Of a stretch of 64,000 bases of DNA, positions 1-64,000 are shown piece after piece. The notes under the pieces are model-generated. The model searched no databases and had not been told where the DNA came from. It worked only from the letters and a program-made list of their open reading frames with translations. Where the stretch lies: contig JAFULF010000025.1 in assembly GCA_017483225.1 (NCBI GenBank), forward strand, positions 110,469 through 174,468. Reading direction: 5' to 3'. A program made the translations under genes and the position numbers. Source of the stretch: Alistipes sp. (lineage in GTDB: Bacteria; Bacteroidota; Bacteroidia; Bacteroidales; Rikenellaceae). How positions within the stretch are numbered: the stretch's first letter is position 1; each line of letters begins with the position of its first letter.

Positions 1-375
1 TTGGCAAATGCCGATATCGTCACCCTGCACGCACGCTCCAACGGCGCAATTATGAACGACCGTGAGTTCGGTCTTATGAAGCAGAACTCCTACCTTATCA
101 ACTCGGCACGTTCATACCTTGTTGACCCTGAGGCGTTCCAGCGTGCGATGGATAGCGGTAAGTTGCTCGGTGCTGCATTCGACGTGTTCGAGTCCGAGCC
201 TGTGATTCCGGAGTTCTACCTCAAATATGACAACATTACCCTCACCAACCACTTGGGAGGTCAGACTATCAACTCGTTCCGTGATGCGCCGAAGTTCGCA
301 ATCAAGAACTACCTCGACTACCTGAATGGCCGTAACGAACTGATGTTCTGGGCGAACAAGAAGCGGTTGGCGTAA
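1..375 (+). CDS. D-2-hydroxyacid dehydrogenase, C-terminal part (5' end outside window)
   Basis: Only the last ~124 residues are present; the reading frame is open at base 1, so the start lies outside. The visible part is the NAD-binding half and C-terminus of the D-isomer-specific 2-hydroxyacid dehydrogenase family (NAD-dependent reduction of 2-oxoacids). Seen: ADIVTLHAR at the start, INSAR (visible residues 33-37, candidate catalytic Arg37), GAAFDVFESEP (57-67, candidate catalytic Glu64) and NHLGG (83-87, candidate catalytic His84). The rhaD-like aldolase gene follows after 27 bases on the same strand, so both may belong to one deoxysugar or lactaldehyde-type pathway; that link is inference. 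The substrate (lactate, glycerate or other) cannot be told from this fragment. Confidence 0.85.
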   Translation: MANADIVTLHARSNGAIMNDREFGLMKQNSYLINSARSYLVDPEAFQRAMDSGKLLGAAFDVFESEPVIPEFYLKYDNITLTNHLGGQTINSFRDAPKFAIKNYLDYLNGRNELMFWANKKRLA

Positions 376-402
376 TGTGAAAACCTTAAAACTCAAACTA
401 AT

Positions 403-1218
403 ATGGAATCTATCTTAACCAATCGCCCTGCCTTGAAGCAGGTGCTTGATGCCGCAGCCGAGGTTGCGGGCTATCTCTGGGAGAAGGGATGGGCCGAGCG
501 TAACGGCGGAAACCTTACCATCAACATCACCGAGCACGTTGACGAGCAGATGCGTGCAATGCCCGCAATCAGCGAGGTGTTGCCTATCGGCGTGACACTC
601 CCTCATTTGAAAGGTTGCTACTTCTACTGCAAGGGTGCCGGCAAGCGTATGCGTGACCTTGCTCGTGACCCTATGTGCGCAGGCAGTATAGTTCGTATTT
701 TGGACGACTGCGCAAGCTATGAGATTATCGCAGACTCTCCAATCGTGCCTACCTCGGAGTTGCCGTCGCACCTTGCGTTGCAGAACTATGCAATAGGCTG
801 TGGCTGTGGCTACAAGGCGACACTCCATACCCACCCGATTGAGCTCGTGGCGATGTCGCACTCGAAGGAGTGGCTCGACTCGGAGCACCTGACACAGGTA
901 CTCTGGTCTATGATTCCCGAGACCCTCGGTTTCGCTCCGCTGGGCATCGGCGTAGTGCCTTACGCTTTGCCGTCATCTACCGACTTGGTTGCTCCAACCC
1001 TCTCGCTCATCGAGAAGTACGACGTGGTATTGTGGGAGAAGCACGGTACCGTTGCAATCGCTCCACACATTATGGAGGCATTCGACCAAACCGACGTGCT
1101 CAACAAGGCCGCCACTATATATATGACAGCTCGCAACTTCGGCTTCCTTCCTGAGGGTATGACACCGGAGGCTGTTCAGGAGATTCGTAAAGCGTTTAAC
1201 CTTCCAGACCACAGATAG
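403..1218 (+). CDS. rhaD: Rhamnulose-1-phosphate aldolase-like class II aldolase
   Basis: Predicted zinc-dependent class II aldolase that splits L-rhamnulose 1-phosphate into dihydroxyacetone phosphate and L-lactaldehyde in the cytoplasm. At 271 residues it is the size of E. coli RhaD and shares its landmarks: GWAERNGGNLT near residues 29-39, PTSELPSHL (116-124, with the catalytic-type Glu119), HTHP (142-145, His142 and His144 as zinc ligands), Glu173 and KHGT with His214 as third zinc ligand. The dehydrogenase gene lies 27 bases upstream and a phosphodiesterase lipoprotein gene starts 2 bases after the stop, which suggests one transcript. No rhamnose isomerase or kinase gene is in view, so the physiological substrate rests on family similarity alone. 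Confidence 0.85.
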   Translation: MESILTNRPALKQVLDAAAEVAGYLWEKGWAERNGGNLTINITEHVDEQMRAMPAISEVLPIGVTLPHLKGCYFYCKGAGKRMRDLARDPMCAGSIVRILDDCASYEIIADSPIVPTSELPSHLALQNYAIGCGCGYKATLHTHPIELVAMSHSKEWLDSEHLTQVLWSMIPETLGFAPLGIGVVPYALPSSTDLVAPTLSLIEKYDVVLWEKHGTVAIAPHIMEAFDQTDVLNKAATIYMTARNFGFLPEGMTPEAVQEIRKAFNLPDHR

Positions 1219-1220
1219 TT

Positions 1221-2000
1221 ATGAAGAAGATTTTTGCAATACTTTCGGTTGTTGTGATGGCACTTACTGCCTGCACGCAACAGACCCATAAGGTAAAGGT
1301 GCTCGCCCACCGAGGCCACGTCAGCGCAGGCAAGGAGGTCGTTACCGACGAGAACTCACTCGACGCTCTGCGCCGTGCACAGGAGCTCGGCGTCAATGGC
1401 GTGGAGTTTGATGTGCATCTTACAGCCGACAACCAGCTGGTAGTTCACCACGACAATAAGATTGCCGAGGGGCTGTCGTGTCAGGGCAGTACCTTCGATG
1501 AGATTCGTGCCTACCGCCTCCCATTCGGCAACCAGATTCCTACACCACGCGAGTGGCTCGAACAGGCAAAGCAGACCCCTCACATTATGCAGATGATAGA
1601 GATTAAGGCGCATAAGAAGGAGGGTAGCGAGGCGGAGATTGTCCGCCAGACGTTGGCGATTATTCACGAGCTCGATATGCTCGACCAAATCTGCTTCGTG
1701 TCGTTCAACAGCAATACCCTCGACGAGGTAAAGCGTCAGGAGCCAAACGCAAAAGTTGTCTTTAATTCGAGCAGCCTCAGCAAGTCGTGGCCTCCGAAGA
1801 AGGTTCACGAGCACGGCTACGACGCTGTGTCGTACAACGTGAGCGTTATTCTCAACCGCACGGAGTGGATTGAGGAGTTCCGCTCGTATGGCATTGATAC
1901 CTTCCTCTGGATGGTTAATTCTGACCTCCTCCATGATATCGCCTCCGAGTGTAGATTCGACTGGATTACATCCGACTACTGCGAGTTGTTCGTTAAGTAA
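1221..2000 (+). CDS. Glycerophosphodiester phosphodiesterase family lipoprotein
   Basis: Predicted GDPD-family enzyme (TIM barrel, metal-dependent), which hydrolyses glycerophosphodiesters to glycerol 3-phosphate and an alcohol. A short lipoprotein signal ends in LTAC (residues 15-18), so Cys18 should be lipidated and the enzyme placed on the outer membrane or in the periplasm. Catalytic landmarks follow: HRG (30-32), EN (44-45), E-x-D (Glu62, Asp64) and VVHHD (74-78). The C-terminus ends in WITSDYCELF, the usual last barrel strand. Length (259 residues) is typical for GDPD. It starts 2 bases after the aldolase gene, and a strong hairpin plus T-run closes the unit downstream. Confidence 0.88.
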   Translation: MKKIFAILSVVVMALTACTQQTHKVKVLAHRGHVSAGKEVVTDENSLDALRRAQELGVNGVEFDVHLTADNQLVVHHDNKIAEGLSCQGSTFDEIRAYRLPFGNQIPTPREWLEQAKQTPHIMQMIEIKAHKKEGSEAEIVRQTLAIIHELDMLDQICFVSFNSNTLDEVKRQEPNAKVVFNSSSLSKSWPPKKVHEHGYDAVSYNVSVILNRTEWIEEFRSYGIDTFLWMVNSDLLHDIASECRFDWITSDYCELFVK

Positions 2001-2038
2001 AATAGGAGGTGGGGGGGGGTAACTACCTTATATACAAG

Positions 2039-2069
2039 GAGTTCGGCGGTGGCGTCGAACTCTTTTTTT
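2039..2069 (+). terminator. Rho-independent terminator of the rhaD-GDPD unit
   Basis: A 10-pair stem (2039-2048 with 2053-2062, one G-U pair) with a GTGG loop is followed by seven Ts (2063-2069). It lies just past the GDPD stop. The opposite-strand DprA-like gene ends at 2068 within the T-run, so the two convergent units share it. Confidence 0.85.
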
Positions 2070-2526
2070 ATTGTAGCACGAGGGCCGGTGTCGCACCTCG
2101 TGACAAAGAATAATATAGCGTTGCCAATTGGCTCGAAGGCTCAAAAGGGGCAAATATAACCTGCTCGGCAAGGTCGGCAGCGGCCCAATTACGAAGTTGC
2201 GAATTGGAGAACGAGGGGCGGTCGTAATCTCGGAACGAGATAAAGAGAACCCGACCTTCATCGTAGGCAGATTGCAGATGCGAAGGGATTTTGTGATAGA
2301 GCGAGCGCCCGATGGCGACAACCACCGAGGCCCCCTGCGACAATAGAATATCAAGCACAAGCCGCTCTATCGGAGAGTGAAAGCCGCTGATTACAACCTT
2401 GTCCGAGAGTGAAATTTCGTAGGCCCACTGCCGAGCGAGGTCGTCTGCACCTTCGGGCGCAGTACGGGAGGCAAAGAATGCGACTAACGGTCTGTCCAAC
2501 AACTCCTCGTTTCCGGATAAGTTCAT
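2068..2526 (-). CDS. DprA/SMF-like Rossmann-fold protein
   Basis: A 152-residue cytoplasmic protein with a Rossmann-like pattern resembling the nucleotide-binding core of DprA/SMF-type DNA-processing proteins: LVAFFASRTAPEG (residues 14-26), VVISGFHSPIER (44-55) at the position of the DprA SG-x-A-x-G-D loop, then SVVVAIGR (68-75). It is much shorter than full DprA and lacks the strict GID motif and the SAM and winged-helix regions. It may therefore be a stand-alone relative rather than a transformation protein. It is monocistronic and converges on the GDPD gene. The function is uncertain; the fold is the supported part. Confidence 0.6.
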   Translation of the reverse strand: MNLSGNEELLDRPLVAFFASRTAPEGADDLARQWAYEISLSDKVVISGFHSPIERLVLDILLSQGASVVVAIGRSLYHKIPSHLQSAYDEGRVLFISFRDYDRPSFSNSQLRNWAAADLAEQVIFAPFEPSSQLATLYYSLSRGATPALVLQ

Positions 2527-2892
2527 AGAAAAAGCGCAGGCTACTGCATACTACTTATCCCACCCCAAGGTCTTGGCTACCTGTAAAATGAATAAGCAAT
2601 ACAGATAGCCCACGCCTGGAATATATCTCACATACCAAGCCAAACTCGGTAGAGGGATACACACCTAACGTGGACATCTGATTGCAAGCCTCCATTCTAC
2701 TAATAAAACCGCCAAGTTCTGAGGTGGAAGATTACATCAAAATGTCTAATCTATGTAATTGGCTAACAATAAATAGTGTAAGCCATTACAAAGATATACA
2801 AAAAAAATGTAAAGCCGAAAATTATTTACAAAAAGAGAGAGAGGCAAAAGAAGGGCCATACAACAAGTTTTGTTGACAGCCCATCTAAATAG
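2527..2892. other. Spacer without a convincing gene
   Basis: This spacer lies between the DprA-like gene and the AT-rich lipoprotein pair. It contains short frames only (a 46-codon minus-strand frame at 2555-2695 and a 64-codon plus-strand frame at 2682-2876), neither with a recognisable domain. Base composition falls from GC-rich to AT-rich near 2750, marking the edge of the island that follows. Confidence 0.6.
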
Positions 2893-3381
2893 TTAATCAT
2901 TTAATACAGCCCCACCACTTTGAGTCGCCACATAACAGTCGTACCAATCTTCTCTATCCCAATATTCAAAGTGATTGTGTTTTGCATAGACATAATCGGA
3001 CTCTATAAATGTAAAGGAGTATTTACAACTATATTTAGTCTCTTCTAATGTTTCAAAATAGGCTTTGACAGAGATTGTATGCCTTGGATCCCCATGTACC
3101 GTAGCAAACTCATTATCAAAGATAATTAAAGGATACTCCCCAACAACCTCATATAATGAAGCAGGTGCACCCATACACGAGAGACTGCTCTTCTGTGAGC
3201 CGTGAGCGAGAATAACCAAATCATCAACACCCACATATTGCGAGCGCAATCTTATCTCGTGATTAGTCTGATTAATATATGTAACCTCTGTTATTGATAC
3301 CGGATCTCCTATTATTGAGCAGGAGGTTGTTCCAATAATTGTAAAAGCGACAACCAAAGTCCATCTAATAATCTTATTCAT
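2893..3381 (-). CDS. Small predicted lipoprotein of unknown function
   Basis: I do not recognise this 162-residue protein. It begins with MNKIIRWTLV and a hydrophobic stretch ending in TTSC (Cys21), which fits a lipoprotein signal, so surface or periplasmic attachment is likely. The remainder is rich in Thr, Tyr and Asn and predicts as beta-rich. The start overlaps the last 8 bases of the upstream zinc-protease-like gene on the same strand, so the two are translationally coupled and probably act together. Base composition is AT-rich like its partner and unlike the housekeeping genes around it, consistent with transfer of the pair as a module. Confidence 0.7.
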   Translation of the reverse strand: MNKIIRWTLVVAFTIIGTTSCSIIGDPVSITEVTYINQTNHEIRLRSQYVGVDDLVILAHGSQKSSLSCMGAPASLYEVVGEYPLIIFDNEFATVHGDPRHTISVKAYFETLEETKYSCKYSFTFIESDYVYAKHNHFEYWDREDWYDCYVATQSGGAVLND

Positions 3382-5152
3382 AGTAACTAAACAACGCTTT
3401 AAGTTTTTCTATTTTATCTTTACCTTCATAGGTCAATGTACTATGAAAGCTTAACAACTTTGCCTTTACATCACTAAATTGATATGAGTTCATCACTTGA
3501 GTATTCAATCGAGACATTGTTATAAAATCCACTTCATCATTAGGGATAAGCGATAAGTCGTATGGTTTAATCCACGAGTTAGTTGCATTGTTACACGCTT
3601 GTGCATATTCATATTGATTATAATCATCTAAAATATCAATAAACAAAGGGGTGTAATCTGTAGTACTATTAATCGTCCAGCCCTGATTATTTAAATAGTT
3701 TGGCATCATCCAATATTTTTCATTCATATACACATATTGATATAGACTGCTATACGCTCCCAGTTCCGTGTATTCCAATTTCGTTAAATGCCACCCCACA
3801 CAATCAGCCCAACTCTCACTATACTTTAGGCCTTCCGCAATATATGCTAATAACATATTAGCAGATGCATTATACCAATGAGAAGAATGTCCTAATTCGT
3901 GCGATACTGTATTATAAATCACATCTGTTGTATAGCAAGTCCCGTTTTCGGACTTACCATAAACCCTAATATCTGGGAAAATATTCATTCCCAATTCAAG
4001 CCAATAATCCCCACTCTTTTTAGGATTATTCTTATGCAAATAGGCGATTTGTGTTTTCCTCCATCCCGGGCGTGATACACCCTCAGTATTTCCACATAGC
4101 ATTCTGTATGCTGCCCTATGAATAGTAGCAAACCTCAATGACTTCAGTCCATTATCCTGGATTAACAAATCCCAATACTCTCTTTGTTTTGGGCCTTTAT
4201 AATAGGCTTGACAAATTGCCCCATCTCTAATATTCCATTTACTATTTTGGGCATTCTCCCCCTCCCACACAATCGTATACCTTGCAGGTCTACGAAATGT
4301 TCCATCACACACAAAATCTCCAACACTATCAGTTATGCCCTTTCTTGTTGTAAACCAGCGGGTTGCCCTCACCTTGACCCCGACTATTGGAACGTAGCCT
4401 TGGACAATATCATCATACGCTGATATATTCCCAGAAGGAGTCCATATTGTTGTATTAGTACTATTAACACTTGCATTATTATCATTCAAGTTAACTCCAA
4501 GAACCTCATTATAATGTCCAGTTATCTTCATGGCTTCATCCACTAAAGCCTCCGCAACAATTGCGCTCATTCCAATGGGTTGAATTGGAGAAAGTGACAT
4601 AGTCTCCAAGTCAGACCCACCTTCAATATCGTCAACAATATCATCTTCTGGGATATAAAGTTTCTCTAGAACAGTATACGCAATACTTAATGTATCACAC
4701 ATATTTTCCCATTTCTCAGCTTCTATTGATGCATATTGAAAAGTTGGCAACGAATCCACTATAGTAGGATCATGGTATGATACTCCGCTAATAATCTCCC
4801 TATCTAATGGATATTCATAAAATATGATAGAAGTATCTTGTAAATGTAATCGATTTAATTCGTCACTGGAAGAAGGGGCAAAGCGCACATAATAATGAGA
4901 GGTACTAATCTCTGGAATAACTAATCCTGGCGTTACTTCCATCAACGTCAATCTTGCTTCCTCCATAACCTCTAATGCATACGGGTTTGCTAATTGTTCT
5001 CCAAGGACCATTTGACCATCCGAGATTGAATCCGCAGGTTCAACTCTCGTTACCTTTTGCATATTCTGAGATTTTACAACAATTATATCATGATCTTTCA
5101 CACAAGAAGTACAGGCTATCAACAATAAAATTAGCCAAATATATTTTTTCAT
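3374..5152 (-). CDS. Predicted zinc metalloprotease lipoprotein
   Basis: A 592-residue exported protein with lipoprotein signal MKKYIWLILLLIACTSC (lipid-accepting Cys17). The key motif is HELGH at 418-422 (zinc-binding HExxH), followed by SESWAD near 445-450, where Glu446 is a good candidate third ligand of a gluzincin-type site. This suggests a surface-anchored metalloprotease; the exact family is not clear to me. The N-terminal ~200 residues are acidic and carry no known domain that I can name. The RBS-like AAAGGA lies about 10 bases before the ATG. A small lipoprotein gene overlaps its 3' end by 8 bases. The pair is clearly AT-richer than its neighbours, which hints at horizontal acquisition. 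Confidence 0.75.
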   Translation of the reverse strand: MKKYIWLILLLIACTSCVKDHDIIVVKSQNMQKVTRVEPADSISDGQMVLGEQLANPYALEVMEEARLTLMEVTPGLVIPEISTSHYYVRFAPSSSDELNRLHLQDTSIIFYEYPLDREIISGVSYHDPTIVDSLPTFQYASIEAEKWENMCDTLSIAYTVLEKLYIPEDDIVDDIEGGSDLETMSLSPIQPIGMSAIVAEALVDEAMKITGHYNEVLGVNLNDNNASVNSTNTTIWTPSGNISAYDDIVQGYVPIVGVKVRATRWFTTRKGITDSVGDFVCDGTFRRPARYTIVWEGENAQNSKWNIRDGAICQAYYKGPKQREYWDLLIQDNGLKSLRFATIHRAAYRMLCGNTEGVSRPGWRKTQIAYLHKNNPKKSGDYWLELGMNIFPDIRVYGKSENGTCYTTDVIYNTVSHELGHSSHWYNASANMLLAYIAEGLKYSESWADCVGWHLTKLEYTELGAYSSLYQYVYMNEKYWMMPNYLNNQGWTINSTTDYTPLFIDILDDYNQYEYAQACNNATNSWIKPYDLSLIPNDEVDFITMSRLNTQVMNSYQFSDVKAKLLSFHSTLTYEGKDKIEKLKALFSYYE

Positions 5153-5203
5153 AATTCTGTTTTCCTTTATAAATAGTTATTAATTAATACTATTTTACAG
5201 GGT

Positions 5204-5229
5204 TAACAAGTGTGAAGCCACACTTGTTA
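5204..5229. repeat. 11-pair inverted repeat upstream of the metalloprotease gene
   Basis: Bases 5204-5214 and 5219-5229 form a perfect 11-pair stem around a 4-base loop (AAGC), about 50 bases upstream of the metalloprotease start. There is no T-run, so an operator or mRNA leader hairpin is more likely than a terminator. The rest of 5153-5545 is AT-rich and holds no convincing gene. Confidence 0.5.
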
Positions 5230-5457
5230 CAACAATTGCACGCTCACCCTATCGAGCGTATAATGATACAAGATTATGTGGCAAGTTTCGAGATGCGTCT
5301 TTAATTTTAGATTACGAATTTCTTGACGCATACATAGATAATCAACACGGCATAGGTATCGTTGACTATACTCCAAAAGATATTTGAGAAATATTTTCAT
5401 CCGTAGTAGCAATAAAAATTTCCCCACCTTTCGCAAATATAAATATAAAATACGAGA

Positions 5458-5520
5458 AAAACAATAAAAATAATAAAAAACAAACGAGGTTACCAATATT
5501 ATAATTATTAGGCAACCTCG
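5458..5520 (-). terminator. Terminator of the pdxJ-cca unit
   Basis: Read on the minus strand, a 7-pair stem (5514-5520 with 5485-5491) is followed by a T-rich tract. It lies 25 bases past the stop of the CCA-adding enzyme gene. The loop is long (22 bases), so confidence is moderate. Confidence 0.6.
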
Positions 5521-5545
5521 CTTATCTTATATTGGATTTAATCTT

Positions 5546-6946
5546 TTAGCGCTTTTTTAGGCCGTACTCCTCGGTCAGCTGCTCCAAGAGGGTGTGGGCA
5601 GCGGTGTAGTCGTTGGGTATCTCGCCGTCAAGGATGGCGTTCTTGATGCGCTCCTTGATGTCGCCGAGGATGCGGCAAGGGGTGATGTCGTACTCCTGCA
5701 TTATCACGTCGCCCGTAATCGGCGGCTGGAAGTTGCGGATGCGGTCACGCTCCTCCAAATCCTTCATCTTGTGGCGCACGAGGGCGAAATTTTCGAGGAA
5801 TCGCTTCACCTTCTGCTCGATGCCCGAGGTGATGTCCGCCTCGCAGAGCGCCATCAACGCCTCCACGTCGTCGCCCGCCTCGAAGAGCAGACGGCGCACG
5901 GCGGAGTCGGTGACGATATCCTCTGCCAGAATTATAGGGCGCAGGTGGAGAAAGACCAGCTTCTGCACGAAGCGCATAGGCTCGCCCAGCGGCAGTTTCA
6001 GACGGCGGAATATCGACGGCACCATCTTGCTGCCCAGCACTTCGTGCCCGTGGAATGTCCACCCGACCTTCGGGTCGTAGGCCTTCGTGAGCGGCTTGGC
6101 GATGTCGTGCATAACGGCCACCCAGCGCAGCCACAAATCGTCACTACGGCGTGCCACGTTGTCCAGTACTTTGAGCGTGTGCTTGAAGTTGTCCTTATGT
6201 GCGTGCGCACCTCGTCGCTCCACGCCACAGAGGTTGTGCAGTTCGGGAAATATCAGTTCCAGAAGCCCCGTGAGTTCGAGCAACTCGAAGCCCATAGAGG
6301 GCACGGGCGAGGCTACTATCTTGTTCAGCTCGACGATGATACGCTCCTGCGACACTATCTTGATGCGCTCCCTGTTGCGCTTTATTGCCTCGAAGGTCTC
6401 GTCGTCGAGGTTGAAGCCGAGTTGCGTGGCGAAGCGTATGCCACGCATCATTCGCAAGGGGTCGTCCGAGAAGGTTATGTCGGGGTCGCACGGCGTGCGG
6501 ATGATGCAATCCTCCAAGTCGTACATACCCTCGAAGGGGTCTATCAGCTCGCCGAAGGTTGCGCCGTTGAGCGACCACGCCATAGCGTTTATCGTGAAGT
6601 CACGTCGTCGCTGGTCATCCTCTATCGTGCCATCCTCGACGTGCGGCTTGCGGGAGTCGGGTGAGTAGGACTCCTTGCGGGCCCCGACGAACTCCACCTC
6701 CATCCCGTCGGCACGCAACATCGCCGTACCGAAGCGTTTGAATACCGACACGTTGGTTCGCAGCTCACGCCCCAGCGCCTCGGCAATCTCTATGCCGCTG
6801 CCTACCACCACCACGTCTATATCCGTACACTTGCGACGGAGGTAGTAGTCACGCACGTAGCCGCCGATGACGAAGGCCTGCACGCCTCGCTCATCGACAA
6901 GGCGTGAGATACGCTTGAATATGGGTAACGAGAGCGGATTATTCAC
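5546..6946 (-). CDS. cca: tRNA nucleotidyltransferase / poly(A) polymerase family with HD domain
   Basis: Class II nucleotidyltransferase that adds or repairs the CCA end of tRNA (the poly(A) polymerase role is a family alternative). I place the start at the GTG at 6946-6944: it follows an AGAAAGG ribosome site and overlaps the pdxJ stop, whereas longer frames run through pdxJ. The product is 466 residues. Seen: GGYVRD (28-33), DID catalytic pair (Asp42, Asp44), RRRDFTINA (113-121), a C-terminal HD domain with His256, HD (280-281) and HGHE (299-302). The HD domain gives phosphohydrolase activity in related enzymes. The 3-base overlap with pdxJ indicates translational coupling. Confidence 0.92.
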   Translation of the reverse strand: MNNPLSLPIFKRISRLVDERGVQAFVIGGYVRDYYLRRKCTDIDVVVVGSGIEIAEALGRELRTNVSVFKRFGTAMLRADGMEVEFVGARKESYSPDSRKPHVEDGTIEDDQRRRDFTINAMAWSLNGATFGELIDPFEGMYDLEDCIIRTPCDPDITFSDDPLRMMRGIRFATQLGFNLDDETFEAIKRNRERIKIVSQERIIVELNKIVASPVPSMGFELLELTGLLELIFPELHNLCGVERRGAHAHKDNFKHTLKVLDNVARRSDDLWLRWVAVMHDIAKPLTKAYDPKVGWTFHGHEVLGSKMVPSIFRRLKLPLGEPMRFVQKLVFLHLRPIILAEDIVTDSAVRRLLFEAGDDVEALMALCEADITSGIEQKVKRFLENFALVRHKMKDLEERDRIRNFQPPITGDVIMQEYDITPCRILGDIKERIKNAILDGEIPNDYTAAHTLLEQLTEEYGLKKR

Positions 6947-7667
6947 TTTTTGCCTTTCTGATTTCACGTTGGTACATCTGCACGGTGTTCTCCAAGCCAT
7001 AGTAGAGGGCATCGCTGATAAGGGCGTGGCCGATAGAGACCTCGTCGCACCACGGGATGCGCTCGCAGAAGTAGGCGAGATTTTCGAGCGAGAGGTCGTG
7101 GCCTCCATTCAGCCCCAGACCGCACTCGCAAGCCGCCTCGGCAGCCGCCACATAAGGGGCGATAGCAGCCTCACGGTCAGCGGCATAGCCCGCAGCATAT
7201 GCCTCCGTATAGAGCTCCACACGGTCGGCACCGCACGCCTTCGCACCACGCACCATCTCGGGGTCGGGATTGACGAAAATCGAGACACGGATGCCGTAGC
7301 GGTGGAAGAGGTCGCACATCGAGGTCAGGAACTCTCGGTGGGCGATGGTGTTCCAGCCGGCATTGGAGGTGATTGCATCCGGCGCATCGGGCACAAGGGT
7401 CACCTGTGCAGGCACCACCTCGCAGACCAAATCGACGAAACTGTCCACGGGGTTGCCCTCGATGTTCAGCTCGGTGGCGATGACACGTTTCAGATTACGC
7501 ACGTCGTCGTAACGAATGTGACGTGCATCGGGTCGTGGATGCACCGTGATTCCGTCGGCTCCGAAGCCCTCGATGGCAAGCGCTGCCTTGACCACATCGG
7601 GCAGATTGCCGCCACGAGAGTTGCGAATTACGGCAATCTTATTGATATTTACGCTAAGTTTTGTCAT
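6939..7667 (-). CDS. pdxJ: Pyridoxine 5'-phosphate synthase
   Basis: Last step of DXP-dependent vitamin B6 synthesis: condensation of 3-amino-2-oxopropyl phosphate with deoxyxylulose 5-phosphate in the cytoplasm. The product is 242 residues from the ATG at 7667 (MTKLSVNINKIA), the conserved family N-terminus; an upstream in-frame codon would add an unsupported 15-residue tail. Diagnostic motif ITVHPRPDARHI lies at 40-51, and the barrel continues with GLNGGHDLS and the C-terminal SIGHALISDAL segment. The gene is divergent from nadK and shares a 72-base intergenic region with it. Its stop overlaps the cca start. Confidence 0.95.
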   Translation of the reverse strand: MTKLSVNINKIAVIRNSRGGNLPDVVKAALAIEGFGADGITVHPRPDARHIRYDDVRNLKRVIATELNIEGNPVDSFVDLVCEVVPAQVTLVPDAPDAITSNAGWNTIAHREFLTSMCDLFHRYGIRVSIFVNPDPEMVRGAKACGADRVELYTEAYAAGYAADREAAIAPYVAAAEAACECGLGLNGGHDLSLENLAYFCERIPWCDEVSIGHALISDALYYGLENTVQMYQREIRKAKSE

Positions 7668-7696
7668 AAGATTTCTATTTATAAAGGTAAATATAT

Positions 7697-7704
7697 TACC
7701 TTTG
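7697..7704 (+). promoter_or_regulatory. -7 promoter element (TACCTTTG) before nadK
   Basis: TACCTTTG matches the Bacteroidota -7 consensus TAnnTTTG and sits 35 bases before the nadK ATG. No good TTTG is present at the -33 position, so only the -7 half is supported. Confidence 0.45.
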
Positions 7705-7739
7705 TACCACAAAGTTAAGAATTTTCCACGAGATTGGCA

Positions 7740-8615
7740 ATGAAGATAGCACTTTTTTCAAGACCACGAGCAGAACTTCGCATCGACGACATCGACCGCA
7801 TCTTCTCGGCGATAGAGAAGTGGGGGATGGATTATACGGTAAATGAGGAGTTTGCAGAGTCGGTATCGACCCTGACAGGCCGCAATATCCCTGCCACAAA
7901 TCGCTATGGGCAGGAGTTGGGCGAGCAGCCTGCCGATACGGTTATGGTATGTTATGGTGGCGACGGAACGCTCCTCGAAGGTGTCCACCGCCTCGGCGGG
8001 CAGGCGATACCTGTCGTGGGTATCAACTCCGGACATCTTGGGTTCCTTGCGCTGGCACCACGCTCGGAGATTGCCGAGGTCTTCGCCGCCATTGCCGAGT
8101 CGAGACTCTCGGTCGAGGCTCGCTCGATGCTCTCGGTCGAGGGCGAGATAGATGGCTCGCAGCAGAGGCTCTACGCTCTGAATGAGGTGGCTGTGCAGCG
8201 TCTTGGTGCAACGATGATTTCGGTCGATATACGCATCGACGGTAAGCATACCTCCTCGACAAATGGCGACGGCGTAATCCTCTCCACACCAACGGGTTCC
8301 ACCGCCTACTCGCTCAGTGCCGGAGGGCCGATAATAGCCCCGACGTGCCGCTGCACGGTGCTGACACCGCTCTCGCCGCACAACCTGACGATGCGGCCTG
8401 TTGTGGTGCCCGATACGAGCCTCGTGGAGTTGCATATTCACACCCGCAGCAACATAGCCTCCATCTCGGTCGATAATCGCACCTTCGAGGTTAAGGATGG
8501 GGCGGTGCTGCGCATAAAGAGTGCCGAGCATACCATTTTGCTCGCCGTGCCACACAATATTTCGTTTTATGACACGTTACGAAATAAGATGATGTGGGGC
8601 GTGGATGTCCGATAA
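7740..8615 (+). CDS. nadK: NAD kinase
   Basis: Phosphorylates NAD+ to NADP+ in the cytoplasm. The 291-residue product carries GGDGT (73-77, catalytic Asp75), NSGHLGFL (96-103) and the C-terminal STPTGSTAYSLSAGGPI loop that binds NAD. I chose the ATG at 7740 rather than the in-frame TTG two codons earlier. It is divergent from pdxJ and followed by uppS on the same strand after about 95 bases, a mix of cofactor and envelope genes without an obvious shared pathway. Confidence 0.95.
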   Translation: MKIALFSRPRAELRIDDIDRIFSAIEKWGMDYTVNEEFAESVSTLTGRNIPATNRYGQELGEQPADTVMVCYGGDGTLLEGVHRLGGQAIPVVGINSGHLGFLALAPRSEIAEVFAAIAESRLSVEARSMLSVEGEIDGSQQRLYALNEVAVQRLGATMISVDIRIDGKHTSSTNGDGVILSTPTGSTAYSLSAGGPIIAPTCRCTVLTPLSPHNLTMRPVVVPDTSLVELHIHTRSNIASISVDNRTFEVKDGAVLRIKSAEHTILLAVPHNISFYDTLRNKMMWGVDVR

Positions 8616-8710
8616 GAGGGGACTTTACGCTACAATTTCGCATTGTCGAGGCATAAACTCGTAAGAAAAAGCGTGTAATTCGAAAAAAAGAGATATATTT
8701 GCGTGTTTAT

Positions 8711-9418
8711 ATGAACCAGAAACGCATACCGGCTCACGTTGCAATCATAATGGATGGCAATGGTCGCTGGGCAGAGGCCCACGGCAAAGAGCGCTACGAG
8801 GGACATATCGAGGGTGTTCACTCTGTGAAAAAGTGCATCAAGGCTGCACTTCGAAACGGGGTGAAGTATCTCACGTTATACGCCTTCTCGACCGAGAACT
8901 GGGGTCGCCCCGCCGAGGAGGTCAATGCGTTGATGGAGCTCTTCTGCAAGAGCGTTATGGATAATACGGCAGAGCTTGCAGGGCAGGGTGTACGTGTGCG
9001 GATGATTGGCCGTCGTGACCGCTTCTCGGAGCGTGTGTGCCACCATCTGAACGCCATAGAGGAGCAGACGGCAGCGGGCGAAAAGCTTACGCTCGTGCTC
9101 GCCTTCGACTACTCGTCACGTGACGAGATAAAGAGTGCCGTGCGGAGTATCGCTGCGGCAGTGGCAGAGGGACGACTCTCGGTGGAGCAGATTTCGGAGC
9201 AGACAATCTCCGATGCACTCTACACGGCAGAGATTCCCGACCCCGATTTTATCGTGCGCACAAGCGGCGAGTGCCGTTTGAGCAACTTTTTGCTTTGGCA
9301 GGCATCCTACGCCGAGATGTATTTCCCGAGTGTGATGTGGCCGGAGTTTGATGAGAATGAGTTTGACAAGGCTATGAACGTCTATGCGGAGCGTAACCGC
9401 CGATATGGTAAGTTGTAG
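8711..9418 (+). CDS. uppS: Undecaprenyl diphosphate synthase (isoprenyl transferase)
   Basis: Makes the C55 lipid carrier used for peptidoglycan and for the capsule repeat units encoded further along. The 235-residue product starts HVAIIMDGNGRWA (residues 9-21, catalytic Asp15) and ends with VRTSGE, LSNFLLWQ and YAEMYFPS. I chose the ATG at 8711; an earlier in-frame TTG (8699) overlaps a TATATTTG -7-like element at 8694-8701. If that element is a real promoter, the mRNA would be nearly leaderless. bamA follows 27 bases after the stop. Confidence 0.95.
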   Translation: MNQKRIPAHVAIIMDGNGRWAEAHGKERYEGHIEGVHSVKKCIKAALRNGVKYLTLYAFSTENWGRPAEEVNALMELFCKSVMDNTAELAGQGVRVRMIGRRDRFSERVCHHLNAIEEQTAAGEKLTLVLAFDYSSRDEIKSAVRSIAAAVAEGRLSVEQISEQTISDALYTAEIPDPDFIVRTSGECRLSNFLLWQASYAEMYFPSVMWPEFDENEFDKAMNVYAERNRRYGKL

Positions 9419-9445
9419 CCAAAACAGATAAGAGAGTTTTTTTTG

Positions 9446-12151
9446 ATGAAGAAATTTTTGAGGATTTTATTGCTGGGCGTAGCGGGCATCTGCCTGCTCT
9501 GCGGCAATATATATGCACAGACGGTACAGGCTACCGATGCGCAGCCTGCCACGGAGCAGGAGCCGGCGCATACGTTGAGCGAGAAGGAGCGCAAGGCGTT
9601 GGATAAGGAGAACCGCAAGAAGGCTCGTGAGGAGTTGCGAGCATCGTTGCGCAACGGCTCCACGACACCGCAACGCCGTGGTCCGATAACCATCACCGAG
9701 AATCCGGAGAGCAACTTCACCATCCCTGAGGGTGCGGAGTTCCTCGACGGTAGCCGTCAGCAGAAGTATTACCTGCGCAACGTCAATATCCACGGTGTGA
9801 AGTACCTCAATCACGACATCCTTCGCTCGGCATCGGGATTGGTGCCCGGCGACTCGGTATATCTGCCCGGCTCGTTCATCCAGAATGCCGCCAACCGCCT
9901 CTGGTCGCAGCGCTACTTCGCCGACATCAAGATTGGTGCGACGATTGAGGGCGACAGCGTAGATTTGGAGGTGATGCTCAAAGAGCGGCCACGAGTAATC
10001 AACTGGGCAATCACGGGCGTACCGAAGGGCAAGGCTGCCGACCTGCTCACTGACCTCAAACTCAAACGAGGCAACGAACTCTCGGACTACATCATCGACA
10101 AGAACAAGAAGCTCATACAGAAGCACTTCGGCGAGAAGGGTTTTCGTAATTGCGAGGTAGAGGCGAAGATAGAGAACGATACGGTAATCACGCAGGGCGT
10201 GAACGTCACCTTCCACGTGACGAAGAACCCTCGTGTGCGCATCAGCGAGATAACCTTCTCGGGTAACAACTCCTTCGAGGATAAGCGTCTGGCCCGCACC
10301 TTCAAGAAGACCCACAAGACAAGCTGGATGTTCTGGCAGAACACCAAGTTCAACGAGGTGGAGTATGCCGAGGATAAGGATTTGCTCATCGACTTCTACA
10401 ACTCGAAGGGTTATCGTAATGCCAACATCGTCGGCGACTCGGTCTATGTCATCGACCAGAAGCGACTCGGTATCCATATCGACGTGGAGGAGGGCAACAA
10501 GTACTACATCCGCAACGTGAATTGGATTGGTAACTCGAAGTTCGATACCGAGCAGCTCAAACAACTGCTCTCCGTGAAGCGTGGCGACGTATATGACAAG
10601 AAGTCAATCCACAAGCGTCTGGGTATAGGCAAGGAGCAGAATCCTGACGATATGTCAATCCTGACGCTCTACCAGAACGATGGTTATCTCACCTCGCAGA
10701 TTGAGCCGGATGAGGTTATCGTAGGTGCCGACTCGCTCGACCTCGAAATCAAGGTCTTTGAGGGTAAGCAGTTCACAATCAATAACATCGGCATCTCGGG
10801 AAATATGCGTGTGGATGACGAGGTTATCCGTCGAGAGCTCTACACCCGTCCAGGCGAGTTGTACAACCGAGGCCTGCTGATGCAGTCCATACGTACTCTG
10901 GCGGCGATGCAGCACTTCAACGAGGAGGCTATTATGCCGGATATCAAGCTCGTGCAGGGTGCCTCCGACCTCGTGGATATCAACTGGCCATTGGAGGAGA
11001 AGGCCTCCGACCAGTTCAACATCGCAGCGGGTTGGGGTTCGGGTACCTTTGTCGGCTCGGTGGGTATCACGCTCAACAACCTCTCCATCCGCAACTTCTT
11101 CAAGAAGGGTGCTTGGCGACCTTACCCTATGGGACAGAATCAGCGTCTGTCTATCTCCGGACAGACCAACGGTACATATTACAAGGCGTTGTCTATCAGC
11201 TTCTCCGACCCGTGGTTGGGTGGCAAGAAGCCTAACTCGCTCTCCATCTCGGGACATATCTCCGAGACCAACGATGCCTATTACGTATGGCAGACACCGA
11301 CGACCTTCTTCCGCTCGTATGGTTTGGCGGCAGGTCTGGGTAAGCGACTCTCGTGGCCGGACCCTTACTTCCAATTCTACGGTGAGTTGGCATACCAGCG
11401 TTACGGCTTGAAGGGCTACACCTCCTTCATTATGTCCGACGGTAATGCGAATATGCTCTCGTTGCGACTCGTGCTCTCACGTAACTCCACCGACCAGCCT
11501 ATCTACCCTCGTCGAGGCTCGGATATCTCACTCTCGGTGCAGGTTACACCTCCATTCTCGGCGTGGGACGGAAAGAACTATGCCGACAAGAGTATGGACC
11601 AGCAGACACGCTACCGTTGGATTGAGTTCCACAAGTGGCAGTTCAAGGCGCAGTGGTTCCAAGCCCTCACACCGAACAACAACCTCGTGCTGATGGCAAA
11701 GATGGAGATGGGATTCCTCGGCCACTATAACAAGAACAAGATTTCGCCATTCGAGCGTTTCCAGGTCGGTGGCGACGGTATGACGGGATATAATATATAT
11801 GGTGTGGATATCATCTCGCTGCGTGGTTACGAGGATGGTGAGCTGGACCCTGCCGGCAGCTCGTACTCCGTGGCCTACAATAAATATACGTTGGAGTTGC
11901 GCTATCCTATCATCTTGAAGCCGTCGTCGCAGATATATGTGCTCGGATTCCTCGAAGCGGGTAACGGATTCTCGTCGTGGAAGGAGTTCTCGCCATTCAA
12001 GGTTAAGCGCTCGGCGGGTGTCGGCGTGAGATTGTACCTGCCTATCGTGGGTATGCTCGGCATCGACTGGGGTTGGGGATTCGACCCACCTGCGGGAGAG
12101 ACCAAGCGCAGCGGAAGCCAATTCCACTTCGTCATCGGCCAAAGTTTCTAA
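9446..12151 (+). CDS. bamA: Outer membrane protein assembly factor BamA (Omp85)
   Basis: Central pore of the BAM machine that folds beta-barrel proteins into the outer membrane. The 901-residue precursor has a signal peptide (MKKFLRILLLGVAGICLLC.., cleaved near AQ), a charged linker rich in Glu, Lys and Arg, a series of POTRA repeats (roughly residues 105-530) and a C-terminal barrel. The family LRGY motif (792-795) corresponds to the conserved VRGF/Y of the barrel and the protein ends in Phe (HFVIGQSF). I use the ATG at 9446 after an in-frame TTG. The two ompH genes follow, the usual BamA-Skp pairing. Confidence 0.95.
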   Translation: MKKFLRILLLGVAGICLLCGNIYAQTVQATDAQPATEQEPAHTLSEKERKALDKENRKKAREELRASLRNGSTTPQRRGPITITENPESNFTIPEGAEFLDGSRQQKYYLRNVNIHGVKYLNHDILRSASGLVPGDSVYLPGSFIQNAANRLWSQRYFADIKIGATIEGDSVDLEVMLKERPRVINWAITGVPKGKAADLLTDLKLKRGNELSDYIIDKNKKLIQKHFGEKGFRNCEVEAKIENDTVITQGVNVTFHVTKNPRVRISEITFSGNNSFEDKRLARTFKKTHKTSWMFWQNTKFNEVEYAEDKDLLIDFYNSKGYRNANIVGDSVYVIDQKRLGIHIDVEEGNKYYIRNVNWIGNSKFDTEQLKQLLSVKRGDVYDKKSIHKRLGIGKEQNPDDMSILTLYQNDGYLTSQIEPDEVIVGADSLDLEIKVFEGKQFTINNIGISGNMRVDDEVIRRELYTRPGELYNRGLLMQSIRTLAAMQHFNEEAIMPDIKLVQGASDLVDINWPLEEKASDQFNIAAGWGSGTFVGSVGITLNNLSIRNFFKKGAWRPYPMGQNQRLSISGQTNGTYYKALSISFSDPWLGGKKPNSLSISGHISETNDAYYVWQTPTTFFRSYGLAAGLGKRLSWPDPYFQFYGELAYQRYGLKGYTSFIMSDGNANMLSLRLVLSRNSTDQPIYPRRGSDISLSVQVTPPFSAWDGKNYADKSMDQQTRYRWIEFHKWQFKAQWFQALTPNNNLVLMAKMEMGFLGHYNKNKISPFERFQVGGDGMTGYNIYGVDIISLRGYEDGELDPAGSSYSVAYNKYTLELRYPIILKPSSQIYVLGFLEAGNGFSSWKEFSPFKVKRSAGVGVRLYLPIVGMLGIDWGWGFDPPAGETKRSGSQFHFVIGQSF

Positions 12152-12266
12152 CCCGGACAGCGTTTGGCAACGTATTTGAAGCAGAGCAATATATTGAAGC
12201 CAAACACCGTTTATTCTACAAGGAGTTGCTAATAAGAAATTTTCCGATACAATAAAATAGAGAGTT

Positions 12267-12776
12267 ATGAAACGTATAGTTGCAACATTAGCTTTGATTA
12301 TTGCCTTTGCCGGCAGTTGCTTTGCGCAGAAGTATATTGTGGTGGATAGCGAGAAGATTTTCAAGTCGCTCGACGAGTATAATAGTGCGATGACTACGCT
12401 CGACAACCTTGCCAAGGATTACCAGAACAAGGTGGATGCCAAGTATAGCGAGATAGAGTCGCTCTACAACGCCTACGTGTCGCAGAAGGCATCGCTCTCC
12501 ACGCAGTCACGCACGCAGTACGAGCAGGCAATCCTTGCCAAGGAGCAGGCGGCTGCGGAGTATCAGGAGTCGGTGTTTGGCAACGACGGCGTGATTATGA
12601 AGAAGCGCATAGAGCTGATTCAGCCGGTGCAGCGACGTGTATTTGCCGCTATTGAGCAGTATGCCAAGGAGCAGGGATGCGATATGGTGCTTGACAAGGC
12701 CTCCAACGCCACGATGCTCTACTGCGCCGAGGGTGTGGACCACACGCAGCAGGTTATCGAGATTTTGAAGAAGTAA
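12267..12776 (+). CDS. OmpH/Skp family periplasmic chaperone (first copy)
   Basis: A 169-residue exported protein with signal MKRIVATLALIIAFAGSCFAQ, then KYIVVDSEKIFKSL, the typical OmpH N-terminal strand (..VD.EKIF.SL). A long Ala, Glu and Gln-rich coiled coil occupies about residues 45-115. Skp-type chaperones hold unfolded outer membrane proteins for BamA, and this gene follows bamA by 115 bases with a second copy 27 bases downstream. The copies differ clearly in sequence, so this is an old duplication, as is common in Bacteroidota. Confidence 0.9.
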   Translation: MKRIVATLALIIAFAGSCFAQKYIVVDSEKIFKSLDEYNSAMTTLDNLAKDYQNKVDAKYSEIESLYNAYVSQKASLSTQSRTQYEQAILAKEQAAAEYQESVFGNDGVIMKKRIELIQPVQRRVFAAIEQYAKEQGCDMVLDKASNATMLYCAEGVDHTQQVIEILKK

Positions 12777-12803
12777 GATTTATAATAACAATAAAACAGT
12801 TAA

Positions 12804-13343
12804 ATGCAGATGAAAAAGATTATTAAACTAACCCTCGTGCTGGCGATGATGCTGGGTGCGACTACGGTGTCGGCTCAGAAGTTGGCACGCATCAACACGC
12901 AGGAGGTCTTCGCACTGATGCCGGAGACTGCCGAGATGCAGAAGAATTTGGAGGCTTTCGGTAAGGACCTTCAAGAGCAGATTGAGCAGATTCAGGTGGA
13001 GTTCAACAACAAGTATGCCGAGTTCCAGAAGAATCAGGCTACGATGGCGGAGTCTATCAAGCAGATGAAGCAGCAGGAGTTGGAGCAGTTGCAGCAGCGT
13101 TACAGCGAGTTCCAGCAGATTGCACAGCAGGACTTCCAGAAGAAACAGCAGGAGTTGGCTACCCCTATTCAGGAGAAGCTCTCCGCAGCGATTGGCAAGG
13201 TAGCAAAGGCGGGTGGTTATGCCGTGGTATTCGACACCTCGATACCTACAATGGCATATATTGACGAGGCGCAGGCTACGGACCTCGCTCCGGCAGTGAA
13301 GAAGGAGCTGGGTATCAGCGAGAGCGCTACACCTGTACAATAG
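12804..13343 (+). CDS. OmpH/Skp family periplasmic chaperone (second copy)
   Basis: A 179-residue exported protein with signal peptide (..KKIIKLTLVLAMMLGATTVSAQ) and the OmpH pattern KLARINTQEVFALMPE. Residues ~45-130 are a Gln and Glu-rich coiled coil forming the tentacle of the Skp trimer. The start could equally be the second ATG two codons later (12810); no ribosome site separates them. It closes the bamA-ompH-ompH group and is followed by a long perfect hairpin. Confidence 0.9.
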   Translation: MQMKKIIKLTLVLAMMLGATTVSAQKLARINTQEVFALMPETAEMQKNLEAFGKDLQEQIEQIQVEFNNKYAEFQKNQATMAESIKQMKQQELEQLQQRYSEFQQIAQQDFQKKQQELATPIQEKLSAAIGKVAKAGGYAVVFDTSIPTMAYIDEAQATDLAPAVKKELGISESATPVQ

Positions 13344-13357
13344 TGTGACGGATTTGG

Positions 13358-13403
13358 AAACCAATTAGGGCTGTTCTCAACCGAGAACAGCCCTAATTGG
13401 TTT
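13358..13403. terminator. Bidirectional hairpin between ompH and ung
   Basis: A perfect 21-pair stem (13358-13378 with 13383-13403) with AACC loop, ending in AAA/TTT. It lies between the converging ompH and ung genes and probably ends both transcripts. Confidence 0.75.
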
Positions 13404-13439
13404 GTGAGGGTAAACGCAATCGTTACAGCTCTTACGCCC

Positions 13440-14102
13440 TTACCATACAATCGGCTCCTTGCCGATACTTTGCAGGTAGGCATTCGCCTGCGAGAAGTGG
13501 CGTGAGCCGAAGAAACCTCGATATACGGATAGTGGCGAAGGGTGTACGGCTTTGAGTATCAGATTGTTGGTAGGGTCGGCAATGGCACCCTTCTTCTGCG
13601 CATAACTGCCCCAGAGCATATACACCACCCCCTGCTTGCGCTCGGCGATGGCACGCACCACGGCATCGGTGAACTTCTCCCAGCCACGCCCTGCGTGTGA
13701 TGCCGCCTCGTGTGCCCGCACCGTCAGCACGGCATTCAGCAGCAGCACCCCCTGCTCCGCCCAGCGGTCGAGGTTGCCGCTCTGCGGGATAGGCACGCCG
13801 ATATCGCTACTCACCTCCTTGAAGATGTTTTGCAGTGACGGCGGGAATGGTACTCCGTCATTTACCGAGAAGCAGAGGCCGTTGGCCTGCCCCTCGCCGT
13901 GGTATGGGTCTTGGCCGATGATGACGACCTTCAACTTGTCGAGCGGACACTTGTCGAAGGCTCGGAAGATGTTGCCTCCCTGCGGAAAAATCTGGCGTGT
14001 GGCGTACTCCTCACGCACAAAGGAGACCAACTCCTCGAAGTAGGGCTTGTCGAATTCGGGCTGTAATACCTCCCGCCAACTGTCGGCTATACGGACATTC
14101 AT
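13440..14102 (-). CDS. ung: Uracil-DNA glycosylase
   Basis: Removes uracil from DNA in base excision repair. The 220-residue product has the family-1 motifs GQDPYHG (63-69, catalytic Asp65), a Pro-rich PFPPSLQNIFKEV segment, LLLNAVLTV and HPSPLS with the catalytic-loop His near residue 186. It stands alone on the minus strand, converging on ompH and divergent from deoD. Confidence 0.96.
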   Translation of the reverse strand: MNVRIADSWREVLQPEFDKPYFEELVSFVREEYATRQIFPQGGNIFRAFDKCPLDKLKVVIIGQDPYHGEGQANGLCFSVNDGVPFPPSLQNIFKEVSSDIGVPIPQSGNLDRWAEQGVLLLNAVLTVRAHEAASHAGRGWEKFTDAVVRAIAERKQGVVYMLWGSYAQKKGAIADPTNNLILKAVHPSPLSVYRGFFGSRHFSQANAYLQSIGKEPIVW

Positions 14103-14168
14103 AGTGACTCATTTTTGTTTTATAAAAACAAAGATAGCCAAAAGATGCGGATTCCGCAAAAAAATTCA

Positions 14169-14176
14169 TACCTTTG
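14169..14176 (+). promoter_or_regulatory. -7 promoter element (TACCTTTG) before deoD
   Basis: Matches TAnnTTTG and lies 26 bases before the deoD ATG, a usual leader length. No clear -33 match is visible. Confidence 0.5.
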
Positions 14177-14201
14177 TAGTAACCTAAAACAGAGAATTGA
14201 T

Positions 14202-14915
14202 ATGGCTGATTTGACACCTACTCCGCACATCGGAGCGAAGGCCGGCGAGATTGCCGAGCGTGTGATTATGGCGGGCGACCCCCTGCGTGCCAAGTTTATG
14301 GCGGAGCGATACCTCGAAGAGGCTCAACTTGTGAGTCAGGTGCGAGGTATGTACTGCTACACGGGCACCTATAAGGGCAAGCGAGTGACGGTTATGGGTC
14401 ACGGTATGGGCATCTCCTCCATAGGCATCTACACCTTCGAGTTGTTCAACTTCTACGGCGTGAAGCGCATCATCCGCACCGGCTCGGCGGGGGCATACCA
14501 CCCCGACCTGCATATCGGCGACATAGTTATCGCTATGGGTGCCTGCGACAACTCCAACTATGCGGCGCAGTATCGTCTGCCCGGCACCTTTGCCCCTATT
14601 GCCGACTACGCAATGCTGCGTGCGGCGGTGGATAAGGCGGAGGCGATGGGCGTGAACTATCGTGTGGGCAACATCCTCGCCAGCGAGATATTCTACAACG
14701 ACGATGCGGAGGCGTGGAAGCGCTGGCAGCGTATGGGCGTGCTGGCGGTGGAGATGGAGGCCTCGGCACTCTATATGAACGCTGCACGCAGTGGCAACGA
14801 GGCACTCTGCATCTGCACCATCTCCGACTCGCTCGTCACGCACGAGGAGACTACTGCCGAGCAGCGAGAGAAGACCTTTACCGATATGATGGAGATAGCC
14901 TTTGAGATTATATAG
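14202..14915 (+). CDS. deoD: Purine-nucleoside phosphorylase (DeoD type)
   Basis: Phosphorolysis of purine (deoxy)nucleosides in salvage. The 237-residue product begins at ATG 14202 (MADLTPTPHIGAKAGEIAE). An upstream in-frame ATG is rejected because it would place the -7 promoter element inside the gene. Seen: VIMAGDPLRAK, GHGMGISSIGIY, RTGSAGAY and the substrate-binding VEMEASALY. The three nuclease genes follow on the same strand after 48 bases, so extracytoplasmic nucleic acid breakdown could feed nucleoside salvage; that functional link is inference. Confidence 0.95.
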   Translation: MADLTPTPHIGAKAGEIAERVIMAGDPLRAKFMAERYLEEAQLVSQVRGMYCYTGTYKGKRVTVMGHGMGISSIGIYTFELFNFYGVKRIIRTGSAGAYHPDLHIGDIVIAMGACDNSNYAAQYRLPGTFAPIADYAMLRAAVDKAEAMGVNYRVGNILASEIFYNDDAEAWKRWQRMGVLAVEMEASALYMNAARSGNEALCICTISDSLVTHEETTAEQREKTFTDMMEIAFEII

Positions 14916-14963
14916 GATTCACGTAACCCTGCACTGAACCGACAACTAAACCTACCGCATAAG

Positions 14964-15746
14964 ATGAGAAAGATGATTTTTGCACTGCTTGGCGTGGTGC
15001 TCTGCACGAGCAATGCTATGGCTTGGGGAGTGGTTGGCCACGAGACGGTTATCGCCGTGGCGCAGCGTCACCTCACCGAGCGCACGAAGGCCAACATCGC
15101 CAAGTATATGAACTACGACCTGAAAAAGGATGCCGTGTGGATGGATAAGCATCGCTGGGATAAGGAGATTGCATACACGACCCACTACCACACCTACGCC
15201 TGTGATGCGCAGGGCAACTACGACCCGAATCCACGTGTGTCGAAGGGTGGCGATGTGGTCTATGCGTTGCATCTGGCCGACTACAACCTCTCGCAGTATG
15301 AGCGTCTGACCGACAGCGCCGTGGTGATGAACCTGCGTATGATTATCCACTTTATGGGCGATATGCACTGCCCTGTTCACGCACACCCTGATGGTCGTGC
15401 AACGGCGTGGCCGTGCGAGTTCAACGGCAAGCCGTGGAAGAAGTTCCACGCCATCTACGACCGTATTCCCGAGATGCTCTATGGCGAGGATGTGGATGTG
15501 GATGCGCTCGCCGAGCAGCTCGATAACTGCAAGAGGGGCGAAATCAAGAAGATTGTAGGCGGCACGCTGCTCGACTGGGCGAATGATAGCACAGCCGAGA
15601 ACCTCACCATCTACGACATCAACGCCTTCCACACCAAGCAGGTGGCACCCGACACGGTGGAGCGCTCCCGTGCGCTCATCTCTCGCCAGCTGCGCAATGC
15701 CGGCTATCGTCTGGCGCACTCGCTAAACCTCTATTTCGACAGATAA
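14964..15746 (+). CDS. S1/P1-type zinc nuclease, copy 1
   Basis: Exported nuclease of the S1/P1 family (single-strand nucleic acid and 3'-nucleotide hydrolysis with a three-zinc centre). Signal cleavage after AMA exposes Trp21, the N-terminal residue that ligates zinc in this family, followed by GVVGHE with His26 at the P1-His6 position. A second ligand cluster, HFMGDMHCPVH, lies near residue 130. The length (260) is typical. It is the first of three tandem homologues separated by 1 and 17 bases, surely co-transcribed. Confidence 0.88.
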   Translation: MRKMIFALLGVVLCTSNAMAWGVVGHETVIAVAQRHLTERTKANIAKYMNYDLKKDAVWMDKHRWDKEIAYTTHYHTYACDAQGNYDPNPRVSKGGDVVYALHLADYNLSQYERLTDSAVVMNLRMIIHFMGDMHCPVHAHPDGRATAWPCEFNGKPWKKFHAIYDRIPEMLYGEDVDVDALAEQLDNCKRGEIKKIVGGTLLDWANDSTAENLTIYDINAFHTKQVAPDTVERSRALISRQLRNAGYRLAHSLNLYFDR

Positions 15747-15747
15747 T

Positions 15748-16527
15748 ATGAAGAAGAGCCTACTTATACTTTCGATGTTGCTCCTCTGCACGCAGAGCGT
15801 GTGGGCGTGGGGCAAGCATGGCCACGAGATTGTCGTGGAGGTGGCAAAGCGTCATCTCACCGAGCGTGCGAAGGCCAACATCGCCCGCTATATGCCTTAC
15901 GACATAACCACCGAGGCACTATGGATGGATAAGCACCGCAGAGATGCGGAGATTGAATATACGACGCATTGGCACGGTGCCGGCTATGACAAGCAGAAGC
16001 GCTACCTGCCGACGGCTAAGCTCGCCAAAGGTGGTGATGTGGTGCGTGCGCTGCAACTTGTCGAGTACAACCTCTCGCACTACGAGCGCCTGACCGACAG
16101 CGCCGTGGTGATGAACCTGCGTATGGTGCTCCACTTTGTGGGCGATATGCACTGCCCGACACACTCGCTGCCCGATGGCGTGAAGGTGCGCTGGGACTGC
16201 ACCATAAAGGGCAAGGAGAGCAACTTCCACTCCCTCTACGACCGTATGCCTGCTACTCTGTATGGCAAGAAGACTCCGCCGTCGCAGGTGGCGGCAACGC
16301 TCGACAACTGCAAGAAGGACGAAATCAAGAGCATCGTGAGCGGCAGCATTATCGACTGGGCCGACGACTGCTTCGAGCGCAACTCGGCAATCTTCGACAT
16401 TAACCCGTTTGGTACGCCGGTGCTCGACCCGCAGACCATCGAGAAGTCACGTGCGCTGGTTGATGTGCAGCTGCGCAATGCCGGCTATCGTCTGGCGGCA
16501 AAACTCAACAAATATTTCGACAAATAA
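15748..16527 (+). CDS. S1/P1-type zinc nuclease, copy 2
   Basis: Second tandem copy, 259 residues, starting one base after the stop of copy 1. Signal peptide ..CTQSVWA is followed by Trp21 and GKHGHE (His26). The central HFVGDMHCPTH zinc-ligand cluster and the C-terminal LRNAGYRLA segment are shared with the sisters, but the middle part diverges (KVRWDCTIKGKESNFHSLYD in place of a Trp-Pro-Cys-Glu segment). This suggests different substrate preference rather than simple dosage. All zinc-ligand landmarks visible in copy 1 are kept. Confidence 0.88.
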   Translation: MKKSLLILSMLLLCTQSVWAWGKHGHEIVVEVAKRHLTERAKANIARYMPYDITTEALWMDKHRRDAEIEYTTHWHGAGYDKQKRYLPTAKLAKGGDVVRALQLVEYNLSHYERLTDSAVVMNLRMVLHFVGDMHCPTHSLPDGVKVRWDCTIKGKESNFHSLYDRMPATLYGKKTPPSQVAATLDNCKKDEIKSIVSGSIIDWADDCFERNSAIFDINPFGTPVLDPQTIEKSRALVDVQLRNAGYRLAAKLNKYFDK

Positions 16528-16544
16528 CCGTAAAAAATATAACA

Positions 16545-17324
16545 ATGAAAAAGACACTGCTTACACTTGTTGCCCTGCTCGTATGTACGAGTAGCGCAAT
16601 GGCGTGGGGTCGTCTCGGCCACGCCACCGTCGTTGCCATAGCGCAGCGCCACCTCACCGAGAAGGCGAAGGAGAATATCGCCAAGTATATCAATTACGAC
16701 CTGAAAAAGGATGCCGTGTGGATGGATGAGCACCGCCGTGATGAGCCTATCGCCTACACCTCCTCGTGGCACGTCTATAACGTGGATGCCGATGGTGTTT
16801 ATGACCCCAATCCACGCCTCTATAAGGGCGACTGCGTGCACGCACTCAAAGTTGCCGACTACAACCTCTCGCAGTATGAGCGCCTGACCGACAGTGCCGT
16901 GGTCTTCAACCTGCGTATGGTGCTCCACTTTGCCGGCGACCTCCACTGCCCGACACACTCCTACGTTCCCGGCCCTCGCTGCTTCTGGCCGTGCGAACTC
17001 AATGGTAAGAAACAGAAGGCTTTCCACGGCGTCTATGACCGTATGCCTAACCTGCTCTGGGGCAAGATTAAGGCGGATGCTCTCGCCGAGCAGCTCGACA
17101 ACTGCAAGAAGGGCGAAATCAAGAAGATTGTTGGCAAGGGCGACTACCACGCTTGGGCTCACGACTGCGGACTCCGCAACCGTGTGATTTACGAGTGGAA
17201 CCCTCATAACACTTACTCCCTCAACCCTAACACCGTAGAACTCTCCCGTGAGTTGGTATCCATCCAGCTTCGTAATGCCGGATATAGATTGGCTTATTTG
17301 CTTAATAAATACTTCGACAAGTAG
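16545..17324 (+). CDS. S1/P1-type zinc nuclease, copy 3
   Basis: Third tandem copy, 259 residues, 17 bases after copy 2. Signal ..CTSSAMA, then Trp21 and GRLGHA, so His26 is kept although the following Glu of the other copies is Ala here. The central motif is HFAGDLHCPTH. It is closer to copy 1 than to copy 2 in the YINYDLKKDAVWMDEHR region. A repeat-filled spacer of about 780 bases follows and ends the unit. Confidence 0.88.
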   Translation: MKKTLLTLVALLVCTSSAMAWGRLGHATVVAIAQRHLTEKAKENIAKYINYDLKKDAVWMDEHRRDEPIAYTSSWHVYNVDADGVYDPNPRLYKGDCVHALKVADYNLSQYERLTDSAVVFNLRMVLHFAGDLHCPTHSYVPGPRCFWPCELNGKKQKAFHGVYDRMPNLLWGKIKADALAEQLDNCKKGEIKKIVGKGDYHAWAHDCGLRNRVIYEWNPHNTYSLNPNTVELSRELVSIQLRNAGYRLAYLLNKYFDK

Positions 17325-17343
17325 TCTTTGATGTGATAAGAAC

Positions 17344-17600
17344 GCATCTGCGGCACATCTTTATAAATCCCGAATGGGCAGTACGACAAGTACAGCCCAT
17401 CCGGGATTTCTTTCAGATGCACCACACCTGCATTCTTCTGACATCAAATCCTCGCTTGCCCGGAAAATAATTTCATGCGGATTTTACTGCCGCTAACGTA
17501 ATCTGCTTACAAAGGGCAGTACGCCAAGTACAGCCCTTCGCAAGCAATTCCGCCGAGCGTTGTAAAATTCTACCTAAAATGATTTTTAGGAATATCTCCT
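17344..17600. repeat. Palindromic intergenic repeats, family 1 (two copies)
   Basis: Two units lie here. The first is a 77-base palindrome (17344-17420) with outer arms GCATCTG/CAGATGC, inner arms ATCCCG/CGGGAT and a core ATGGGCAGTAC..GTACAGCCCAT (17374-17400). The second has the same core at 17512-17538 inside a longer imperfect palindrome ending near CCTAAAATGATTTTTAGG. Related units occur near 40.0, 41.7, 41.8, 48.6 and 63.1 kb, always between genes. Confidence 0.7.
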
Positions 17601-17632
17601 AATCCTCGAATGGGCAGTAGGAGCGTTAGCGA

Positions 17633-17677
17633 CCAAGGAGTGTGTTCAAAAAAAAGGACACACTCCTTGGCTTTTTT
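17633..17677 (+). terminator. Hairpin with T-run in the nuclease-groEL spacer
   Basis: A 13-pair perfect stem (17633-17645 with 17658-17670) is followed by CTTTTTTT. It has the form of an intrinsic terminator for plus-strand transcripts, although it lies 300 bases past the nuclease genes. Confidence 0.6.
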
Positions 17678-17854
17678 TCCTTCGAGGGGCGCAGGCGATG
17701 GCATCTTGGCGCAACGAAAGGTCGAGTAAAGTCAAACACAGGGGGGATTAGGGAGTTTAGGGAATTAAGGGAAATTAAGGAGATTGCGTCATCCCTAAAT
17801 TCTCTAACTTCCCTAACTTCCCTAAATTCCCTAAATTCCTTAGTCGTTACACCC

Positions 17855-17898
17855 CTCCCCTAACGTGGGTATCGTTTTCGATACCCACGTTAGGGGAG
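17855..17898. repeat. 20-pair perfect hairpin
   Basis: Bases 17855-17874 pair perfectly with 17879-17898 around a TTTT loop. It joins a stretch of CTAAATTCC-type short repeats (17740-17840) to a reverse-oriented family 2 repeat. No gene covers it. Confidence 0.75.
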
Positions 17899-17899
17899 C

Positions 17900-18012
17900 G
17901 TGCGCAATAATAAGGGGTATTAAAGGTGATTAAAGGTAATTAAGGGAAGCGCAAGCGATTTGTGGTAAGGTCGTAAGAATCCGCAACCTCTCGGCGCACC
18001 ATTAACAACCCA
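17900..18012 (-). repeat. Intergenic repeat, family 2 (reverse copy)
   Basis: Reverse complement of the unit found at 40119, 42005, 48731 and 63198: a block of ATTAAGGG/CCTTTAA pieces enclosing GTTGCGGATTCTTACGACCTT. A run of nine Cs follows at 18025-18033. No gene is visible. Confidence 0.65.
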
Positions 18013-18040
18013 TACTATCTATTACCCCCCCCCGCCGCCT

Positions 18041-18076
18041 AAAAAAAAGATGCCCGACCCGCAGGCGGGTCAGGCA
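18041..18076 (-). terminator. groES-groEL terminator
   Basis: On the minus strand the stem 18066-18076 with 18051-18061 (one internal mismatch, CAGG loop) is followed by eight Ts, about 30 bases after the groEL stop. Confidence 0.85.
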
Positions 18077-18103
18077 TACTCTCTATTGCTTTTGTGGTTG
18101 GGA

Positions 18104-19771
<1,668 letters not shown>

Positions 19772-20044
19772 TTACTCGATTACTGCCAGAATCTCCGACT
19801 GTTTGAGGATAAGGTACGAGGTGCCCTCGAAGGAGATTTCGGTGCCGGCATACTTGCCATAGAGCACCTGGTCGCCGGCCTTGACCTCCATCTTCACCTC
19901 TGCGGTGCCCGGGCCTGCGGCGATAACCTTGCCTGCGAGTGGCTTCTCTTTCGCTGTGTCCGGAATGATAAGACCTCCGGCGGTCTTCTCCTCTGCCGGA
20001 TTAGGCAGCACGAGAACTCTGTCTGATAATGGTTTTACATTCAT
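19772..20044 (-). CDS. groS: Co-chaperonin GroES
   Basis: The 90-residue lid of the GroEL chamber, with [14 protein letters not shown] at the N-terminus, the mobile-loop region [17 protein letters not shown] and [13 protein letters not shown]. It is the first gene of groES-groEL. The upstream region lacks the CIRCE operator (TTAGCACTC-N9-GAGTGCTAA) and the usual TAnnTTTG element but has a perfect 16-base palindrome. Confidence 0.97.
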
Positions 20045-20115
20045 ACTTTTATGGTTTTATTAAACTTTTTCTGTTTGCTACTCTCTCAATCAATAGGTGT
20101 GCCAATCGGCGTGCT

Positions 20116-20131
20116 CTGACAAATTTGTCAG
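20116..20131. promoter_or_regulatory. Palindrome CTGACAAATTTGTCAG upstream of groES
   Basis: A perfect 16-base palindrome lies 72 bases upstream of groES and 60-75 bases from the divergent heparinase-like gene. A related half-site (TGACAATTTGG) lies at 20140-20150. The arrangement suggests a repressor or activator site for the heat-shock operon; the regulator is unknown. Confidence 0.5.
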
Positions 20132-20190
20132 TCGAGTTTGACAATTTGGCGTAAAATTACTAAATTCGCTGACATAAAAGCGTGGCAAGG

Positions 20191-22020
20191 ATGAAAAATA
20201 TTGCAAAAATCGTAATATTCCTCTCGATTCTTTTCGTGGGAGGCAGGCTTTGTGCGCACAATATTACCGCCGAGATGATGTCGGATATGAAGCCTCATCC
20301 TCGCCTGCTCCTGCGTGAGGGGGATGTGGAGAGGGTGTGCAGTATGGCATCGCAAGTGCCACAGGTGGAGGCTCTCTACGACTATGTGATGAAGAGGGCT
20401 GACCTCGCCCTCGAAGGTGAGGTGTGCGGGCGGGAGAAGAGGGGAAGGAGGCTGCTTGCAGTCTCTCGTCTAGTGCTGGAACGGGTGCTCTCCTGCTCGT
20501 GTGCCTATCTGCTGACGGGAGATGGGCAGTACGCCGAGAGGGCCGAGGCGGAGATGGTCGCTGCGGCACGCTTCGAGGATTGGAACCCGTCGCACTTTCT
20601 GGATGTGGGAGAGATGGTTGCGGCGCTGGCGATAGGTTACGATTGGCTCTATGATGTGCTGTCGGAGCAGAGCCGCAGCGAGATAGAGAGTGCCATCATA
20701 GAGAAGGGGCTGCTTGGTGCGGAGGACGAGAGGCAGATGTGGTTCTATCGCCGTGAAAATAATTGGAATCAGGTCTGTAACGGGGGCCTTGTGATGGGGG
20801 CTCTGGCTATCGCCGACCGCAATCCGGAGCTCGCTGCAAAAATAGTCAAAAAGTCGCTTTCGTCAATCTCTTACGGATTGAGACCCTATGCGCCCGACGG
20901 AGTCTATCCCGAGGGGTATGCCTATTGGAATTATGGCACGTGGTATCAGGTGATGATGATTGAGTCCTTGCGCTCGGCGTTGGGCGACAGCTTCGGGCTT
21001 GAAAAGAGTGACGGATTCCTGCAATCTGCATATTTTATGAACTTTATGGTCGCTCCGTCGGGACGCTCGTTCAACTTCTCGGATAGCGGAGCAGGCTCCT
21101 CCGTGCAGAGCAATCTGCTGCTTGCGTGGTTCGCCTCGGAGCTGAACGATATGGCTCTTGTATATCGTGATATGGAGGTGTTAAAGAGGGGTAAATTCAG
21201 GGTTTCGGATAGGAGATTCTCGCCGTTGGCTCTGTTCTATTTGGGGCGGTGCGACTTCGGCCGAGTTACTCCGATAGACGATAACTTCTGGTATGGTTAC
21301 GGGGAGCAGCCGCTCTTTATCTATCGTGGCGGATGGGGCCGAGAGGATGATGCCTATCTCGCCGCAAAGGGAGGCTCGCCATCGTCGAACCACGCCCATA
21401 TGGATGGCGGCTCGTTTGTGTATGAGTGGGGCGGTGTGCGCTGGTCAAGCGACCTCGGCTCGCAAGATTACCACTCGCTCGAATCTCGTGGGGTGAAACT
21501 CTGGGCCAAGGGGCAACATTCACCTCGCTGGGATGTCTTCCGACTGAATAACTTCTCGCACTCGACGCTCACGGTTGATGGCGAAAAGCATCTCTATGAG
21601 GGGCGGGCGGAGATGGTGGAGGTCTATGATTCGCCGAAGTGCTACGGGGCCACATTCGATTTGACCTCGCTGTTGAGTGGCGTTGAGAGTGCCAAACGCA
21701 AGATAACCATTGATGAGAGTGGGCAGGTTGCCATTGACGATGAGGTTGTGGCAGGCCGCTCAGCAGAGTTGCGCTGGACGATGTGTACGCCCGCCGAGGC
21801 CGTGATTCACTCTGACCGCACTATACTCCTCGAATCCAAGGGGCGCAGATTGCGTGTGGAGGTGCTCTCGCCAAGCAGAGTGAAGCCTTTCATCCTCTCG
21901 AATGACCCGCCGCACGACTACGATGCCCCAAACAAGGGTAGCCGTCGGGTGGGATTTGTCGTCCGTCTGAAACCGCATCGCCACCACTCCTTGCAGGTGC
22001 GCCTTGTGCCCGAATCGTAG
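20191..22020 (+). CDS. Heparinase II/III-like polysaccharide lyase family protein
   Basis: Exported ~609-residue protein with an (alpha/alpha)-toroid N-terminal domain and a C-terminal beta-sandwich, as in heparinase II/III and alginate lyases that cleave uronic-acid polysaccharides by elimination. Signal peptide: MKNIAKIVIFLSILFVGGRLCA. Seen: DWLYDVLSEQSRSEIESAII, NNWNQVCNGGLVMGALAIAD, PDGVYPEGYAYWNYG and the SSNHAHMDGGSFVYEW segment typical of the family's second domain. The start is the ATG at 20191 or an in-frame GTG at 20182. It stands alone, divergent from groES, with no SusC/D pair, so the substrate is open. Confidence 0.8.
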   Translation: MKNIAKIVIFLSILFVGGRLCAHNITAEMMSDMKPHPRLLLREGDVERVCSMASQVPQVEALYDYVMKRADLALEGEVCGREKRGRRLLAVSRLVLERVLSCSCAYLLTGDGQYAERAEAEMVAAARFEDWNPSHFLDVGEMVAALAIGYDWLYDVLSEQSRSEIESAIIEKGLLGAEDERQMWFYRRENNWNQVCNGGLVMGALAIADRNPELAAKIVKKSLSSISYGLRPYAPDGVYPEGYAYWNYGTWYQVMMIESLRSALGDSFGLEKSDGFLQSAYFMNFMVAPSGRSFNFSDSGAGSSVQSNLLLAWFASELNDMALVYRDMEVLKRGKFRVSDRRFSPLALFYLGRCDFGRVTPIDDNFWYGYGEQPLFIYRGGWGREDDAYLAAKGGSPSSNHAHMDGGSFVYEWGGVRWSSDLGSQDYHSLESRGVKLWAKGQHSPRWDVFRLNNFSHSTLTVDGEKHLYEGRAEMVEVYDSPKCYGATFDLTSLLSGVESAKRKITIDESGQVAIDDEVVAGRSAELRWTMCTPAEAVIHSDRTILLESKGRRLRVEVLSPSRVKPFILSNDPPHDYDAPNKGSRRVGFVVRLKPHRHHSLQVRLVPES

Positions 22021-22090
22021 CGGGATTTTGTGCGAAAAAGGCCTTAATCTCTTTTGTTTCTGCCAAAATTGCAATTTGGTGTCTATAATA

Positions 22091-22121
22091 TTGATTTTGT
22101 GAATATTTTTACCTATATTTG
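22091..22121 (+). promoter_or_regulatory. Promoter of the capsule operon
   Basis: TTG at 22091-22093 and TATATTTG at 22114-22121 with a 20-base spacer fit the Bacteroidota promoter pattern. I see no flanking inverted repeats of the kind that make Bacteroides capsule promoters invertible. Confidence 0.6.
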
Positions 22122-22129
22122 CATCACTT

Positions 22130-22169
22130 GTCTCGCTCGTGCGCTCGTATGCGTACGACGGGGCGAGAC
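22130..22169 (+). promoter_or_regulatory. Leader hairpin upstream of upxY
   Basis: GTCTCGC (22130-22136) pairs with GCGAGAC (22163-22169), with TCGT/ACGA pairs inside. It lies in the ~155-base untranslated leader between promoter and upxY. In Bacteroides, UpxY-type proteins act on capsule operon leaders, so this is a candidate recognition or pause site. Confidence 0.5.
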
Positions 22170-22284
22170 CCGAGAAAGGGGAGGGGTGTTGTCTGGAAAG
22201 CCTGTAAGTGATTGATACTGACTGCGTTTTGTTGGTGTCAATGTCCCCCGATTATGCGCCACGCCGAATCTTCGGAGGTTGTAG

Positions 22285-22881
22285 ATGCCGGCAAGAAGAG
22301 CGAGAGAGGCCGTGGCGGGCAGCAATAACGAAGAGGTAGGGATGAGCGAGAGTGTCGAGCAGTGGTATGCGATGCGGGTGACCTATCAACGAGAGTTGAT
22401 GGCGAGGCAGTTTCTGTCGGAGCAGGGCATTGAGTCCTTCGTCCCCGTGCGCCTTGAACGTCGCCTTGTGGGCGGGCGTTTCCGTCTGCGACCACGAGCC
22501 TTGCTACACAACTATATCTTCATCCGCTCCACACGCGAGCAGATAGACCAAATCAAGCAGTTTCAACTTCCATACCTGCGCTATGTGATGCATACGCTCA
22601 ATGGCGAGCGACAGGTGATGGTGGTGCCGGAGCAGCAGATGCGCTCCTTCGTAATCGTGGCGGGGAGTGACGATGAGCGGGTTATGTGGCTGCCGTCGGA
22701 GGGGCTCAACCTTGCAAAGGGCGAGCGGGTGCGTGTGCTGGCGGGGCCCTTCGAGGGTGCCGAGGGGGTGCTGACGAAGGTGGAGGGTGTGCGAGACCGC
22801 CGTGTGGTGGTGAGAATTGAGGGTGTGGCCGCCGTGGCTGCGCCGACACTGCCGGCAGAGCTGGTAGAGAGAATCGAGTAA
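22285..22881 (+). CDS. UpxY-type NusG-like transcription antiterminator
   Basis: A 198-residue NusG paralogue that in Bacteroides keeps RNA polymerase elongating through its own capsule operon. Seen: QWYAMRVTYQRELMARQFL (NusG N-terminal domain, residues ~26-44), SFVPVRLERRL, LLHNYIFIR and a C-terminal KOW motif, LAKGERVRVLAGPFEGAEG. The ATG at 22285 follows a good GGAGG; a second in-frame ATG at 22342 would remove a poorly conserved N-terminal tail. It is the first gene of the polysaccharide locus, the classical position. No UpxZ-type inhibitor gene follows, unlike many Bacteroides loci. Confidence 0.88.
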   Translation: MPARRAREAVAGSNNEEVGMSESVEQWYAMRVTYQRELMARQFLSEQGIESFVPVRLERRLVGGRFRLRPRALLHNYIFIRSTREQIDQIKQFQLPYLRYVMHTLNGERQVMVVPEQQMRSFVIVAGSDDERVMWLPSEGLNLAKGERVRVLAGPFEGAEGVLTKVEGVRDRRVVVRIEGVAAVAAPTLPAELVERIE

Positions 22882-22902
22882 GAAACAATCAAAAAACAGA
22901 AT

Positions 22903-24216
22903 ATGAAGATTGCTATTGTGGGAACGGGATATGTGGGCCTTGTTTCGGGTGCCTGCTTCTCGGAGATGGGTATAGATGTGACCTGCGTGGATATCGACAG
23001 CGCAAAGATTGAGCAGCTGCGCCGTGGCGAGATACCTATCTATGAGCCGGGCTTGGAGGAGTTGGTCAAGCGTAATGTCGAGGCGGGTCGCCTCCACTTT
23101 ACCACCGACCTGTGCGACTGCCTGCACGATGTGGAGGTGGTGTTCTCGGCCGTCGGCACACCTCCCGACGAGGATGGCTCGGCAGACTTGAAGTATGTGC
23201 TTGCCGTGGCAAAGACCTTCGGAGAGAATATCCGAAAATATACCATCCTCGTAACAAAATCGACCGTGCCGGTGGGTACGGCGCAGAGGGTCAAGGCGGC
23301 GGTGGCTGCCGAGTTGGAGCGCCGAGGTGCGAGCGTGGAGTTCGATGTGGCCTCCAACCCCGAGTTTCTCAAAGAGGGTGCCGCCATCAGCGACTTTATG
23401 ACTCCCGACCGTGTGGTTGTAGGTACCGACAGCGAGCGTGCAAAGAGGATTATGGCACGCCTCTATAAGCCTTTTATGCTCAGTGGCGAGCGTATGATTT
23501 TTACAGATATTCCGTCGGCGGAGATGATAAAATATGCCGCCAACTCGATGCTGGCGACACGTATCTCGTTTATGAACGATATCGCCAACCTCTGCGAGCG
23601 GGTGGGTGCTGATGTCGATATGGTGCGCAAGGGCATAGGCTCGGATACCCGCATAGGGAGAAAGTTCCTCTACCCGGGCTGCGGATATGGAGGCTCCTGC
23701 TTCCCGAAGGATGTCAAGGCACTGATAAAGACCGCCGAGCAAAATGGCTACGATATGCAGGTGCTGCGGGCTGTTGAAGCGGTGAATGAGCGACAGAAGT
23801 CGGTGCTCTTCGATAAGCTGTCGGCGCACTTTGGCGGCGACCTGCGAGGCCGGAGGGTTGCGCTGTGGGGCCTGTCGTTCAAACCTGAGACCGACGATAT
23901 GCGTGAGGCTCCGTCGCTGGTGCTTATCGAGCGACTTGTGGCTGCGGGGTGCCACGTGAACGTCTATGACCCGATAGCTATGGGCGAGTGTCGCCGCCGT
24001 GTGGGGGATAGTGTCACCTACTGCGACGATATGTACGTGGCGGCGACGGATGTCGATGCGCTGCTGCTGGTCACGGAGTGGAAGGCGTTCCGCATCCCGT
24101 CGTGGACGACGCTACTGCGCCTGATGCGCTCCCACGTCATCCTCGACGGCCGCAACATCTACGACCGCCACGAGCTCACCACCCACGGCTTCACCTACTA
24201 CGCCATCGGAAAGTAA
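22903..24216 (+). CDS. ugd: UDP-glucose 6-dehydrogenase
   Basis: NAD-dependent oxidation of UDP-glucose to UDP-glucuronate, a capsule precursor. The 437-residue product has GTGYVGLVSG (7-16), the SNPEFLKEG segment, GSDTRIG and the catalytic GCGYGGSCFPKDV with Cys266. It lies 21 bases after upxY. Composition is GC-rich, so it belongs to the stable left flank rather than the AT-rich variable core. Its presence predicts a uronic acid in the polymer. Confidence 0.95.
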   Translation: MKIAIVGTGYVGLVSGACFSEMGIDVTCVDIDSAKIEQLRRGEIPIYEPGLEELVKRNVEAGRLHFTTDLCDCLHDVEVVFSAVGTPPDEDGSADLKYVLAVAKTFGENIRKYTILVTKSTVPVGTAQRVKAAVAAELERRGASVEFDVASNPEFLKEGAAISDFMTPDRVVVGTDSERAKRIMARLYKPFMLSGERMIFTDIPSAEMIKYAANSMLATRISFMNDIANLCERVGADVDMVRKGIGSDTRIGRKFLYPGCGYGGSCFPKDVKALIKTAEQNGYDMQVLRAVEAVNERQKSVLFDKLSAHFGGDLRGRRVALWGLSFKPETDDMREAPSLVLIERLVAAGCHVNVYDPIAMGECRRRVGDSVTYCDDMYVAATDVDALLLVTEWKAFRIPSWTTLLRLMRSHVILDGRNIYDRHELTTHGFTYYAIGK

Positions 24217-24228
24217 AACGGGAACAGA

Positions 24229-25749
24229 ATGGCCGTAAATCAAATCAAAGCAGGGGTAATATTGAACTATGTCGTCATAGGGCTTAACGGCCTTGTCGGC
24301 TTGCTCTATACGCCTTATATGCTTCGTATGATGGGGCAGAGTGAGTACGGATTGTACTCGCTTGTGGCATCTGTTATCGCCTATATGACGATAATGGATT
24401 TCGGTTTCGGAAATGCTATTGTGCGTTATACTGCCAAATTTAGGGCAGAGGGCAAGAGTGAGGAGCAATACTCGATGTTCGGAATGTTCGCAATCCTCTA
24501 CTCGGTGATAGGTTTGTTGGCGTTGATAGGTGGTGCGGTGTTGTACTTCAACGTGGAGAATCTGTTTGGAGATACAATGACGGTCGTAGAGGTGTCACGA
24601 GCCAAAACAATGATGGCGATAATGACATTTAACCTGGCCATCTCCTTCCCGATGGGCATATATGGCTCAATAATCACGGCGTATGAAGATTTTGTATTCC
24701 AAAAATCGCTCAATATCGTTAGAATCGTACTGAATACGGTTGTGATGATATGCTTGTTGCATTTTGGCTATAAGGCGGTCGCCATGGTAGTTGTGCAGAC
24801 AGTGTTTAATCTGCTTACTTTTGTGGCGAACTATATCTACTGTAAGCGTAAACTATCCATACGATTCACATTTAGCAAGTTTCGTTGGGGCTTCCTGAAA
24901 GAGGTCGCCATCTACTCTTTCTGGATATTCCTCAATGCGATAATGGACCGCATATATTGGAGTACAGGACAGTTTGTGCTGGGTGTCGTTTCCGGAACAG
25001 CGGCGGTTGCAGTCTTTGCCTTGGCGATATCTCTCGAAAATATTTATATGTCGTTCTCGACAGCGGTTGTTGGAGTATTCCTTCCAAGGGTGTCGGGTAT
25101 GGTTGCAAAGAAGGCAACGGATAAAGAGGTGTCTGATTTGTTTGTGAAGACGGGACGAATACAATATGCAATACTGGCCTTTATTTTGTCTGCGTTTATA
25201 GTGTTTGGACGACAATTTGTAGCTTTGTGGGCGGGCGATGGATACTCAGAGGTTTATACCATTACACTGCTGTTCTTTGTTTCGTTGCTTGTTCCGCTGA
25301 TTCAGAATATGGGGATAACAATATTGCAGGCCCGAAATCAAATGAGGTTCCGCTCTGTGCTGTATATAGTTATTGCCTCTGTGAGTTTCGTGGGGCAAAT
25401 TCTCCTCGGAAAATGGTTTGGAGCCATTGGTTGTGCTGTGTCGGTGTCTATGGCTCTGATTCTGGGGCAGGGTGTCATAATGAATATCTACTATAAGCAT
25501 AAACAACGTATCGATATTGTGCGATTCTGGGTAGAGATTGTCAAAATGTCGCCTGTGCCTGTCATAATGACCATTGTAGGGGTGTGGGTAACATCTCGAC
25601 ACGAGATATCGGGAGTGATTGATTTCGTTGTCGGAATAGTTGTGTTCACATCTGCCTATTTACCTATGTTTTGGCACTTCGGGCTGTCGTCCGAGGAGCG
25701 CAATATGGTTGCCCGAATGTTCAGGAGAAGAGGAAGTCTGGCTCTGTAA
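24229..25749 (+). CDS. wzx: Polysaccharide repeat-unit flippase (Wzx-like)
   Basis: Polytopic membrane protein (506 residues, about 12-14 predicted helices) of the polysaccharide transporter branch of the MATE/MOP superfamily. It would flip undecaprenyl-linked repeat units to the periplasm. The start MAVNQIKAGVILNYVVIGLNG and LLYTPYMLRMMGQSEYGLYSL are typical of the family. From here the operon becomes AT-richer. It pairs with the Wzy-type polymerase gene at 32.1 kb, so this is a Wzx/Wzy-dependent pathway. Confidence 0.9.
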   Translation: MAVNQIKAGVILNYVVIGLNGLVGLLYTPYMLRMMGQSEYGLYSLVASVIAYMTIMDFGFGNAIVRYTAKFRAEGKSEEQYSMFGMFAILYSVIGLLALIGGAVLYFNVENLFGDTMTVVEVSRAKTMMAIMTFNLAISFPMGIYGSIITAYEDFVFQKSLNIVRIVLNTVVMICLLHFGYKAVAMVVVQTVFNLLTFVANYIYCKRKLSIRFTFSKFRWGFLKEVAIYSFWIFLNAIMDRIYWSTGQFVLGVVSGTAAVAVFALAISLENIYMSFSTAVVGVFLPRVSGMVAKKATDKEVSDLFVKTGRIQYAILAFILSAFIVFGRQFVALWAGDGYSEVYTITLLFFVSLLVPLIQNMGITILQARNQMRFRSVLYIVIASVSFVGQILLGKWFGAIGCAVSVSMALILGQGVIMNIYYKHKQRIDIVRFWVEIVKMSPVPVIMTIVGVWVTSRHEISGVIDFVVGIVVFTSAYLPMFWHFGLSSEERNMVARMFRRRGSLAL

Positions 25750-25764
25750 TTTGCGGGTTTAAGT

Positions 25765-26910
25765 ATGATACACCTTTCTCAAAAGAGCGATTGTTGTGGT
25801 TGTCACGCCTGCGTGCAGGTGTGTCCGCAGAGGTGTATCTCTATGAGAGAGGATGATAGGGGCTTTTTATACCCGGAGGTGGATGCTCTCTCTTGTGTGG
25901 AGTGCGGTCTGTGCGAAACGGTCTGTCCGGTAATCAATGCCGGCGAATCAAGACGACCTTTGAGAGTGCTTGCCGCAAAGAATCCCGACGAATCGGTGCG
26001 ACTTGCGAGTTCGTCGGGAGGCCTCTTTACAATGCTTGCCGAGCGAGTTATTGCTGAGGGCGGAGTGGTCTTTGGAGCAAAGTTCGATGAGTCGTGGGGG
26101 GGGGTAGTACATACTGCCGCAGAGAGTATGGATGAGGTTGCAGCATTGCGAGGAAGTAAGTATGTGCAGAGCGTTATGGGAGATGCCTATCAAAGGGCAT
26201 ACGCCATCCTCCGACAGGGTCGTAAGGTGCTGTTCTCGGGTACTCCGTGTCAAATTGCAGGGCTAAAAAAATTCCTGCGCAGAGATTATGATAATCTGCT
26301 CACGCTGGATGTGGTATGCCACGGCGTGCCGAGTCCGCTTGTATGGCGGGAGTATCTCAAAGATAACTTCGGCGAGAATGTGCGAGTGGTGAATATGAGA
26401 GATAAGTCAAAAGGTTGGTCTGCATACCGTGTCAAAATAGAGGCTGATTGTAATAAATATTGTCGGCCGGCCTCAGAGAATGTTTATATAGAGGGTTTTC
26501 TTAAAGATTTATACCTTCGCCCTTCGTGTTATGTATGCCCATCAAAGGCAGGCCGTAGCGGTAGCGACATAACTCTTGGGGATTTTTGGGGCATAACGCA
26601 GTGCCATCCCGACTTTGCGGATGACAAAGGAGTGAGTTTGGCTCTTATTGGCAGTAAGAAGGGTGAGGGTGCTGTTGACGGAATAGATATATCGGCAGAA
26701 CATTCAACTTACGAGAATGCTGTAAGGTATAATCCGTGTATTGAATGTAGTGTATCGGAGCCTCCGCAAAGTGTGGCATTTTGGAATTTGTTTGAAAAGA
26801 TTGGGGCCCAGGCGATTGAAGAGATTTGTCGCAGTATGCGCCCAAGTGCACTCTCCCGCATCATACTGAGATTAAAAACCATATTGTGGCACATAATTCA
26901 TAGAAGATGA
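25765..26910 (+). CDS. Coenzyme F420 hydrogenase beta-subunit family Fe-S protein
   Basis: A 381-residue cytoplasmic protein with two N-terminal 4Fe-4S motifs (Cys10-13-16-20-Pro and Cys44-47-50-54-Pro), then an FrhB/FdhB-like domain (SSGGLFTMLAERVI, LFSGTPCQIAGL, DVVCHGVPSP, DITLGDFWG). Members are common in polysaccharide loci next to pyruvyl transferase genes, as here: the pyruvyl transferase start overlaps this stop by 4 bases. The biochemical role in capsule synthesis is not established. A run of nine Gs (26096-26104, residues ~111-114, SWGG) is in frame at present. Confidence 0.85.
   Translation: MIHLSQKSDCCGCHACVQVCPQRCISMREDDRGFLYPEVDALSCVECGLCETVCPVINAGESRRPLRVLAAKNPDESVRLASSSGGLFTMLAERVIAEGGVVFGAKFDESWGGVVHTAAESMDEVAALRGSKYVQSVMGDAYQRAYAILRQGRKVLFSGTPCQIAGLKKFLRRDYDNLLTLDVVCHGVPSPLVWREYLKDNFGENVRVVNMRDKSKGWSAYRVKIEADCNKYCRPASENVYIEGFLKDLYLRPSCYVCPSKAGRSGSDITLGDFWGITQCHPDFADDKGVSLALIGSKKGEGAVDGIDISAEHSTYENAVRYNPCIECSVSEPPQSVAFWNLFEKIGAQAIEEICRSMRPSALSRIILRLKTILWHIIHRR
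26096..26104 (+). repeat. Poly-G run (G9) inside the Fe-S protein gene
   Basis: Nine consecutive Gs in codons TGG GGG GGG. Slippage by one base would truncate the protein after about 113 residues. The gene reads through at nine. Confidence 0.9.
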
Positions 26911-28046
26911 AGATTGGAATTTTGACACACTGGACAGGGAAAGATAACTATGGGCAGGTGTTGCAATGTTACGCATTGCAACAATATCTAAAAAAAGAGG
27001 GGCATATGCCATTTCTTGTGAGATATATAGCTCAGATTCCAAAGGTGGGTTTGAAATATAGGCTTATGCATTTTTGGCGTTATCTAAATATATCGCATAT
27101 AATTGCCTATATCCGTTACAGATTCGGACTAATGCGAGATGCGAAATATTATAAGAAGCACAATCCGGAGCTGCGTAAGTTTGAGCAATTTCGTAATAGA
27201 TATATAATTCAGAGCCCGAAAATATACTTGTCGTTAGAAGAGTTAGAAGCAGAAGATTGGGATGCAGATGCGTTTGTAGTAGGGAGTGACCAAGTGTGGA
27301 ATTGTCCGGCCATACATCGCCCGATATATTTTTTGCAATTTGTACGTAATGCGAAACGTATTGCCTATGCTGCAAGTTTTGGTAAAAATGAATTGGATGA
27401 GGAGTATAAATCCGATTTGCCGGACTTGCTGCGTAAATTTTGTGCAGTTGGGGTACGTGAAGATAGGGGCCTTGAATTCTGTCAAGAGGCAGGAAGAAAC
27501 GATGCTGTTGTAGTGTGCGACCCTACGTTATTGCTCACGAAACAATTCTATGTAGATAATTTGTTGGATGGATGTTGCACGTCTGAAAGTAATCATCTTT
27601 TCTGCTATCTCATAAATTGGCAAACTCGGATACCTATGACGGATATAAAGCGGTTTGCATATGATAATAGCCTTGATATAAGGTATTTTAATGCTCATGC
27701 ATTGGAGCTGTCGGACTTCGTGGAACCATACGACGATTTGACGATAGAGTCATGGCTTCGCTCGCTTATCTCTTCTCGATACGTTTGCACTAATTCGTTC
27801 CATGGTGTCATATTTTCAATATTGATGCATCGTTCATTTATAGTTCTGCCTTTGCAGGGAATCTATTCTGGGATGAATAGCCGAATCAACGCATTGTTAG
27901 ATAGATTGGGATTGTCAGATAGAATATTTCGAGAGGATAGTAACTTCGAGAGAGTCTTGAATATGCCAATTGATTGGGGTGATGTCGAACTACGATTAAA
28001 TGAGTTCAGAGAATCTTCTGAGTCGTTTTTGAAAAAGGTAATATGA
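26907..28046 (+). CDS. Polysaccharide pyruvyl transferase family protein
   Basis: A 379-residue cytoplasmic enzyme expected to add a pyruvate ketal to a sugar of the repeat unit, using phosphoenolpyruvate. Seen: MKIGILTHWTGKDNYGQVLQ with YALQQYLKK following, DAFVVGSDQVWN near residue 130 and the C-terminal TNSFHGVIFSILMHR that marks the family's sugar-binding region. It is coupled by an ATGA overlap to the Fe-S protein gene before it and by another to the glycosyltransferase gene after it. Confidence 0.88.
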   Translation: MKIGILTHWTGKDNYGQVLQCYALQQYLKKEGHMPFLVRYIAQIPKVGLKYRLMHFWRYLNISHIIAYIRYRFGLMRDAKYYKKHNPELRKFEQFRNRYIIQSPKIYLSLEELEAEDWDADAFVVGSDQVWNCPAIHRPIYFLQFVRNAKRIAYAASFGKNELDEEYKSDLPDLLRKFCAVGVREDRGLEFCQEAGRNDAVVVCDPTLLLTKQFYVDNLLDGCCTSESNHLFCYLINWQTRIPMTDIKRFAYDNSLDIRYFNAHALELSDFVEPYDDLTIESWLRSLISSRYVCTNSFHGVIFSILMHRSFIVLPLQGIYSGMNSRINALLDRLGLSDRIFREDSNFERVLNMPIDWGDVELRLNEFRESSESFLKKVI

Positions 28047-29155
28047 AAAAAAAGATTCTATTTTTGACCGGGCCATTAGGTGGCGGTGGAGCAGAAAGAG
28101 TCCTTGTCGATATTCTACGTAATTTCGATTATGATAGATATGATGTCGATCTCGCACTTATCTCGGCGGAGGGCGTGTTGCTGCCGGAGGTGCCACCACA
28201 AGTTAATGTTATATCGCTCTGGAATGGATATGCTTTGGAGTATAAGATAGCTTATAGATTGTCAAAGTACTTAGGATGTAACGCTTTGTTTGCTAAAACA
28301 TTAAGAGAACGATTGCCCCAAAAGTATGATGTCGAAATCTCCTTCTTGGAGGGTATGCCGTTAAAATTGCATGCTATGATAAGTAGTTCTGCCCGAAAGA
28401 TAACGTGGGTGCATTGTGATTTAGATAAATTTCGATATGAAGCGTCCCAATTCTTTGATGGAGAAGAGATTGCTGCCTATAATAAGATGGATGAGATTGT
28501 CATTGTATCACAAGATGCAAAGAAGGCATTTGACAAGCGTTTCCCTGATTGCCGTACCCATAAACGTGTTATATATAACCCTATTGATAGAGATAAAATT
28601 GTTCGTATGTCTTCCGAGATGGAGGTGCATAATGATAAGTTTACTATCGTGACGGTTGGTCGTTTGACCTTACAGAAGGCAATAGATAGAGTGGTACGAT
28701 TGGCTCGTCGCCTTAAAGATGAGGGTATTGATGTTCTATTCAAGATTATAGGAGAGGGAGAGTTGAGGCAAGATCTCTCCGAACAGATTTCTCGATATGG
28801 AGTTCAAGATAGTGTTGAATTGTGCGGATTTATGAACAACCCATTTCCTGTGGTAAAATCTGCCGATATGATGCTTTGCCCTTCATTCTCAGAGGGGTTC
28901 TGCCTGGTTATATGTGAGGCAATGTGCTTGGGAGTACCTATTGTGTCCACGAAGACGTCGGGCCCTTGCGAAATTATAGGAGATAATGAGTTTGGAATAT
29001 TGTGCGAGCATAATGATGAATCTATATATAGAGCGGTAAAATGTATGATTGAGGATAAGGCTCTGCGTGAGTATTATGGCGAAAAGTCTTTGCAGAAGGC
29101 ATCGTCATTTGATATTGATTCTACAATGCAACGTATATACGAAGTGATAGGATAG
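28043..29155 (+). CDS. Family 4-type glycosyltransferase
   Basis: GT-B glycosyltransferase, 370 residues. Seen: GPLGGGGAERVLVDILRNF (residues ~10-28), VTVGRLTLQKAIDRVV (start of the C-terminal Rossmann domain, ~210), ELCGFMNNPFPVVKSADMML and the donor-site SFSEGFCLVICEAMCLGVP. It builds the repeat unit on the inner face of the membrane. The start overlaps the pyruvyl transferase stop by 4 bases. The donor sugar cannot be read from the sequence. Confidence 0.88.
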   Translation: MKKKILFLTGPLGGGGAERVLVDILRNFDYDRYDVDLALISAEGVLLPEVPPQVNVISLWNGYALEYKIAYRLSKYLGCNALFAKTLRERLPQKYDVEISFLEGMPLKLHAMISSSARKITWVHCDLDKFRYEASQFFDGEEIAAYNKMDEIVIVSQDAKKAFDKRFPDCRTHKRVIYNPIDRDKIVRMSSEMEVHNDKFTIVTVGRLTLQKAIDRVVRLARRLKDEGIDVLFKIIGEGELRQDLSEQISRYGVQDSVELCGFMNNPFPVVKSADMMLCPSFSEGFCLVICEAMCLGVPIVSTKTSGPCEIIGDNEFGILCEHNDESIYRAVKCMIEDKALREYYGEKSLQKASSFDIDSTMQRIYEVIG

Positions 29156-29157
29156 AT

Positions 29158-30284
29158 ATGTATTTGCAAGGGAAACATATAGCGTTTTTGTGCCAGTATG
29201 CTGCACCCTATGAGGGCAATTTTTTGTTGTCGTTAAAAAAAATGGAGTTAGTATTGGGCGAGAGATATGCAGCGCAATGTGCATATGTTTTTCCGATGCA
29301 GGCAAGTCAACAGAGTTGGTTTGATGGTTTTAATAGTGCGCATACTGTTTTTTTGACATCTGACTCGATGGAAATGGCAGATGGTGAAATTCAGAGAATG
29401 TTTGCGAAATTCTGTCCGGATATTGTTTATACCCATTTTGATGGTTATGATATGCCGGTTGCTCGTGTTGTGCAGAATATGAGAAGGAGTGTTAAGCAAG
29501 TGTGGCATATGCATAATACATTAGGATTTCATCCAAATCCGATAAAATCTTTGTATCAAATATTCTGCTTTTTTAGACACTACGGCTTGCCGTTTTTAAG
29601 GGGGGGGAAATTTCACTCATAGCAGTTAACGGGCACGAATTACGCTTTGTTAGACCTTGTAGATGTGGAATAGCCATTAAAGAGGAGGTCATTCCAAATG
29701 GAATAGATTTCGTGCGATTACTGAAAACACCAGAATTGAAGCATAAGCGTAATAGCAAGTTTAGGTTCCTATCGTATGGTGGCCGCAATGTACAGAAGAG
29801 GGTTGATTTATTGATAAAAGCAGCACTTGCTTTATCGGGAACTAGGGATGATTTTGAGGTCGTTATTACAAAAGGGACCGATACCGAGAAGGTGGTTAAT
29901 CATATCTTTAATGGAGATATTCCGGGATGGTTGCGTTTGATTGAGCAAACGGATACAATAGTAGATTTGTTATCATCGGTAGATTGCTTTGTGTCAACAT
30001 CTGTACACGAAACTTTCTCGTATGCGGTGGCGGAAGCCTCTGTATTTGGATTGCCTGTCATACAATCTGATATAGATGGGACAATGTGGAATGCATCCAA
30101 TCCTTCGACGTTCTTGTTTCAATCTGAGAATGTGGAAGATTTGGCGTGCAGAATGAGAGATGTTATAGATTTGCCGAAGGAGGATATGAGAAGACGCTGT
30201 GAGATAACTCGGCTTCGAAATGTAGAGCAATACTCTTTTGATATGTGGGTAAACAAGATTGTTGATTTTTTGGAGCGGTTATGA
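29158..30284 (+). pseudogene. Glycosyltransferase gene out of frame at a poly-G run (phase-variable candidate)
   Basis: Two frames together encode one GT-B glycosyltransferase. The first (29158-29622) gives an N-terminal domain (GKHIAFLCQYAAPYEGNF, then VKQVWHMHNTLGFHP) and stops soon after a run of eight Gs at 29600-29607. The second continues at once in the next frame (..VIPNGIDFVRLL, then RFLSYGGRNVQKRVDLLIKA, STSVHETFSYAVAEASVFGLPV) to 30284. Nine Gs would restore one 375-residue protein, the usual size for the family, reading RGGE across the run. No other lesion is apparent, so the gene looks switched off rather than decayed. Its stop overlaps the next start by 4 bases. Confidence 0.85.
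29600..29607 (+). repeat. Poly-G run (G8) at the frameshift
   Basis: Eight Gs in TTTTTAAGGGGGGGGAAATTT. The same A-Gn-AA context occurs in the intact glycosyltransferase gene at 35531-35539, but with nine Gs. Confidence 0.95.
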
Positions 30285-30874
30285 TGAATAGGAATATAGC
30301 ATCTTTTCAGGACTATAAATATTTTGTAAAGGGTGATTTGTGTCGATATCTTGATGGGAAACCGCCTCGATTTAGGAGATTTCTGCGTGCTTATATTACG
30401 CCAGGGTTTAGATATACATTCTGGATGAGAACTTGTCAATGGACAAAATCCTGTAATCACCCTATATTATTCGTATTTGCAAGATTAATGTTATGGATAT
30501 ATTCGGTGAGATTCGGAATAATGATTCCATATACAACACAAATAGGGCCAGGTCTTTATATAGCACACTTTTCTTGCATAGTGGTATCTCCTTTGGCAGT
30601 GCTTGGACGTAATGTTAATTTGTCGCAAGGGGTTACTATTGGACAGAAAATTAGTGAGGGCCGTTTTTGTGCGCCGATAATAGGTGACAGAGTGTACGTT
30701 GCACCGGGAGCGAAACTTATTGGCAAAATAAGCATAGGTGATGCTGCTGCCATAGGAGCAAATGCGGTTGTTGTCAAAGATGTTCCAGCAAAAGGAGTCG
30801 CAGTTGGAGTTCCTGCTAGGGTTATATCCGATAGGGGCTCGTCGGAGTATGTTGGCAGTTTCTTTGAATATTAA
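30281..30874 (+). CDS. Serine acetyltransferase-like hexapeptide acyltransferase
   Basis: A 197-residue left-handed beta-helix acetyltransferase resembling CysE-type and colanic-acid-type enzymes, here probably O-acetylating a capsule sugar with acetyl-CoA. Seen: IGPGLYIAHFSCIVVSPLAV, GVTIGQK, PIIGDRVYVAPGAKLIG and GANAVVVKDVP (hexapeptide turns, residues ~85-175). The N-terminal ~80 residues are basic and partly hydrophobic, suggesting membrane association. The ATG overlaps the preceding stop. Confidence 0.85.
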   Translation: MMNRNIASFQDYKYFVKGDLCRYLDGKPPRFRRFLRAYITPGFRYTFWMRTCQWTKSCNHPILFVFARLMLWIYSVRFGIMIPYTTQIGPGLYIAHFSCIVVSPLAVLGRNVNLSQGVTIGQKISEGRFCAPIIGDRVYVAPGAKLIGKISIGDAAAIGANAVVVKDVPAKGVAVGVPARVISDRGSSEYVGSFFEY

Positions 30875-30889
30875 AGCAAAATTTGCAAA

Positions 30890-32053
30890 ATGAAAAGGCT
30901 CCTATTTATCATAAGCAATTTGGAGAGTGGTGGGGTGTCGAAGAGTATGGTCAGCCTGCTTAATACGATTGATCGTGAGCGATATGATGTCTCTCTATTA
31001 ATTCTTAACCCTTCGGGATTATTTATGGAGCTGTTGCCAAAAGATGTTCGGATTATAACAAATCCCGATATGGCAGCCCTGGGGATGAGAGTAGGTGGTG
31101 CCTGGTCTTTGTTAAAGAGGGGGAGGATTGCCTTGACGTTCGGTCATCTTGTCAGGATGGCTCTTTCGTGTGTAAGCAAGAGTTGGGCGGGGTGGTTGCT
31201 ATCTCGTCTTATGCCGGCGTTAGAGCAGGAGTTTGATTGCGTTGTTGATTATAATGGGCAGCACCAACTATACTATATGGTGGATAAGGTACGGGCAAAG
31301 AAGAAGATAACCTTTTTTCACTCCGATTATGACAAATGGAGCTATTACCGCTCTATGGATGCCCGCTATTTCCCGAAGGTGGATAATATCTTTACGGTTT
31401 CGGAGCATTGTGTAGCGTCATTGAAGAGAAACTTTCCGGATGTGGCCTCAAAAGTTGCTTGTATGGAGAATATATCCAATCCGAAGTTGATAGACGAGAT
31501 GTCCGGAGCTCCAATTGATGATATGTCGGAAGATGTTGCCACAATTCTTACACTTGGTCATATTTGTAAAGCCAAAGGCTCTGACTTGGCAATTAAGGCT
31601 GCGGGTATCTTGAAGCAACAAGGGGTACAATTTAAGTGGTACTTTTTGGGGCTTGATTCAAAGGATATGGATTATTCGGCTTTGATAAAGGAGTGTGGTG
31701 TCGAAGATTGTGTAGTGTTGCTGGGTTTGAGGGTTAATCCATATCCATATATCAAGAGAGCAACCATATATGTTCATCCTACGCTGTTTGAGGGGAAGTC
31801 GATTGCATTAGATGAAGCAAAACTGATGTGCAAACCTGTGGTTGTTACAAATTTCTCCACAGTGCAGGACCAATTTCAAGATAGAGTAAACGGAACAATC
31901 TGCGAGATGACACCGGAAGCGTTGGCAACGTCTGTGGAGGAGTTGCTGACTACGGAATCGTTGAGAGATAGATATTCAAAATATTTACGAGAACATCGTG
32001 TAGATAATTGTAATGAAATAAATAGACTATACGATATGTTTGATAGTGTGTAG
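30890..32053 (+). CDS. Family 4-type glycosyltransferase
   Basis: A 387-residue GT-B enzyme. It begins MKRLLFIISNLESGGVSKSM and has FFHSDYDKWSYYRSMD, ILTLGHICKAKGSDLAIKAA (C-terminal domain start near 220), VVLLGLRVNPYPYIKRATIY and HPTLFEGKSIALDEAKLM, the donor-site Glu pair region. It follows the acetyltransferase gene by 15 bases and precedes the polymerase gene by 5, within the AT-rich operon core. Acceptor and donor are unknown. Confidence 0.87.
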   Translation: MKRLLFIISNLESGGVSKSMVSLLNTIDRERYDVSLLILNPSGLFMELLPKDVRIITNPDMAALGMRVGGAWSLLKRGRIALTFGHLVRMALSCVSKSWAGWLLSRLMPALEQEFDCVVDYNGQHQLYYMVDKVRAKKKITFFHSDYDKWSYYRSMDARYFPKVDNIFTVSEHCVASLKRNFPDVASKVACMENISNPKLIDEMSGAPIDDMSEDVATILTLGHICKAKGSDLAIKAAGILKQQGVQFKWYFLGLDSKDMDYSALIKECGVEDCVVLLGLRVNPYPYIKRATIYVHPTLFEGKSIALDEAKLMCKPVVVTNFSTVQDQFQDRVNGTICEMTPEALATSVEELLTTESLRDRYSKYLREHRVDNCNEINRLYDMFDSV

Positions 32054-32058
32054 CGGCG

Positions 32059-33117
32059 ATGTTTGAATTATACTTTTTTCATCTGCTATTTATAATAACG
32101 ATGGTGTCGGCACTCTTGTTTCTGAGACCGGCATCAGGCTCTCTTTTGGTAAATTCTCCCGATAACAGATTTACATTTCTGATAATGTTGTTGGTGGTAT
32201 ATTTGTTGGCATATACGCCGATTCCGGTTGGTACGGGAGCAGATAGAGAGTACTATGTTCGTAGTTTCTTGGCAATTCAGGAAGGATATAAGCCGAGTGA
32301 GGTCAGCGACCCGTTTTTCTACTATTGGCAGACTATAACAGGAAAATTGATGGACTATAAGCAGTGGCTTGTAGCAACAGCTATGCTGTACGTGGGCAAC
32401 TATTTTATAGTTTCACGGCGGGTGGCGCCACGCTATGCTTTTGTGTTGATGCTGATGTTTGTGACATCATTTTCGTTCAGAGCTTATGGTGTAAATACTA
32501 TGCGAGCGGGATTGGCGGCCTCATTTATTTTGTTGGGAATCACGACTAAAAAATCATTATTCCAACTTTTGTTCCTTTGGGTCGGGGTGATGTTCCACTT
32601 TTCTATGATTATTCCGGTTTTAGCATTTCTTGTTGCCAAGTTTTATGACAACACGAGGCTCTATTTCGGATTGTGGGGTTTGTCTGTTTTCTTGTCTGCG
32701 GTTGCCGGAGGTTTCTTTGAACAAGTTTTCTCGGTGTTTGGAGATGTGGACCAGAGGGCAATGGATTATCTTATCGGAGATGATGAGAATTCATATAGGA
32801 CAGGTTTCCGTTTAGACTTTATTGTTTATAGTTGTGCCCCTATGATATTGGGTTATTACTATATTTACAAACGCAAGTTTAACGATGTTACCTACAAACA
32901 GCTGTATAACACATACATTTTGGCCAATATGTTTTGGGTATTGGTTATTCGTGCGAGTTATTCAGATAGGTTCGCCTATCTGTCGTGGTTCTTGTATCCG
33001 ATTTTGTTGATATATCCTTTGCTTAGACAGCGTATCTTGCCGAAGCAAAATGAGAAGATAGCATTAACGGTATTCTTGCAGGAGAGTTTTACTTATTTAA
33101 TGTTCTTAAAAGGGTAG
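32059..33117 (+). CDS. wzy: EpsG/Wzy-type polysaccharide polymerase
   Basis: Polytopic membrane protein of 352 residues with about ten predicted helices and a periplasmic segment including GTGADREYYVRSFLAIQEGY, the D-x-x-Y pattern typical of EpsG-family polymerases. A second typical piece is SFRAYGVNTMRAGLAASFIL near residue 140. It would polymerise flipped repeat units in the periplasm and complements the Wzx-like flippase gene at 24.2 kb. Only one polymerase candidate is in the locus, which supports the assignment. Confidence 0.82.
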   Translation: MFELYFFHLLFIITMVSALLFLRPASGSLLVNSPDNRFTFLIMLLVVYLLAYTPIPVGTGADREYYVRSFLAIQEGYKPSEVSDPFFYYWQTITGKLMDYKQWLVATAMLYVGNYFIVSRRVAPRYAFVLMLMFVTSFSFRAYGVNTMRAGLAASFILLGITTKKSLFQLLFLWVGVMFHFSMIIPVLAFLVAKFYDNTRLYFGLWGLSVFLSAVAGGFFEQVFSVFGDVDQRAMDYLIGDDENSYRTGFRLDFIVYSCAPMILGYYYIYKRKFNDVTYKQLYNTYILANMFWVLVIRASYSDRFAYLSWFLYPILLIYPLLRQRILPKQNEKIALTVFLQESFTYLMFLKG

Positions 33118-33123
33118 TCGCTT

Positions 33124-33990
33124 ATGGTTACGGTATTCACCCCTACATACAATCGGGCCTATATTCTGCCACAATTGTACGAAAGTTTATGTCGTCAGAC
33201 CTCTAAAAACTTCGAATGGCTGGTCGTTGACGATGGCTCAACGGATAATACAGAGGAGTTGTTTAAGGTGTTTGTTGCGGAGCAGAAGATAGTAGTTCGC
33301 TATTACAAACACCCCAACGGAGGTAAACATAGGGCCATTAATGCCGGTGTGAAGTTGGCGGAAGGGGAGCTGTTCTTTATCGTTGACAGCGATGACTACC
33401 TTACAAATGATGCTGTGGCATGGATAGAGAGTAGATATGCAGATATTCGTGGGGATGAAACCTTTGCAGGCTTGTCCGGTTTTAGACAGACATCATCGGG
33501 TGAGCGTATCGGAGGCGAGCTGTCTTTTGATTATTTGGATTGTAGTGCTCTTGATTTAAGAATGAGATATCACGTGGCAGGAGATATGGCGGAGATTTAT
33601 AGGAGGGATGTGCTGCGAGAATTTCCGTTTGATGAGATTGAAGATGAAAAATTCTGCCCGGAGGCTTTGGTGTGGAATCGTATCGCCTTACGTTACAAGG
33701 TGAGGTGGATTAATTATGGTATATATGTGTGCGAATACCTGCCGGATGGATTGACAGCACGTATAACACGTATAAGAATGAAGAGCCCGCAGAGTGCAAA
33801 ACGCTATTATGCGGAGTTATATAGAATGCCGATACCTTTTATGCAGAGGGTTAAGGCGGCGATTAACTTTTGGAGATTTGCTTTGTGTGCAAATGTTTCG
33901 TTCGGAGAGAATCTTCGACAGGTTGGATTGTCGGCTATGCTTTGGGCCCCATTAGGCATAGTCATACATATTATTGATTTGAGGAGATGA
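33124..33990 (+). CDS. Family 2 glycosyltransferase
   Basis: GT-A inverting enzyme of 288 residues. Seen: VTVFTPTYNRAYILPQLYES (residues 2-21), WLVVDDGSTDNTEEL (nucleotide site), NGGKHRAINAGVKLAEGEL and FIVDSDDYLT, the metal-binding DxD (~90). The C-terminus has a hydrophobic segment (LSAMLWAPLGIVIHII) that may tether it to the membrane. Its stop overlaps the next start by 4 bases. Confidence 0.9.
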   Translation: MVTVFTPTYNRAYILPQLYESLCRQTSKNFEWLVVDDGSTDNTEELFKVFVAEQKIVVRYYKHPNGGKHRAINAGVKLAEGELFFIVDSDDYLTNDAVAWIESRYADIRGDETFAGLSGFRQTSSGERIGGELSFDYLDCSALDLRMRYHVAGDMAEIYRRDVLREFPFDEIEDEKFCPEALVWNRIALRYKVRWINYGIYVCEYLPDGLTARITRIRMKSPQSAKRYYAELYRMPIPFMQRVKAAINFWRFALCANVSFGENLRQVGLSAMLWAPLGIVIHIIDLRR

Positions 33991-35045
33991 AGATTCTACA
34001 CGTTATAACATCATTACAGACGGGAGGCGCAGAGAAGTTGATGGTGGATTTGCTGCCTCGCTTTAATGCGCAGGGGGTGCAGGCCGATCTGTTGCTCCTT
34101 GATGGTACGGAGACCCCTTTTAAGCAGCAACTGCGTGATGCCGGAGTGAAGATTTACGAGTTGGGGCGAGGCTCGGTGTACAACCCTATGCACATAATAC
34201 GGTTGATTCCGTATCTTCGTAAATATGATGTGGTACATACCCACAATACTGCTCCGCAGCTATTCGCTGCCATAGGCAGCGTGTTATGCTCGGTGGTCCT
34301 TGTGACCACCGAGCATAACACGACCAATCGCCGGCGCAATTGGTCGTGGTATGCTCCTATCGACAGATGGATGTACCGACGATATAGAAAGGTCGTCTGT
34401 ATATCGGATAAGGCGGAGGATAATATTCGGGAGTGTCTTGGCAATGGAAAGTACGATATTAGTACCATCTATAATGGTGTTGATGTGGGGAAATATAGCG
34501 AAGCAGAACCGATAATGGAGCCCTCCGACACGCAACGCAGAATTGTCAAGGTTGCGGGTTTTCGGTATCAGAAGGACCACTCTACGGTAATTCGGGCTTT
34601 GGCGATGCTTCCGAGTCGTTACCATCTCTACCTTGTTGGTGATGGAGAGCTGAAAGAGGATTGTGTTCGGCTCTCGCAAGAGGTGGGGGTATCGGATAGA
34701 TGCCACTTCCTTGGAGTGCGTATGGACGTGCCACAGATACTGAAATCGGCGGATTTCGTCGTGATGTCATCGCATTGGGAGGGGTTGTCCTTATCCTCAA
34801 TAGAGGGGATGAGTGTTGGCCGCCCGTTTATTGCAAGTGATGTTGATGGCCTGCACGAAATGGTCGCCGGTGCAGGAATATTATTCCCTCATCAAGATTG
34901 TAAGGCCTTGGCAGATATAATCCTGCATTTGGACTCCGCCCCGGCGTATTATCAGCGTGTTGCTGATGCGTGCTATGCCAAGGCCAAGCAGTTTGATATA
35001 TCGGTTATGGTTGATAACTATTTGAAACTATATGAATCACTATAA
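33987..35045 (+). CDS. Family 4-type glycosyltransferase with an internal perfect palindrome
   Basis: GT-B glycosyltransferase, 352 residues: VITSLQTGGAEKLMVDLLPR (~6-25), DVVHTHNTAPQLFAAIG, VTTEHNTTNRR, VKVAGFRYQKDHSTVIRAL, LVGDGELKED and SSHWEGLSLSSIEGMSVGRP (donor site). It overlaps the genes on both sides (4 and 14 bases). A perfect 19-pair inverted repeat (34280-34322) lies in the coding region over the SVLCSVVLVTTEHNT segment, which is a conserved stretch of the family, so the palindrome exists despite coding constraint. Confidence 0.9.
   Translation: MKILHVITSLQTGGAEKLMVDLLPRFNAQGVQADLLLLDGTETPFKQQLRDAGVKIYELGRGSVYNPMHIIRLIPYLRKYDVVHTHNTAPQLFAAIGSVLCSVVLVTTEHNTTNRRRNWSWYAPIDRWMYRRYRKVVCISDKAEDNIRECLGNGKYDISTIYNGVDVGKYSEAEPIMEPSDTQRRIVKVAGFRYQKDHSTVIRALAMLPSRYHLYLVGDGELKEDCVRLSQEVGVSDRCHFLGVRMDVPQILKSADFVVMSSHWEGLSLSSIEGMSVGRPFIASDVDGLHEMVAGAGILFPHQDCKALADIILHLDSAPAYYQRVADACYAKAKQFDISVMVDNYLKLYESL
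34280..34322. repeat. 19-pair perfect palindrome inside a glycosyltransferase gene
   Basis: 34280-34298 and 34304-34322 are exact reverse complements around CTTGT. It is fully inside the coding sequence and would form a very strong mRNA hairpin or cruciform. Confidence 0.95.
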
Positions 35046-36120
35046 AGATATTATCTCCCATGTGGTGATAGACCCTCGCTGTAAGGTCAATTATGCATCG
35101 TACTATCTGTATGGGTTGAGAGAGTTGCTCGGAGGAGGCAAAGTGAAATTTGCGCTTCTGGACTATCCGATTGCCGGGAATGAGGATTATCGCAAGGGCT
35201 TCGGAATGCTTGTCAAGTATAATGATGGTAAAGAGGTTAAGGTTTTTGTAGATACAAACGACCCTCGTTCCATATATGAGAGTTTCTACGATTGGGCGGA
35301 TGTGTATGCGAAGATAAATGTCTTAGAGGAGGATTTGAATATACCCAAAATCTTTGCAATAGGTCCAAGTTTCGGTGTAAGTGTATGGAATCCTATAAGG
35401 AGTTTGTTTATGGGTGTGATAAATTATATCAAGGTCTTGAAGTCCGGAGATGAATATAGAATCCCTTTTGCTACCTACATCAAAGATTACATTTATACAT
35501 TCTGGCGTAGGTTAAGGTACGAAAAATATAGGGGGGGGGAATTTCCGGAGAGTCGAAATTATGTCTTTGCAATGAGTACTTTGTGGTATGATGATGTGTC
35601 ATTGCGGACTGTGAATAGATATCGGGGAGAGTTTATCCGTGTTTGTCAAAAATTATTTCCGGTATTCGAAGGTGGACTGTTTTATATACCGAATGTCGAA
35701 TCCATATATCCTCCATATGTGCGATACAAGGCGGAGTTTAAGGATGTGTTGATGAATAGACGAGTCGGGATGCAGGAGTATTTGCGAGGAACTCAACGTT
35801 CCTCCATTGTCTTTAATACGCCAAGTGTGTGTCAATGTCACGGATGGAAATTGGCCGAATATCTCTCGATGGGCAAGGTGATAATATCGACACCGCTGTC
35901 GAATGCTATGCCGGGGGAGTTCAGGAGTGGTGTCCACTACTTGTGTTGTGATAGTGTGGAGGATATGGAGCATATTATCAGAGATTTGCAGGCGGATGAT
36001 GCAAAACGAAGGGCATTGAAAAAGAGTGCGTCAGAGTATTTTGAAGCGTACTTGTCTCCGCAGGCTGTGACTAAAAGAATTTTAGAAAGAGCGTACCTAT
36101 GCCGAAGTTGCTTCGATTGA
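35032..36120 (+). CDS. Probable GT-B glycosyltransferase
   Basis: A 362-residue protein. The N-terminal half is not one I recognise. The C-terminal half has SSIVFNTPSVCQCHGWKLAE, YLSMGKVIISTPLSNAMPGE and a terminal region like family 1/4 glycosyltransferases (donor-binding end with conserved Gly, then Glu). It overlaps the previous gene by 14 bases and the next by 22. A run of nine Gs (35531-35539, residues ~167-170, YRGGEF) is in frame; loss or gain of one G would truncate the protein after about 170 residues. This is the last AT-rich gene of the operon core. Confidence 0.72.
   Translation: MNHYKDIISHVVIDPRCKVNYASYYLYGLRELLGGGKVKFALLDYPIAGNEDYRKGFGMLVKYNDGKEVKVFVDTNDPRSIYESFYDWADVYAKINVLEEDLNIPKIFAIGPSFGVSVWNPIRSLFMGVINYIKVLKSGDEYRIPFATYIKDYIYTFWRRLRYEKYRGGEFPESRNYVFAMSTLWYDDVSLRTVNRYRGEFIRVCQKLFPVFEGGLFYIPNVESIYPPYVRYKAEFKDVLMNRRVGMQEYLRGTQRSSIVFNTPSVCQCHGWKLAEYLSMGKVIISTPLSNAMPGEFRSGVHYLCCDSVEDMEHIIRDLQADDAKRRALKKSASEYFEAYLSPQAVTKRILERAYLCRSCFD
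35531..35539 (+). repeat. Poly-G run (G9) inside a glycosyltransferase gene
   Basis: Nine Gs in the context ATAGGGGGGGGGAAT. The reading frame is intact at this length. Confidence 0.95.
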
Positions 36121-37241
36121 CGACCGTAGATATAAGTCTTGATGCGCTGCTGAAAGGGCAGCTGCGATATTTGTCGCACCACTTCGAGGTGGTGGCGGTG
36201 GCGGCCGATACAGGGGTGTTGGCGCAGGTGGGTGAGCGTGAGGGTGTGCGCACCGTGGCGGTGCCTATGCATCGTGAGATATCGCTTTGGGCAGACTGCA
36301 AGTCGCTCTGGGCACTCATCAGGCTCTTCCGCCGTGAGCGACCCGATATTGTTCACGTGAATACGCCGAAGGCGAGCCTGCTCGGTATGGTTGCAGCGGC
36401 GTTGTGTCGTGTGCCGCACCGCATATATCTTGTCACGGGGTTGCGTTTCGAGACCACGCACGGCCTGCTACGTCTCGTGCTCAAAACTATGGAGCGCATC
36501 GCCTGCCTTTGTGCCACGAAGGTTGTGCCGGAGGGGGATGGCGTGAAGGCGACGCTCGTGCGTGAGCGCATCACCCGCAAGCCGATGCAGAAGGTGCTCA
36601 ATGGCAACATCAACGGCATAGACCTCTGCTGGTACGACCGCACGCCGGAGGTGGAGCAGCGTGCCGACGAGGTTCGGGGCGACTCCTCGGACTTCACCTT
36701 CGTATTCATAGGCCGTATGGTGGGCGATAAGGGGCTCAACGAGCTGGTCGAGGCATTTGACCGCCTCTCGGCCGAGCGAGAGGATGTGCGCCTGAGGCTC
36801 GTCGGGCGGTTTGAGGAGGAGTTGGACCCACTGCCGGCACATACGAAACAACGCATCAGGCAGAACCCCAAGGTTGAGGAGGCCGGCTACCAGAGTGACG
36901 TGCGCCCATACTTGGCAGCGTCGGACGTGCTCGTGTTGCCGTCATATCGTGAGGGCTTCCCGAATGTTATCTTGCAGGCGGGGGCTATGGGACTCCCCGT
37001 GATTGTTACCGATGTGAATGGTAGCGATGAGGTTATAGAGCAGGGTGTGAATGGTGTTATCGTGCCACGACGTGATGCCGAGGCGCTGTATGGGGCTATG
37101 GCGCAGATGGCCGCCGAGCGTAAGCGTACGGCACAGATGGCCTCGGTTGCCCGAAAGATGGTCGCCGAGCGGTTCGACCAGCGGGATGTGTGGGCAGCGA
37201 TAGCGCAGATGTATAAGAGAGAATTGGGAGATGATGTATAG
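36099..37241 (+). CDS. Family 4-type glycosyltransferase (conserved end of the locus)
   Basis: A 380-residue GT-B enzyme with TTVDISLDALLKGQLRYLSH, DIVHVNTPKASLLGMVAA (~85-102), VTGLRFET, FVFIGRMVGDKGLNELVEAF, and SYREGFPNVILQAGAMGLPV at the donor site. It is GC-rich, unlike the genes before it, and overlaps the pglC-like gene by 11 bases, so it probably adds the second sugar onto the PglC product (PglA-type role, inference). The 22-base overlap with the AT-rich gene upstream marks the mosaic junction. Confidence 0.9.
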   Translation: MPKLLRLTTVDISLDALLKGQLRYLSHHFEVVAVAADTGVLAQVGEREGVRTVAVPMHREISLWADCKSLWALIRLFRRERPDIVHVNTPKASLLGMVAAALCRVPHRIYLVTGLRFETTHGLLRLVLKTMERIACLCATKVVPEGDGVKATLVRERITRKPMQKVLNGNINGIDLCWYDRTPEVEQRADEVRGDSSDFTFVFIGRMVGDKGLNELVEAFDRLSAEREDVRLRLVGRFEEELDPLPAHTKQRIRQNPKVEEAGYQSDVRPYLAASDVLVLPSYREGFPNVILQAGAMGLPVIVTDVNGSDEVIEQGVNGVIVPRRDAEALYGAMAQMAAERKRTAQMASVARKMVAERFDQRDVWAAIAQMYKRELGDDV

Positions 37242-37842
37242 GAACTTTTTTAAGCGATTCTTTGATTTTTGGATTGCCCTCGTGGCATTGCTCTGCCTCT
37301 CGCCACTGCTGGTGGTGGTGTGGGTATGGCTCCACTTCGCCAATAAGGGTGCGGGTGCGCTCTTCTTGCAGGAGAGGCCGGGACTGCACGGGCGGGTGTT
37401 TAGGATTGTGAAGTTCAAGACGATGACCGACGAGCGGGGTGGTGACGGGGAGTTGCTGCCCGATGCCGAGCGTCTGACGAAGGTGGGCCGCTTCGTGCGC
37501 TCAACATCGATAGACGAGCTGCCGCAGCTTGTCAATGTCTTGAAGGGGGATATGTCGCTCATTGGCCCACGGCCACTGCTTGTGCAGTATCTGCCGCTGT
37601 ATAGTGCCGAGCAGATGCGCCGCCACGATGTCCGCCCGGGAATTACGGGATGGGCGCAGGTGAATGGGCGCAATGCCATCTCGTGGAGCGAGAAGTTCAA
37701 GCTCGATGTGTGGTATGTGGACAACCTCTCGCTGACAACAGACCTGCGAATAATATTTATAACAATAAAGAAGGTGCTTCGTCGTGCGGATATCTCATCG
37801 GCAACCTCCGTCACAATGGAGCCTTTCAATGGGGAGAATTAG
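37231..37842 (+). CDS. pglC: Initiating sugar-phosphate transferase (PglC-like)
   Basis: Transfers a sugar phosphate from a UDP-sugar to undecaprenyl phosphate, starting repeat-unit synthesis. A 203-residue monotopic phosphoglycosyl transferase: one hydrophobic N-terminal segment (FDFWIALVALLCLSPLLVVV), FRIVKFKTMTDE, STSIDELPQLVNVLKGDMSL (catalytic Asp-Glu) and IGPRPLL, then DVRPGITGWAQVNGRN. This size matches PglC and not the longer WbaP/WcaJ. The ATG pair at 37231 overlaps the previous gene. Confidence 0.92.
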   Translation: MMYRNFFKRFFDFWIALVALLCLSPLLVVVWVWLHFANKGAGALFLQERPGLHGRVFRIVKFKTMTDERGGDGELLPDAERLTKVGRFVRSTSIDELPQLVNVLKGDMSLIGPRPLLVQYLPLYSAEQMRRHDVRPGITGWAQVNGRNAISWSEKFKLDVWYVDNLSLTTDLRIIFITIKKVLRRADISSATSVTMEPFNGEN

Positions 37843-37845
37843 AGT

Positions 37846-38442
37846 ATGTATCTTTATGGAGCGAGCGGACACGCAAAGGTTATCGTGGAGATATTGGAGG
37901 CGTGTGGCATTGAGGTTGAGGGGCTGTTCGATGATAGTGAGGCAGTAGAGAGCCTCTTCGGATACCCCGTCTGCCGATATGGTGAGGAGCACAACGGGCA
38001 GATGATTATAAGCATTGGCAATAATGGTGTCAGACGGAGCATCGCCGAGCGTGTTGGCGGTAAGTTCGGCGTGGCAATACACCCCTCGGCGGTAATCTCG
38101 CCAAGGGCTGCGATAGGCGAGGGTAGTGTTGTTATGCAGGGGGCTGTTGTGCAGGCGGAGGCGAAGGTTGGCCGCCACTGCATCGTCAATACGGGTGCGA
38201 CTATCGACCACGAATGTCATCTGGGCGACTATGTGCATATCTCGCCAAATGCGACCCTCTGCGGTAATGTTACCGTCGGGGAGGGTACACAGATTGGTGC
38301 GGGTGCGGTTGTCGTGCCGGGGGTGCATATCGGCAAGTGGTCGCTCGTCTGTGCCGGCTCGGTGGTCACGAAGGATATCCCCGACAATTGTATAGCATCG
38401 GGCAACCGCTGCGAGGTGGTAAAGTATTTGAATAAAGAGTAA
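37846..38442 (+). CDS. pglD: UDP-4-amino-sugar N-acetyltransferase (PglD/NeuD family)
   Basis: A 198-residue two-domain protein: an N-terminal Rossmann-like part (MYLYGASGHAKVIVEILEA) and a C-terminal left-handed beta-helix (IHPSAVISPRAAIGEGSVVM, DHECHLGDYVHISPNATLCG). It should acetylate the 4-amino group of the UDP-trideoxy-hexose made by the neighbouring aminotransferase. His216-type catalytic residues correspond to INTGATIDHECHLG-like sequence here. It is three bases after pglC and 11 bases before the pglE-like gene. Confidence 0.88.
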   Translation: MYLYGASGHAKVIVEILEACGIEVEGLFDDSEAVESLFGYPVCRYGEEHNGQMIISIGNNGVRRSIAERVGGKFGVAIHPSAVISPRAAIGEGSVVMQGAVVQAEAKVGRHCIVNTGATIDHECHLGDYVHISPNATLCGNVTVGEGTQIGAGAVVVPGVHIGKWSLVCAGSVVTKDIPDNCIASGNRCEVVKYLNKE

Positions 38443-38453
38443 ACAATATATCT

Positions 38454-39698
38454 ATGCAGAAGCGAATATATCTCTGCCTGGCGCATATGTCGGGCGAGGA
38501 GCAGAAGTTTATACAGGAGGCATTCGACACCAACTGGGTGGTGCCGCTGGGCCCCAATGTAAATGGTTTTGAGGCGGACCTCGAAGCCTTTGTTGGCGAG
38601 GGTAAGAGTGTTGTTGCCCTCTCGGCAGGCACGGCGGCAGTGCATCTGGCGCTGGTGGCGTGTGGTGTGCAGGCGGGCGATGAGGTTATATGCCAGTCCT
38701 TCACATTCTGTGCCTCTGCCAACCCGATTAAGTACCTCGGTGCTACGCCCATCTTCGTCGATTCGGAGCCCGACACGTGGAATATGTCGCCCGATCTGCT
38801 CGCCGAGGCTATCGAGGAGCGTATCGCCAAGACGGGGCGCAAGCCAAAGGCGATAATCCCCGTATATCTATATGGTATGCCGGCGAAGATGGACGAGATT
38901 ATGGCGGTGGCCGACCGCTACGATATCCCCGTTATCGAGGATGCTGCCGAGGGCTTCGGCTCCCGCTTTGATGGTCAGGTCTGCGGCACCTTTGGTCGCT
39001 ATGGCGTGCTCTCGTTCAACGGCAACAAGATGATTACCACCTCGGGTGGTGGTGCCCTCATCTGCCCCGACGTGCAGAGCAAGCAGGAGGTTATGTTCTA
39101 CGCCACGCAGGCACGTGAGGCCTACCCGTACTACCAGCACGAGCATATAGGCTACAACTACCGTATGTCGAACATCTGCGCTAGTATAGGGCGTGGACAG
39201 ATGACCGTCGCCGAGGCTCATATCGCCCACCACAAGCATATATGCGCACTATATAAGGAGTTGCTTGCCGACGTTGAGGGGGTTACGCTGCACGAGAACC
39301 CGTCACCACGCTACGACAGCAACTATTGGCTCTGCACCATACTGCTCGACCCGTCACTGCGTGTGCAGGGCGAGGAGTCGGCATATGCCGAGCAGGTGGA
39401 GGGTGCCGTCGGCGGAGCTGCCGGCGTGACCCACTGCGCCGCATCGCTGCGTACCGATTGCGAGCCTAACAGCAACGTCGAGGCTATGCGTATCGCTCTG
39501 GATAGGGCAGGCATCGAGGCCCGACCTCTCTGGAAGCCGATGCACCGCCAGCCTGTATATGCCGACTCGCCGGCATACGTGAACGGTGTCAGCGAGTGGC
39601 TCTTCGCACGAGGATTGTGCCTTCCGAGCGGCCCGTGCGTGAGCGACGAGGATGTGCGATATATCGTCGAAAACCTCAAATCGGCAATTTTGAAGTAG
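38454..39698 (+). CDS. pglE: DegT/DnrJ/EryC1/StrS aminotransferase (PglE-like)
   Basis: PLP-dependent sugar aminotransferase, 414 residues, expected to form a UDP-4-amino-4,6-dideoxy sugar. Seen: NWVVPLGPNVNGFEADLEAF, VVALSAGTAAVHLALVACG, VIEDAAEGFGSRFDG and SFNGNKMITTSGGG with the PLP Lys192; RPLWKPMHRQP near the C-terminus is typical. With PglD and PglC it forms a bacillosamine-like initiation module. The 4,6-dehydratase (PglF) needed upstream of it is not in the window. It ends the capsule operon. Confidence 0.92.
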   Translation: MQKRIYLCLAHMSGEEQKFIQEAFDTNWVVPLGPNVNGFEADLEAFVGEGKSVVALSAGTAAVHLALVACGVQAGDEVICQSFTFCASANPIKYLGATPIFVDSEPDTWNMSPDLLAEAIEERIAKTGRKPKAIIPVYLYGMPAKMDEIMAVADRYDIPVIEDAAEGFGSRFDGQVCGTFGRYGVLSFNGNKMITTSGGGALICPDVQSKQEVMFYATQAREAYPYYQHEHIGYNYRMSNICASIGRGQMTVAEAHIAHHKHICALYKELLADVEGVTLHENPSPRYDSNYWLCTILLDPSLRVQGEESAYAEQVEGAVGGAAGVTHCAASLRTDCEPNSNVEAMRIALDRAGIEARPLWKPMHRQPVYADSPAYVNGVSEWLFARGLCLPSGPCVSDEDVRYIVENLKSAILK

Positions 39699-39811
39699 CT
39701 GCACCCGAAAAAGTAGTTGGAAATTGTCGTTTTGGTAATAGCTGATAATCAGCAATTTACGAATTGTTGTTAAAAAAGATTAAAATTTTATTGAAATTTT
39801 TTAATAAAATA

Positions 39812-39843
39812 TTTGCACAGAATAAAAAAAGCCCTTATCTTTG
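39812..39843 (+). promoter_or_regulatory. Canonical promoter of the small RNA candidate
   Basis: TTTG (39812-39815), a 20-base spacer and TATCTTTG (39836-39843) match the Bacteroidota consensus exactly. No protein start follows for over 600 bases, but a folded region with a U-run does. The pglE stop is 110 bases upstream. Confidence 0.8.
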
Positions 39844-39849
39844 CAGTGA

Positions 39850-39986
39850 AGTTTTAAGGTTCATTTTAGGTTAGTAGTTTTAGGTTGGTTGAGGAAATCG
39901 GCGGTTGCAAGGCATAGGGCTTTGCTAAGACTCCCAGGAGGTGCTCTCTTGGATGAGTCGAACACCACCGAAGACCTCATTTTTTT
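39850..39986 (+). ncRNA. Structured small RNA candidate, ~137 nt, own promoter and terminator
   Basis: A canonical promoter ends 6 bases before and a run of seven Ts ends it. The 3' part closes by a long-range helix: GAGG 39891-39894 with CCTC 39975-39978, and TCGGCGGT 39898-39905 with ACCACCGA 39964-39971 (one mismatch). Inside are two hairpins: 39907-39913 with 39919-39925 (loop ATAGG), and 39929-39933 with 39955-39959 extended by 39934-39940 with 39946-39952 (loop GTGCT). The 5' part carries three TTTTA(A)GGTT units. The layout resembles known Bacteroidales promoter-to-terminator RNAs (for example the Bacteroidales-1 motif) or a 6S-type RNA, but I cannot assign a family. Start and end are inferred. 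Confidence 0.7.
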
Positions 39987-40108
39987 GTTTTTAGGGGTAA
40001 CTGCTTCCTTAACTTGCGTGCGCCACGATGGTCACATACGCCGAGTATGCTCCCACCGTGGCGTACTCGTTAGCGTTGCATTTACCGCCTAAAAAGCAAA
40101 AAAAAAGT
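39987..40108. repeat. Palindromic intergenic repeat, family 1 (core orientation A)
   Basis: A large imperfect palindrome, from TTTTTAGGGGTAACTGC to TTTACCGCCTAAAAA, with inner arms CGCCACG/CGTGGCG. The 43-base core 40021-40063 is the exact reverse complement of the core at 41662-41704, while the flanks of the two copies are in the same orientation. Confidence 0.8.
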
Positions 40109-40118
40109 GTTTTACTGT

Positions 40119-40279
40119 TGCGCAAAAGGTGGCGCACAAGTTTAATGGCTATTAAGGGAGTTAAGGGATATTAAGGGGTGTTAATGTTGCGCAATACGTT
40201 GCGGATTCTTACGACCTTGTCGCAAATCGCTTAGCGTTCCCCTTAATACCCTTTAATCGCCTTTAACAACCTTTACCGT
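40119..40279 (+). repeat. Intergenic repeat, family 2
   Basis: GCGCAAAAGGTGGCGCAC, then ATTAAGGG-type units, GTTGCGGATTCTTACGACC and CCTTTAA-type units, then TTGCGCAAAG. The left and right arms are roughly complementary, so the unit can fold. Copies lie at 42005, 48731, 63198 and in reverse at 17900. A run of nine Cs follows at 40361-40369. No gene is seen in this spacer. Confidence 0.7.
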
Positions 40280-40416
40280 TGCGCAAAGTCCCCTTCTGCA
40301 CGCCCCTCGCCCCTCTTTACCGTTGCGCAAAAGCACCATCGCCTGCGCCCTCCTTCTGCACCCCCCCCCGCAAAAGGGGCTTTTTCAATCTTTTATGAAA
40401 TAAAAAATGGCGACAA

Positions 40417-40447
40417 TTTGTTGTTTCAAATAAAAGTGTTATCTTTG
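40417..40447 (+). promoter_or_regulatory. Promoter of the rpsF-rpsR-rplI operon
   Basis: TTTG (40417-40420), 19-base spacer, TATCTTTG (40440-40447). A perfect 14-base palindrome, GCTAAATATTTAGC (40452-40465), sits at the expected transcription start, 25 bases before rpsF. Confidence 0.85.
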
Positions 40448-40489
40448 CGGCGCTAAATATTTAGCAGATAACTAATTTTTATAAACATT

Positions 40490-40837
40490 ATGAACAATTA
40501 CGAAACCGTTTTCATTGTCACTCCGGTGCTCTCTGAGGCTCAGGTAGCAGAGGTTGCTGACAAATTCCAGGGCGTTATTACCGAGAACGGCGGTCAGATT
40601 GTGAATGTAGAGAATTGGGGCTTGAAGAAGCTCGCATACTCGATTCAGAAGAAGACTACCGGTTTCTACTTCCTGGTAGAGTTCACCGGCGAGGGTTCGC
40701 TTATCAACACTTTGGAGACCCAGTATCGCCGTGACGAGCGAATTATCCGATTCTTAACTTTCAAGCAGGACAAGTACGCTGTCGAGTATTCCGAGAAGCG
40801 CCGTGCAAAGCTTGCTAACAAAAACAAGGAGGAGTAA
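40490..40837 (+). CDS. rpsF: Ribosomal protein S6
   Basis: A 115-residue small-subunit protein that binds the central domain of 16S rRNA with S18. It begins [19 protein letters not shown] and contains [21 protein letters not shown] and [11 protein letters not shown], both diagnostic. It is first of the conserved rpsF-rpsR-rplI operon, 3 bases before rpsR, with a strong promoter. Confidence 0.98.
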
Positions 40838-40840
40838 ACT

Positions 40841-41116
40841 ATGGCAGAGAATGTTCAGGCAGGCGAACTGCGTTACCTCAACCCTGTATCGGTTGACGTA
40901 AAGAAGAAGAAGTATTGCCGTTTCAAGAAACTCGGCATCAAGTATGTAGATTATAAGGATGGCGAATTTTTGAAGAAGTTCCTCAACGAGCAGGGTAAGA
41001 TTCTCCCACGTCGTTTGACCGGTACTTCGCAGAAGTTCCAGAAGAAGGTGGCACAGGCTGTTAAGCGTGCTCGTCACCTCGCAATTCTGCCATTTGTAAC
41101 CGATTGTATGAAATAA
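40841..41116 (+). CDS. rpsR: Ribosomal protein S18
   Basis: A 91-residue partner of S6 in the 30S platform. Seen: [37 protein letters not shown] and [12 protein letters not shown], all family signatures. Middle gene of the operon; rplI begins 13 bases later. Confidence 0.98.
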
Positions 41117-41129
41117 GGAGGAGGCAACT

Positions 41130-41573
41130 ATGGAGATTATTTTGATTAAAGACGTAGAGAACTTGGGCTACGCAAACGATATCGTAAATGTACGTCCCGG
41201 TTATGCCAACAACTACCTTATTCCTCAGGGCTTCGCAAAGACTGCTACCGCATCTGCGAAGAAGGTTCTGGCAGAGAACTTGAAGCAGCGTGCTCACAAG
41301 GATGCCAAGATTCTGGCTGATGCACAGGCTCTTGCAGAGAAGCTCGCTAACCTTCCACTCACCTTCACTGTTAAGGCGGAGGAGGGCCGTATCTTCGGCG
41401 CCGTTACCAACGCAGACGTTGCAGAGGCTCTCGCAGCGAAGGGTGTTGAGGTTGAGAAGAAGAACATCACCGTTGAGGCTATCAAGACCGTAGGTGAGTA
41501 CAAGGCAGTTGTTAAGTTGCACCGTGAGGTTAAGGCCGAGGTTGCACTTACAGTTGTTGCCGAGGAGGAGTAA
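41130..41573 (+). CDS. rplI: Ribosomal protein L9
   Basis: A 147-residue large-subunit protein with the N-terminal motif MEIILIKDVENLGYANDIVN, VRPGYANNYLIPQGFA, a long central helix (~45-75) and a C-terminal domain with GRIFGAVTNADVAEAL. Ends the operon, with a strong terminator 19 bases later. Confidence 0.98.
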   Translation: MEIILIKDVENLGYANDIVNVRPGYANNYLIPQGFAKTATASAKKVLAENLKQRAHKDAKILADAQALAEKLANLPLTFTVKAEEGRIFGAVTNADVAEALAAKGVEVEKKNITVEAIKTVGEYKAVVKLHREVKAEVALTVVAEEE

Positions 41574-41592
41574 TCAATCCTTGCATTGTTAG

Positions 41593-41627
41593 GAGGTCGT
41601 TCCATTTTAGAACGACCTCTTTTTTTT
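41593..41627 (+). terminator. Terminator of the ribosomal protein operon
   Basis: A perfect 10-pair stem (41593-41602 with 41610-41619) is followed by eight Ts. Confidence 0.92.
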
Positions 41628-41746
41628 GTTTTTAGGGGTAACTGCTTCCTTAACTTGCGTTCGCCACGGTGGGAGCATACTCGGCGTATGTGACCATCGT
41701 GGCGTACTCGTTAGCGTTGCATTTACCTCCTAAAAAGCAAAAAAAA
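41628..41746. repeat. Palindromic intergenic repeat, family 1 (core orientation B)
   Basis: Same flanks as the copy at 39987-40108, but the 43-base core (41662-41704) is exactly inverted. Together the two copies flank the small ribosomal protein operon. Confidence 0.8.
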
Positions 41747-41755
41747 CTCTCGTGC

Positions 41756-41880
41756 GTTTAGGGACAACTGCTTCCGCTACTTCATTCTCAGCAATGGGAA
41801 ATACGCTAAGTATGTCCCATCGCCGAGCCTATCGGCGAGCGTTGCAACTCATCACTTAAAATGATTTTTTTTGTAGTGCA
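41756..41880. repeat. Palindromic intergenic repeat, family 1 (variant core)
   Basis: ACTGCTTCCGCTACTTCATTC, then core ATGGGAAATAC..GTATGTCCCAT (41794-41820), GCCGAGCCTATCGGC hairpin and GAGCGTTGCAACT. The same variant core lies at 48553-48579. The bases between here and 42005 hold CCTAAATTCC-type short repeats and no gene. Confidence 0.65.
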
Positions 41881-42004
41881 GGTGGGAAATTAGGGATTTT
41901 AATGAGATTGGGGAGTTTAAGGGATGCCAAGATTACTACCCTTAAATTCCCTAAATTCCTTAAACTCCCTTTGCGCTTGACCTTAATTGACCTTACTTGA
42001 CCTT

Positions 42005-42179
42005 ACGTTGCGCAAAAGGAGGCGCACAAGTTTAATGGCTATTAAGGGAGTTAAGGGATATTAAGGGTTGTTAATGGTGCGCCGAGAAGTTGCGGACTCT
42101 TACGACCTTGTCGCAAATCGCTTGCGTTTCCCTTAATACCCTTTAATCTCCTTTAACAACCTTTCCTGTTGCGCCAAGT
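42005..42179 (+). repeat. Intergenic repeat, family 2
   Basis: Closely matches 40119-40279 (TTTAATGGCTATTAAGGGAG, then GTTGCGGACTCTTACGACC, then CCTTTAA units, then TTGCGCCAAG). The following ~170 bases to the small gene at 42355 are AT-rich, presumably the promoter region of the surface-protein locus. Confidence 0.7.
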
Positions 42180-42354
42180 CTGTTGCGCCTATACTTACGG
42201 GGCGGCCTCTTATTCGTGATAAAAAATAGGCGATTCGTTGAAAAAAATAAAAATCATAATTAGAAATAATTTTTAATAATTATTTTTACGACGTTATACC
42301 TATGTATATTTATTACAGGGATTGGTTAGATTTAGTTGATTTATAGATACGAAG

Positions 42355-42498
42355 ATGATTTTTAGCGAGAAAAAGATTTATGAGGAGCCGCAACTCTTCC
42401 TCACGGAGATGCTGTGCGAGCGTGGCTTTGCCGGCACTCTTGACCCTGAATACGATTTCGACGACGACGTTGTCGAGGAGGAAGATGAGTGGATTTAA
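42355..42498 (+). CDS. Small acidic peptide preceding a surface lipoprotein gene
   Basis: A 47-codon frame, MIFSEKKIYEEPQLFLTEML to DDDVVEEEDEWI, ending 25 bases before the lipoprotein ATG. It shares Y-E-x-P (residues 9-12) and E-R-G-F-A (22-26) at identical spacing with the 46-residue peptide at 63776-63916, which also precedes a secreted-protein gene by 32 bases. This conservation of pattern and place argues that both are translated. There is no signal peptide. The function is unknown; a leader peptide or small partner of the fimbrillin-like protein is possible. Confidence 0.65.
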   Translation: MIFSEKKIYEEPQLFLTEMLCERGFAGTLDPEYDFDDDVVEEEDEWI

Positions 42499-42523
42499 TG
42501 ACAACCTAACGAAACAGAAGATT

Positions 42524-44422
42524 ATGAAGAAGATATTTGCATCACTATTCGCAATCGCAGCCATCGTGGGTTGCGCACAGAACGATATCGAGGAGATTGC
42601 TCCGAAGATTCCGCTCGAAAAGGGCGTTATGGAGGTGGGCACTGCCGGCGAGGCAGATGATGCCAGCCGTGCTACGTTTGACAAGGCGCTCCAATTCTCG
42701 TGGGAGGCGGGTGACCGTATGGCCGTGCTGCAAGGTTGCACGGGCGCACCGCAGCAGAGCCTCACGCTCACGGGTGGCGAGGGTACGACCAGCGCACGCT
42801 TCCGTAGCGAGGAGTTTGAGTATGTGGCCAACACGACTGCTGCCTTCCACTTCGTATATCCTGCATCGTGCGCCACGCTGACCACCTCGGGGGCAACCGT
42901 TGCGCTCCCTGCGCAGGACGGCGTTTGGAATCCTATCCTTGTGGCTTCGACCGAGCCAACTACTCACGATGCTATCGAGAATGTTGATTTGCAGTCGCTT
43001 ACGGGTTGCCTTGGTATCCGAGTATTCAGCAACAACAAGAGCGACGCTCTCGCAGTCAAGAGCATCTCTGTCAAGGCGGAGAATAACTTCCTCGGCGAGT
43101 TTGTCGGCACGGTGGGCTCCGATGGCAAGATGACCTATACGCCAAATGGCACGACCAACCAGTTTACGGTCAATGTTGCCGATATGGCAAGTGGCGTTAT
43201 CGACAACGAGTACCGCTTCGAGGTGCTGCCTGTTGATGCGGGCGTTGTGACCGTAACCCTCACCGACGAGAACGATAATGTCATCACCCTCTCGACCAGC
43301 GGCAACAAGCTCTTCAAGGCTCACACCATCACACGTATCAACGTGGCGTGGAACCCTACCGTCAGCCTCGGAGGTGTGACTACGTGGTACGAGGAGACCA
43401 TCGCAGGCAAGGAATCGACGCTTAATGGTGGTGATGTGCAGTTCACGGGCGTTACCGCCAATGGTGGCAAGGTTACGCATATTGCTTGGAAATACAACGA
43501 GGGTGAAGCTTGGAACCTGCTCGAACTCAACGATAAGCAGAACCTCAAACTGACGGGTATCGGTAGTGGCACCTACTATGTCTGCGCCGCTATTCAGGCT
43601 CCGGATGGCACCTGGAACTATTCGCCGGAGAGCTATCAGGTTACCGTTACCGCCAAGCCTACCGTGACATATAAGGCACGCTCGACCTACGCCTATAACG
43701 ATGGAACGTCTGTGCGACAGAATGTTCTTGCCGACCGCACCAGCATCATCTACGAGAGCTATACAATCTCGAATAGCGACGACTTTACCAATGCGCTGCT
43801 TAATACCTCGGCCGCAAAGTTCGTCTATGGCTCGTCGGAGTGGGATGCCAACACGGCAGGCACGGTAAATAGTGCGCTCGCTTTGGGGCAATATGGCTGT
43901 TATGTTAAAATTCCGTTCGTAGAAAACAGTGCCGTTTCCCTCGAATCGGAGAATCAGAACATCTACGTTACGGGAGTGCCATATAGTGTAAGTGGCGAAG
44001 GTGTAAGCTCTATTTCGGGATGGACAAATAGCAGTACAACAGATACTGGCAATTACCTCCTGATAAAAGATGGAGGCTCTATAACCTCTCCAAGTCTTTT
44101 CTATGCGAGTACAAATTGTACTTACGACATCGTGTTAAGTTCGTATGTTTATTGCTATCGAGGTTCGTATACTAGTGCAACTTATAGACTGTCAATGCAG
44201 ATGAATCCGTCGATCGGAGCAACTTTTAGCGAGGATTTGTCGGGTGGAATATTATTGGACAATACAACAAGTGGATATAGGTTTGTGGAGAAGACTCTGA
44301 ATACTACATTGAGCCAAAACTCGGGAATCAAGATAAGCACAAGCAAAGTGTCTTCCAGAGGTCTGGCGGTCGTCACTACGCCAGGTATGAATATAGATGT
44401 AATCAGTGTAAGGTATAGATAA
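42524..44422 (+). CDS. Fimbrillin-like surface lipoprotein with switchable C-terminus
   Basis: A 632-residue lipoprotein from ATG 42524 (MKKIFASLFAIAAIVGC, lipid Cys17). The N-terminal region (RATFDKALQFSWEAGDRMAV, FHFVYPAS, LPVDAG..VTLTDE) has the beta-sandwich pattern of Bacteroidales fimbrillin-like proteins. The middle (~295-440) is beta-rich. The C-terminal ~180 residues begin at QYGCYVKIPF (456-465). The gene is GC-rich up to that point and AT-rich after it. The switch coincides with a 31-base inverted repeat shared with the opposite-strand cassette at 44487-45075, so the present C-terminus is probably one of two alternatives. A small peptide gene precedes it. Confidence 0.85.
   Translation: MKKIFASLFAIAAIVGCAQNDIEEIAPKIPLEKGVMEVGTAGEADDASRATFDKALQFSWEAGDRMAVLQGCTGAPQQSLTLTGGEGTTSARFRSEEFEYVANTTAAFHFVYPASCATLTTSGATVALPAQDGVWNPILVASTEPTTHDAIENVDLQSLTGCLGIRVFSNNKSDALAVKSISVKAENNFLGEFVGTVGSDGKMTYTPNGTTNQFTVNVADMASGVIDNEYRFEVLPVDAGVVTVTLTDENDNVITLSTSGNKLFKAHTITRINVAWNPTVSLGGVTTWYEETIAGKESTLNGGDVQFTGVTANGGKVTHIAWKYNEGEAWNLLELNDKQNLKLTGIGSGTYYVCAAIQAPDGTWNYSPESYQVTVTAKPTVTYKARSTYAYNDGTSVRQNVLADRTSIIYESYTISNSDDFTNALLNTSAAKFVYGSSEWDANTAGTVNSALALGQYGCYVKIPFVENSAVSLESENQNIYVTGVPYSVSGEGVSSISGWTNSSTTDTGNYLLIKDGGSITSPSLFYASTNCTYDIVLSSYVYCYRGSYTSATYRLSMQMNPSIGATFSEDLSGGILLDNTTSGYRFVEKTLNTTLSQNSGIKISTSKVSSRGLAVVTTPGMNIDVISVRYR
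43888..43918 (+). repeat. 31-base inverted repeat, left copy (recombination site candidate)
   Basis: Exact reverse complement of 45045-45075. It encodes QYGCYVKIPF within the lipoprotein gene. Outside the 31 bases the two sequences diverge at once at the DNA level. Confidence 0.95.
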
Positions 44423-44434
44423 CCTCGTTACACA

Positions 44435-44473
44435 AACGCAATCAGCCGACCTTTTGGGTCGGCTGATTGCGTT
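44435..44473. terminator. 17-pair perfect hairpin shared by the two alternative 3' ends
   Basis: 44435-44451 pairs with 44457-44473 around TTTTG. It lies between the stop of the expressed 3' end (44422) and that of the silent 3' end (44487), so it can serve as terminator in either orientation of the segment. Confidence 0.8.
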
Positions 44474-44486
44474 ATAATCGAGCGAG

Positions 44487-45075
44487 TTAGTTGCCGCTGT
44501 ATTGAATACGTATCTTATTGATATATTGGTCGTGAATCTTGAAATATTTTGAATAGACAAGGCACGGCTTACTCTCCGTAAGACCAAATACATTTGCGCT
44601 ATCAACATAGTCTGCGTTGCTGTCAGCATCTACACTATATGAGGCTGTAATATATACTCCACTGGTATTTTGAGCCGCCGAACTCTTTGTTCCTGTCTCT
44701 ATATAGGCATTGCGATACCATACATAATCTCTTGGGCCGATAAAATTGTAATCTACATTACGCGACGTTGCAGCGATGGATGTTGTCACGTTTACCGGCT
44801 CTATTGCCTTTGCAATATAGAATGTAGGAGAGTATATTGCGACATTTCGCTCCGATGCAGTTGTGCTTGTATCCAGTCGCAGGTACGATGTGCTACTAAG
44901 AGTCGGAGTGTATATTCCCACATAGGAGTTACTGCTCCACGACCATCCATCGTAACTGCCCTCCATAAAGTTGGCCTCGCAAGGGATTCCTGTTACATAT
45001 ATGTTTTGGGTCTGTGATTTTAATGTAACGCCATTTGCATTTATGAACGGAATTTTAACATAACAGCCATATTGC
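44487..45075 (-). pseudogene. Silent alternative C-terminal cassette of the surface lipoprotein
   Basis: On the minus strand a frame resembling the lipoprotein's own C-terminus begins exactly at the inverted repeat: QYGCYVKIPFINANGVTLKS, then QNIYVTGIP, then 185 residues after IPF in all, ending INKIRIQYSGN. The expressed version has IPF, then QNIYVTGVP and ends IDVISVRYR. The bases upstream (to 45149) are open but do not resemble the protein, and there is no signal peptide, ribosome site or promoter. It is a 3' end without a gene, in the same codon phase as the expressed copy, so an inversion between the repeats would fuse it in frame. Confidence 0.85.
45045..45075 (-). repeat. 31-base inverted repeat, right copy
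   Basis: Reverse complement of 43888-43918, with no mismatch. Together they bound a 1.19-kb segment. Confidence 0.95.
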
Positions 45076-45284
45076 ATCATCTTTGAGGGCTGTTTTGGGG
45101 AATAATTACTAAAAATATGACATTTTACGCCCGGATAAAAATGTTGCAAATGTGATATTTTTCTCTTCGAGAGGCAGGCGTGGCGTTGTGGAGCGGTGGC
45201 GGAGGAGACGGCTGTGCGGAGTATTGGTCAGTAGTGGCGTAAAAACCGAGCAAGAACCATACCTGCGAATTGCAAAATTTTTGT

Positions 45285-45292
45285 TATATTTG
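45285..45292 (+). promoter_or_regulatory. -7 promoter element (TATATTTG)
   Basis: Matches TAnnTTTG about 100 bases before the DUF4834 gene. No -33 match is clear. The spacer 45150-45392 otherwise shows no gene. Confidence 0.45.
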
Positions 45293-45392
45293 TACCGTGA
45301 TATAGCGTGTGTTGCGCAGATGTGTGTGCAGGATGTAATTTTCAGAAGAGTTTGAGCGTTTGTCATCTGTTGCATAATAAACACAAAAGAGG

Positions 45393-45755
45393 ATGAAGAG
45401 TTTTTTTAGTTTTATAGCAGAGTTTATAAGTCGCAATCCGCTGACCGTGGTGTTGCTTGTGGTGCTGTGTGTTGCTGCGCCGCAGGTTATGGGGCTCTTT
45501 GCGCTGGTGCTGCTTGTGCCGCTGCTTCTGGCACTCTTTGGGGCTGCGCTCTTCTGGTGGCGACTCCGCAGGGTGCGCAAGGAGATGGAGCAGCAGATGC
45601 ACAGGGCGGAGCAGCAGGGTAGGGCCTACACGCAACGTCCACGAGGCGACGGAGCCACCTGCGAGGGGGATATTACGGTAGTAGCCTCCGAACCCCGACA
45701 GAAGAGGGTGAGCGACGACGTCGGCGAGTATATCGATTTCAAAGAGGTCGAGTAA
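45393..45755 (+). CDS. DUF4834-type small membrane protein
   Basis: A 120-residue protein with an N-terminal amphipathic start (MKSFFSFIAEFISRNP), one or two membrane helices (TVVLLVVLCVAAPQVMGLFA, then a Leu-rich stretch), a basic-acidic juxtamembrane coil (WWRLRRVRKEMEQQMHRAEQ) and a conserved-type C-terminal end GEYIDFKEVE. The ending and the layout match the Bacteroidota family DUF4834, of unknown function. It precedes mlaE by 46 bases on the same strand. Confidence 0.65.
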   Translation: MKSFFSFIAEFISRNPLTVVLLVVLCVAAPQVMGLFALVLLVPLLLALFGAALFWWRLRRVRKEMEQQMHRAEQQGRAYTQRPRGDGATCEGDITVVASEPRQKRVSDDVGEYIDFKEVE

Positions 45756-45801
45756 AGCGGCCTTCGAAGAACTTAAATAGAAAGAAGACAAAGTAAATAC
45801 T

Positions 45802-46542
45802 ATGTTGAAATTTTTTGAAGCCATAGGCAAGTATTGTATCCTGATGGGCAAGGTCTTCTCCCGACCGGAGAAGGGCTCTATCTACTATCGCCGAGTGGTT
45901 GCCGAGATTGAGCAGTTGGGTATCAACTCGATACCGCTGACGGCGATTATCTCGGTATTTATCGGAGCGGTAATCGCCCTGCAAATGTCCATCAGCCTCG
46001 AATCGCCATTCATCCCGCAGATGATGATTGGCTACGCAACCAAGGAGGTTATGATTCTCGAATTTTCATCGACGGTCATAGCCATAATCCTCGCCGGAAA
46101 GGTGGGCTCGAATATCGCCTCCGAGATAGGTACTATGCGTATCACGGAGCAGATTGATGCCTTGGAGATTATGGGTGTGAACTCCGCCTCCTACCTCATC
46201 CTCCCGAAGATTATCGCTACGATGTTCTTCTTCCCGCTGCTGGCGGCATTCAGTATGATTGTCGGTATGCTGGGCGGCTACCTCGTGGCATATATGGGCG
46301 TGATGCTGCCGAGCGACTACGTCGATGGTCTGCTCTACGCCTTCGACGACTGGGAGATTACCTACTCGCTGATAAAGATGACGGTATTCGCCTTCCTTAT
46401 CACCTCGATTTCGGGCTACTACGGCTACTACGCCAAGGGTAACTCGCTCGAAGTGGGCCGTGCCTCGACACGTGCCGTGGTGATAAGCTCGATTATGATT
46501 ATGATTTTTAACCTTATCCTGACACAACTCTTGCGAACATGA
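45802..46542 (+). CDS. mlaE: MlaE-family ABC transporter permease
   Basis: A 246-residue integral membrane permease of the MlaE/YrbE family, which moves phospholipids between the membranes to keep outer membrane asymmetry. Seen: SIPLTAIISVFIGAVIALQM, VMILEFSSTVIAIILAGKVG, SNIASEIGTMRITEQIDALE (the conserved EQIDALE loop) and IMGVNSASYLILPKII. The ATP-binding gene overlaps its stop by 4 bases. No MlaD-type lipid-binding gene follows in view. Confidence 0.92.
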   Translation: MLKFFEAIGKYCILMGKVFSRPEKGSIYYRRVVAEIEQLGINSIPLTAIISVFIGAVIALQMSISLESPFIPQMMIGYATKEVMILEFSSTVIAIILAGKVGSNIASEIGTMRITEQIDALEIMGVNSASYLILPKIIATMFFFPLLAAFSMIVGMLGGYLVAYMGVMLPSDYVDGLLYAFDDWEITYSLIKMTVFAFLITSISGYYGYYAKGNSLEVGRASTRAVVISSIMIMIFNLILTQLLRT

Positions 46543-47306
46543 TAAAGTGTGACCATATATTCAAATCCTTCGACGGCCGCACAGTGTTGGAGGATATCTC
46601 GGTGGAGTTCGAGACCGGCAAGACAAACCTCATCATCGGCCGTAGCGGCTCGGGTAAGACGGTGCTGCTCAAAACGCTCGTGGGGCTGCATACACCCGAC
46701 AGCGGCTCGATATACTTCGACGACATCTGCTACACGGACCTTACGTTTGCCGAGCGCAAGCGCATCCGTAAAGATATAGGTATGATATTTCAGGGAGGTG
46801 CACTGCTCGACTCCTCGACCGTCTTCGAGAATGTGAAGCTGCCCCTCGACCTCTTCACCACGCAGAGCGAGGCGGAGAAGCGCAAGAGGGTGGAGTTCTG
46901 CTTGGAGCGTGTGGAGCTCTCGCACGCACCGCACCTCTATCCGTCGGAGCTGTCGGGAGGTATGATTAAGCGTGCGGCCATCGCCCGTGCCATCGTGCTC
47001 AACCCTCGCTACCTCTTCTGCGACGAGCCCAACTCGGGCCTCGACCCGCAGACCTCGATAGTCATCGACAACCTTATTCAGGGCATCACCCGCGAGTACG
47101 GCATCACGACAATCATCAACACCCACGATATGAACTCGGTGATGGAGATTGGCGAGAAGATTGTATATATCCATCAGGGCAAGAAGTGGTGGGAAGGCTC
47201 GAAAGATAACATCCTGCACGCCGAGAATAAGGAGCTGAACGACTTTGTCTTTGCCTCGGCAATGGCCAAGCGGGCCAAAGCGAACATCGAGGAGAGCGAG
47301 AAGTGA
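46539..47306 (+). CDS. mlaF: MlaF-family ABC transporter ATP-binding protein
   Basis: A 255-residue ATPase partner of MlaE. Walker A GRSGSGKT (34-41), signature ELSGGMIKRAAIARAI, Walker B YLFCDEPNSGLDP and the switch His in INTHDMNSV. The signature SGGM (rather than SGGQ) is typical of Mla-type ATPases. Coupled to mlaE by a 4-base overlap and followed by gap. Confidence 0.92.
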   Translation: MIKCDHIFKSFDGRTVLEDISVEFETGKTNLIIGRSGSGKTVLLKTLVGLHTPDSGSIYFDDICYTDLTFAERKRIRKDIGMIFQGGALLDSSTVFENVKLPLDLFTTQSEAEKRKRVEFCLERVELSHAPHLYPSELSGGMIKRAAIARAIVLNPRYLFCDEPNSGLDPQTSIVIDNLIQGITREYGITTIINTHDMNSVMEIGEKIVYIHQGKKWWEGSKDNILHAENKELNDFVFASAMAKRAKANIEESEK

Positions 47307-47347
47307 TAAAAAAGCGTAGTGCGGAGGGGTAAAAAACTTTCGTTTTA

Positions 47348-47379
47348 TTTGGTAATTCTGCACAAAGTATGTAATTTTG
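47348..47379 (+). promoter_or_regulatory. Promoter of gap
   Basis: TTTG (47348-47351), 20-base spacer, TAATTTTG (47372-47379), with a ~55-base AT-rich leader before the ATG. Confidence 0.8.
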
Positions 47380-47433
47380 TGGCGGTTTGACAAGAAAATA
47401 ATTTTTCATTAACATTTCATAAAACATTTTTAG

Positions 47434-48456
<1,023 letters not shown>

Positions 48457-48481
48457 AAAAATTAAGCGTTGCTTAATATCG

Positions 48482-48512
48482 GAGTGGTTGATTTCTCAAC
48501 CACTCTTTTTTT
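48482..48512 (+). terminator. gap terminator
   Basis: A perfect 10-pair stem (48482-48491 with 48496-48505), TTTC loop, then seven Ts. Confidence 0.92.
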
Positions 48513-48715
48513 ATTTTTAGGGGCAACTGCTTCCGCTACTTCATTCTCGGCAATGGGAAATACGCTAAGTATGTCCCATCGCTTCGAATATCAGCGAGCG
48601 TTGCATTTGCCTCCTAAAAATAAAAAACTCTCGTGCGTTTAGGGGTAACTGCTTCCGCTACTTCATTCTCAGCGAGCGTTGTAACTGCCTTCTTAAAAGT
48701 GATTTTTATTGTTGT
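48513..48715. repeat. Palindromic intergenic repeats, family 1 (one full, one shortened copy)
   Basis: First copy from TTTTTAGGGGCAACTGC to TTTGCCTCCTAAAAA, with core ATGGGAAATAC..GTATGTCCCAT at 48553-48579. The second copy (48640-48700) starts the same way but jumps from TTCATTCTCAGC directly to GAGCGTTG, so its core is missing. Confidence 0.7.
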
Positions 48716-48730
48716 TTGGTAGGGTAGGTC

Positions 48731-48889
48731 GGGCGCAAGGATTTGATGGCTATTAAGGGAGTTAAGGGATATTAAGGGTTGTTAATGTTGCGCAATACGC
48801 TGGCAGACTTGTACAGCCTTCCCATAAACCGCCTGCGTTCCCCTTAATGCCCTTTAATCACCTTTAACAACCGTTACTGTTGCGCCAAG
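48731..48889 (+). repeat. Intergenic repeat, family 2
   Basis: Shares TGATGGCTATTAAGGGAG, the TTAAGGG run, CCTTTAATCACC and CTGTTGCGCCAAG with the other copies; the middle differs (GCTGGCAGACTTGTACAGCC). No gene lies between gap and the glycosyltransferase gene at 49025. Confidence 0.65.
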
Positions 48890-49024
48890 CCCGTTGCGCA
48901 GCTCCGAAGGAGCGACCTTACTCGACTTTACTTGACCTTACTTGACTTTAAGCCTGCGCAAATATGTCATTGCCGGCCGATGCTGATGCAGGTCGTGGGT
49001 GGGCTCTCGGTGCCTTAAAACGCC

Positions 49025-49744
49025 TTAAATCTTGTCAAATCCCTGCGTGAACTTACGCCAGTAGTACTTCCACGGGTTGGTGTATTTGAGTTGCTTCCAC
49101 GGGCGGCTGCCGTGTGGGCGGTGGAGCACCGGCAGGTTGAGGAACAGGTAGTTGAGAAATCCCATAGCACGTGACTGCTGCGAGATGTGTACGTCGTACC
49201 AATGCTTGCCGCTATCCATCTCGCAGAAGTTGTACTGCGAGAGGAAGCTGTTGGTCAGCAGTGAGCAGCAGAAGCTGCAATGTCGCTTCACGGCATACAC
49301 CTTGCGGGAGTCGTAGTCCTGCGCAAACTCATACGGGTAGTTGATGACCTTGTTCTCGTCCACGGTCACTGAGGCAGCGATACCGCAGTCGGGCCGTACG
49401 GCGGCACCCTCCGCCAGCAGGCGCAGCGTGTCGGGCTCAACTACCACATCCGACTCGACGATTACCAAGTCGGCACCTGCCTCCAAGGCCTTCTGTTGGC
49501 TTATCTGCAACACGAGCAGGTAGTTGGGCGACGGGTGGTCGGTGATGTCGGCAAGATTTACCAACTCGAAGCCATGCTCTACGGCATAAAATTCCAGACG
49601 CTCGGTATTCTCGGCGGTGCTGAAATCGTTATATACGGTGTACTTCCACTCACCCTCGATATCTGACGCCATAATGGCCTTGATGGTTTGGAGGGTAGAG
49701 TCGATGGAGTCTTTCACCGGCGTTATGATATGCAGAGGCTTCAT
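49025..49744 (-). CDS. Family 2-type glycosyltransferase
   Basis: A 239-residue GT-A protein with HIITPVKDSIDSTLQTIKAI (residues 5-24), YTVYNDFSTAENTERL and DLVIVESDVVVEPDTL, where ESDV takes the place of the DxD metal motif. The C-terminal HRPHGSRPWKQLKYTNPWKY is basic and aromatic. It stands alone on the minus strand, away from the capsule locus, so it may act on LPS core, lipid A or a protein glycan; none is shown by the sequence. Confidence 0.78.
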   Translation of the reverse strand: MKPLHIITPVKDSIDSTLQTIKAIMASDIEGEWKYTVYNDFSTAENTERLEFYAVEHGFELVNLADITDHPSPNYLLVLQISQQKALEAGADLVIVESDVVVEPDTLRLLAEGAAVRPDCGIAASVTVDENKVINYPYEFAQDYDSRKVYAVKRHCSFCCSLLTNSFLSQYNFCEMDSGKHWYDVHISQQSRAMGFLNYLFLNLPVLHRPHGSRPWKQLKYTNPWKYYWRKFTQGFDKI

Positions 49745-49770
49745 ATCGTCTATTATTAGAGGTGTATGTA

Positions 49771-49801
49771 TTGGTTTTTTCTCTAAAATAATTTATCTTT
49801 G
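49771..49801 (+). promoter_or_regulatory. Promoter before the GH73 gene
   Basis: TTG (49771-49773), 20-base spacer, TATCTTTG (49794-49801); the transcript would have a leader of about 85 bases. Confidence 0.65.
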
Positions 49802-49894
49802 CCTTGTGTTCGGGGCGTATGCAGATAACCTTTTGCAGACGCTTGTCACAACCTCTCCGCAGAGGGGAACGGTAACATATATAATACAAAGATA

Positions 49895-50893
49895 ATGAAA
49901 TTTTCACAAAAAGCAATAGTTGCGCTTATTTCTGTGGTGGCGATGTTCGCATCGAGCCTCTCGGCGACGGCTGCAACACCACGCCAGACACGTGAGGAGT
50001 ATATCGAGCGATATAAGGCTATCGCCGTGGCGCATATGGAGCGATACGGCATACCGGCAAGTATCACGATGGCGCAGGGCATCCTCGAATCCGATAGCGG
50101 CAACAGCCGCCTGTCGAAGGAGTCGAACAACCATTTCGGTATCAAGTGCAAGAAGACGTGGAAGGGCGAGCGTGTCTTTCACGATGACGATGCCAAGGGG
50201 GAGTGCTTCCGTGCCTACCCGTCGGTGGAGGCATCGTACCTCGACCACGCCGAGTTTCTCGACTCCTCGCCACGTTACGACTCGCTCTTTGCCTACCCTG
50301 CGACCGACTACCGCAGCTGGGCTCGTGGCTTGAAGGCGGCGGGGTATGCTACGGCACCCGACTATGCCGAGCGGCTTGTGAAGATTATCGAGAACTACCG
50401 CCTCTACCTGCTCGACCAGGAGGATGGAGCGAAGATTTATACCTCACGCAAGAGTGCCGAGGCCAATACCGAGAGTTGGTTTGCCGGCCAGAGTACCGCT
50501 ACGGGTGAGGAGTTGGTCAACCCGGATGCCTTCCGTGTGACCATCAACTCCCACCGAGGCTACAACATCTACCGCACCAACCACACCTGCTACGTCGTGG
50601 CGAAGGAGGGCGATACCTACTCGTCGCTGGGTGCTGCGTTCCATATCTCGGAGCGTATGCTTCGCAAGTTCAACGATGCCTCCCGCCTCGGCAACCTCGC
50701 CAAGGGCGACATCGTCTATATCGAGCGCAAGAAGGCGCAGTGGGAGGGCAATGCTATGTGGCACACGGTACGCCGCAACGAGACCCTGCACACTCTGGCG
50801 CAATCCTACGGCATACGTGAGCGGTCGTTGGCGAAGCTGAATCGTCTGGGTGGTGGCGAGTTCAAACACGGACAAACAATAAAATTGAGATAG
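49895..50893 (+). CDS. GH73-type glucosaminidase with two LysM repeats
   Basis: Exported peptidoglycan hydrolase, 332 residues. Signal peptide MKFSQKAIVALISVVAMFAS with cleavage near ATAA. The catalytic glucosaminidase domain spans ~30-180: GIPASITMAQGILESDSGNS (catalytic Glu in ILES), NNHFGIKCKKTW, FRAYPSVEASYLDHAEFL and GLKAAGYATAPDYAERLV. Two LysM-type repeats follow (~225-270 and ~285-332) for binding peptidoglycan. It leads a short same-strand run with an unknown protein and DPP-IV. Confidence 0.9.
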   Translation: MKFSQKAIVALISVVAMFASSLSATAATPRQTREEYIERYKAIAVAHMERYGIPASITMAQGILESDSGNSRLSKESNNHFGIKCKKTWKGERVFHDDDAKGECFRAYPSVEASYLDHAEFLDSSPRYDSLFAYPATDYRSWARGLKAAGYATAPDYAERLVKIIENYRLYLLDQEDGAKIYTSRKSAEANTESWFAGQSTATGEELVNPDAFRVTINSHRGYNIYRTNHTCYVVAKEGDTYSSLGAAFHISERMLRKFNDASRLGNLAKGDIVYIERKKAQWEGNAMWHTVRRNETLHTLAQSYGIRERSLAKLNRLGGGEFKHGQTIKLR

Positions 50894-50896
50894 AGT

Positions 50897-51583
50897 ATGG
50901 CAACACAACCTTTGCGTGAAAAGATTCTCTCGACCATAGTCGAGAAGTCGGCAGTCAAGATGCGTGTCTTTGATAACACCTTCGGGGTCTTCAACCTCTT
51001 GAAGGATACACTCTTTGAGATGGCCTCGGAGATGGAGGATGCTTTGGAGGGTAAACTCGACCGCCGTGTGCGATTGGAGTACCGAGATAAGGGTAAGCAC
51101 GAGGCGCAGTTGAAGATAGCCTCCGACCTGCTTATCTTCCGTATGCACACCGACGTCTTCCAGTTCGACAACAACCACGTCATCTGGCAGAATACCTATG
51201 TGCAGGGCGACCGTAGCAATGCCTACTGCGGCATCATCGACATCTACGACTTCCTCTCCGACTCGGACAAGGATAGACGTTGGGCAGACGAGGGCTACCT
51301 CATCGGCCGTATCTTCATCAACCGTGAGCGTATGTTCTTCGTTGAGGGCAAGCGCCAGACCTCGATGCGTGCGATGAACTTCGGCAAGGCGGAGATTACG
51401 CCTGAGGCGCTGATTACCATCATCGAGACCGCCATCGACTACTCGATAAACTTCGACCTGCTCACGCCTCCGTTTGAGGAGCATAAGCGTGTGACGCTCG
51501 AACAGTTCAACACCAAGTTCGACACCACGACCTTCGTGACGGGTAAGCGTCTGGACTACGAGTTCAACGTGGATGATATTTAG
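50897..51583 (+). CDS. Conserved-looking protein of unknown function
   Basis: A 228-residue soluble protein that I cannot assign. It starts 3 bases after the GH73 stop, so it is co-transcribed. There is no signal peptide or membrane segment. Features: MATQPLREKILSTIVEKSAV, a charged EMEDALEGKLDRRVRLEYRD region, a beta-rich middle (HTDVFQFDNNHVIWQNTYVQ) and IFINRERMFFVEGKRQ. Base composition fits its neighbours, and clean codon structure supports a real gene. Confidence 0.8.
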   Translation: MATQPLREKILSTIVEKSAVKMRVFDNTFGVFNLLKDTLFEMASEMEDALEGKLDRRVRLEYRDKGKHEAQLKIASDLLIFRMHTDVFQFDNNHVIWQNTYVQGDRSNAYCGIIDIYDFLSDSDKDRRWADEGYLIGRIFINRERMFFVEGKRQTSMRAMNFGKAEITPEALITIIETAIDYSINFDLLTPPFEEHKRVTLEQFNTKFDTTTFVTGKRLDYEFNVDDI

Positions 51584-51601
51584 AAACACCTCTCTGACGA
51601 T

Positions 51602-53719
51602 ATGATGTTTAGACTTCCACTTATACTTGCAGCGAGCCTTATGCTCGCTGCAACGGCTTTTGCTTCGGGCAGTGATTATGATGCCGTGTTGCGTACACGT
51701 CGTGCCAACCGCACCGTTACGGGTATGCGCCCTATGGCTGACGGCGACCACTATACGACCCTCTGCGGTGCGTCGGTTGTGCGCCACTCCTACGCCGACC
51801 GTCGTGATAGCACGCTGCTCTTCACCGCCACCGCCAAGCCGGCACACTACCTCCTCTCGCCCGATGGGAAGAGGGCCCTCTTTGCCGATGCTGCCTCCGT
51901 GCGCCCTATCTACCGCCACTCCTTCACGGCGAACTACTCGCTTGCCGAGGGTGGCGAGTGCCGAGCGGTGTTGCAGGGGGTACGTGATGTTACCTTCTCG
52001 CCCGATGGAGAGCATCTGGGCTACGCCTTCGAGAATAACCTCTACCTCTACAATATCGCCTCGGGCCGCTCTGTGGCAGTCACCGACGATGGCCGCTGGA
52101 ATGAGATTATCAATGGCACGAGCGACTGGGTCTATGAGGAGGAGTACGGCTTTACGCAGGCGTATGCCTTCTCGCCAAGTGGCGATAAGATTGCTTACTT
52201 GCGCTTCGATGAGCGAGGGGTGCCTCTGTTTGAGATGATGCGCTACGACGATACGCTCTATAACCGTGCCTACACCTTCAAGTACCCGAAGGCGGGCGAC
52301 CGCAACTCTACGGTGGAGCTGTGGCTCTACGATGTGGCTACGGCTGCCAAGCGAAGGGTTGATGTGGGGTCGGAGAGCGACCAATATATCTTTAATGTAG
52401 CGTGGACTCCGGGCGGCGAGTTGTACTTCTACCGTGTCAATCGCCTGCAAAACCACTTCGAGGTGGTTCTTGTGCGTGGCGACGGCTCGCAGCAGACTAT
52501 CTACGAGGAGCACTCGCCTCAGTATGTGGAGCGCCCTTCCGCCTCGACCATCACCTTCCTCGATGGCGAGCGATTCATTGTGCGTGAGGAGACCACCACG
52601 GGGTGGATGCACCTCTACCTCCATACCATCTCGAAGGGTAGGGTGGCGGCCCTCACCAAGGGTGAGTGGGAGGTCACCTCGCTGGTTGGCGTGGATAAAA
52701 AGCACCTCTACTATCTCTCTACCGAGTGCTCGCCACTACGACGTGCCCTCTATGTTGTGGGGCTCAACGGCCGAGGTAAACGTCGGCTGGGCGAGGGTGA
52801 CGGCTTCCTCTCCGTGGCACCTGCGGCGGGGATGAAGTACTACGTGCAGACCCTGAGCAACGCCTCTACGCCTAATGTTATCACGGTGCACCGTAAGGAT
52901 GGCTCTGTGGTGGATACGCTGGTCGATTCACGTGCCGCCGTGGCCGCTACGGGCGAGTGGTCGCAACGCCTCTTCAAGCAGTTCGCTACCGAGCGTGGCG
53001 ATACGCTGAACTACGATATCCGGCTGCCCCGCAACTTCGACCCTGCCAGACGCTATCCGGTGCTGCTGACACAGTACTCCGGCCCCGGCTCGCAGTCGGT
53101 GCGTGACCGCTGGTCGCTCGACTGGGAGGATGCGCTGGTGGAGCATGGCTATATCGTCGCCTGCTGTGACGGCCGTGGTACGGGCTTCCGAGGCGAGGCC
53201 TTCAAGAAGTGCACCTATGGCGACTTGGGCCGCCGTGAGCGTGAGGACCAAATATCCTTCGCCCGCTACCTTGCGACGATGCCTTATGTCGATTCGGAGC
53301 GCATAGGCATCTACGGCTGGTCGTATGGAGGCTTTATGGCGCTGAACTGCGCACTGCACGGCGAGGGGTTGTTCCGTATGGCTATCGCTGTGGCGCCGGT
53401 CACCTCGTGGCGCTACTACGACACGATATATACCGAGATTTATAACGGGCTGCCGCAGGATAATCCGCACGGCTACGACGACAACTCTCCACTACACCAC
53501 GCCGAGAAGCTGTCGCCACGCACCCGCCTGCTGATAATGCACGGCACGGCGGATGATAATGTCCACTTCCAGAATACTGTGGAGATGTGCCGCCGCCTTA
53601 ACGATGCAGGCAAGCAGTACGATATGATGGTATATCCCGACCAGAACCACTCTATGATGCCGTCTTGTACGTCGCAGGTGCGGCAGAAGATGATAGACTA
53701 TACTATTCAAAACTTATAA
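51602..53719 (+). CDS. Dipeptidyl peptidase IV (S9 family)
   Basis: Exported serine exopeptidase that removes N-terminal dipeptides (X-Pro or X-Ala), 705 residues. A signal peptide (LILAASLMLAATAFA) is followed by an eight-bladed propeller domain (~50-450, with DWVYEEEYGFTQAYAFSPSG containing the substrate-binding double Glu), then the alpha/beta-hydrolase domain with GWSYGGF (Ser574), HGTADDNVHFQNT (Asp) and YPDQNHSM (His). This set is the classical DPP-IV pattern of Bacteroidota such as Porphyromonas, where it serves peptide nutrition. It ends at a long palindrome facing purC. Confidence 0.95.
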   Translation: MMFRLPLILAASLMLAATAFASGSDYDAVLRTRRANRTVTGMRPMADGDHYTTLCGASVVRHSYADRRDSTLLFTATAKPAHYLLSPDGKRALFADAASVRPIYRHSFTANYSLAEGGECRAVLQGVRDVTFSPDGEHLGYAFENNLYLYNIASGRSVAVTDDGRWNEIINGTSDWVYEEEYGFTQAYAFSPSGDKIAYLRFDERGVPLFEMMRYDDTLYNRAYTFKYPKAGDRNSTVELWLYDVATAAKRRVDVGSESDQYIFNVAWTPGGELYFYRVNRLQNHFEVVLVRGDGSQQTIYEEHSPQYVERPSASTITFLDGERFIVREETTTGWMHLYLHTISKGRVAALTKGEWEVTSLVGVDKKHLYYLSTECSPLRRALYVVGLNGRGKRRLGEGDGFLSVAPAAGMKYYVQTLSNASTPNVITVHRKDGSVVDTLVDSRAAVAATGEWSQRLFKQFATERGDTLNYDIRLPRNFDPARRYPVLLTQYSGPGSQSVRDRWSLDWEDALVEHGYIVACCDGRGTGFRGEAFKKCTYGDLGRREREDQISFARYLATMPYVDSERIGIYGWSYGGFMALNCALHGEGLFRMAIAVAPVTSWRYYDTIYTEIYNGLPQDNPHGYDDNSPLHHAEKLSPRTRLLIMHGTADDNVHFQNTVEMCRRLNDAGKQYDMMVYPDQNHSMMPSCTSQVRQKMIDYTIQNL

Positions 53720-53781
53720 ATCCGCATAGCAAGGCTCTTTTGGCGTCTTGCTCGTCGAGCGATAGAGTCACATCTAAACCA

Positions 53782-53824
53782 AACGATAAAGGCTATCCGC
53801 CACTGGCGGATAGCCTTTATCGTT
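53782..53824. terminator. Bidirectional hairpin between DPP-IV and purC
   Basis: A 43-base perfect palindrome (21-base arms around one central C) between the converging genes, with A- and T-rich ends. Confidence 0.75.
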
Positions 53825-53841
53825 GCCTCTCCTTGTTAGGA

Positions 53842-54786
53842 TTAGAGGCTCTGCAAAAACTCGGTGACGTTCTTCTCGATGCGGGCGGCAACGTCGTCGC
53901 TCTCCGCCTTCACGAACTTCTCGCCAACGATATTCTCGTACAACTCTACGTAGCGGTCGGTGATGCTGCTGACAATTTCGTCGGTCATCTCCGGCACCTG
54001 CTCTCCCTCCTGGCCTTGGAAGCCGTTTGCCATAAGCCACTCACGTACAAACTCCTTCGAGAGCTGCTTCTGCTTCTCACCTGCGGCCAAACGCTCTGCG
54101 TAGCCCTCGGCGTAGAAGTAGCGGGAGGAGTCCGGCGTGTGAATCTCGTCCATAAGATAGATTACGCCATCCTTCTTTCCGAACTCGTACTTGGTGTCCA
54201 CCAAGATAAGACCCATCTTGGCAGCAATCTCGGTGCCACGCTGGAAGATGGCACGTGTGTATGCCTCCAACTTCTCGTAGTCCTCACGGCTCACGATTCC
54301 CTGTGCGATAATCTCCTCCTTCGAGATGTCCTCGTCGTGACCCTCGGCAGCCTTGGTTGTAGGGGTGATGATTGGCTCCGGGAACTTCTGGTTCTCGACC
54401 ATTCCCTCCGGCATCTCCACGCCGCAGATGGTGCGCTTGCCCGCCTTGTACTCACGCCATGCGTGACCCGAGAGGTAGCCACGGATAACCATCTCAACCT
54501 TGAACGGCTCGCACTTGTGACCTACGGTAACCATTGGGTCCGGTACGGCAATCTTCCAGTTTGGAAGGATGTCGGCGGTAGCGTCGAGGAACTTCGCCGC
54601 AATCTGGTTGAGCACCTGACCCTTGAAAGGAATACCCTTCGGGAGTACAACGTCAAATGCCGAGATACGGTCCGACACAACCATTACGAGGTAGTCGCCG
54701 TCGATGCTGTACACGTCACGCACCTTACCGACATAGTGGTTGTTCTGGCCCGGGAAGTTGAAATCTGTCTTTACGATTGCTTTCAT
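53842..54786 (-). CDS. purC: SAICAR synthetase (phosphoribosylaminoimidazole-succinocarboxamide synthase)
   Basis: ATP-dependent ligation of aspartate to CAIR in purine synthesis, 314 residues. Seen: [20 protein letters not shown] (residues ~20-39), [40 protein letters not shown] and [20 protein letters not shown], then SSRYF. The length fits the longer SAICAR synthetase subtype. Single gene, convergent with DPP-IV and divergent from yqaA. Confidence 0.96.
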
Positions 54787-54837
54787 AGTCTATATTTGTG
54801 ATTTTATCTGTTCCAATGCACAAAAGTAATAAATTTA

Positions 54838-54871
54838 TTTGTGTAAGAATTAACTATTTCTGCTAATTTTG
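54838..54871 (+). promoter_or_regulatory. Promoter before the YqaA-like gene
   Basis: TTTG (54838-54841), 22-base spacer, TAATTTTG (54864-54871), 28 bases before the start codon. Confidence 0.55.
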
Positions 54872-54899
54872 CACAAAGTTTGAACTTTATTCGACGTTT

Positions 54900-55343
54900 A
54901 TGGAGTGGCTTCTTGATTTGGGATACTTCGGGCTCTTTGTCGGCTCGTTTCTGGCGGCTACCGTGGTGCCTTTCAGCGCCGATGTGTTGTTGGTGGGTAT
55001 GCTCGTTGCAGGTGGTACGCCCCTGCTTACGCTCACGGTTGCCACGCTGGGCAACTGGCTCGGCGGTCTGACCTCCTACGCCATAGGGCGTGCCGGCAAG
55101 TGGGAGTGGATTGAGCGACTGCACGTGAGTCGTGAGAGCCTCGAAAAGCAGAAGGCACGCATCGACCGCTACGGTGCCATTGTGGCACTGCTTACGTGGG
55201 TGCCCTTCGTGGGCGACATCTTCGCCGTGGCACTCGGCTTCTACCGTGTGAAGGTGGTGCCTATGGCCCTCTGGATGCTGGTGGGTAAGTGTGGCCGCTT
55301 CGTCACGTGGTACCTTATATATATAATATTTAAGGCCGGCTAA
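54900..55343 (+). CDS. yqaA: YqaA/DedA-family membrane protein
   Basis: A 147-residue inner membrane protein with a re-entrant and helical pattern typical of the VTT/DedA superfamily: LGYFGLFVGSFLAATVVPFS (start), GNWLGGLTSYAIGR with the conserved Gly-rich turn, and VPFVGDIFAVALGFYRVK. DedA-type proteins take part in lipid carrier or phospholipid flipping and membrane homeostasis; the role of this short YqaA branch is not settled. Alone on the plus strand. Confidence 0.85.
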   Translation: MEWLLDLGYFGLFVGSFLAATVVPFSADVLLVGMLVAGGTPLLTLTVATLGNWLGGLTSYAIGRAGKWEWIERLHVSRESLEKQKARIDRYGAIVALLTWVPFVGDIFAVALGFYRVKVVPMALWMLVGKCGRFVTWYLIYIIFKAG

Positions 55344-55357
55344 TTGTCGAAGGAAGT

Positions 55358-56647
55358 TTAATATTTTAGAGTTTTGCCCCTTTTTGATTTTTGTTTCTTT
55401 ATTTTCCCAAAGAAATAATCATAAGAGTACTTGGCACCTAATATGTCAATAACAAATTTAGCATTCTCTCCATTTATACGTTTTACAAGCACGTACCCAG
55501 CAATAGTTTCTCCGGGATATATTGTGTTTTCTTTTATGTATTCCAATCTCTTGTTTTCCTTCTCTAAGTTCAAAGCGTTGCAAAAATCCGTCAAACGCTG
55601 TTGTGATATTACACTAGCCTGATAAGCGGCGTATCCATTGTATGTGCGACTTACGTGGGTTGCACTTCCGGTGTAATTTCTTGAAGGATAGCCCCTATAC
55701 CCATAATTATTAGTTCTTCCATTGTAATATGAAGTGGTGTAGGATGTACTATATCCAGCATTCGAGCTTGCTAGTCCCTCGCTAAATCCCGCTAAAATAG
55801 CGAATGCTAATTGCACTCGATTTACTTTTTTAATATATCTATCGCACGACCAAACATCTAAATAAGTAGTGATTGACTTTTTATCTGTGGATTGAGCAGA
55901 TATATTTCTAGAAGGGTCGAATCTGATAGACTGTAAGGAGTTGTTTGTAATGACGATATCTAGTTTGTGCCATTTCCCATAGCTCCTATAATTCGTAGAA
56001 GTTAATGCAATAGTAAGGCCATTCTTTGAGTAATATTGCCATGCTCGGCCATCTATGTATTTTGTTTGGCGTTCATTAATAGCAGGCGTTTCCCAAATTA
56101 TTGAATCGTCAATGTGTTTCCGTTTTATCATTAATCCGTCAGAGTTCGCCATTATATAGTAATCAGAAGTGAGTTCTCCCTCGGAATATTCTTTTTGAAT
56201 ATAACGGTCTTTATTTATGAATTTTGTGTGTATTCCGTGCTTTTTACCATTAATAAACCATCCTGCATAATTAATCAAACCATCCTCGTTGAATGATTTA
56301 TACTCACCATCTAAAACACCTTTTCTAAAATTCTTTATCTCTGCGGTTTTGCCGTTTTTGTAATAACTCTCACAAAGACCATCGAATATGGAGTATTTGT
56401 CATCTTTGTTGTCAATAGAAATAAATTGACCTTTGGACTGAATCTCTCCTGTTATATAGAAATCTATATATTTACGTTCTTGCAGAGAATCTTGTGGATA
56501 TTTTGCAATTCTGTAATAGTCTGCAAAAGTTTTGTCATTTGTTGTACGCCAATTTCTGTCATAATACAGAGTGTCGGTTCTGTCTTGGGCTGATAATATA
56601 TAGTGCGTAGATAAAATGATAGATATTGTAAATAATAGTTTCTTCAT
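55358..56647 (-). CDS. Secreted MORN_2/YwqK-repeat protein of unknown function
   Basis: A 429-residue protein with start at ATG 56647 (signal peptide MKKLLFTISIILSTHYILSA); upstream in-frame codons lack a ribosome site. Residues ~95-165 hold tandem toxin-antitoxin YwqK/MORN_2-type repeats (YYKNGKTAEIKNFRKGVLDG, EYKSF then NEDGLINYAGWFINGKKHGI). Then comes a Tyr, Gly and Asn-rich low-complexity region (SYTTSYYNGRTNNYGYRGYP) and a Lys-rich end. It is AT-rich among GC-rich neighbours, so it was probably acquired. The function is unknown; the repeats alone do not imply an antitoxin. Confidence 0.7.
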   Translation of the reverse strand: MKKLLFTISIILSTHYILSAQDRTDTLYYDRNWRTTNDKTFADYYRIAKYPQDSLQERKYIDFYITGEIQSKGQFISIDNKDDKYSIFDGLCESYYKNGKTAEIKNFRKGVLDGEYKSFNEDGLINYAGWFINGKKHGIHTKFINKDRYIQKEYSEGELTSDYYIMANSDGLMIKRKHIDDSIIWETPAINERQTKYIDGRAWQYYSKNGLTIALTSTNYRSYGKWHKLDIVITNNSLQSIRFDPSRNISAQSTDKKSITTYLDVWSCDRYIKKVNRVQLAFAILAGFSEGLASSNAGYSTSYTTSYYNGRTNNYGYRGYPSRNYTGSATHVSRTYNGYAAYQASVISQQRLTDFCNALNLEKENKRLEYIKENTIYPGETIAGYVLVKRINGENAKFVIDILGAKYSYDYFFGKIKKQKSKRGKTLKY

Positions 56648-56710
56648 AATATTTTGTTTTTGCAATAAACATTGATTAAGGTTGTTCGGAGCAGAATTTA
56701 TTCTGCGACA

Positions 56711-56737
56711 AAGCCTCCCTTTTTCAAAGGGAGGTTT
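56711..56737. repeat. 12-pair hairpin (CCTCCCTTT..AAAGGGAGG)
   Basis: A stem of 12 pairs (one G-T) around TTC, between thiL and the AT-rich MORN gene. Together with the hairpin at 56777 it may isolate the two genes transcriptionally. Confidence 0.6.
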
Positions 56738-56776
56738 GGAGGGAATGTAAATATAATTTGCTATGCGCAGCATAGC

Positions 56777-56808
56777 GGATTCAAGGAGAATTATTTCTCC
56801 TTGAATCC
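56777..56808 (-). terminator. Hairpin over the thiL stop codon
   Basis: A perfect 14-pair stem (56777-56790 with 56795-56808) with TTAT loop includes the last codons (GFKEK) and stop of thiL. It has no T-run of its own, so the terminator role is tentative. Confidence 0.45.
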
Positions 56809-57831
56809 CTGTGCTTTTAACTTAATCTCCGAGCCGTCGGGTGTTACGAGGTATGCGCCCGTGTCCTCTGCCGTGATGTGGCCTATGATATCTATATGGC
56901 CGACATTCATCACATTCTCACGCTGGTCGAGCGGCACGGTGAAGAGCAGTTGGTAATCCTCGCCGCCATTGAGTGCCGCCACCACGGGGTCTATGTGCAT
57001 CTCTTCGGCGAGTGCCGAGGTCTGCTTCGCCAGCGGCATACGCTCCAAATATATGCGTGCGCCACACTTGGAGGCCTTGCATATCTGCAACAGGTCGGAT
57101 GCCAGACCGTCGGTGAGGTCAATCATCGCCGTCGGCACAATCTTCTCCTTCGACAGCGCCGCCACCACGTCGTAGCGTGCACGTGGTTTAAGGTAGCGCT
57201 CCAACAGATACTCATACCCTTCAAACTGCGGCTGAGGCTCGTTTATACCCTGCAAGACACGCTTCTCACGCTCCAAAAGTTGCAGCCCCATAAATGCCGC
57301 TCCGAGGTTGCCCGTGATGCAAATCAGGTCATTGACCTTTGCGCCACTGCGTTGCACTACGCTCTGCTTCTTGGCACGGCCTACGGCGGTGATGCTGATG
57401 ATGAGGCCATTGACGGAGGCGGTGGTGTCGCCACCTACCAAATCGACCTCCGCCTCACGGCAGGCGAACTCTATGCCGCTGTATAGCTCGTCGAGGAACT
57501 CGACCGAGATTTTCGACGATATGCCGAGCGATATGGTCACCTGCTCCGGCGTGGCGTTCATCGCCACGATGTCGCTGATACCCTTGGTTACCGCCTTGTA
57601 GCCGAGGTGCTTCGGAGGGAAGTAGGTGAGGTCGAAATCGACGCCCTCGGTCATCATATCCGTCGATACGACGAGTGCCGTGTCACGTGATGCCTCAATC
57701 ACTGCGGCATCGTCACCCACACCCTTGATGGTCGATTTGCGTGTCGCCTTGAAGGGGGCGGTCAATCTATCTATAAGTCCAAACTCGCCAAGTTCGGCAA
57801 TCTCGGTACGCTTTTTACTGCTCTCTGCCAT
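56791..57831 (-). CDS. thiL: Thiamine-monophosphate kinase
   Basis: Phosphorylates thiamine monophosphate to the active diphosphate. A 346-residue ATP-grasp-like PurM-fold enzyme: GEFGLIDRL near the N-terminus, KGVGDDAAVI (nucleotide site), STDMMTEGVDFDLTYFPPKH, GYKAVTKGISDIVAM and VGGDTTASVNGL, DLTDGLASDL. I prefer ATG 57831 (MAESSKKRTEIAE); a longer form would begin with a TTG 11 codons earlier. Divergent from adk. Confidence 0.93.
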   Translation of the reverse strand: MAESSKKRTEIAELGEFGLIDRLTAPFKATRKSTIKGVGDDAAVIEASRDTALVVSTDMMTEGVDFDLTYFPPKHLGYKAVTKGISDIVAMNATPEQVTISLGISSKISVEFLDELYSGIEFACREAEVDLVGGDTTASVNGLIISITAVGRAKKQSVVQRSGAKVNDLICITGNLGAAFMGLQLLEREKRVLQGINEPQPQFEGYEYLLERYLKPRARYDVVAALSKEKIVPTAMIDLTDGLASDLLQICKASKCGARIYLERMPLAKQTSALAEEMHIDPVVAALNGGEDYQLLFTVPLDQRENVMNVGHIDIIGHITAEDTGAYLVTPDGSEIKLKAQGFKEK

Positions 57832-58000
57832 TACTCTCTGTTTAATGTTTGCGTGCTCCGCCAATGGGTCGGGGCAAAATTACTCTCAAAGTTACAAATA
57901 AAATATCGAAAATCAAACTCCTCGGCAGGGAAATGGCAAATTGACGATAAAAAGATATTAAAAAACTTTACAAATTAGGACAATTTCACGAAAAAAGGTT

Positions 58001-58008
58001 TATCTTTG
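58001..58008 (+). promoter_or_regulatory. -7 promoter element (TATCTTTG) before adk
   Basis: Matches TAnnTTTG, 31 bases before the adk start. The -33 region is unclear. Confidence 0.6.
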
Positions 58009-58039
58009 CCTCGTTAGGTTTTAACAAAAATAGAAGGAA

Positions 58040-58618
58040 ATGCTCAATATAGTGCTTTTTGGTGCGCCCGGATGTGGCAAGGGAACACAGTCGGAACTCC
58101 TCGAAAAGAGGTTTGGTTTGGCGCACATATCTACCGGCGAGATTATTCGCCGAGAAATCGCCTCGGCAACTCCGCTGGGTGTTGAAATGCAATCTTATAT
58201 CAGCCGTGGCGAGCTTGCGCCGGATGCCATCGTTATCGGTATGGTCGAGAACTATCTCGCTGCCAATCGTGACGTCAAGGGCACAATCTTCGACGGCTTC
58301 CCTCGTACCACCCCGCAGGCGGAGGCATTCGACAAGGTGCTGGAAGCCATCGGCGAGAAGGTCGATTTGATGATATATATGGATGTGCCGGAGGAGGAGC
58401 TCGTGAAGCGTATTCTGTTGCGAGGCAAGGATTCCGGTCGTGCCGACGATGCCTCGGAGGAGGTTATCCGCAACCGAATCGAGATTTACAACAAGCAGAC
58501 GGCTGTTGTTGCGGAGTACTACCGTGCGCAGGGCAAGTACGAAGCTGTGCCAAGCCTCGGCACCATCGAGGAGGTCTTCGAGCGCATCTGTGCCGTTGTG
58601 GAGAGATATACGAAGTAA
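58040..58618 (+). CDS. adk: Adenylate kinase
   Basis: Interconverts ATP, AMP and ADP. A 192-residue short-form enzyme: P-loop GAPGCGKGT (8-16), HISTGEIIRRE, FDGFPRTTPQAEAF and the LID region RGKDSGRADD (short LID, no zinc-binding Cys set), as in other Bacteroidota. The first codons, ATG CTC AAT ATA GTG, follow an AGAAGGAA ribosome site. Single gene with its own -7 element and a strong terminator. Confidence 0.97.
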   Translation: MLNIVLFGAPGCGKGTQSELLEKRFGLAHISTGEIIRREIASATPLGVEMQSYISRGELAPDAIVIGMVENYLAANRDVKGTIFDGFPRTTPQAEAFDKVLEAIGEKVDLMIYMDVPEEELVKRILLRGKDSGRADDASEEVIRNRIEIYNKQTAVVAEYYRAQGKYEAVPSLGTIEEVFERICAVVERYTK

Positions 58619-58630
58619 TACGCTCGCTAT

Positions 58631-58676
58631 AAAACAGGCAGGAGAGGTTGATAATTCAGCCTCTCCTGCTTGTTTT
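58631..58676 (+). terminator. adk terminator
   Basis: A 21-pair stem (58631-58651 with 58656-58676, two G-T pairs) ending in TTTT. The outer A/T pairs let it work for the convergent ABC permease gene as well. Confidence 0.85.
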
Positions 58677-58704
58677 GTGCGGTAGGGAGCGTTGCGCCCC
58701 GTCT

Positions 58705-60024
58705 CTAATACTTCATCCAGCGGTATAACTCTTTGAGTGTCGGCTTTTTGCCGTGCATAAAGATTCCTACACGATAGACCTTGCCGGCAAGCCATACCAT
58801 AACGACGAAGGTGGCATAGAGCAGCACGAGCGAGGTGACAATCTCCCACGCAGGGATGCCGCTCGGGATGCGGGCCATCATAACGATAGGGGAGGTAAAC
58901 GGAATCATCGAGAACCAGAAGACCACCGAGGAGTTCGGGTCGTTCATCACGAGTGTCGTGACGATAAATGCGAGGATGATAGGCACGGTGATTGGCGTTG
59001 TGAGCTGCTGTGCATCCTGCGCCTCATCGACACTTGCGCCCACGGCGGCGTACATTGCGGCATAGAGGAGGAATCCTCCCACCATAAACAGGAGCAGCAA
59101 GACCACGATGCGGGTGATATATGCCGTGTCGAGTAGCGATGCGAGGTCTGTAACCATCTCGGTATCAATGCCACTCGCTGCCATTGCCGTAAGGTCGGCA
59201 CCGCCCTGCACAGCCTCGATGTTGGCCACCAGCTCTGCGGGCATCACCGCCGGCAGAACGACACCGCTCATAACGATAAGCAGCACGCCCCACACCAATA
59301 TCTGCGTTGCGGCAACGAGGGCCACGCCCAGAATCTTGCCCATCATCATCTCGAAAGGTCGTACCGTAGATACCAGCACCTCCAAGATGCGAGAGTTCTT
59401 CTCCTCGATGATGCTCGACATCACGATAGAGCCGTAGATGACGAGGAAGAAGTATAGCACGAAGCCCAGAATCATTCCCACGATGCCGGCGAAGAGCGAT
59501 GACGAGGAGGCGAGAGCATCGTCGTCGTTGCGGTATATGGAGAGGTTCACGTCGGCCTTGACCTCGTCGAGAATCTCTTGCAGGTTTTCGAGGTTGTAGG
59601 CTTTGAGTCGCTCCCGCTCGATGGCCCCCTCGACCATATCGGCAATCTTCTCCTCCACGATGGCCGAGGAGGAGGCGTTGGTGTAGAGCTGTATGTCGCT
59701 CGGGTTCTCGATGATGCTCCGACCGATGTAGAGCACGCCGAAGTTCTCGTCGGCGAGCGACCTTTTAAGTGCCTCTTGCAGGTCGCCATCCTCCGAGAGC
59801 GTAAACGCCACCTCCTCGTCGGAGGTAAGCTGCGAGGCGATGACTCCGCTGTGGTCGATGACCGTGATGTTGCGCTCCTCGCCCTTGGCAAACATCATTA
59901 TAAGCGTCGGTGCGACGCTCAGCAGTACCATCATCAGAGGCATAAGTATTGTGGTGATTATGAACGACTTCTTATATACTCGCTCCTTAAACTCACGCAT
60001 CACTATTAAACCGATGTTCTTCAT
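58705..60024 (-). CDS. NatB-like ABC-2 exporter permease
   Basis: A 439-residue permease of the ABC-2/NatB type: an N-terminal helix (FIITTILMPLMMVLLSVAPT), a large extracytoplasmic domain (~60-180), then a cluster of about five helices (LFAGIVGMILGFVLYFFLVI, VALVAATQILVWGVLLIVMS, VVLLLLFMVGGFLLYAAMYA, PIILAFIVTTLVM). SSIIEEKNSRILEVLVSTVR is the family-typical cytoplasmic loop. It pairs with the ATPase gene 16 bases upstream. NatAB of Bacillus exports sodium; the substrate here is unknown. Confidence 0.88.
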   Translation of the reverse strand: MKNIGLIVMREFKERVYKKSFIITTILMPLMMVLLSVAPTLIMMFAKGEERNITVIDHSGVIASQLTSDEEVAFTLSEDGDLQEALKRSLADENFGVLYIGRSIIENPSDIQLYTNASSSAIVEEKIADMVEGAIERERLKAYNLENLQEILDEVKADVNLSIYRNDDDALASSSSLFAGIVGMILGFVLYFFLVIYGSIVMSSIIEEKNSRILEVLVSTVRPFEMMMGKILGVALVAATQILVWGVLLIVMSGVVLPAVMPAELVANIEAVQGGADLTAMAASGIDTEMVTDLASLLDTAYITRIVVLLLLFMVGGFLLYAAMYAAVGASVDEAQDAQQLTTPITVPIILAFIVTTLVMNDPNSSVVFWFSMIPFTSPIVMMARIPSGIPAWEIVTSLVLLYATFVVMVWLAGKVYRVGIFMHGKKPTLKELYRWMKY

Positions 60025-60040
60025 AACTCCTCTCGCTTTT

Positions 60041-60970
60041 TTACTGTTGCAGGGTGCCGTTTACGGCACGGATGAATATGTCGTTCATGCTGGGCATAGC
60101 CTCGGCAAAGGAGCGCAACTCCACAGCCTCGTTTACGGCGGCTATGCAGTGGCGCACATCCTCCGTGCGGGCGATGTGCAGCTTTGCGGCGGTTATGCCC
60201 GACAGAGCGTCGTGCTCGCACTCCATCACCTCGCAGAGCGATGCCGTCGCCCTGCGCAGCTTCTCCTCCTCGCCTCGGAACTGCGCCGTGAAGATGTTGC
60301 CTCCGTAGCGGCGGCGTATCTCGTCCACACGCCCCGAGAGGATGTTGTGCGACTTGTTTATCAGCGTGATATGGTCGCAAATCTCCTCCACGCTCGCCAT
60401 ATTGTGCGTCGAGAAGATGACCGTAGCACCACGGTCACGCAGTTGCAGAATCTCCTGTTTGAGCAGGTTGGCATTTATCGGGTCGAAGCCCGAAAATGGC
60501 TCGTCGAAGATGAGCAGCTCCGGCTCGTGAATCACCGTGACGATGAACTGTATCTTCTGCGCCATACCCTTCGACAACTCCTCTACTCTCTTGTCCCACC
60601 ACTGCTCGATGCCCAGACGTGTGAACCATCCTTTCAGCCGCACCAACGCCTCGTGGCGTGACAGTCCTTTCAGGCGTGCCAGAAATACGGCGTGCTCACC
60701 CACCTTCATCTTCTTGTAGAGGCCTCGCTCCTCAGGCAGGTAGCCTATGCGGTATATATCCTGCTGGCGGATGGGCTTGCCGTTGAAGAGTATCTCTCCC
60801 TTGTCGGGTATCGTGATGCGGTTTATCACACGTATAAGGGTGGTCTTTCCCGCTCCGTTGGGGCCCAGCAGCCCATATACGGAGCCTTGCGGAATCTCCA
60901 CCGAAACATCGTCCAGAGCGGTGTGCCCCGTGAAACTCTTTGTGATATGTCGGGCAGAAATGATGCTCAT
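60041..60970 (-). CDS. NatA-like ABC transporter ATP-binding protein
   Basis: A 309-residue ATPase with Walker A GPNGAGKT (36-43), signature ELSKGMAQK, Walker B LLIFDEPFSGFDP and switch His in STHNMASVEE. The C-terminal ~90 residues form the extra domain common in NatA/CcmA-type exporters. It is first in the two-gene exporter unit, divergent from galE; a minus-strand TACCTTTG (60997-61004) can serve as its -7 element. Confidence 0.9.
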   Translation of the reverse strand: MSIISARHITKSFTGHTALDDVSVEIPQGSVYGLLGPNGAGKTTLIRVINRITIPDKGEILFNGKPIRQQDIYRIGYLPEERGLYKKMKVGEHAVFLARLKGLSRHEALVRLKGWFTRLGIEQWWDKRVEELSKGMAQKIQFIVTVIHEPELLIFDEPFSGFDPINANLLKQEILQLRDRGATVIFSTHNMASVEEICDHITLINKSHNILSGRVDEIRRRYGGNIFTAQFRGEEEKLRRATASLCEVMECEHDALSGITAAKLHIARTEDVRHCIAAVNEAVELRSFAEAMPSMNDIFIRAVNGTLQQ

Positions 60971-60996
60971 AAATAAAAAATAAAGGGTTTGTGATG

Positions 60997-61004
60997 CAAA
61001 GGTA
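60997..61004 (-). promoter_or_regulatory. -7 promoter element (TACCTTTG, minus strand) before the ABC exporter
   Basis: Matches the consensus 27 bases upstream of the ATPase start. No clear -33 match. Confidence 0.4.
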
Positions 61005-61016
61005 GGAAAAAAAGAG

Positions 61017-61024
61017 TAACTTTG
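61017..61024 (+). promoter_or_regulatory. -7 promoter element (TAACTTTG) before galE
   Basis: Matches TAnnTTTG, with a TTTG at 60988-60991 (spacer 25, longer than usual). The leader before galE is about 60 bases. Confidence 0.45.
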
Positions 61025-61090
61025 TTACGTTGCAGGCAGGATTTGTGCGTTGCTGCTTGTATAACTAATGAAATCAAAAACAATACTATA

Positions 61091-62116
61091 ATGAAGAAAA
61101 ATTGCGTACTTGTCTCCGGAGGAGCGGGATATATCGGCTCACATACGGCGGTGGAACTTATCACGGCGGGCTTCGATGTGGTCATCGCCGACAACCTCTC
61201 CAATTCGGATATGTCGGGCGTGGAGGGCGTGCGCCGCATTACGGGCGTGGATGTGCCCTTCGTAAATGTCGATTGTTGCGACCGTGAGGCCTTTGCCGAG
61301 GTGTTCCGTCGGTATGACTTCGACTCGGTGATTCACTTTGCGGCGTATAAGGCTGTGGGAGAGTCGGTTGCAGACCCGATGAAGTACTACCGCAATAACC
61401 TCACATCCTTTATGAACGTCATCGACCTGATGCGTGAGTATGGTCGTAGCAATATCGTCTTCTCCTCCTCGGCCACCGTCTATGGCGAGGCCGACGAGCT
61501 CCCCGTGACGGAGCAGACACCCCGCAAGCCGGCAACAAGTGCTTATGGCAACACCAAGCAGATGTGCGAGGATATCCTGCGTGACTCGGTGGCGGCATAC
61601 TCCTCCCTCAAAGGTATCGCCCTGCGATACTTCAACCCCGTGGGGGCTCACCCGTCGGCACTCATCGGCGAGCTGCCTCGTGGTGTGCCGCAGAACCTCG
61701 TGCCATATATCACCCAGACGGCGGCAGGCATCCGTGAGTGCCTCTCCATCTTCGGCGACGACTATCCGACCGAGGATGGCTCCTGCCTGCGTGACTATAT
61801 CGACATCGTTGATTTGGCCAAGGCCCACGTGGCGGCGATAAGCCGTATGGTGGAGCAGAAGAACAAGGAGCGCTACGAGGTCTTCAACGTCGGCACGGGA
61901 CGTGCTGTGTCGGTGTTTGAACTTGTGCGCACCTTCGAGCGTGTCAATGACCTGAAACTCAACTACAAGGTTGCGCCTCGCCGTGCCGGTGACGTGGTGG
62001 CGGTATGGGCCGATACCACACTCGCCAACGAGGAGCTCGGCTGGCAGGCAGAACGCCCCCTCGACGAGACTATGCGCTCGGCGTGGGCGTGGGAGAAATA
62101 TGTGAGAAAGTTGTAG
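61091..62116 (+). CDS. galE: UDP-glucose 4-epimerase
   Basis: Interconverts UDP-glucose and UDP-galactose for the Leloir pathway and for glycan precursors. A 341-residue SDR enzyme from ATG 61091: GGAGYIGSHTAVELI (10-24), FAAYKAVGES, SSSATVYGE and the catalytic SAYGNTK (Tyr-x3-Lys), ALRYFNPVGAHPS. An upstream in-frame ATG is rejected because it would overlap the -7 element. It may supply capsule sugars along with Ugd, though it lies 22 kb from the locus. Confidence 0.95.
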   Translation: MKKNCVLVSGGAGYIGSHTAVELITAGFDVVIADNLSNSDMSGVEGVRRITGVDVPFVNVDCCDREAFAEVFRRYDFDSVIHFAAYKAVGESVADPMKYYRNNLTSFMNVIDLMREYGRSNIVFSSSATVYGEADELPVTEQTPRKPATSAYGNTKQMCEDILRDSVAAYSSLKGIALRYFNPVGAHPSALIGELPRGVPQNLVPYITQTAAGIRECLSIFGDDYPTEDGSCLRDYIDIVDLAKAHVAAISRMVEQKNKERYEVFNVGTGRAVSVFELVRTFERVNDLKLNYKVAPRRAGDVVAVWADTTLANEELGWQAERPLDETMRSAWAWEKYVRKL

Positions 62117-62121
62117 GGGAG

Positions 62122-62153
62122 TTGACGAATATCCAAAATTATTTCTACCTTTG
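62122..62153 (+). promoter_or_regulatory. Promoter before deoC
   Basis: TTG (62122-62124), 21-base spacer, TACCTTTG (62146-62153), 19 bases before the deoC ATG. Confidence 0.6.
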
Positions 62154-62172
62154 TAGCAAATAGCGAAAGATT

Positions 62173-63051
62173 ATGGAGTATAGCAACATTCTCAAAGAGT
62201 ACGCTCCGGCAATGACCGAGGAGCAGGTGGCGGCAAAGGTCGCAGAGATTCGTGAGGTGACACATCGCAACGAGAATAGCGATGTCTATAAGTTCTGCCT
62301 CTCGGCGGTGGACCTTACAACACTCACCTGCAATGACTCGGTAGAGTCGGTGACCGACTTTGCCAAGCGCACGGTGACCTTCGAGCAGGCATACCCGGGA
62401 GTGCCTAACGTGGCATCTATCTGCGTTTATCCTGCATTTGTCGAGACCGTGGGCCTCGCCGTCGATGGTACGCCTATGCGCATTACCAGCGTGGGTGGCG
62501 GCTTCCCCGCATCGCAGACCTTCCTCGAAGTGAAGATGCTCGAAGTGGCTATGGCGGTGGAGAATGGAGCCGACGAGGTGGACATCGTCCTGAATGTGGG
62601 TAAGATGCTCACCGGAGCCTACGACGAGGCGGCTGCCGAGGTGGAGATGATTCGCTCGGAGATGGACTCCGACGTGGTGTTGAAGGTTATCATCGAGTCG
62701 GGAGCACTCAAAACTCCGGAACTTATCCGCAAGGCCTCGCTGCTCTCTATGGCGGCAGGTGCCGACTTCGTCAAGACCTCCACGGGCAAGATTGACGTGG
62801 CGGCAACGCCGGAGGCGGCCCTCGTGATGTGTCAGGCAATCAAGGACTACTACGAGAAGACGGGCCGTAAGGTTGGATTTAAGGCGGCAGGAGGTGTCCG
62901 CACACCGCAGGATGCTGCCCTCTACTATACTATCGTTGAGGAGGTTTTGGGCTCCGAGTGGCTCACCACCGACCTCTTCCGCATTGGAGCCTCCTCGGCA
63001 GCGAATAATTTGTTGTCGGCGATAGTTGGTAGGACCGTCTCCCACTTCTAA
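62173..63051 (+). CDS. deoC: Deoxyribose-phosphate aldolase
   Basis: Splits 2-deoxyribose 5-phosphate into glyceraldehyde 3-phosphate and acetaldehyde. A 292-residue class I aldolase: SVCV-like NVASICVYPAFVE, ADEVDIVLNVGKM, and ADFVKTSTGK with Schiff-base Lys201, then GFKAAGGVRTPQDA with the second active-site Lys. It would act after DeoD-type phosphorolysis of deoxynucleosides, but the two genes are far apart. A repeat-filled spacer follows. Confidence 0.96.
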   Translation: MEYSNILKEYAPAMTEEQVAAKVAEIREVTHRNENSDVYKFCLSAVDLTTLTCNDSVESVTDFAKRTVTFEQAYPGVPNVASICVYPAFVETVGLAVDGTPMRITSVGGGFPASQTFLEVKMLEVAMAVENGADEVDIVLNVGKMLTGAYDEAAAEVEMIRSEMDSDVVLKVIIESGALKTPELIRKASLLSMAAGADFVKTSTGKIDVAATPEAALVMCQAIKDYYEKTGRKVGFKAAGGVRTPQDAALYYTIVEEVLGSEWLTTDLFRIGASSAANNLLSAIVGRTVSHF

Positions 63052-63053
63052 AA

Positions 63054-63172
63054 AATCATTTTAAGGGGCATTTACTGCCGCTAACGGCTTCCTCGTCAAT
63101 GGGCAGTACGCCAAGTACAGCCCATCGCCTCGTCATCCGCCGAGCGTTGTAACTACCTCCTTAAAAGTGATT
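63054..63172. repeat. Palindromic intergenic repeat, family 1
   Basis: Outer arms AATCATTTTAAGG and CCTTAAAAGTGATT, core ATGGGCAGTAC..GTACAGCCCAT (63099-63125) with GCCAA/GACAA-type centre as at 17.4-17.5 kb. It may also act as deoC terminator, since a T-run follows (63171-63177). Confidence 0.7.
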
Positions 63173-63197
63173 TTTTTGGGGTTGTACAGGAGGGTAG

Positions 63198-63341
63198 GGG
63201 GCGCAAGAATTTAATGGCTATTAAGGGAGTTAAGGGCTATTAAGGGTTGTTAATGGTGCGCAAGAGATTGCGGACTCTTACGACCTTGCCTCAACCGCCT
63301 GCGCTCTCTAAATTCCCTAATCTCCCTAATGTTGCGCCAAG
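63198..63341 (+). repeat. Intergenic repeat, family 2
   Basis: TTTAATGGCTATTAAGGGAG, GGGTTGTTAATGGTGCGCA, GATTGCGGACTCTTACGACC and a CCCTAATCTCCCTAATG variant of the right arm, ending TTGCGCCAAG. Confidence 0.7.
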
Positions 63342-63402
63342 CCCGTTGCGCCCCCGATTTCAATAATTTCACGATTTTTATCCGATTTTTATCCTTGCCT
63401 GG

Positions 63403-63433
63403 TTGTTCGTGATGATTTTTTTTGCTATCTTTA
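63403..63433 (+). promoter_or_regulatory. Possible promoter of the right-edge locus
   Basis: TTG (63403-63405), 20-base spacer, TATCTTTA (63426-63433), one base off the consensus. It precedes the frame at 63467. Confidence 0.45.
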
Positions 63434-63466
63434 CACTGGAAAAAGTTTTTCTAATCATAAAAAAAC

Positions 63467-63682
63467 GTGAAGTTGAGGGCGAAAAATACTGCTATTCAGG
63501 CGGTTGGTGGGAGTAGTAAATATTTCCGCAACATAGTTGCGCCCGTAACTTATTGTGGGGGGGGGTATTTAGGCCCCTCTATTTCAAGCAATACTTATAT
63601 AAATATAAATACAAAGGGGTGTTACTACGATGTGTTCCCTCCGGGAGCGTATGCCGTAGCAACGCCACTACCTTTTACCTGA
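63467..63682 (+). CDS. Possible small ORF carrying a G9 run
   Basis: A 71-codon frame from a GTG (KLRAKNTAIQAVGGSSKYFR, APVTYCGGGYLG, NTKGCYYDVFPPGAYAVATP). I recognise no domain and there is no signal peptide. It has a plausible promoter 34 bases upstream and ends at a long hairpin (63681-63728). Nine Gs at 63557-63565 encode CGGG and are followed by another open frame, so the frame could vary. It may equally be a non-coding leader. Confidence 0.3.
   Translation: MKLRAKNTAIQAVGGSSKYFRNIVAPVTYCGGGYLGPSISSNTYININTKGCYYDVFPPGAYAVATPLPFT
63557..63565 (+). repeat. Poly-G run (G9) at the right edge
   Basis: Nine Gs in TTGTGGGGGGGGGTATT, same length as the intact capsule-gene runs. Confidence 0.9.
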
Positions 63683-63732
63683 CGCTTACGAATTGCAACT
63701 CGACGATGGGTTGTTGTTCGCAAGCGTCTTTT
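63681..63732 (+). terminator. Hairpin upstream of the small peptide gene
   Basis: GACGCTTACGAA (63681-63692) pairs with TTCGCAAGCGTC (63717-63728), one mismatch, plus CAAC/GTTG inside, then four Ts. It could end a leader transcript, or act as an attenuator before the following genes. Confidence 0.5.
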
Positions 63733-63775
63733 CGTGAAATGAGCAAGCAGAAATGATAAATAAACAAATATAGCA

Positions 63776-63916
63776 ATGAAACGAGAATGGATTTTTTATG
63801 AGCCGCCAACGGTCAATATTGTCAAGGTGGCAATGGAAAAAGGCTTTGCCGTCAGCAGTGTGGATGTCGATCCGTGGGGAAACGGTGGACATCTTGGCGA
63901 TTATGATGCAGAATAA
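63776..63916 (+). CDS. Small peptide preceding a secreted-protein gene (second example)
   Basis: A 46-codon frame: MKREWIFYEPPTVNIVKVAM, EKGFAVSSVDVDPWGNGGHL, GDYDAE. It matches the peptide at 42355-42498 at Y-E-x-P and E-(R/K)-G-F-A with identical spacing and also ends acidic. It lies 32 bases before the ATG of a gene with an exported N-terminus. Two independent examples of the same arrangement support translation. Function unknown. Confidence 0.65.
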   Translation: MKREWIFYEPPTVNIVKVAMEKGFAVSSVDVDPWGNGGHLGDYDAE

Positions 63917-63948
63917 AAGAGTATAAATAATATAATAATTTAAGAACA

Positions 63949-64000
63949 ATGAAAGCAAAGTATTTTGCTTATGCAGCGGCTGCCTTTATGTTGGCAAGCT
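63949..64000 (+). CDS. Start of a secreted or lipoprotein gene (3' end outside window)
   Basis: Only 17 codons are visible: MKAKYFAYAAAAFMLAS. A basic start and hydrophobic, Ala-rich core fit an export signal. By analogy with the 42.3-kb locus, a fimbrillin-like surface protein is expected, but this cannot be seen here. Confidence 0.6.
   Translation, partial: MKAKYFAYAAAAFMLAS

Follow-up and report, generated by a model that had tools for sequence, protein, structure and literature searches.

The lipoprotein gene considered here runs through one arm of an inverted repeat, which raises the question of whether inversion of the enclosed segment exchanges the C-terminal part of the protein and, if so, which recombinase would be responsible. 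The gene lies in a stretch of 64,000 nt (the window), corresponding to bases 110469-174468 of contig C16 from the Alistipes sp. source genome G000. The G000 assembly comprises 1.86 Mb in 42 contigs and is about 90% complete. The locus is found amid housekeeping genes, with ribosomal protein S6 upstream and an MlaE-type permease, an ABC ATPase and GAPDH downstream. Comparisons were made in a sample of 180 same-genus genomes, identified by G-numbers. Seven genomes (G000, G071, G073, G081, G101, G133 and G134) contain the arrangement described below and are referred to as switch genomes. We consider it likely that this arrangement is a site-specific inversion switch, in which XerC and XerD would recombine modified dif sites situated inside coding sequence.

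Organization of the lipoprotein locus

The features of the locus, numbered from the first base of the window, are as follows.

42524..44422, plus strand: lipoprotein gene, an open frame of 632 aa with a lipobox-like start (MKKIFASLFAIAAIVGC), the lipobox being judged by eye
42524..43888, plus strand: constant N-terminal part, 455 codons, GC 0.557
43889..44422, plus strand: fused C-terminal cassette, 177 codons from QYGCYVK, GC 0.413, identified by profile match
44487..45074, minus strand: silent (orphan) C-terminal cassette, 195 codons from QYGCYVK, open to the stop, GC 0.416, identified by profile match
43888..43918, plus strand: left arm of the perfect 31-bp inverted repeat
45045..45075, minus strand: right arm of the perfect 31-bp inverted repeat
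44435..44473, no strand assigned: hairpin between the converging cassettes, from folding and from a self match on the other strand within the same genome

The 31-bp inverted repeat given in the preliminary description of this DNA proved to be exact. When up to three mismatches were allowed, the sequence occurred at only two places in the assembly. Each of 30 first-order Markov shuffles of the window gave a longest inverted repeat (within 3 kb) of 12-16 bp, and the real window contains this 31-bp repeat and a separate 43-bp one (40021-40063 and 41662-41704). The latter belongs to two repeat copies (40001-40100 and 41640-41720) that flank the S6 operon region; the outer sequence is common to both copies, and the inner 43 bp form a near-palindrome that is inverted between them.

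The left copy of the 31-bp repeat is situated at codon 456 of the lipoprotein gene, and the right copy opens the 195-codon frame on the minus strand. As had been described, the two 3′ gene ends are in opposite orientation with both repeat copies in the same codon phase, so by simple arithmetic inversion would give a protein of 455 + 195 = 650 aa in place of the 632-aa product. The shift in base composition at the repeat was also reproduced, as the GC values listed above indicate for both cassettes. Two other points required revision. DNA similarity was said to stop at the edge of the repeat; this is correct for the outer side, where identity is 10-50% per bin beyond the core, but on the inner side similarity tapers, giving arms of 93 nt at 74% identity. 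The orphan cassette was said to lack both a start and a signal. No signal peptide was recognized by eye, but an in-frame ATG ATG directly precedes the repeat and doubles as the outer end of the dif-like XerC arm considered below, and the list of open reading frames opens the orphan at an upstream TTG (220 aa). A promoter scan of the orphan strand, of a type unsuited to Bacteroidota, yielded weak sigma-70-like matches no better than such scans usually yield.

Folding predicted a hairpin at the place between the converging cassettes in all seven of the loci folded, and the hairpin at 44435..44473 is likely to function as a shared bidirectional terminator. Neither the lipoprotein nor the swapped domain has a known family in Pfam or NCBIfam, and PDB sequence matches for either one were too weak for use. 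A domain profile search of G000 found no cassettes beyond this pair; two relatives have three cassettes. An origin of the locus from a mobile element was considered and rejected, as there was no plasmid match for the locus and a peptide-pattern scan found no viral relative of the orphan cassette. The site pattern itself matched two viral contigs, with one site in each.

Resemblance of the repeat to dif

What the preliminary description overlooked is that the repeat, judged by its sequence, is a dif-like Xer site. This resemblance points to the housekeeping recombinases XerC and XerD rather than to a dedicated serine or tyrosine invertase. The common core, AATA-TGNNTG-TTATGTTAA, follows the dif layout of an XerC arm, a six-base centre and an XerD arm, and the complete site consists of an 11-bp arm, a 6-bp centre and an 11-bp arm, with an XerD arm of the dif type. 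The two sites of the locus and the probable dif of the same genome read as follows.

43883..43910, plus strand: dif-like 28-bp site in the gene, TTGGGGCAATA TGGCTG TTATGTTAAAA
45053..45080, minus strand: dif-like 28-bp site at the orphan cassette, ATGATGCAATA TGGCTG TTATGTTAAAA
Probable dif of G000: ATGATGCAATA TGTATA TTATGTTAAAT

The orphan site agrees with the probable dif of its own genome at 11 of 11 positions of the XerC arm and 10 of 11 positions of the XerD arm, and the centres differ. In the gene copies the inner four or five bases of the XerC arm are of the dif type, and those further out are coding bases (T, T or G, GGG, G or A, C). When scored with a dif matrix, the outer XerC arm was poor in the gene copies as well as in several orphan copies. 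The matrix was assembled from 28 of 30 non-switch sites, two (L118 and L132) being left out as likely to match by chance. The pattern used to find these sites was derived from the switch; scores over the core are consequently circular, and information comes only from the outer arm and from part of the centre. The codons over the core are improbable given each gene's own codon usage (P from 1e-4 to 1e-2), suggesting that the DNA sequence is kept beyond what the peptide needs.

The proposed mechanism relies on XerC and XerD, the tyrosine recombinases of chromosome dimer resolution at dif. They would recombine two inverted dif-like sites, one inside the lipoprotein gene and the other heading a silent, oppositely oriented C-terminal cassette. 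Inversion would keep the reading frame, with Q-Y-x-C-Y-V-K spanning the site, such that the fixed signal peptide and N-terminal domains would gain a different C-terminal domain. We infer that the swapped domain is exposed and that its exchange would alter binding or antigenicity.

The centres of the gene site and the silent site of the same genome agree in eight of nine comparisons (six pairs plus two third cassettes), G133 being the exception, and they differ between genomes (TGGCTG, TGATTG twice, TGACTG twice, TGTATG and TGTGTG). As the centres agree between partners and differ from that of dif (TGGCTG versus TGTATA), the pair should recombine mutually and not with dif. A more specific proposal is that XerCD, controlled by FtsK during division, inverts diverged dif copies in a surface-protein gene, which would tie surface switching to chromosome segregation, and that private central hexamers bar crossing with dif; this proposal is tentative and, in our estimation, rather doubtful.

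The cassettes could also be exchanged slowly between the repeats, either by gene conversion or by RecA-dependent recombination, in which case the process would not be site-specific. Exact repeats of 31 bp in G000 and 43 bp in G081, as well as the similarity that runs on inside the arms, would suit such an exchange. However, exact identity extends over just 19-23 bp in four of the six pairs, which is short for homologous recombination, and it is confined to the dif-like core with sharp outer edges: the six gene/orphan pairs are 100% identical over the 19-bp core and 16-50% identical in the ten bases just outside. Homologous exchange is thus a highly improbable account of the cassettes, and recombination at a dif-like site is preferred.

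A scan with AATATGNNNNTTATGTTAA gave matches in 31 of the 180 same-genus genomes. A separate dif-type site was found in all seven switch genomes and in 24 of the 173 others, a few of which may be chance matches; the association between dif-type site and switch (Fisher, 2e-6) is uncorrected for kinship and uses a pattern taken from the switch. The dif-type matches lie outside ORFs of at least 200 aa in 27 of 31 rows, with G167 counted twice and L118 and L132 included. GC skew was followed along contig C4 of G002 by sampling 20 stretches, each of 20 kb, together with a 14-kb piece containing the site. Beyond the site, which lies at 686.7 kb, the skew kept its positive sign and became negative no sooner than about 840-895 kb; a local change of sign was seen at the site itself. 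By sequence, copy number and position, these separate sites are probably dif. A proteobacterial profile has been used to predict dif in 14 Bacteroidetes strains (PMC3025954), and a published table of Acinetobacter Xer sites (PMC12907356) includes TTATGTTAAAT, the right arm TTATGTTAAA(T), among its right half-sites.

The gene recA lies about 5 kb from the probable dif of G000. A second dif of this genome on contig C36 was rejected, since the C36 stretch is 100% identical to contig C28 over 9,926 bp; C36 repeats about 9.9 kb of C28 around the probable dif (L084 and L085) and is therefore a redundant contig in the assembly. A possible tracking of each genome's dif by position 7 of the XerC arm (C or T) was dropped, as it was not significant with seven genomes.

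Related loci and possible traces of past inversion

A DNA search of 60 relatives did not find the segment. Searches with the protein and the repeat identified other genomes with the same architecture and the same core. Unfused cassettes beside dif-like sites are present in seven of the 180 same-genus genomes, and six of these seven have an exact site pair. In these six (G000, G071, G073, G081, G101 and G134), two copies with a TGNNTG centre are inverted about 1.1-1.2 kb apart, one inside a lipoprotein gene and the other at a silent cassette. G133, which shares the architecture, has one intact and one decayed site, the decayed copy being that in the gene. The recurrence of this architecture supports the switch of the C-terminus by inversion that had been suggested from the window. 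Third cassettes, each with a one-mismatch site and the same centre, are found in G081 (L058:8113, 187 aa from Y) and G071 (L101:9985, 182 aa). A scan of species genomes with CAATATGNNTGTTATGTTAA yielded 12 stretches, comprising six switch relatives and six single sites, each in another organism.

The swapped domain is present in 52 of the 180 genomes. Among these 52, unfused copies occur in the seven site-bearing genomes and in one weak case, G108; the association of unfused cassette with switch site (Fisher, 6e-8) has G108 as its exception and is uncorrected for the kinship of the genomes. In G108, which has no dif-like switch site, the swapped domain is matched weakly by a 149-aa frame (C2:4768-5169) that is not fused to a long gene. 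In G030 a homologue of the lipoprotein is 48% identical over residues 1-537 and keeps the peptide motif (AYSCYVK) with other codons; this genome has neither the switch site nor a second, unfused match to the domain. A separate observation concerns G065, where short repeat modules, both inverted and direct (GTCATTGCGAGG..., GTCATCCCGAGGAGCG...), are densely arrayed over positions 2022-15786 of locus L050 (C9:34000-50000).

The silent frames are open from the site to the stop in nine of nine cassettes. Values of dN/dS were 0.11, 0.16, 0.18 and 0.26 in four cassette pairs, the value of 0.18 being that of a silent-silent pair, with dS saturated (>2) in these comparisons. From these data the silent cassettes are apparently under purifying selection.

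G071, G133 and G081 share an orthologous locus with nusB on the orphan side, the gene being named in G081 and assigned in the others by DNA alignment. The silent cassette of G071 is 74% identical to the fused cassette of G133 over 177 aa, and the fused cassette of G081 is 61% identical to the silent cassette of G133 over 186 aa. Both of these cross-species matches are on opposite DNA strands relative to the syntenic flanks. The opposite orientation, which the preliminary description had proposed to look for in related genomes, was therefore found at one orthologous locus, between species, in two cases. Such opposite states are the expected trace of past inversions and suggest that these took place, although cassette replacement could mimic the pattern. 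We infer that inversion may be ongoing.

It might be argued that the locus in this strain is a frozen relic of a past inversion or duplication that no longer switches. The decay of the gene site in G133 indicates that switches can freeze, and XerC is missing from the G000 assembly. In G000 itself, however, the two arms agree at all 31 bp and the silent cassette keeps an open frame of 195 codons, and we give little credence to a relic in this genome.

Candidate recombinases and comparison with known systems

A recombinase linked to the locus was sought with PF00589 and PF00239, and neither had a match on the window contig. This fits the suggestion that the enzyme acts from elsewhere. NCBIfam scores set apart one XerD-like and one XerC-like protein. 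All six XerC-like proteins scored 289-296 bits against a curated cut-off of 335, and the XerD-like proteins scored 319-337 bits against a cut-off of 329.6, with two above it. Both proteins are encoded in five of the seven switch genomes (G073, G081, G101, G133 and G134). XerC was not detected in the approximately 90% complete assembly of G000, and XerD was not found in G071 (92% complete), where the NCBIfam scan covered the best of eight PF00589 matches, the XerC-like one.

The segment could instead be inverted by a dedicated invertase encoded elsewhere (Tsr-like, a serine invertase or a mobile-element integrase), its likeness to dif being incidental. Dedicated invertases are the rule in Bacteroidales (PMC12632263), and the absence of XerC from the G000 assembly would also be accommodated. 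Serine recombinases with PF00239 are present in G081, G133 and G134, and G000 has three further tyrosine recombinases, one of which adjoins a type I specificity gene. On the other side, PF00239 is absent from G000, G071, G073 and G101, such that a serine invertase was sought and rejected in G000. G073 has just two PF00589 proteins, one XerD-like and one XerC-like, and G101 has the same two plus one sub-cutoff fragment; these two assemblies, each 86-87% complete, thus lack clear PF00589 or PF00239 proteins besides the Xer-like pair. The arms of the orphan site, moreover, match the genome's own dif. We consider a dedicated invertase unlikely, and XerCD remain the best-supported candidates for the enzyme of the switch. 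The tyrosine recombinase near the start of contig C41 in G000 (C41:1-3301, L002, 148-684 and 920-1846) is situated beside a type I restriction specificity-type gene. This is the usual setting of a specificity-gene shuffling system.

The likeness to XerCD/dif users, including Acinetobacter dif/pdif modules and dif-integrating phages, is in the 28-bp site with 11-bp arms and a 6-bp centre, and XerC- and XerD-like proteins are also encoded in switch genomes. In contrast to those systems, the sites here are inverted and within coding sequence, so that the predicted outcome is a domain swap rather than resolution, integration or module transfer. The term ‘phase variation’ is absent from an Xer review (PMC5357621).

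Inversion at short inverted repeats by Xer-like enzymes switches surface proteins at Ureaplasma mba and UU172 and at Mycoplasma vpma and vsa (PMC2268961, PMC3599477), and the vsa locus of M. pulmonis combines a constant 5′ portion with silent 3′ ends (PMC2268961). The present locus likewise has a fixed N-terminal part and alternative silent C-terminal parts, which inversion would join, as the opposite states seen in different species suggest. In Ureaplasma the repeats at which inversion occurs were bound by XerC and the probable dif site by a second protein, CodV (PMC3599477), and the vpma locus carries its own xer1 (PMC2268961). Here, unlike in either case, the repeat itself is dif-like and the window contig has no PF00589 match.

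Reversible inversion at surface loci is also known in Bacteroidales, the order to which this genome belongs (PMC12632263); invertible loci of the order include those of Mpi/Hin-type serine invertases and of Tsr tyrosine recombinases, as well as within-gene inversions. The Mpi serine invertase switch would differ in its enzyme class, PF00239 being absent from four of the seven switch genomes, and Bacteroidales invertible promoters probably differ in what is inverted: the segment here consists of two coding ends plus a hairpin, with weak promoter-like matches, and would swap a coding end. Chanin's 2024 paper is said to deal with within-gene inversions. Shufflons are characterized by sfx sites and a linked Rci recombinase. 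Like the shufflon of plasmid R64, the present system would exchange C-terminal cassettes by inversion, with a third cassette in two relatives, but no Rci-type recombinase was found linked to it on the window contig.

Exchange of a C-terminal part by inversion is therefore already known. What is probably new is the placement of a dif-like site within coding sequence and the probable use of housekeeping recombinases as the enzyme; among the titles and abstract openings listed from the open-licence literature, none describes a dif-like inversion switch in Bacteroidota. If this interpretation is correct, surface variation would be possible without a dedicated invertase, an in-frame copy of dif in a gene being sufficient, and domain-swapping inversion would join the known uses of Xer sites. 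It would also provide a sequence rule for finding switches elsewhere, namely a modified dif with a private centre common to the partners, and would make coupling of surface switching to chromosome segregation testable.
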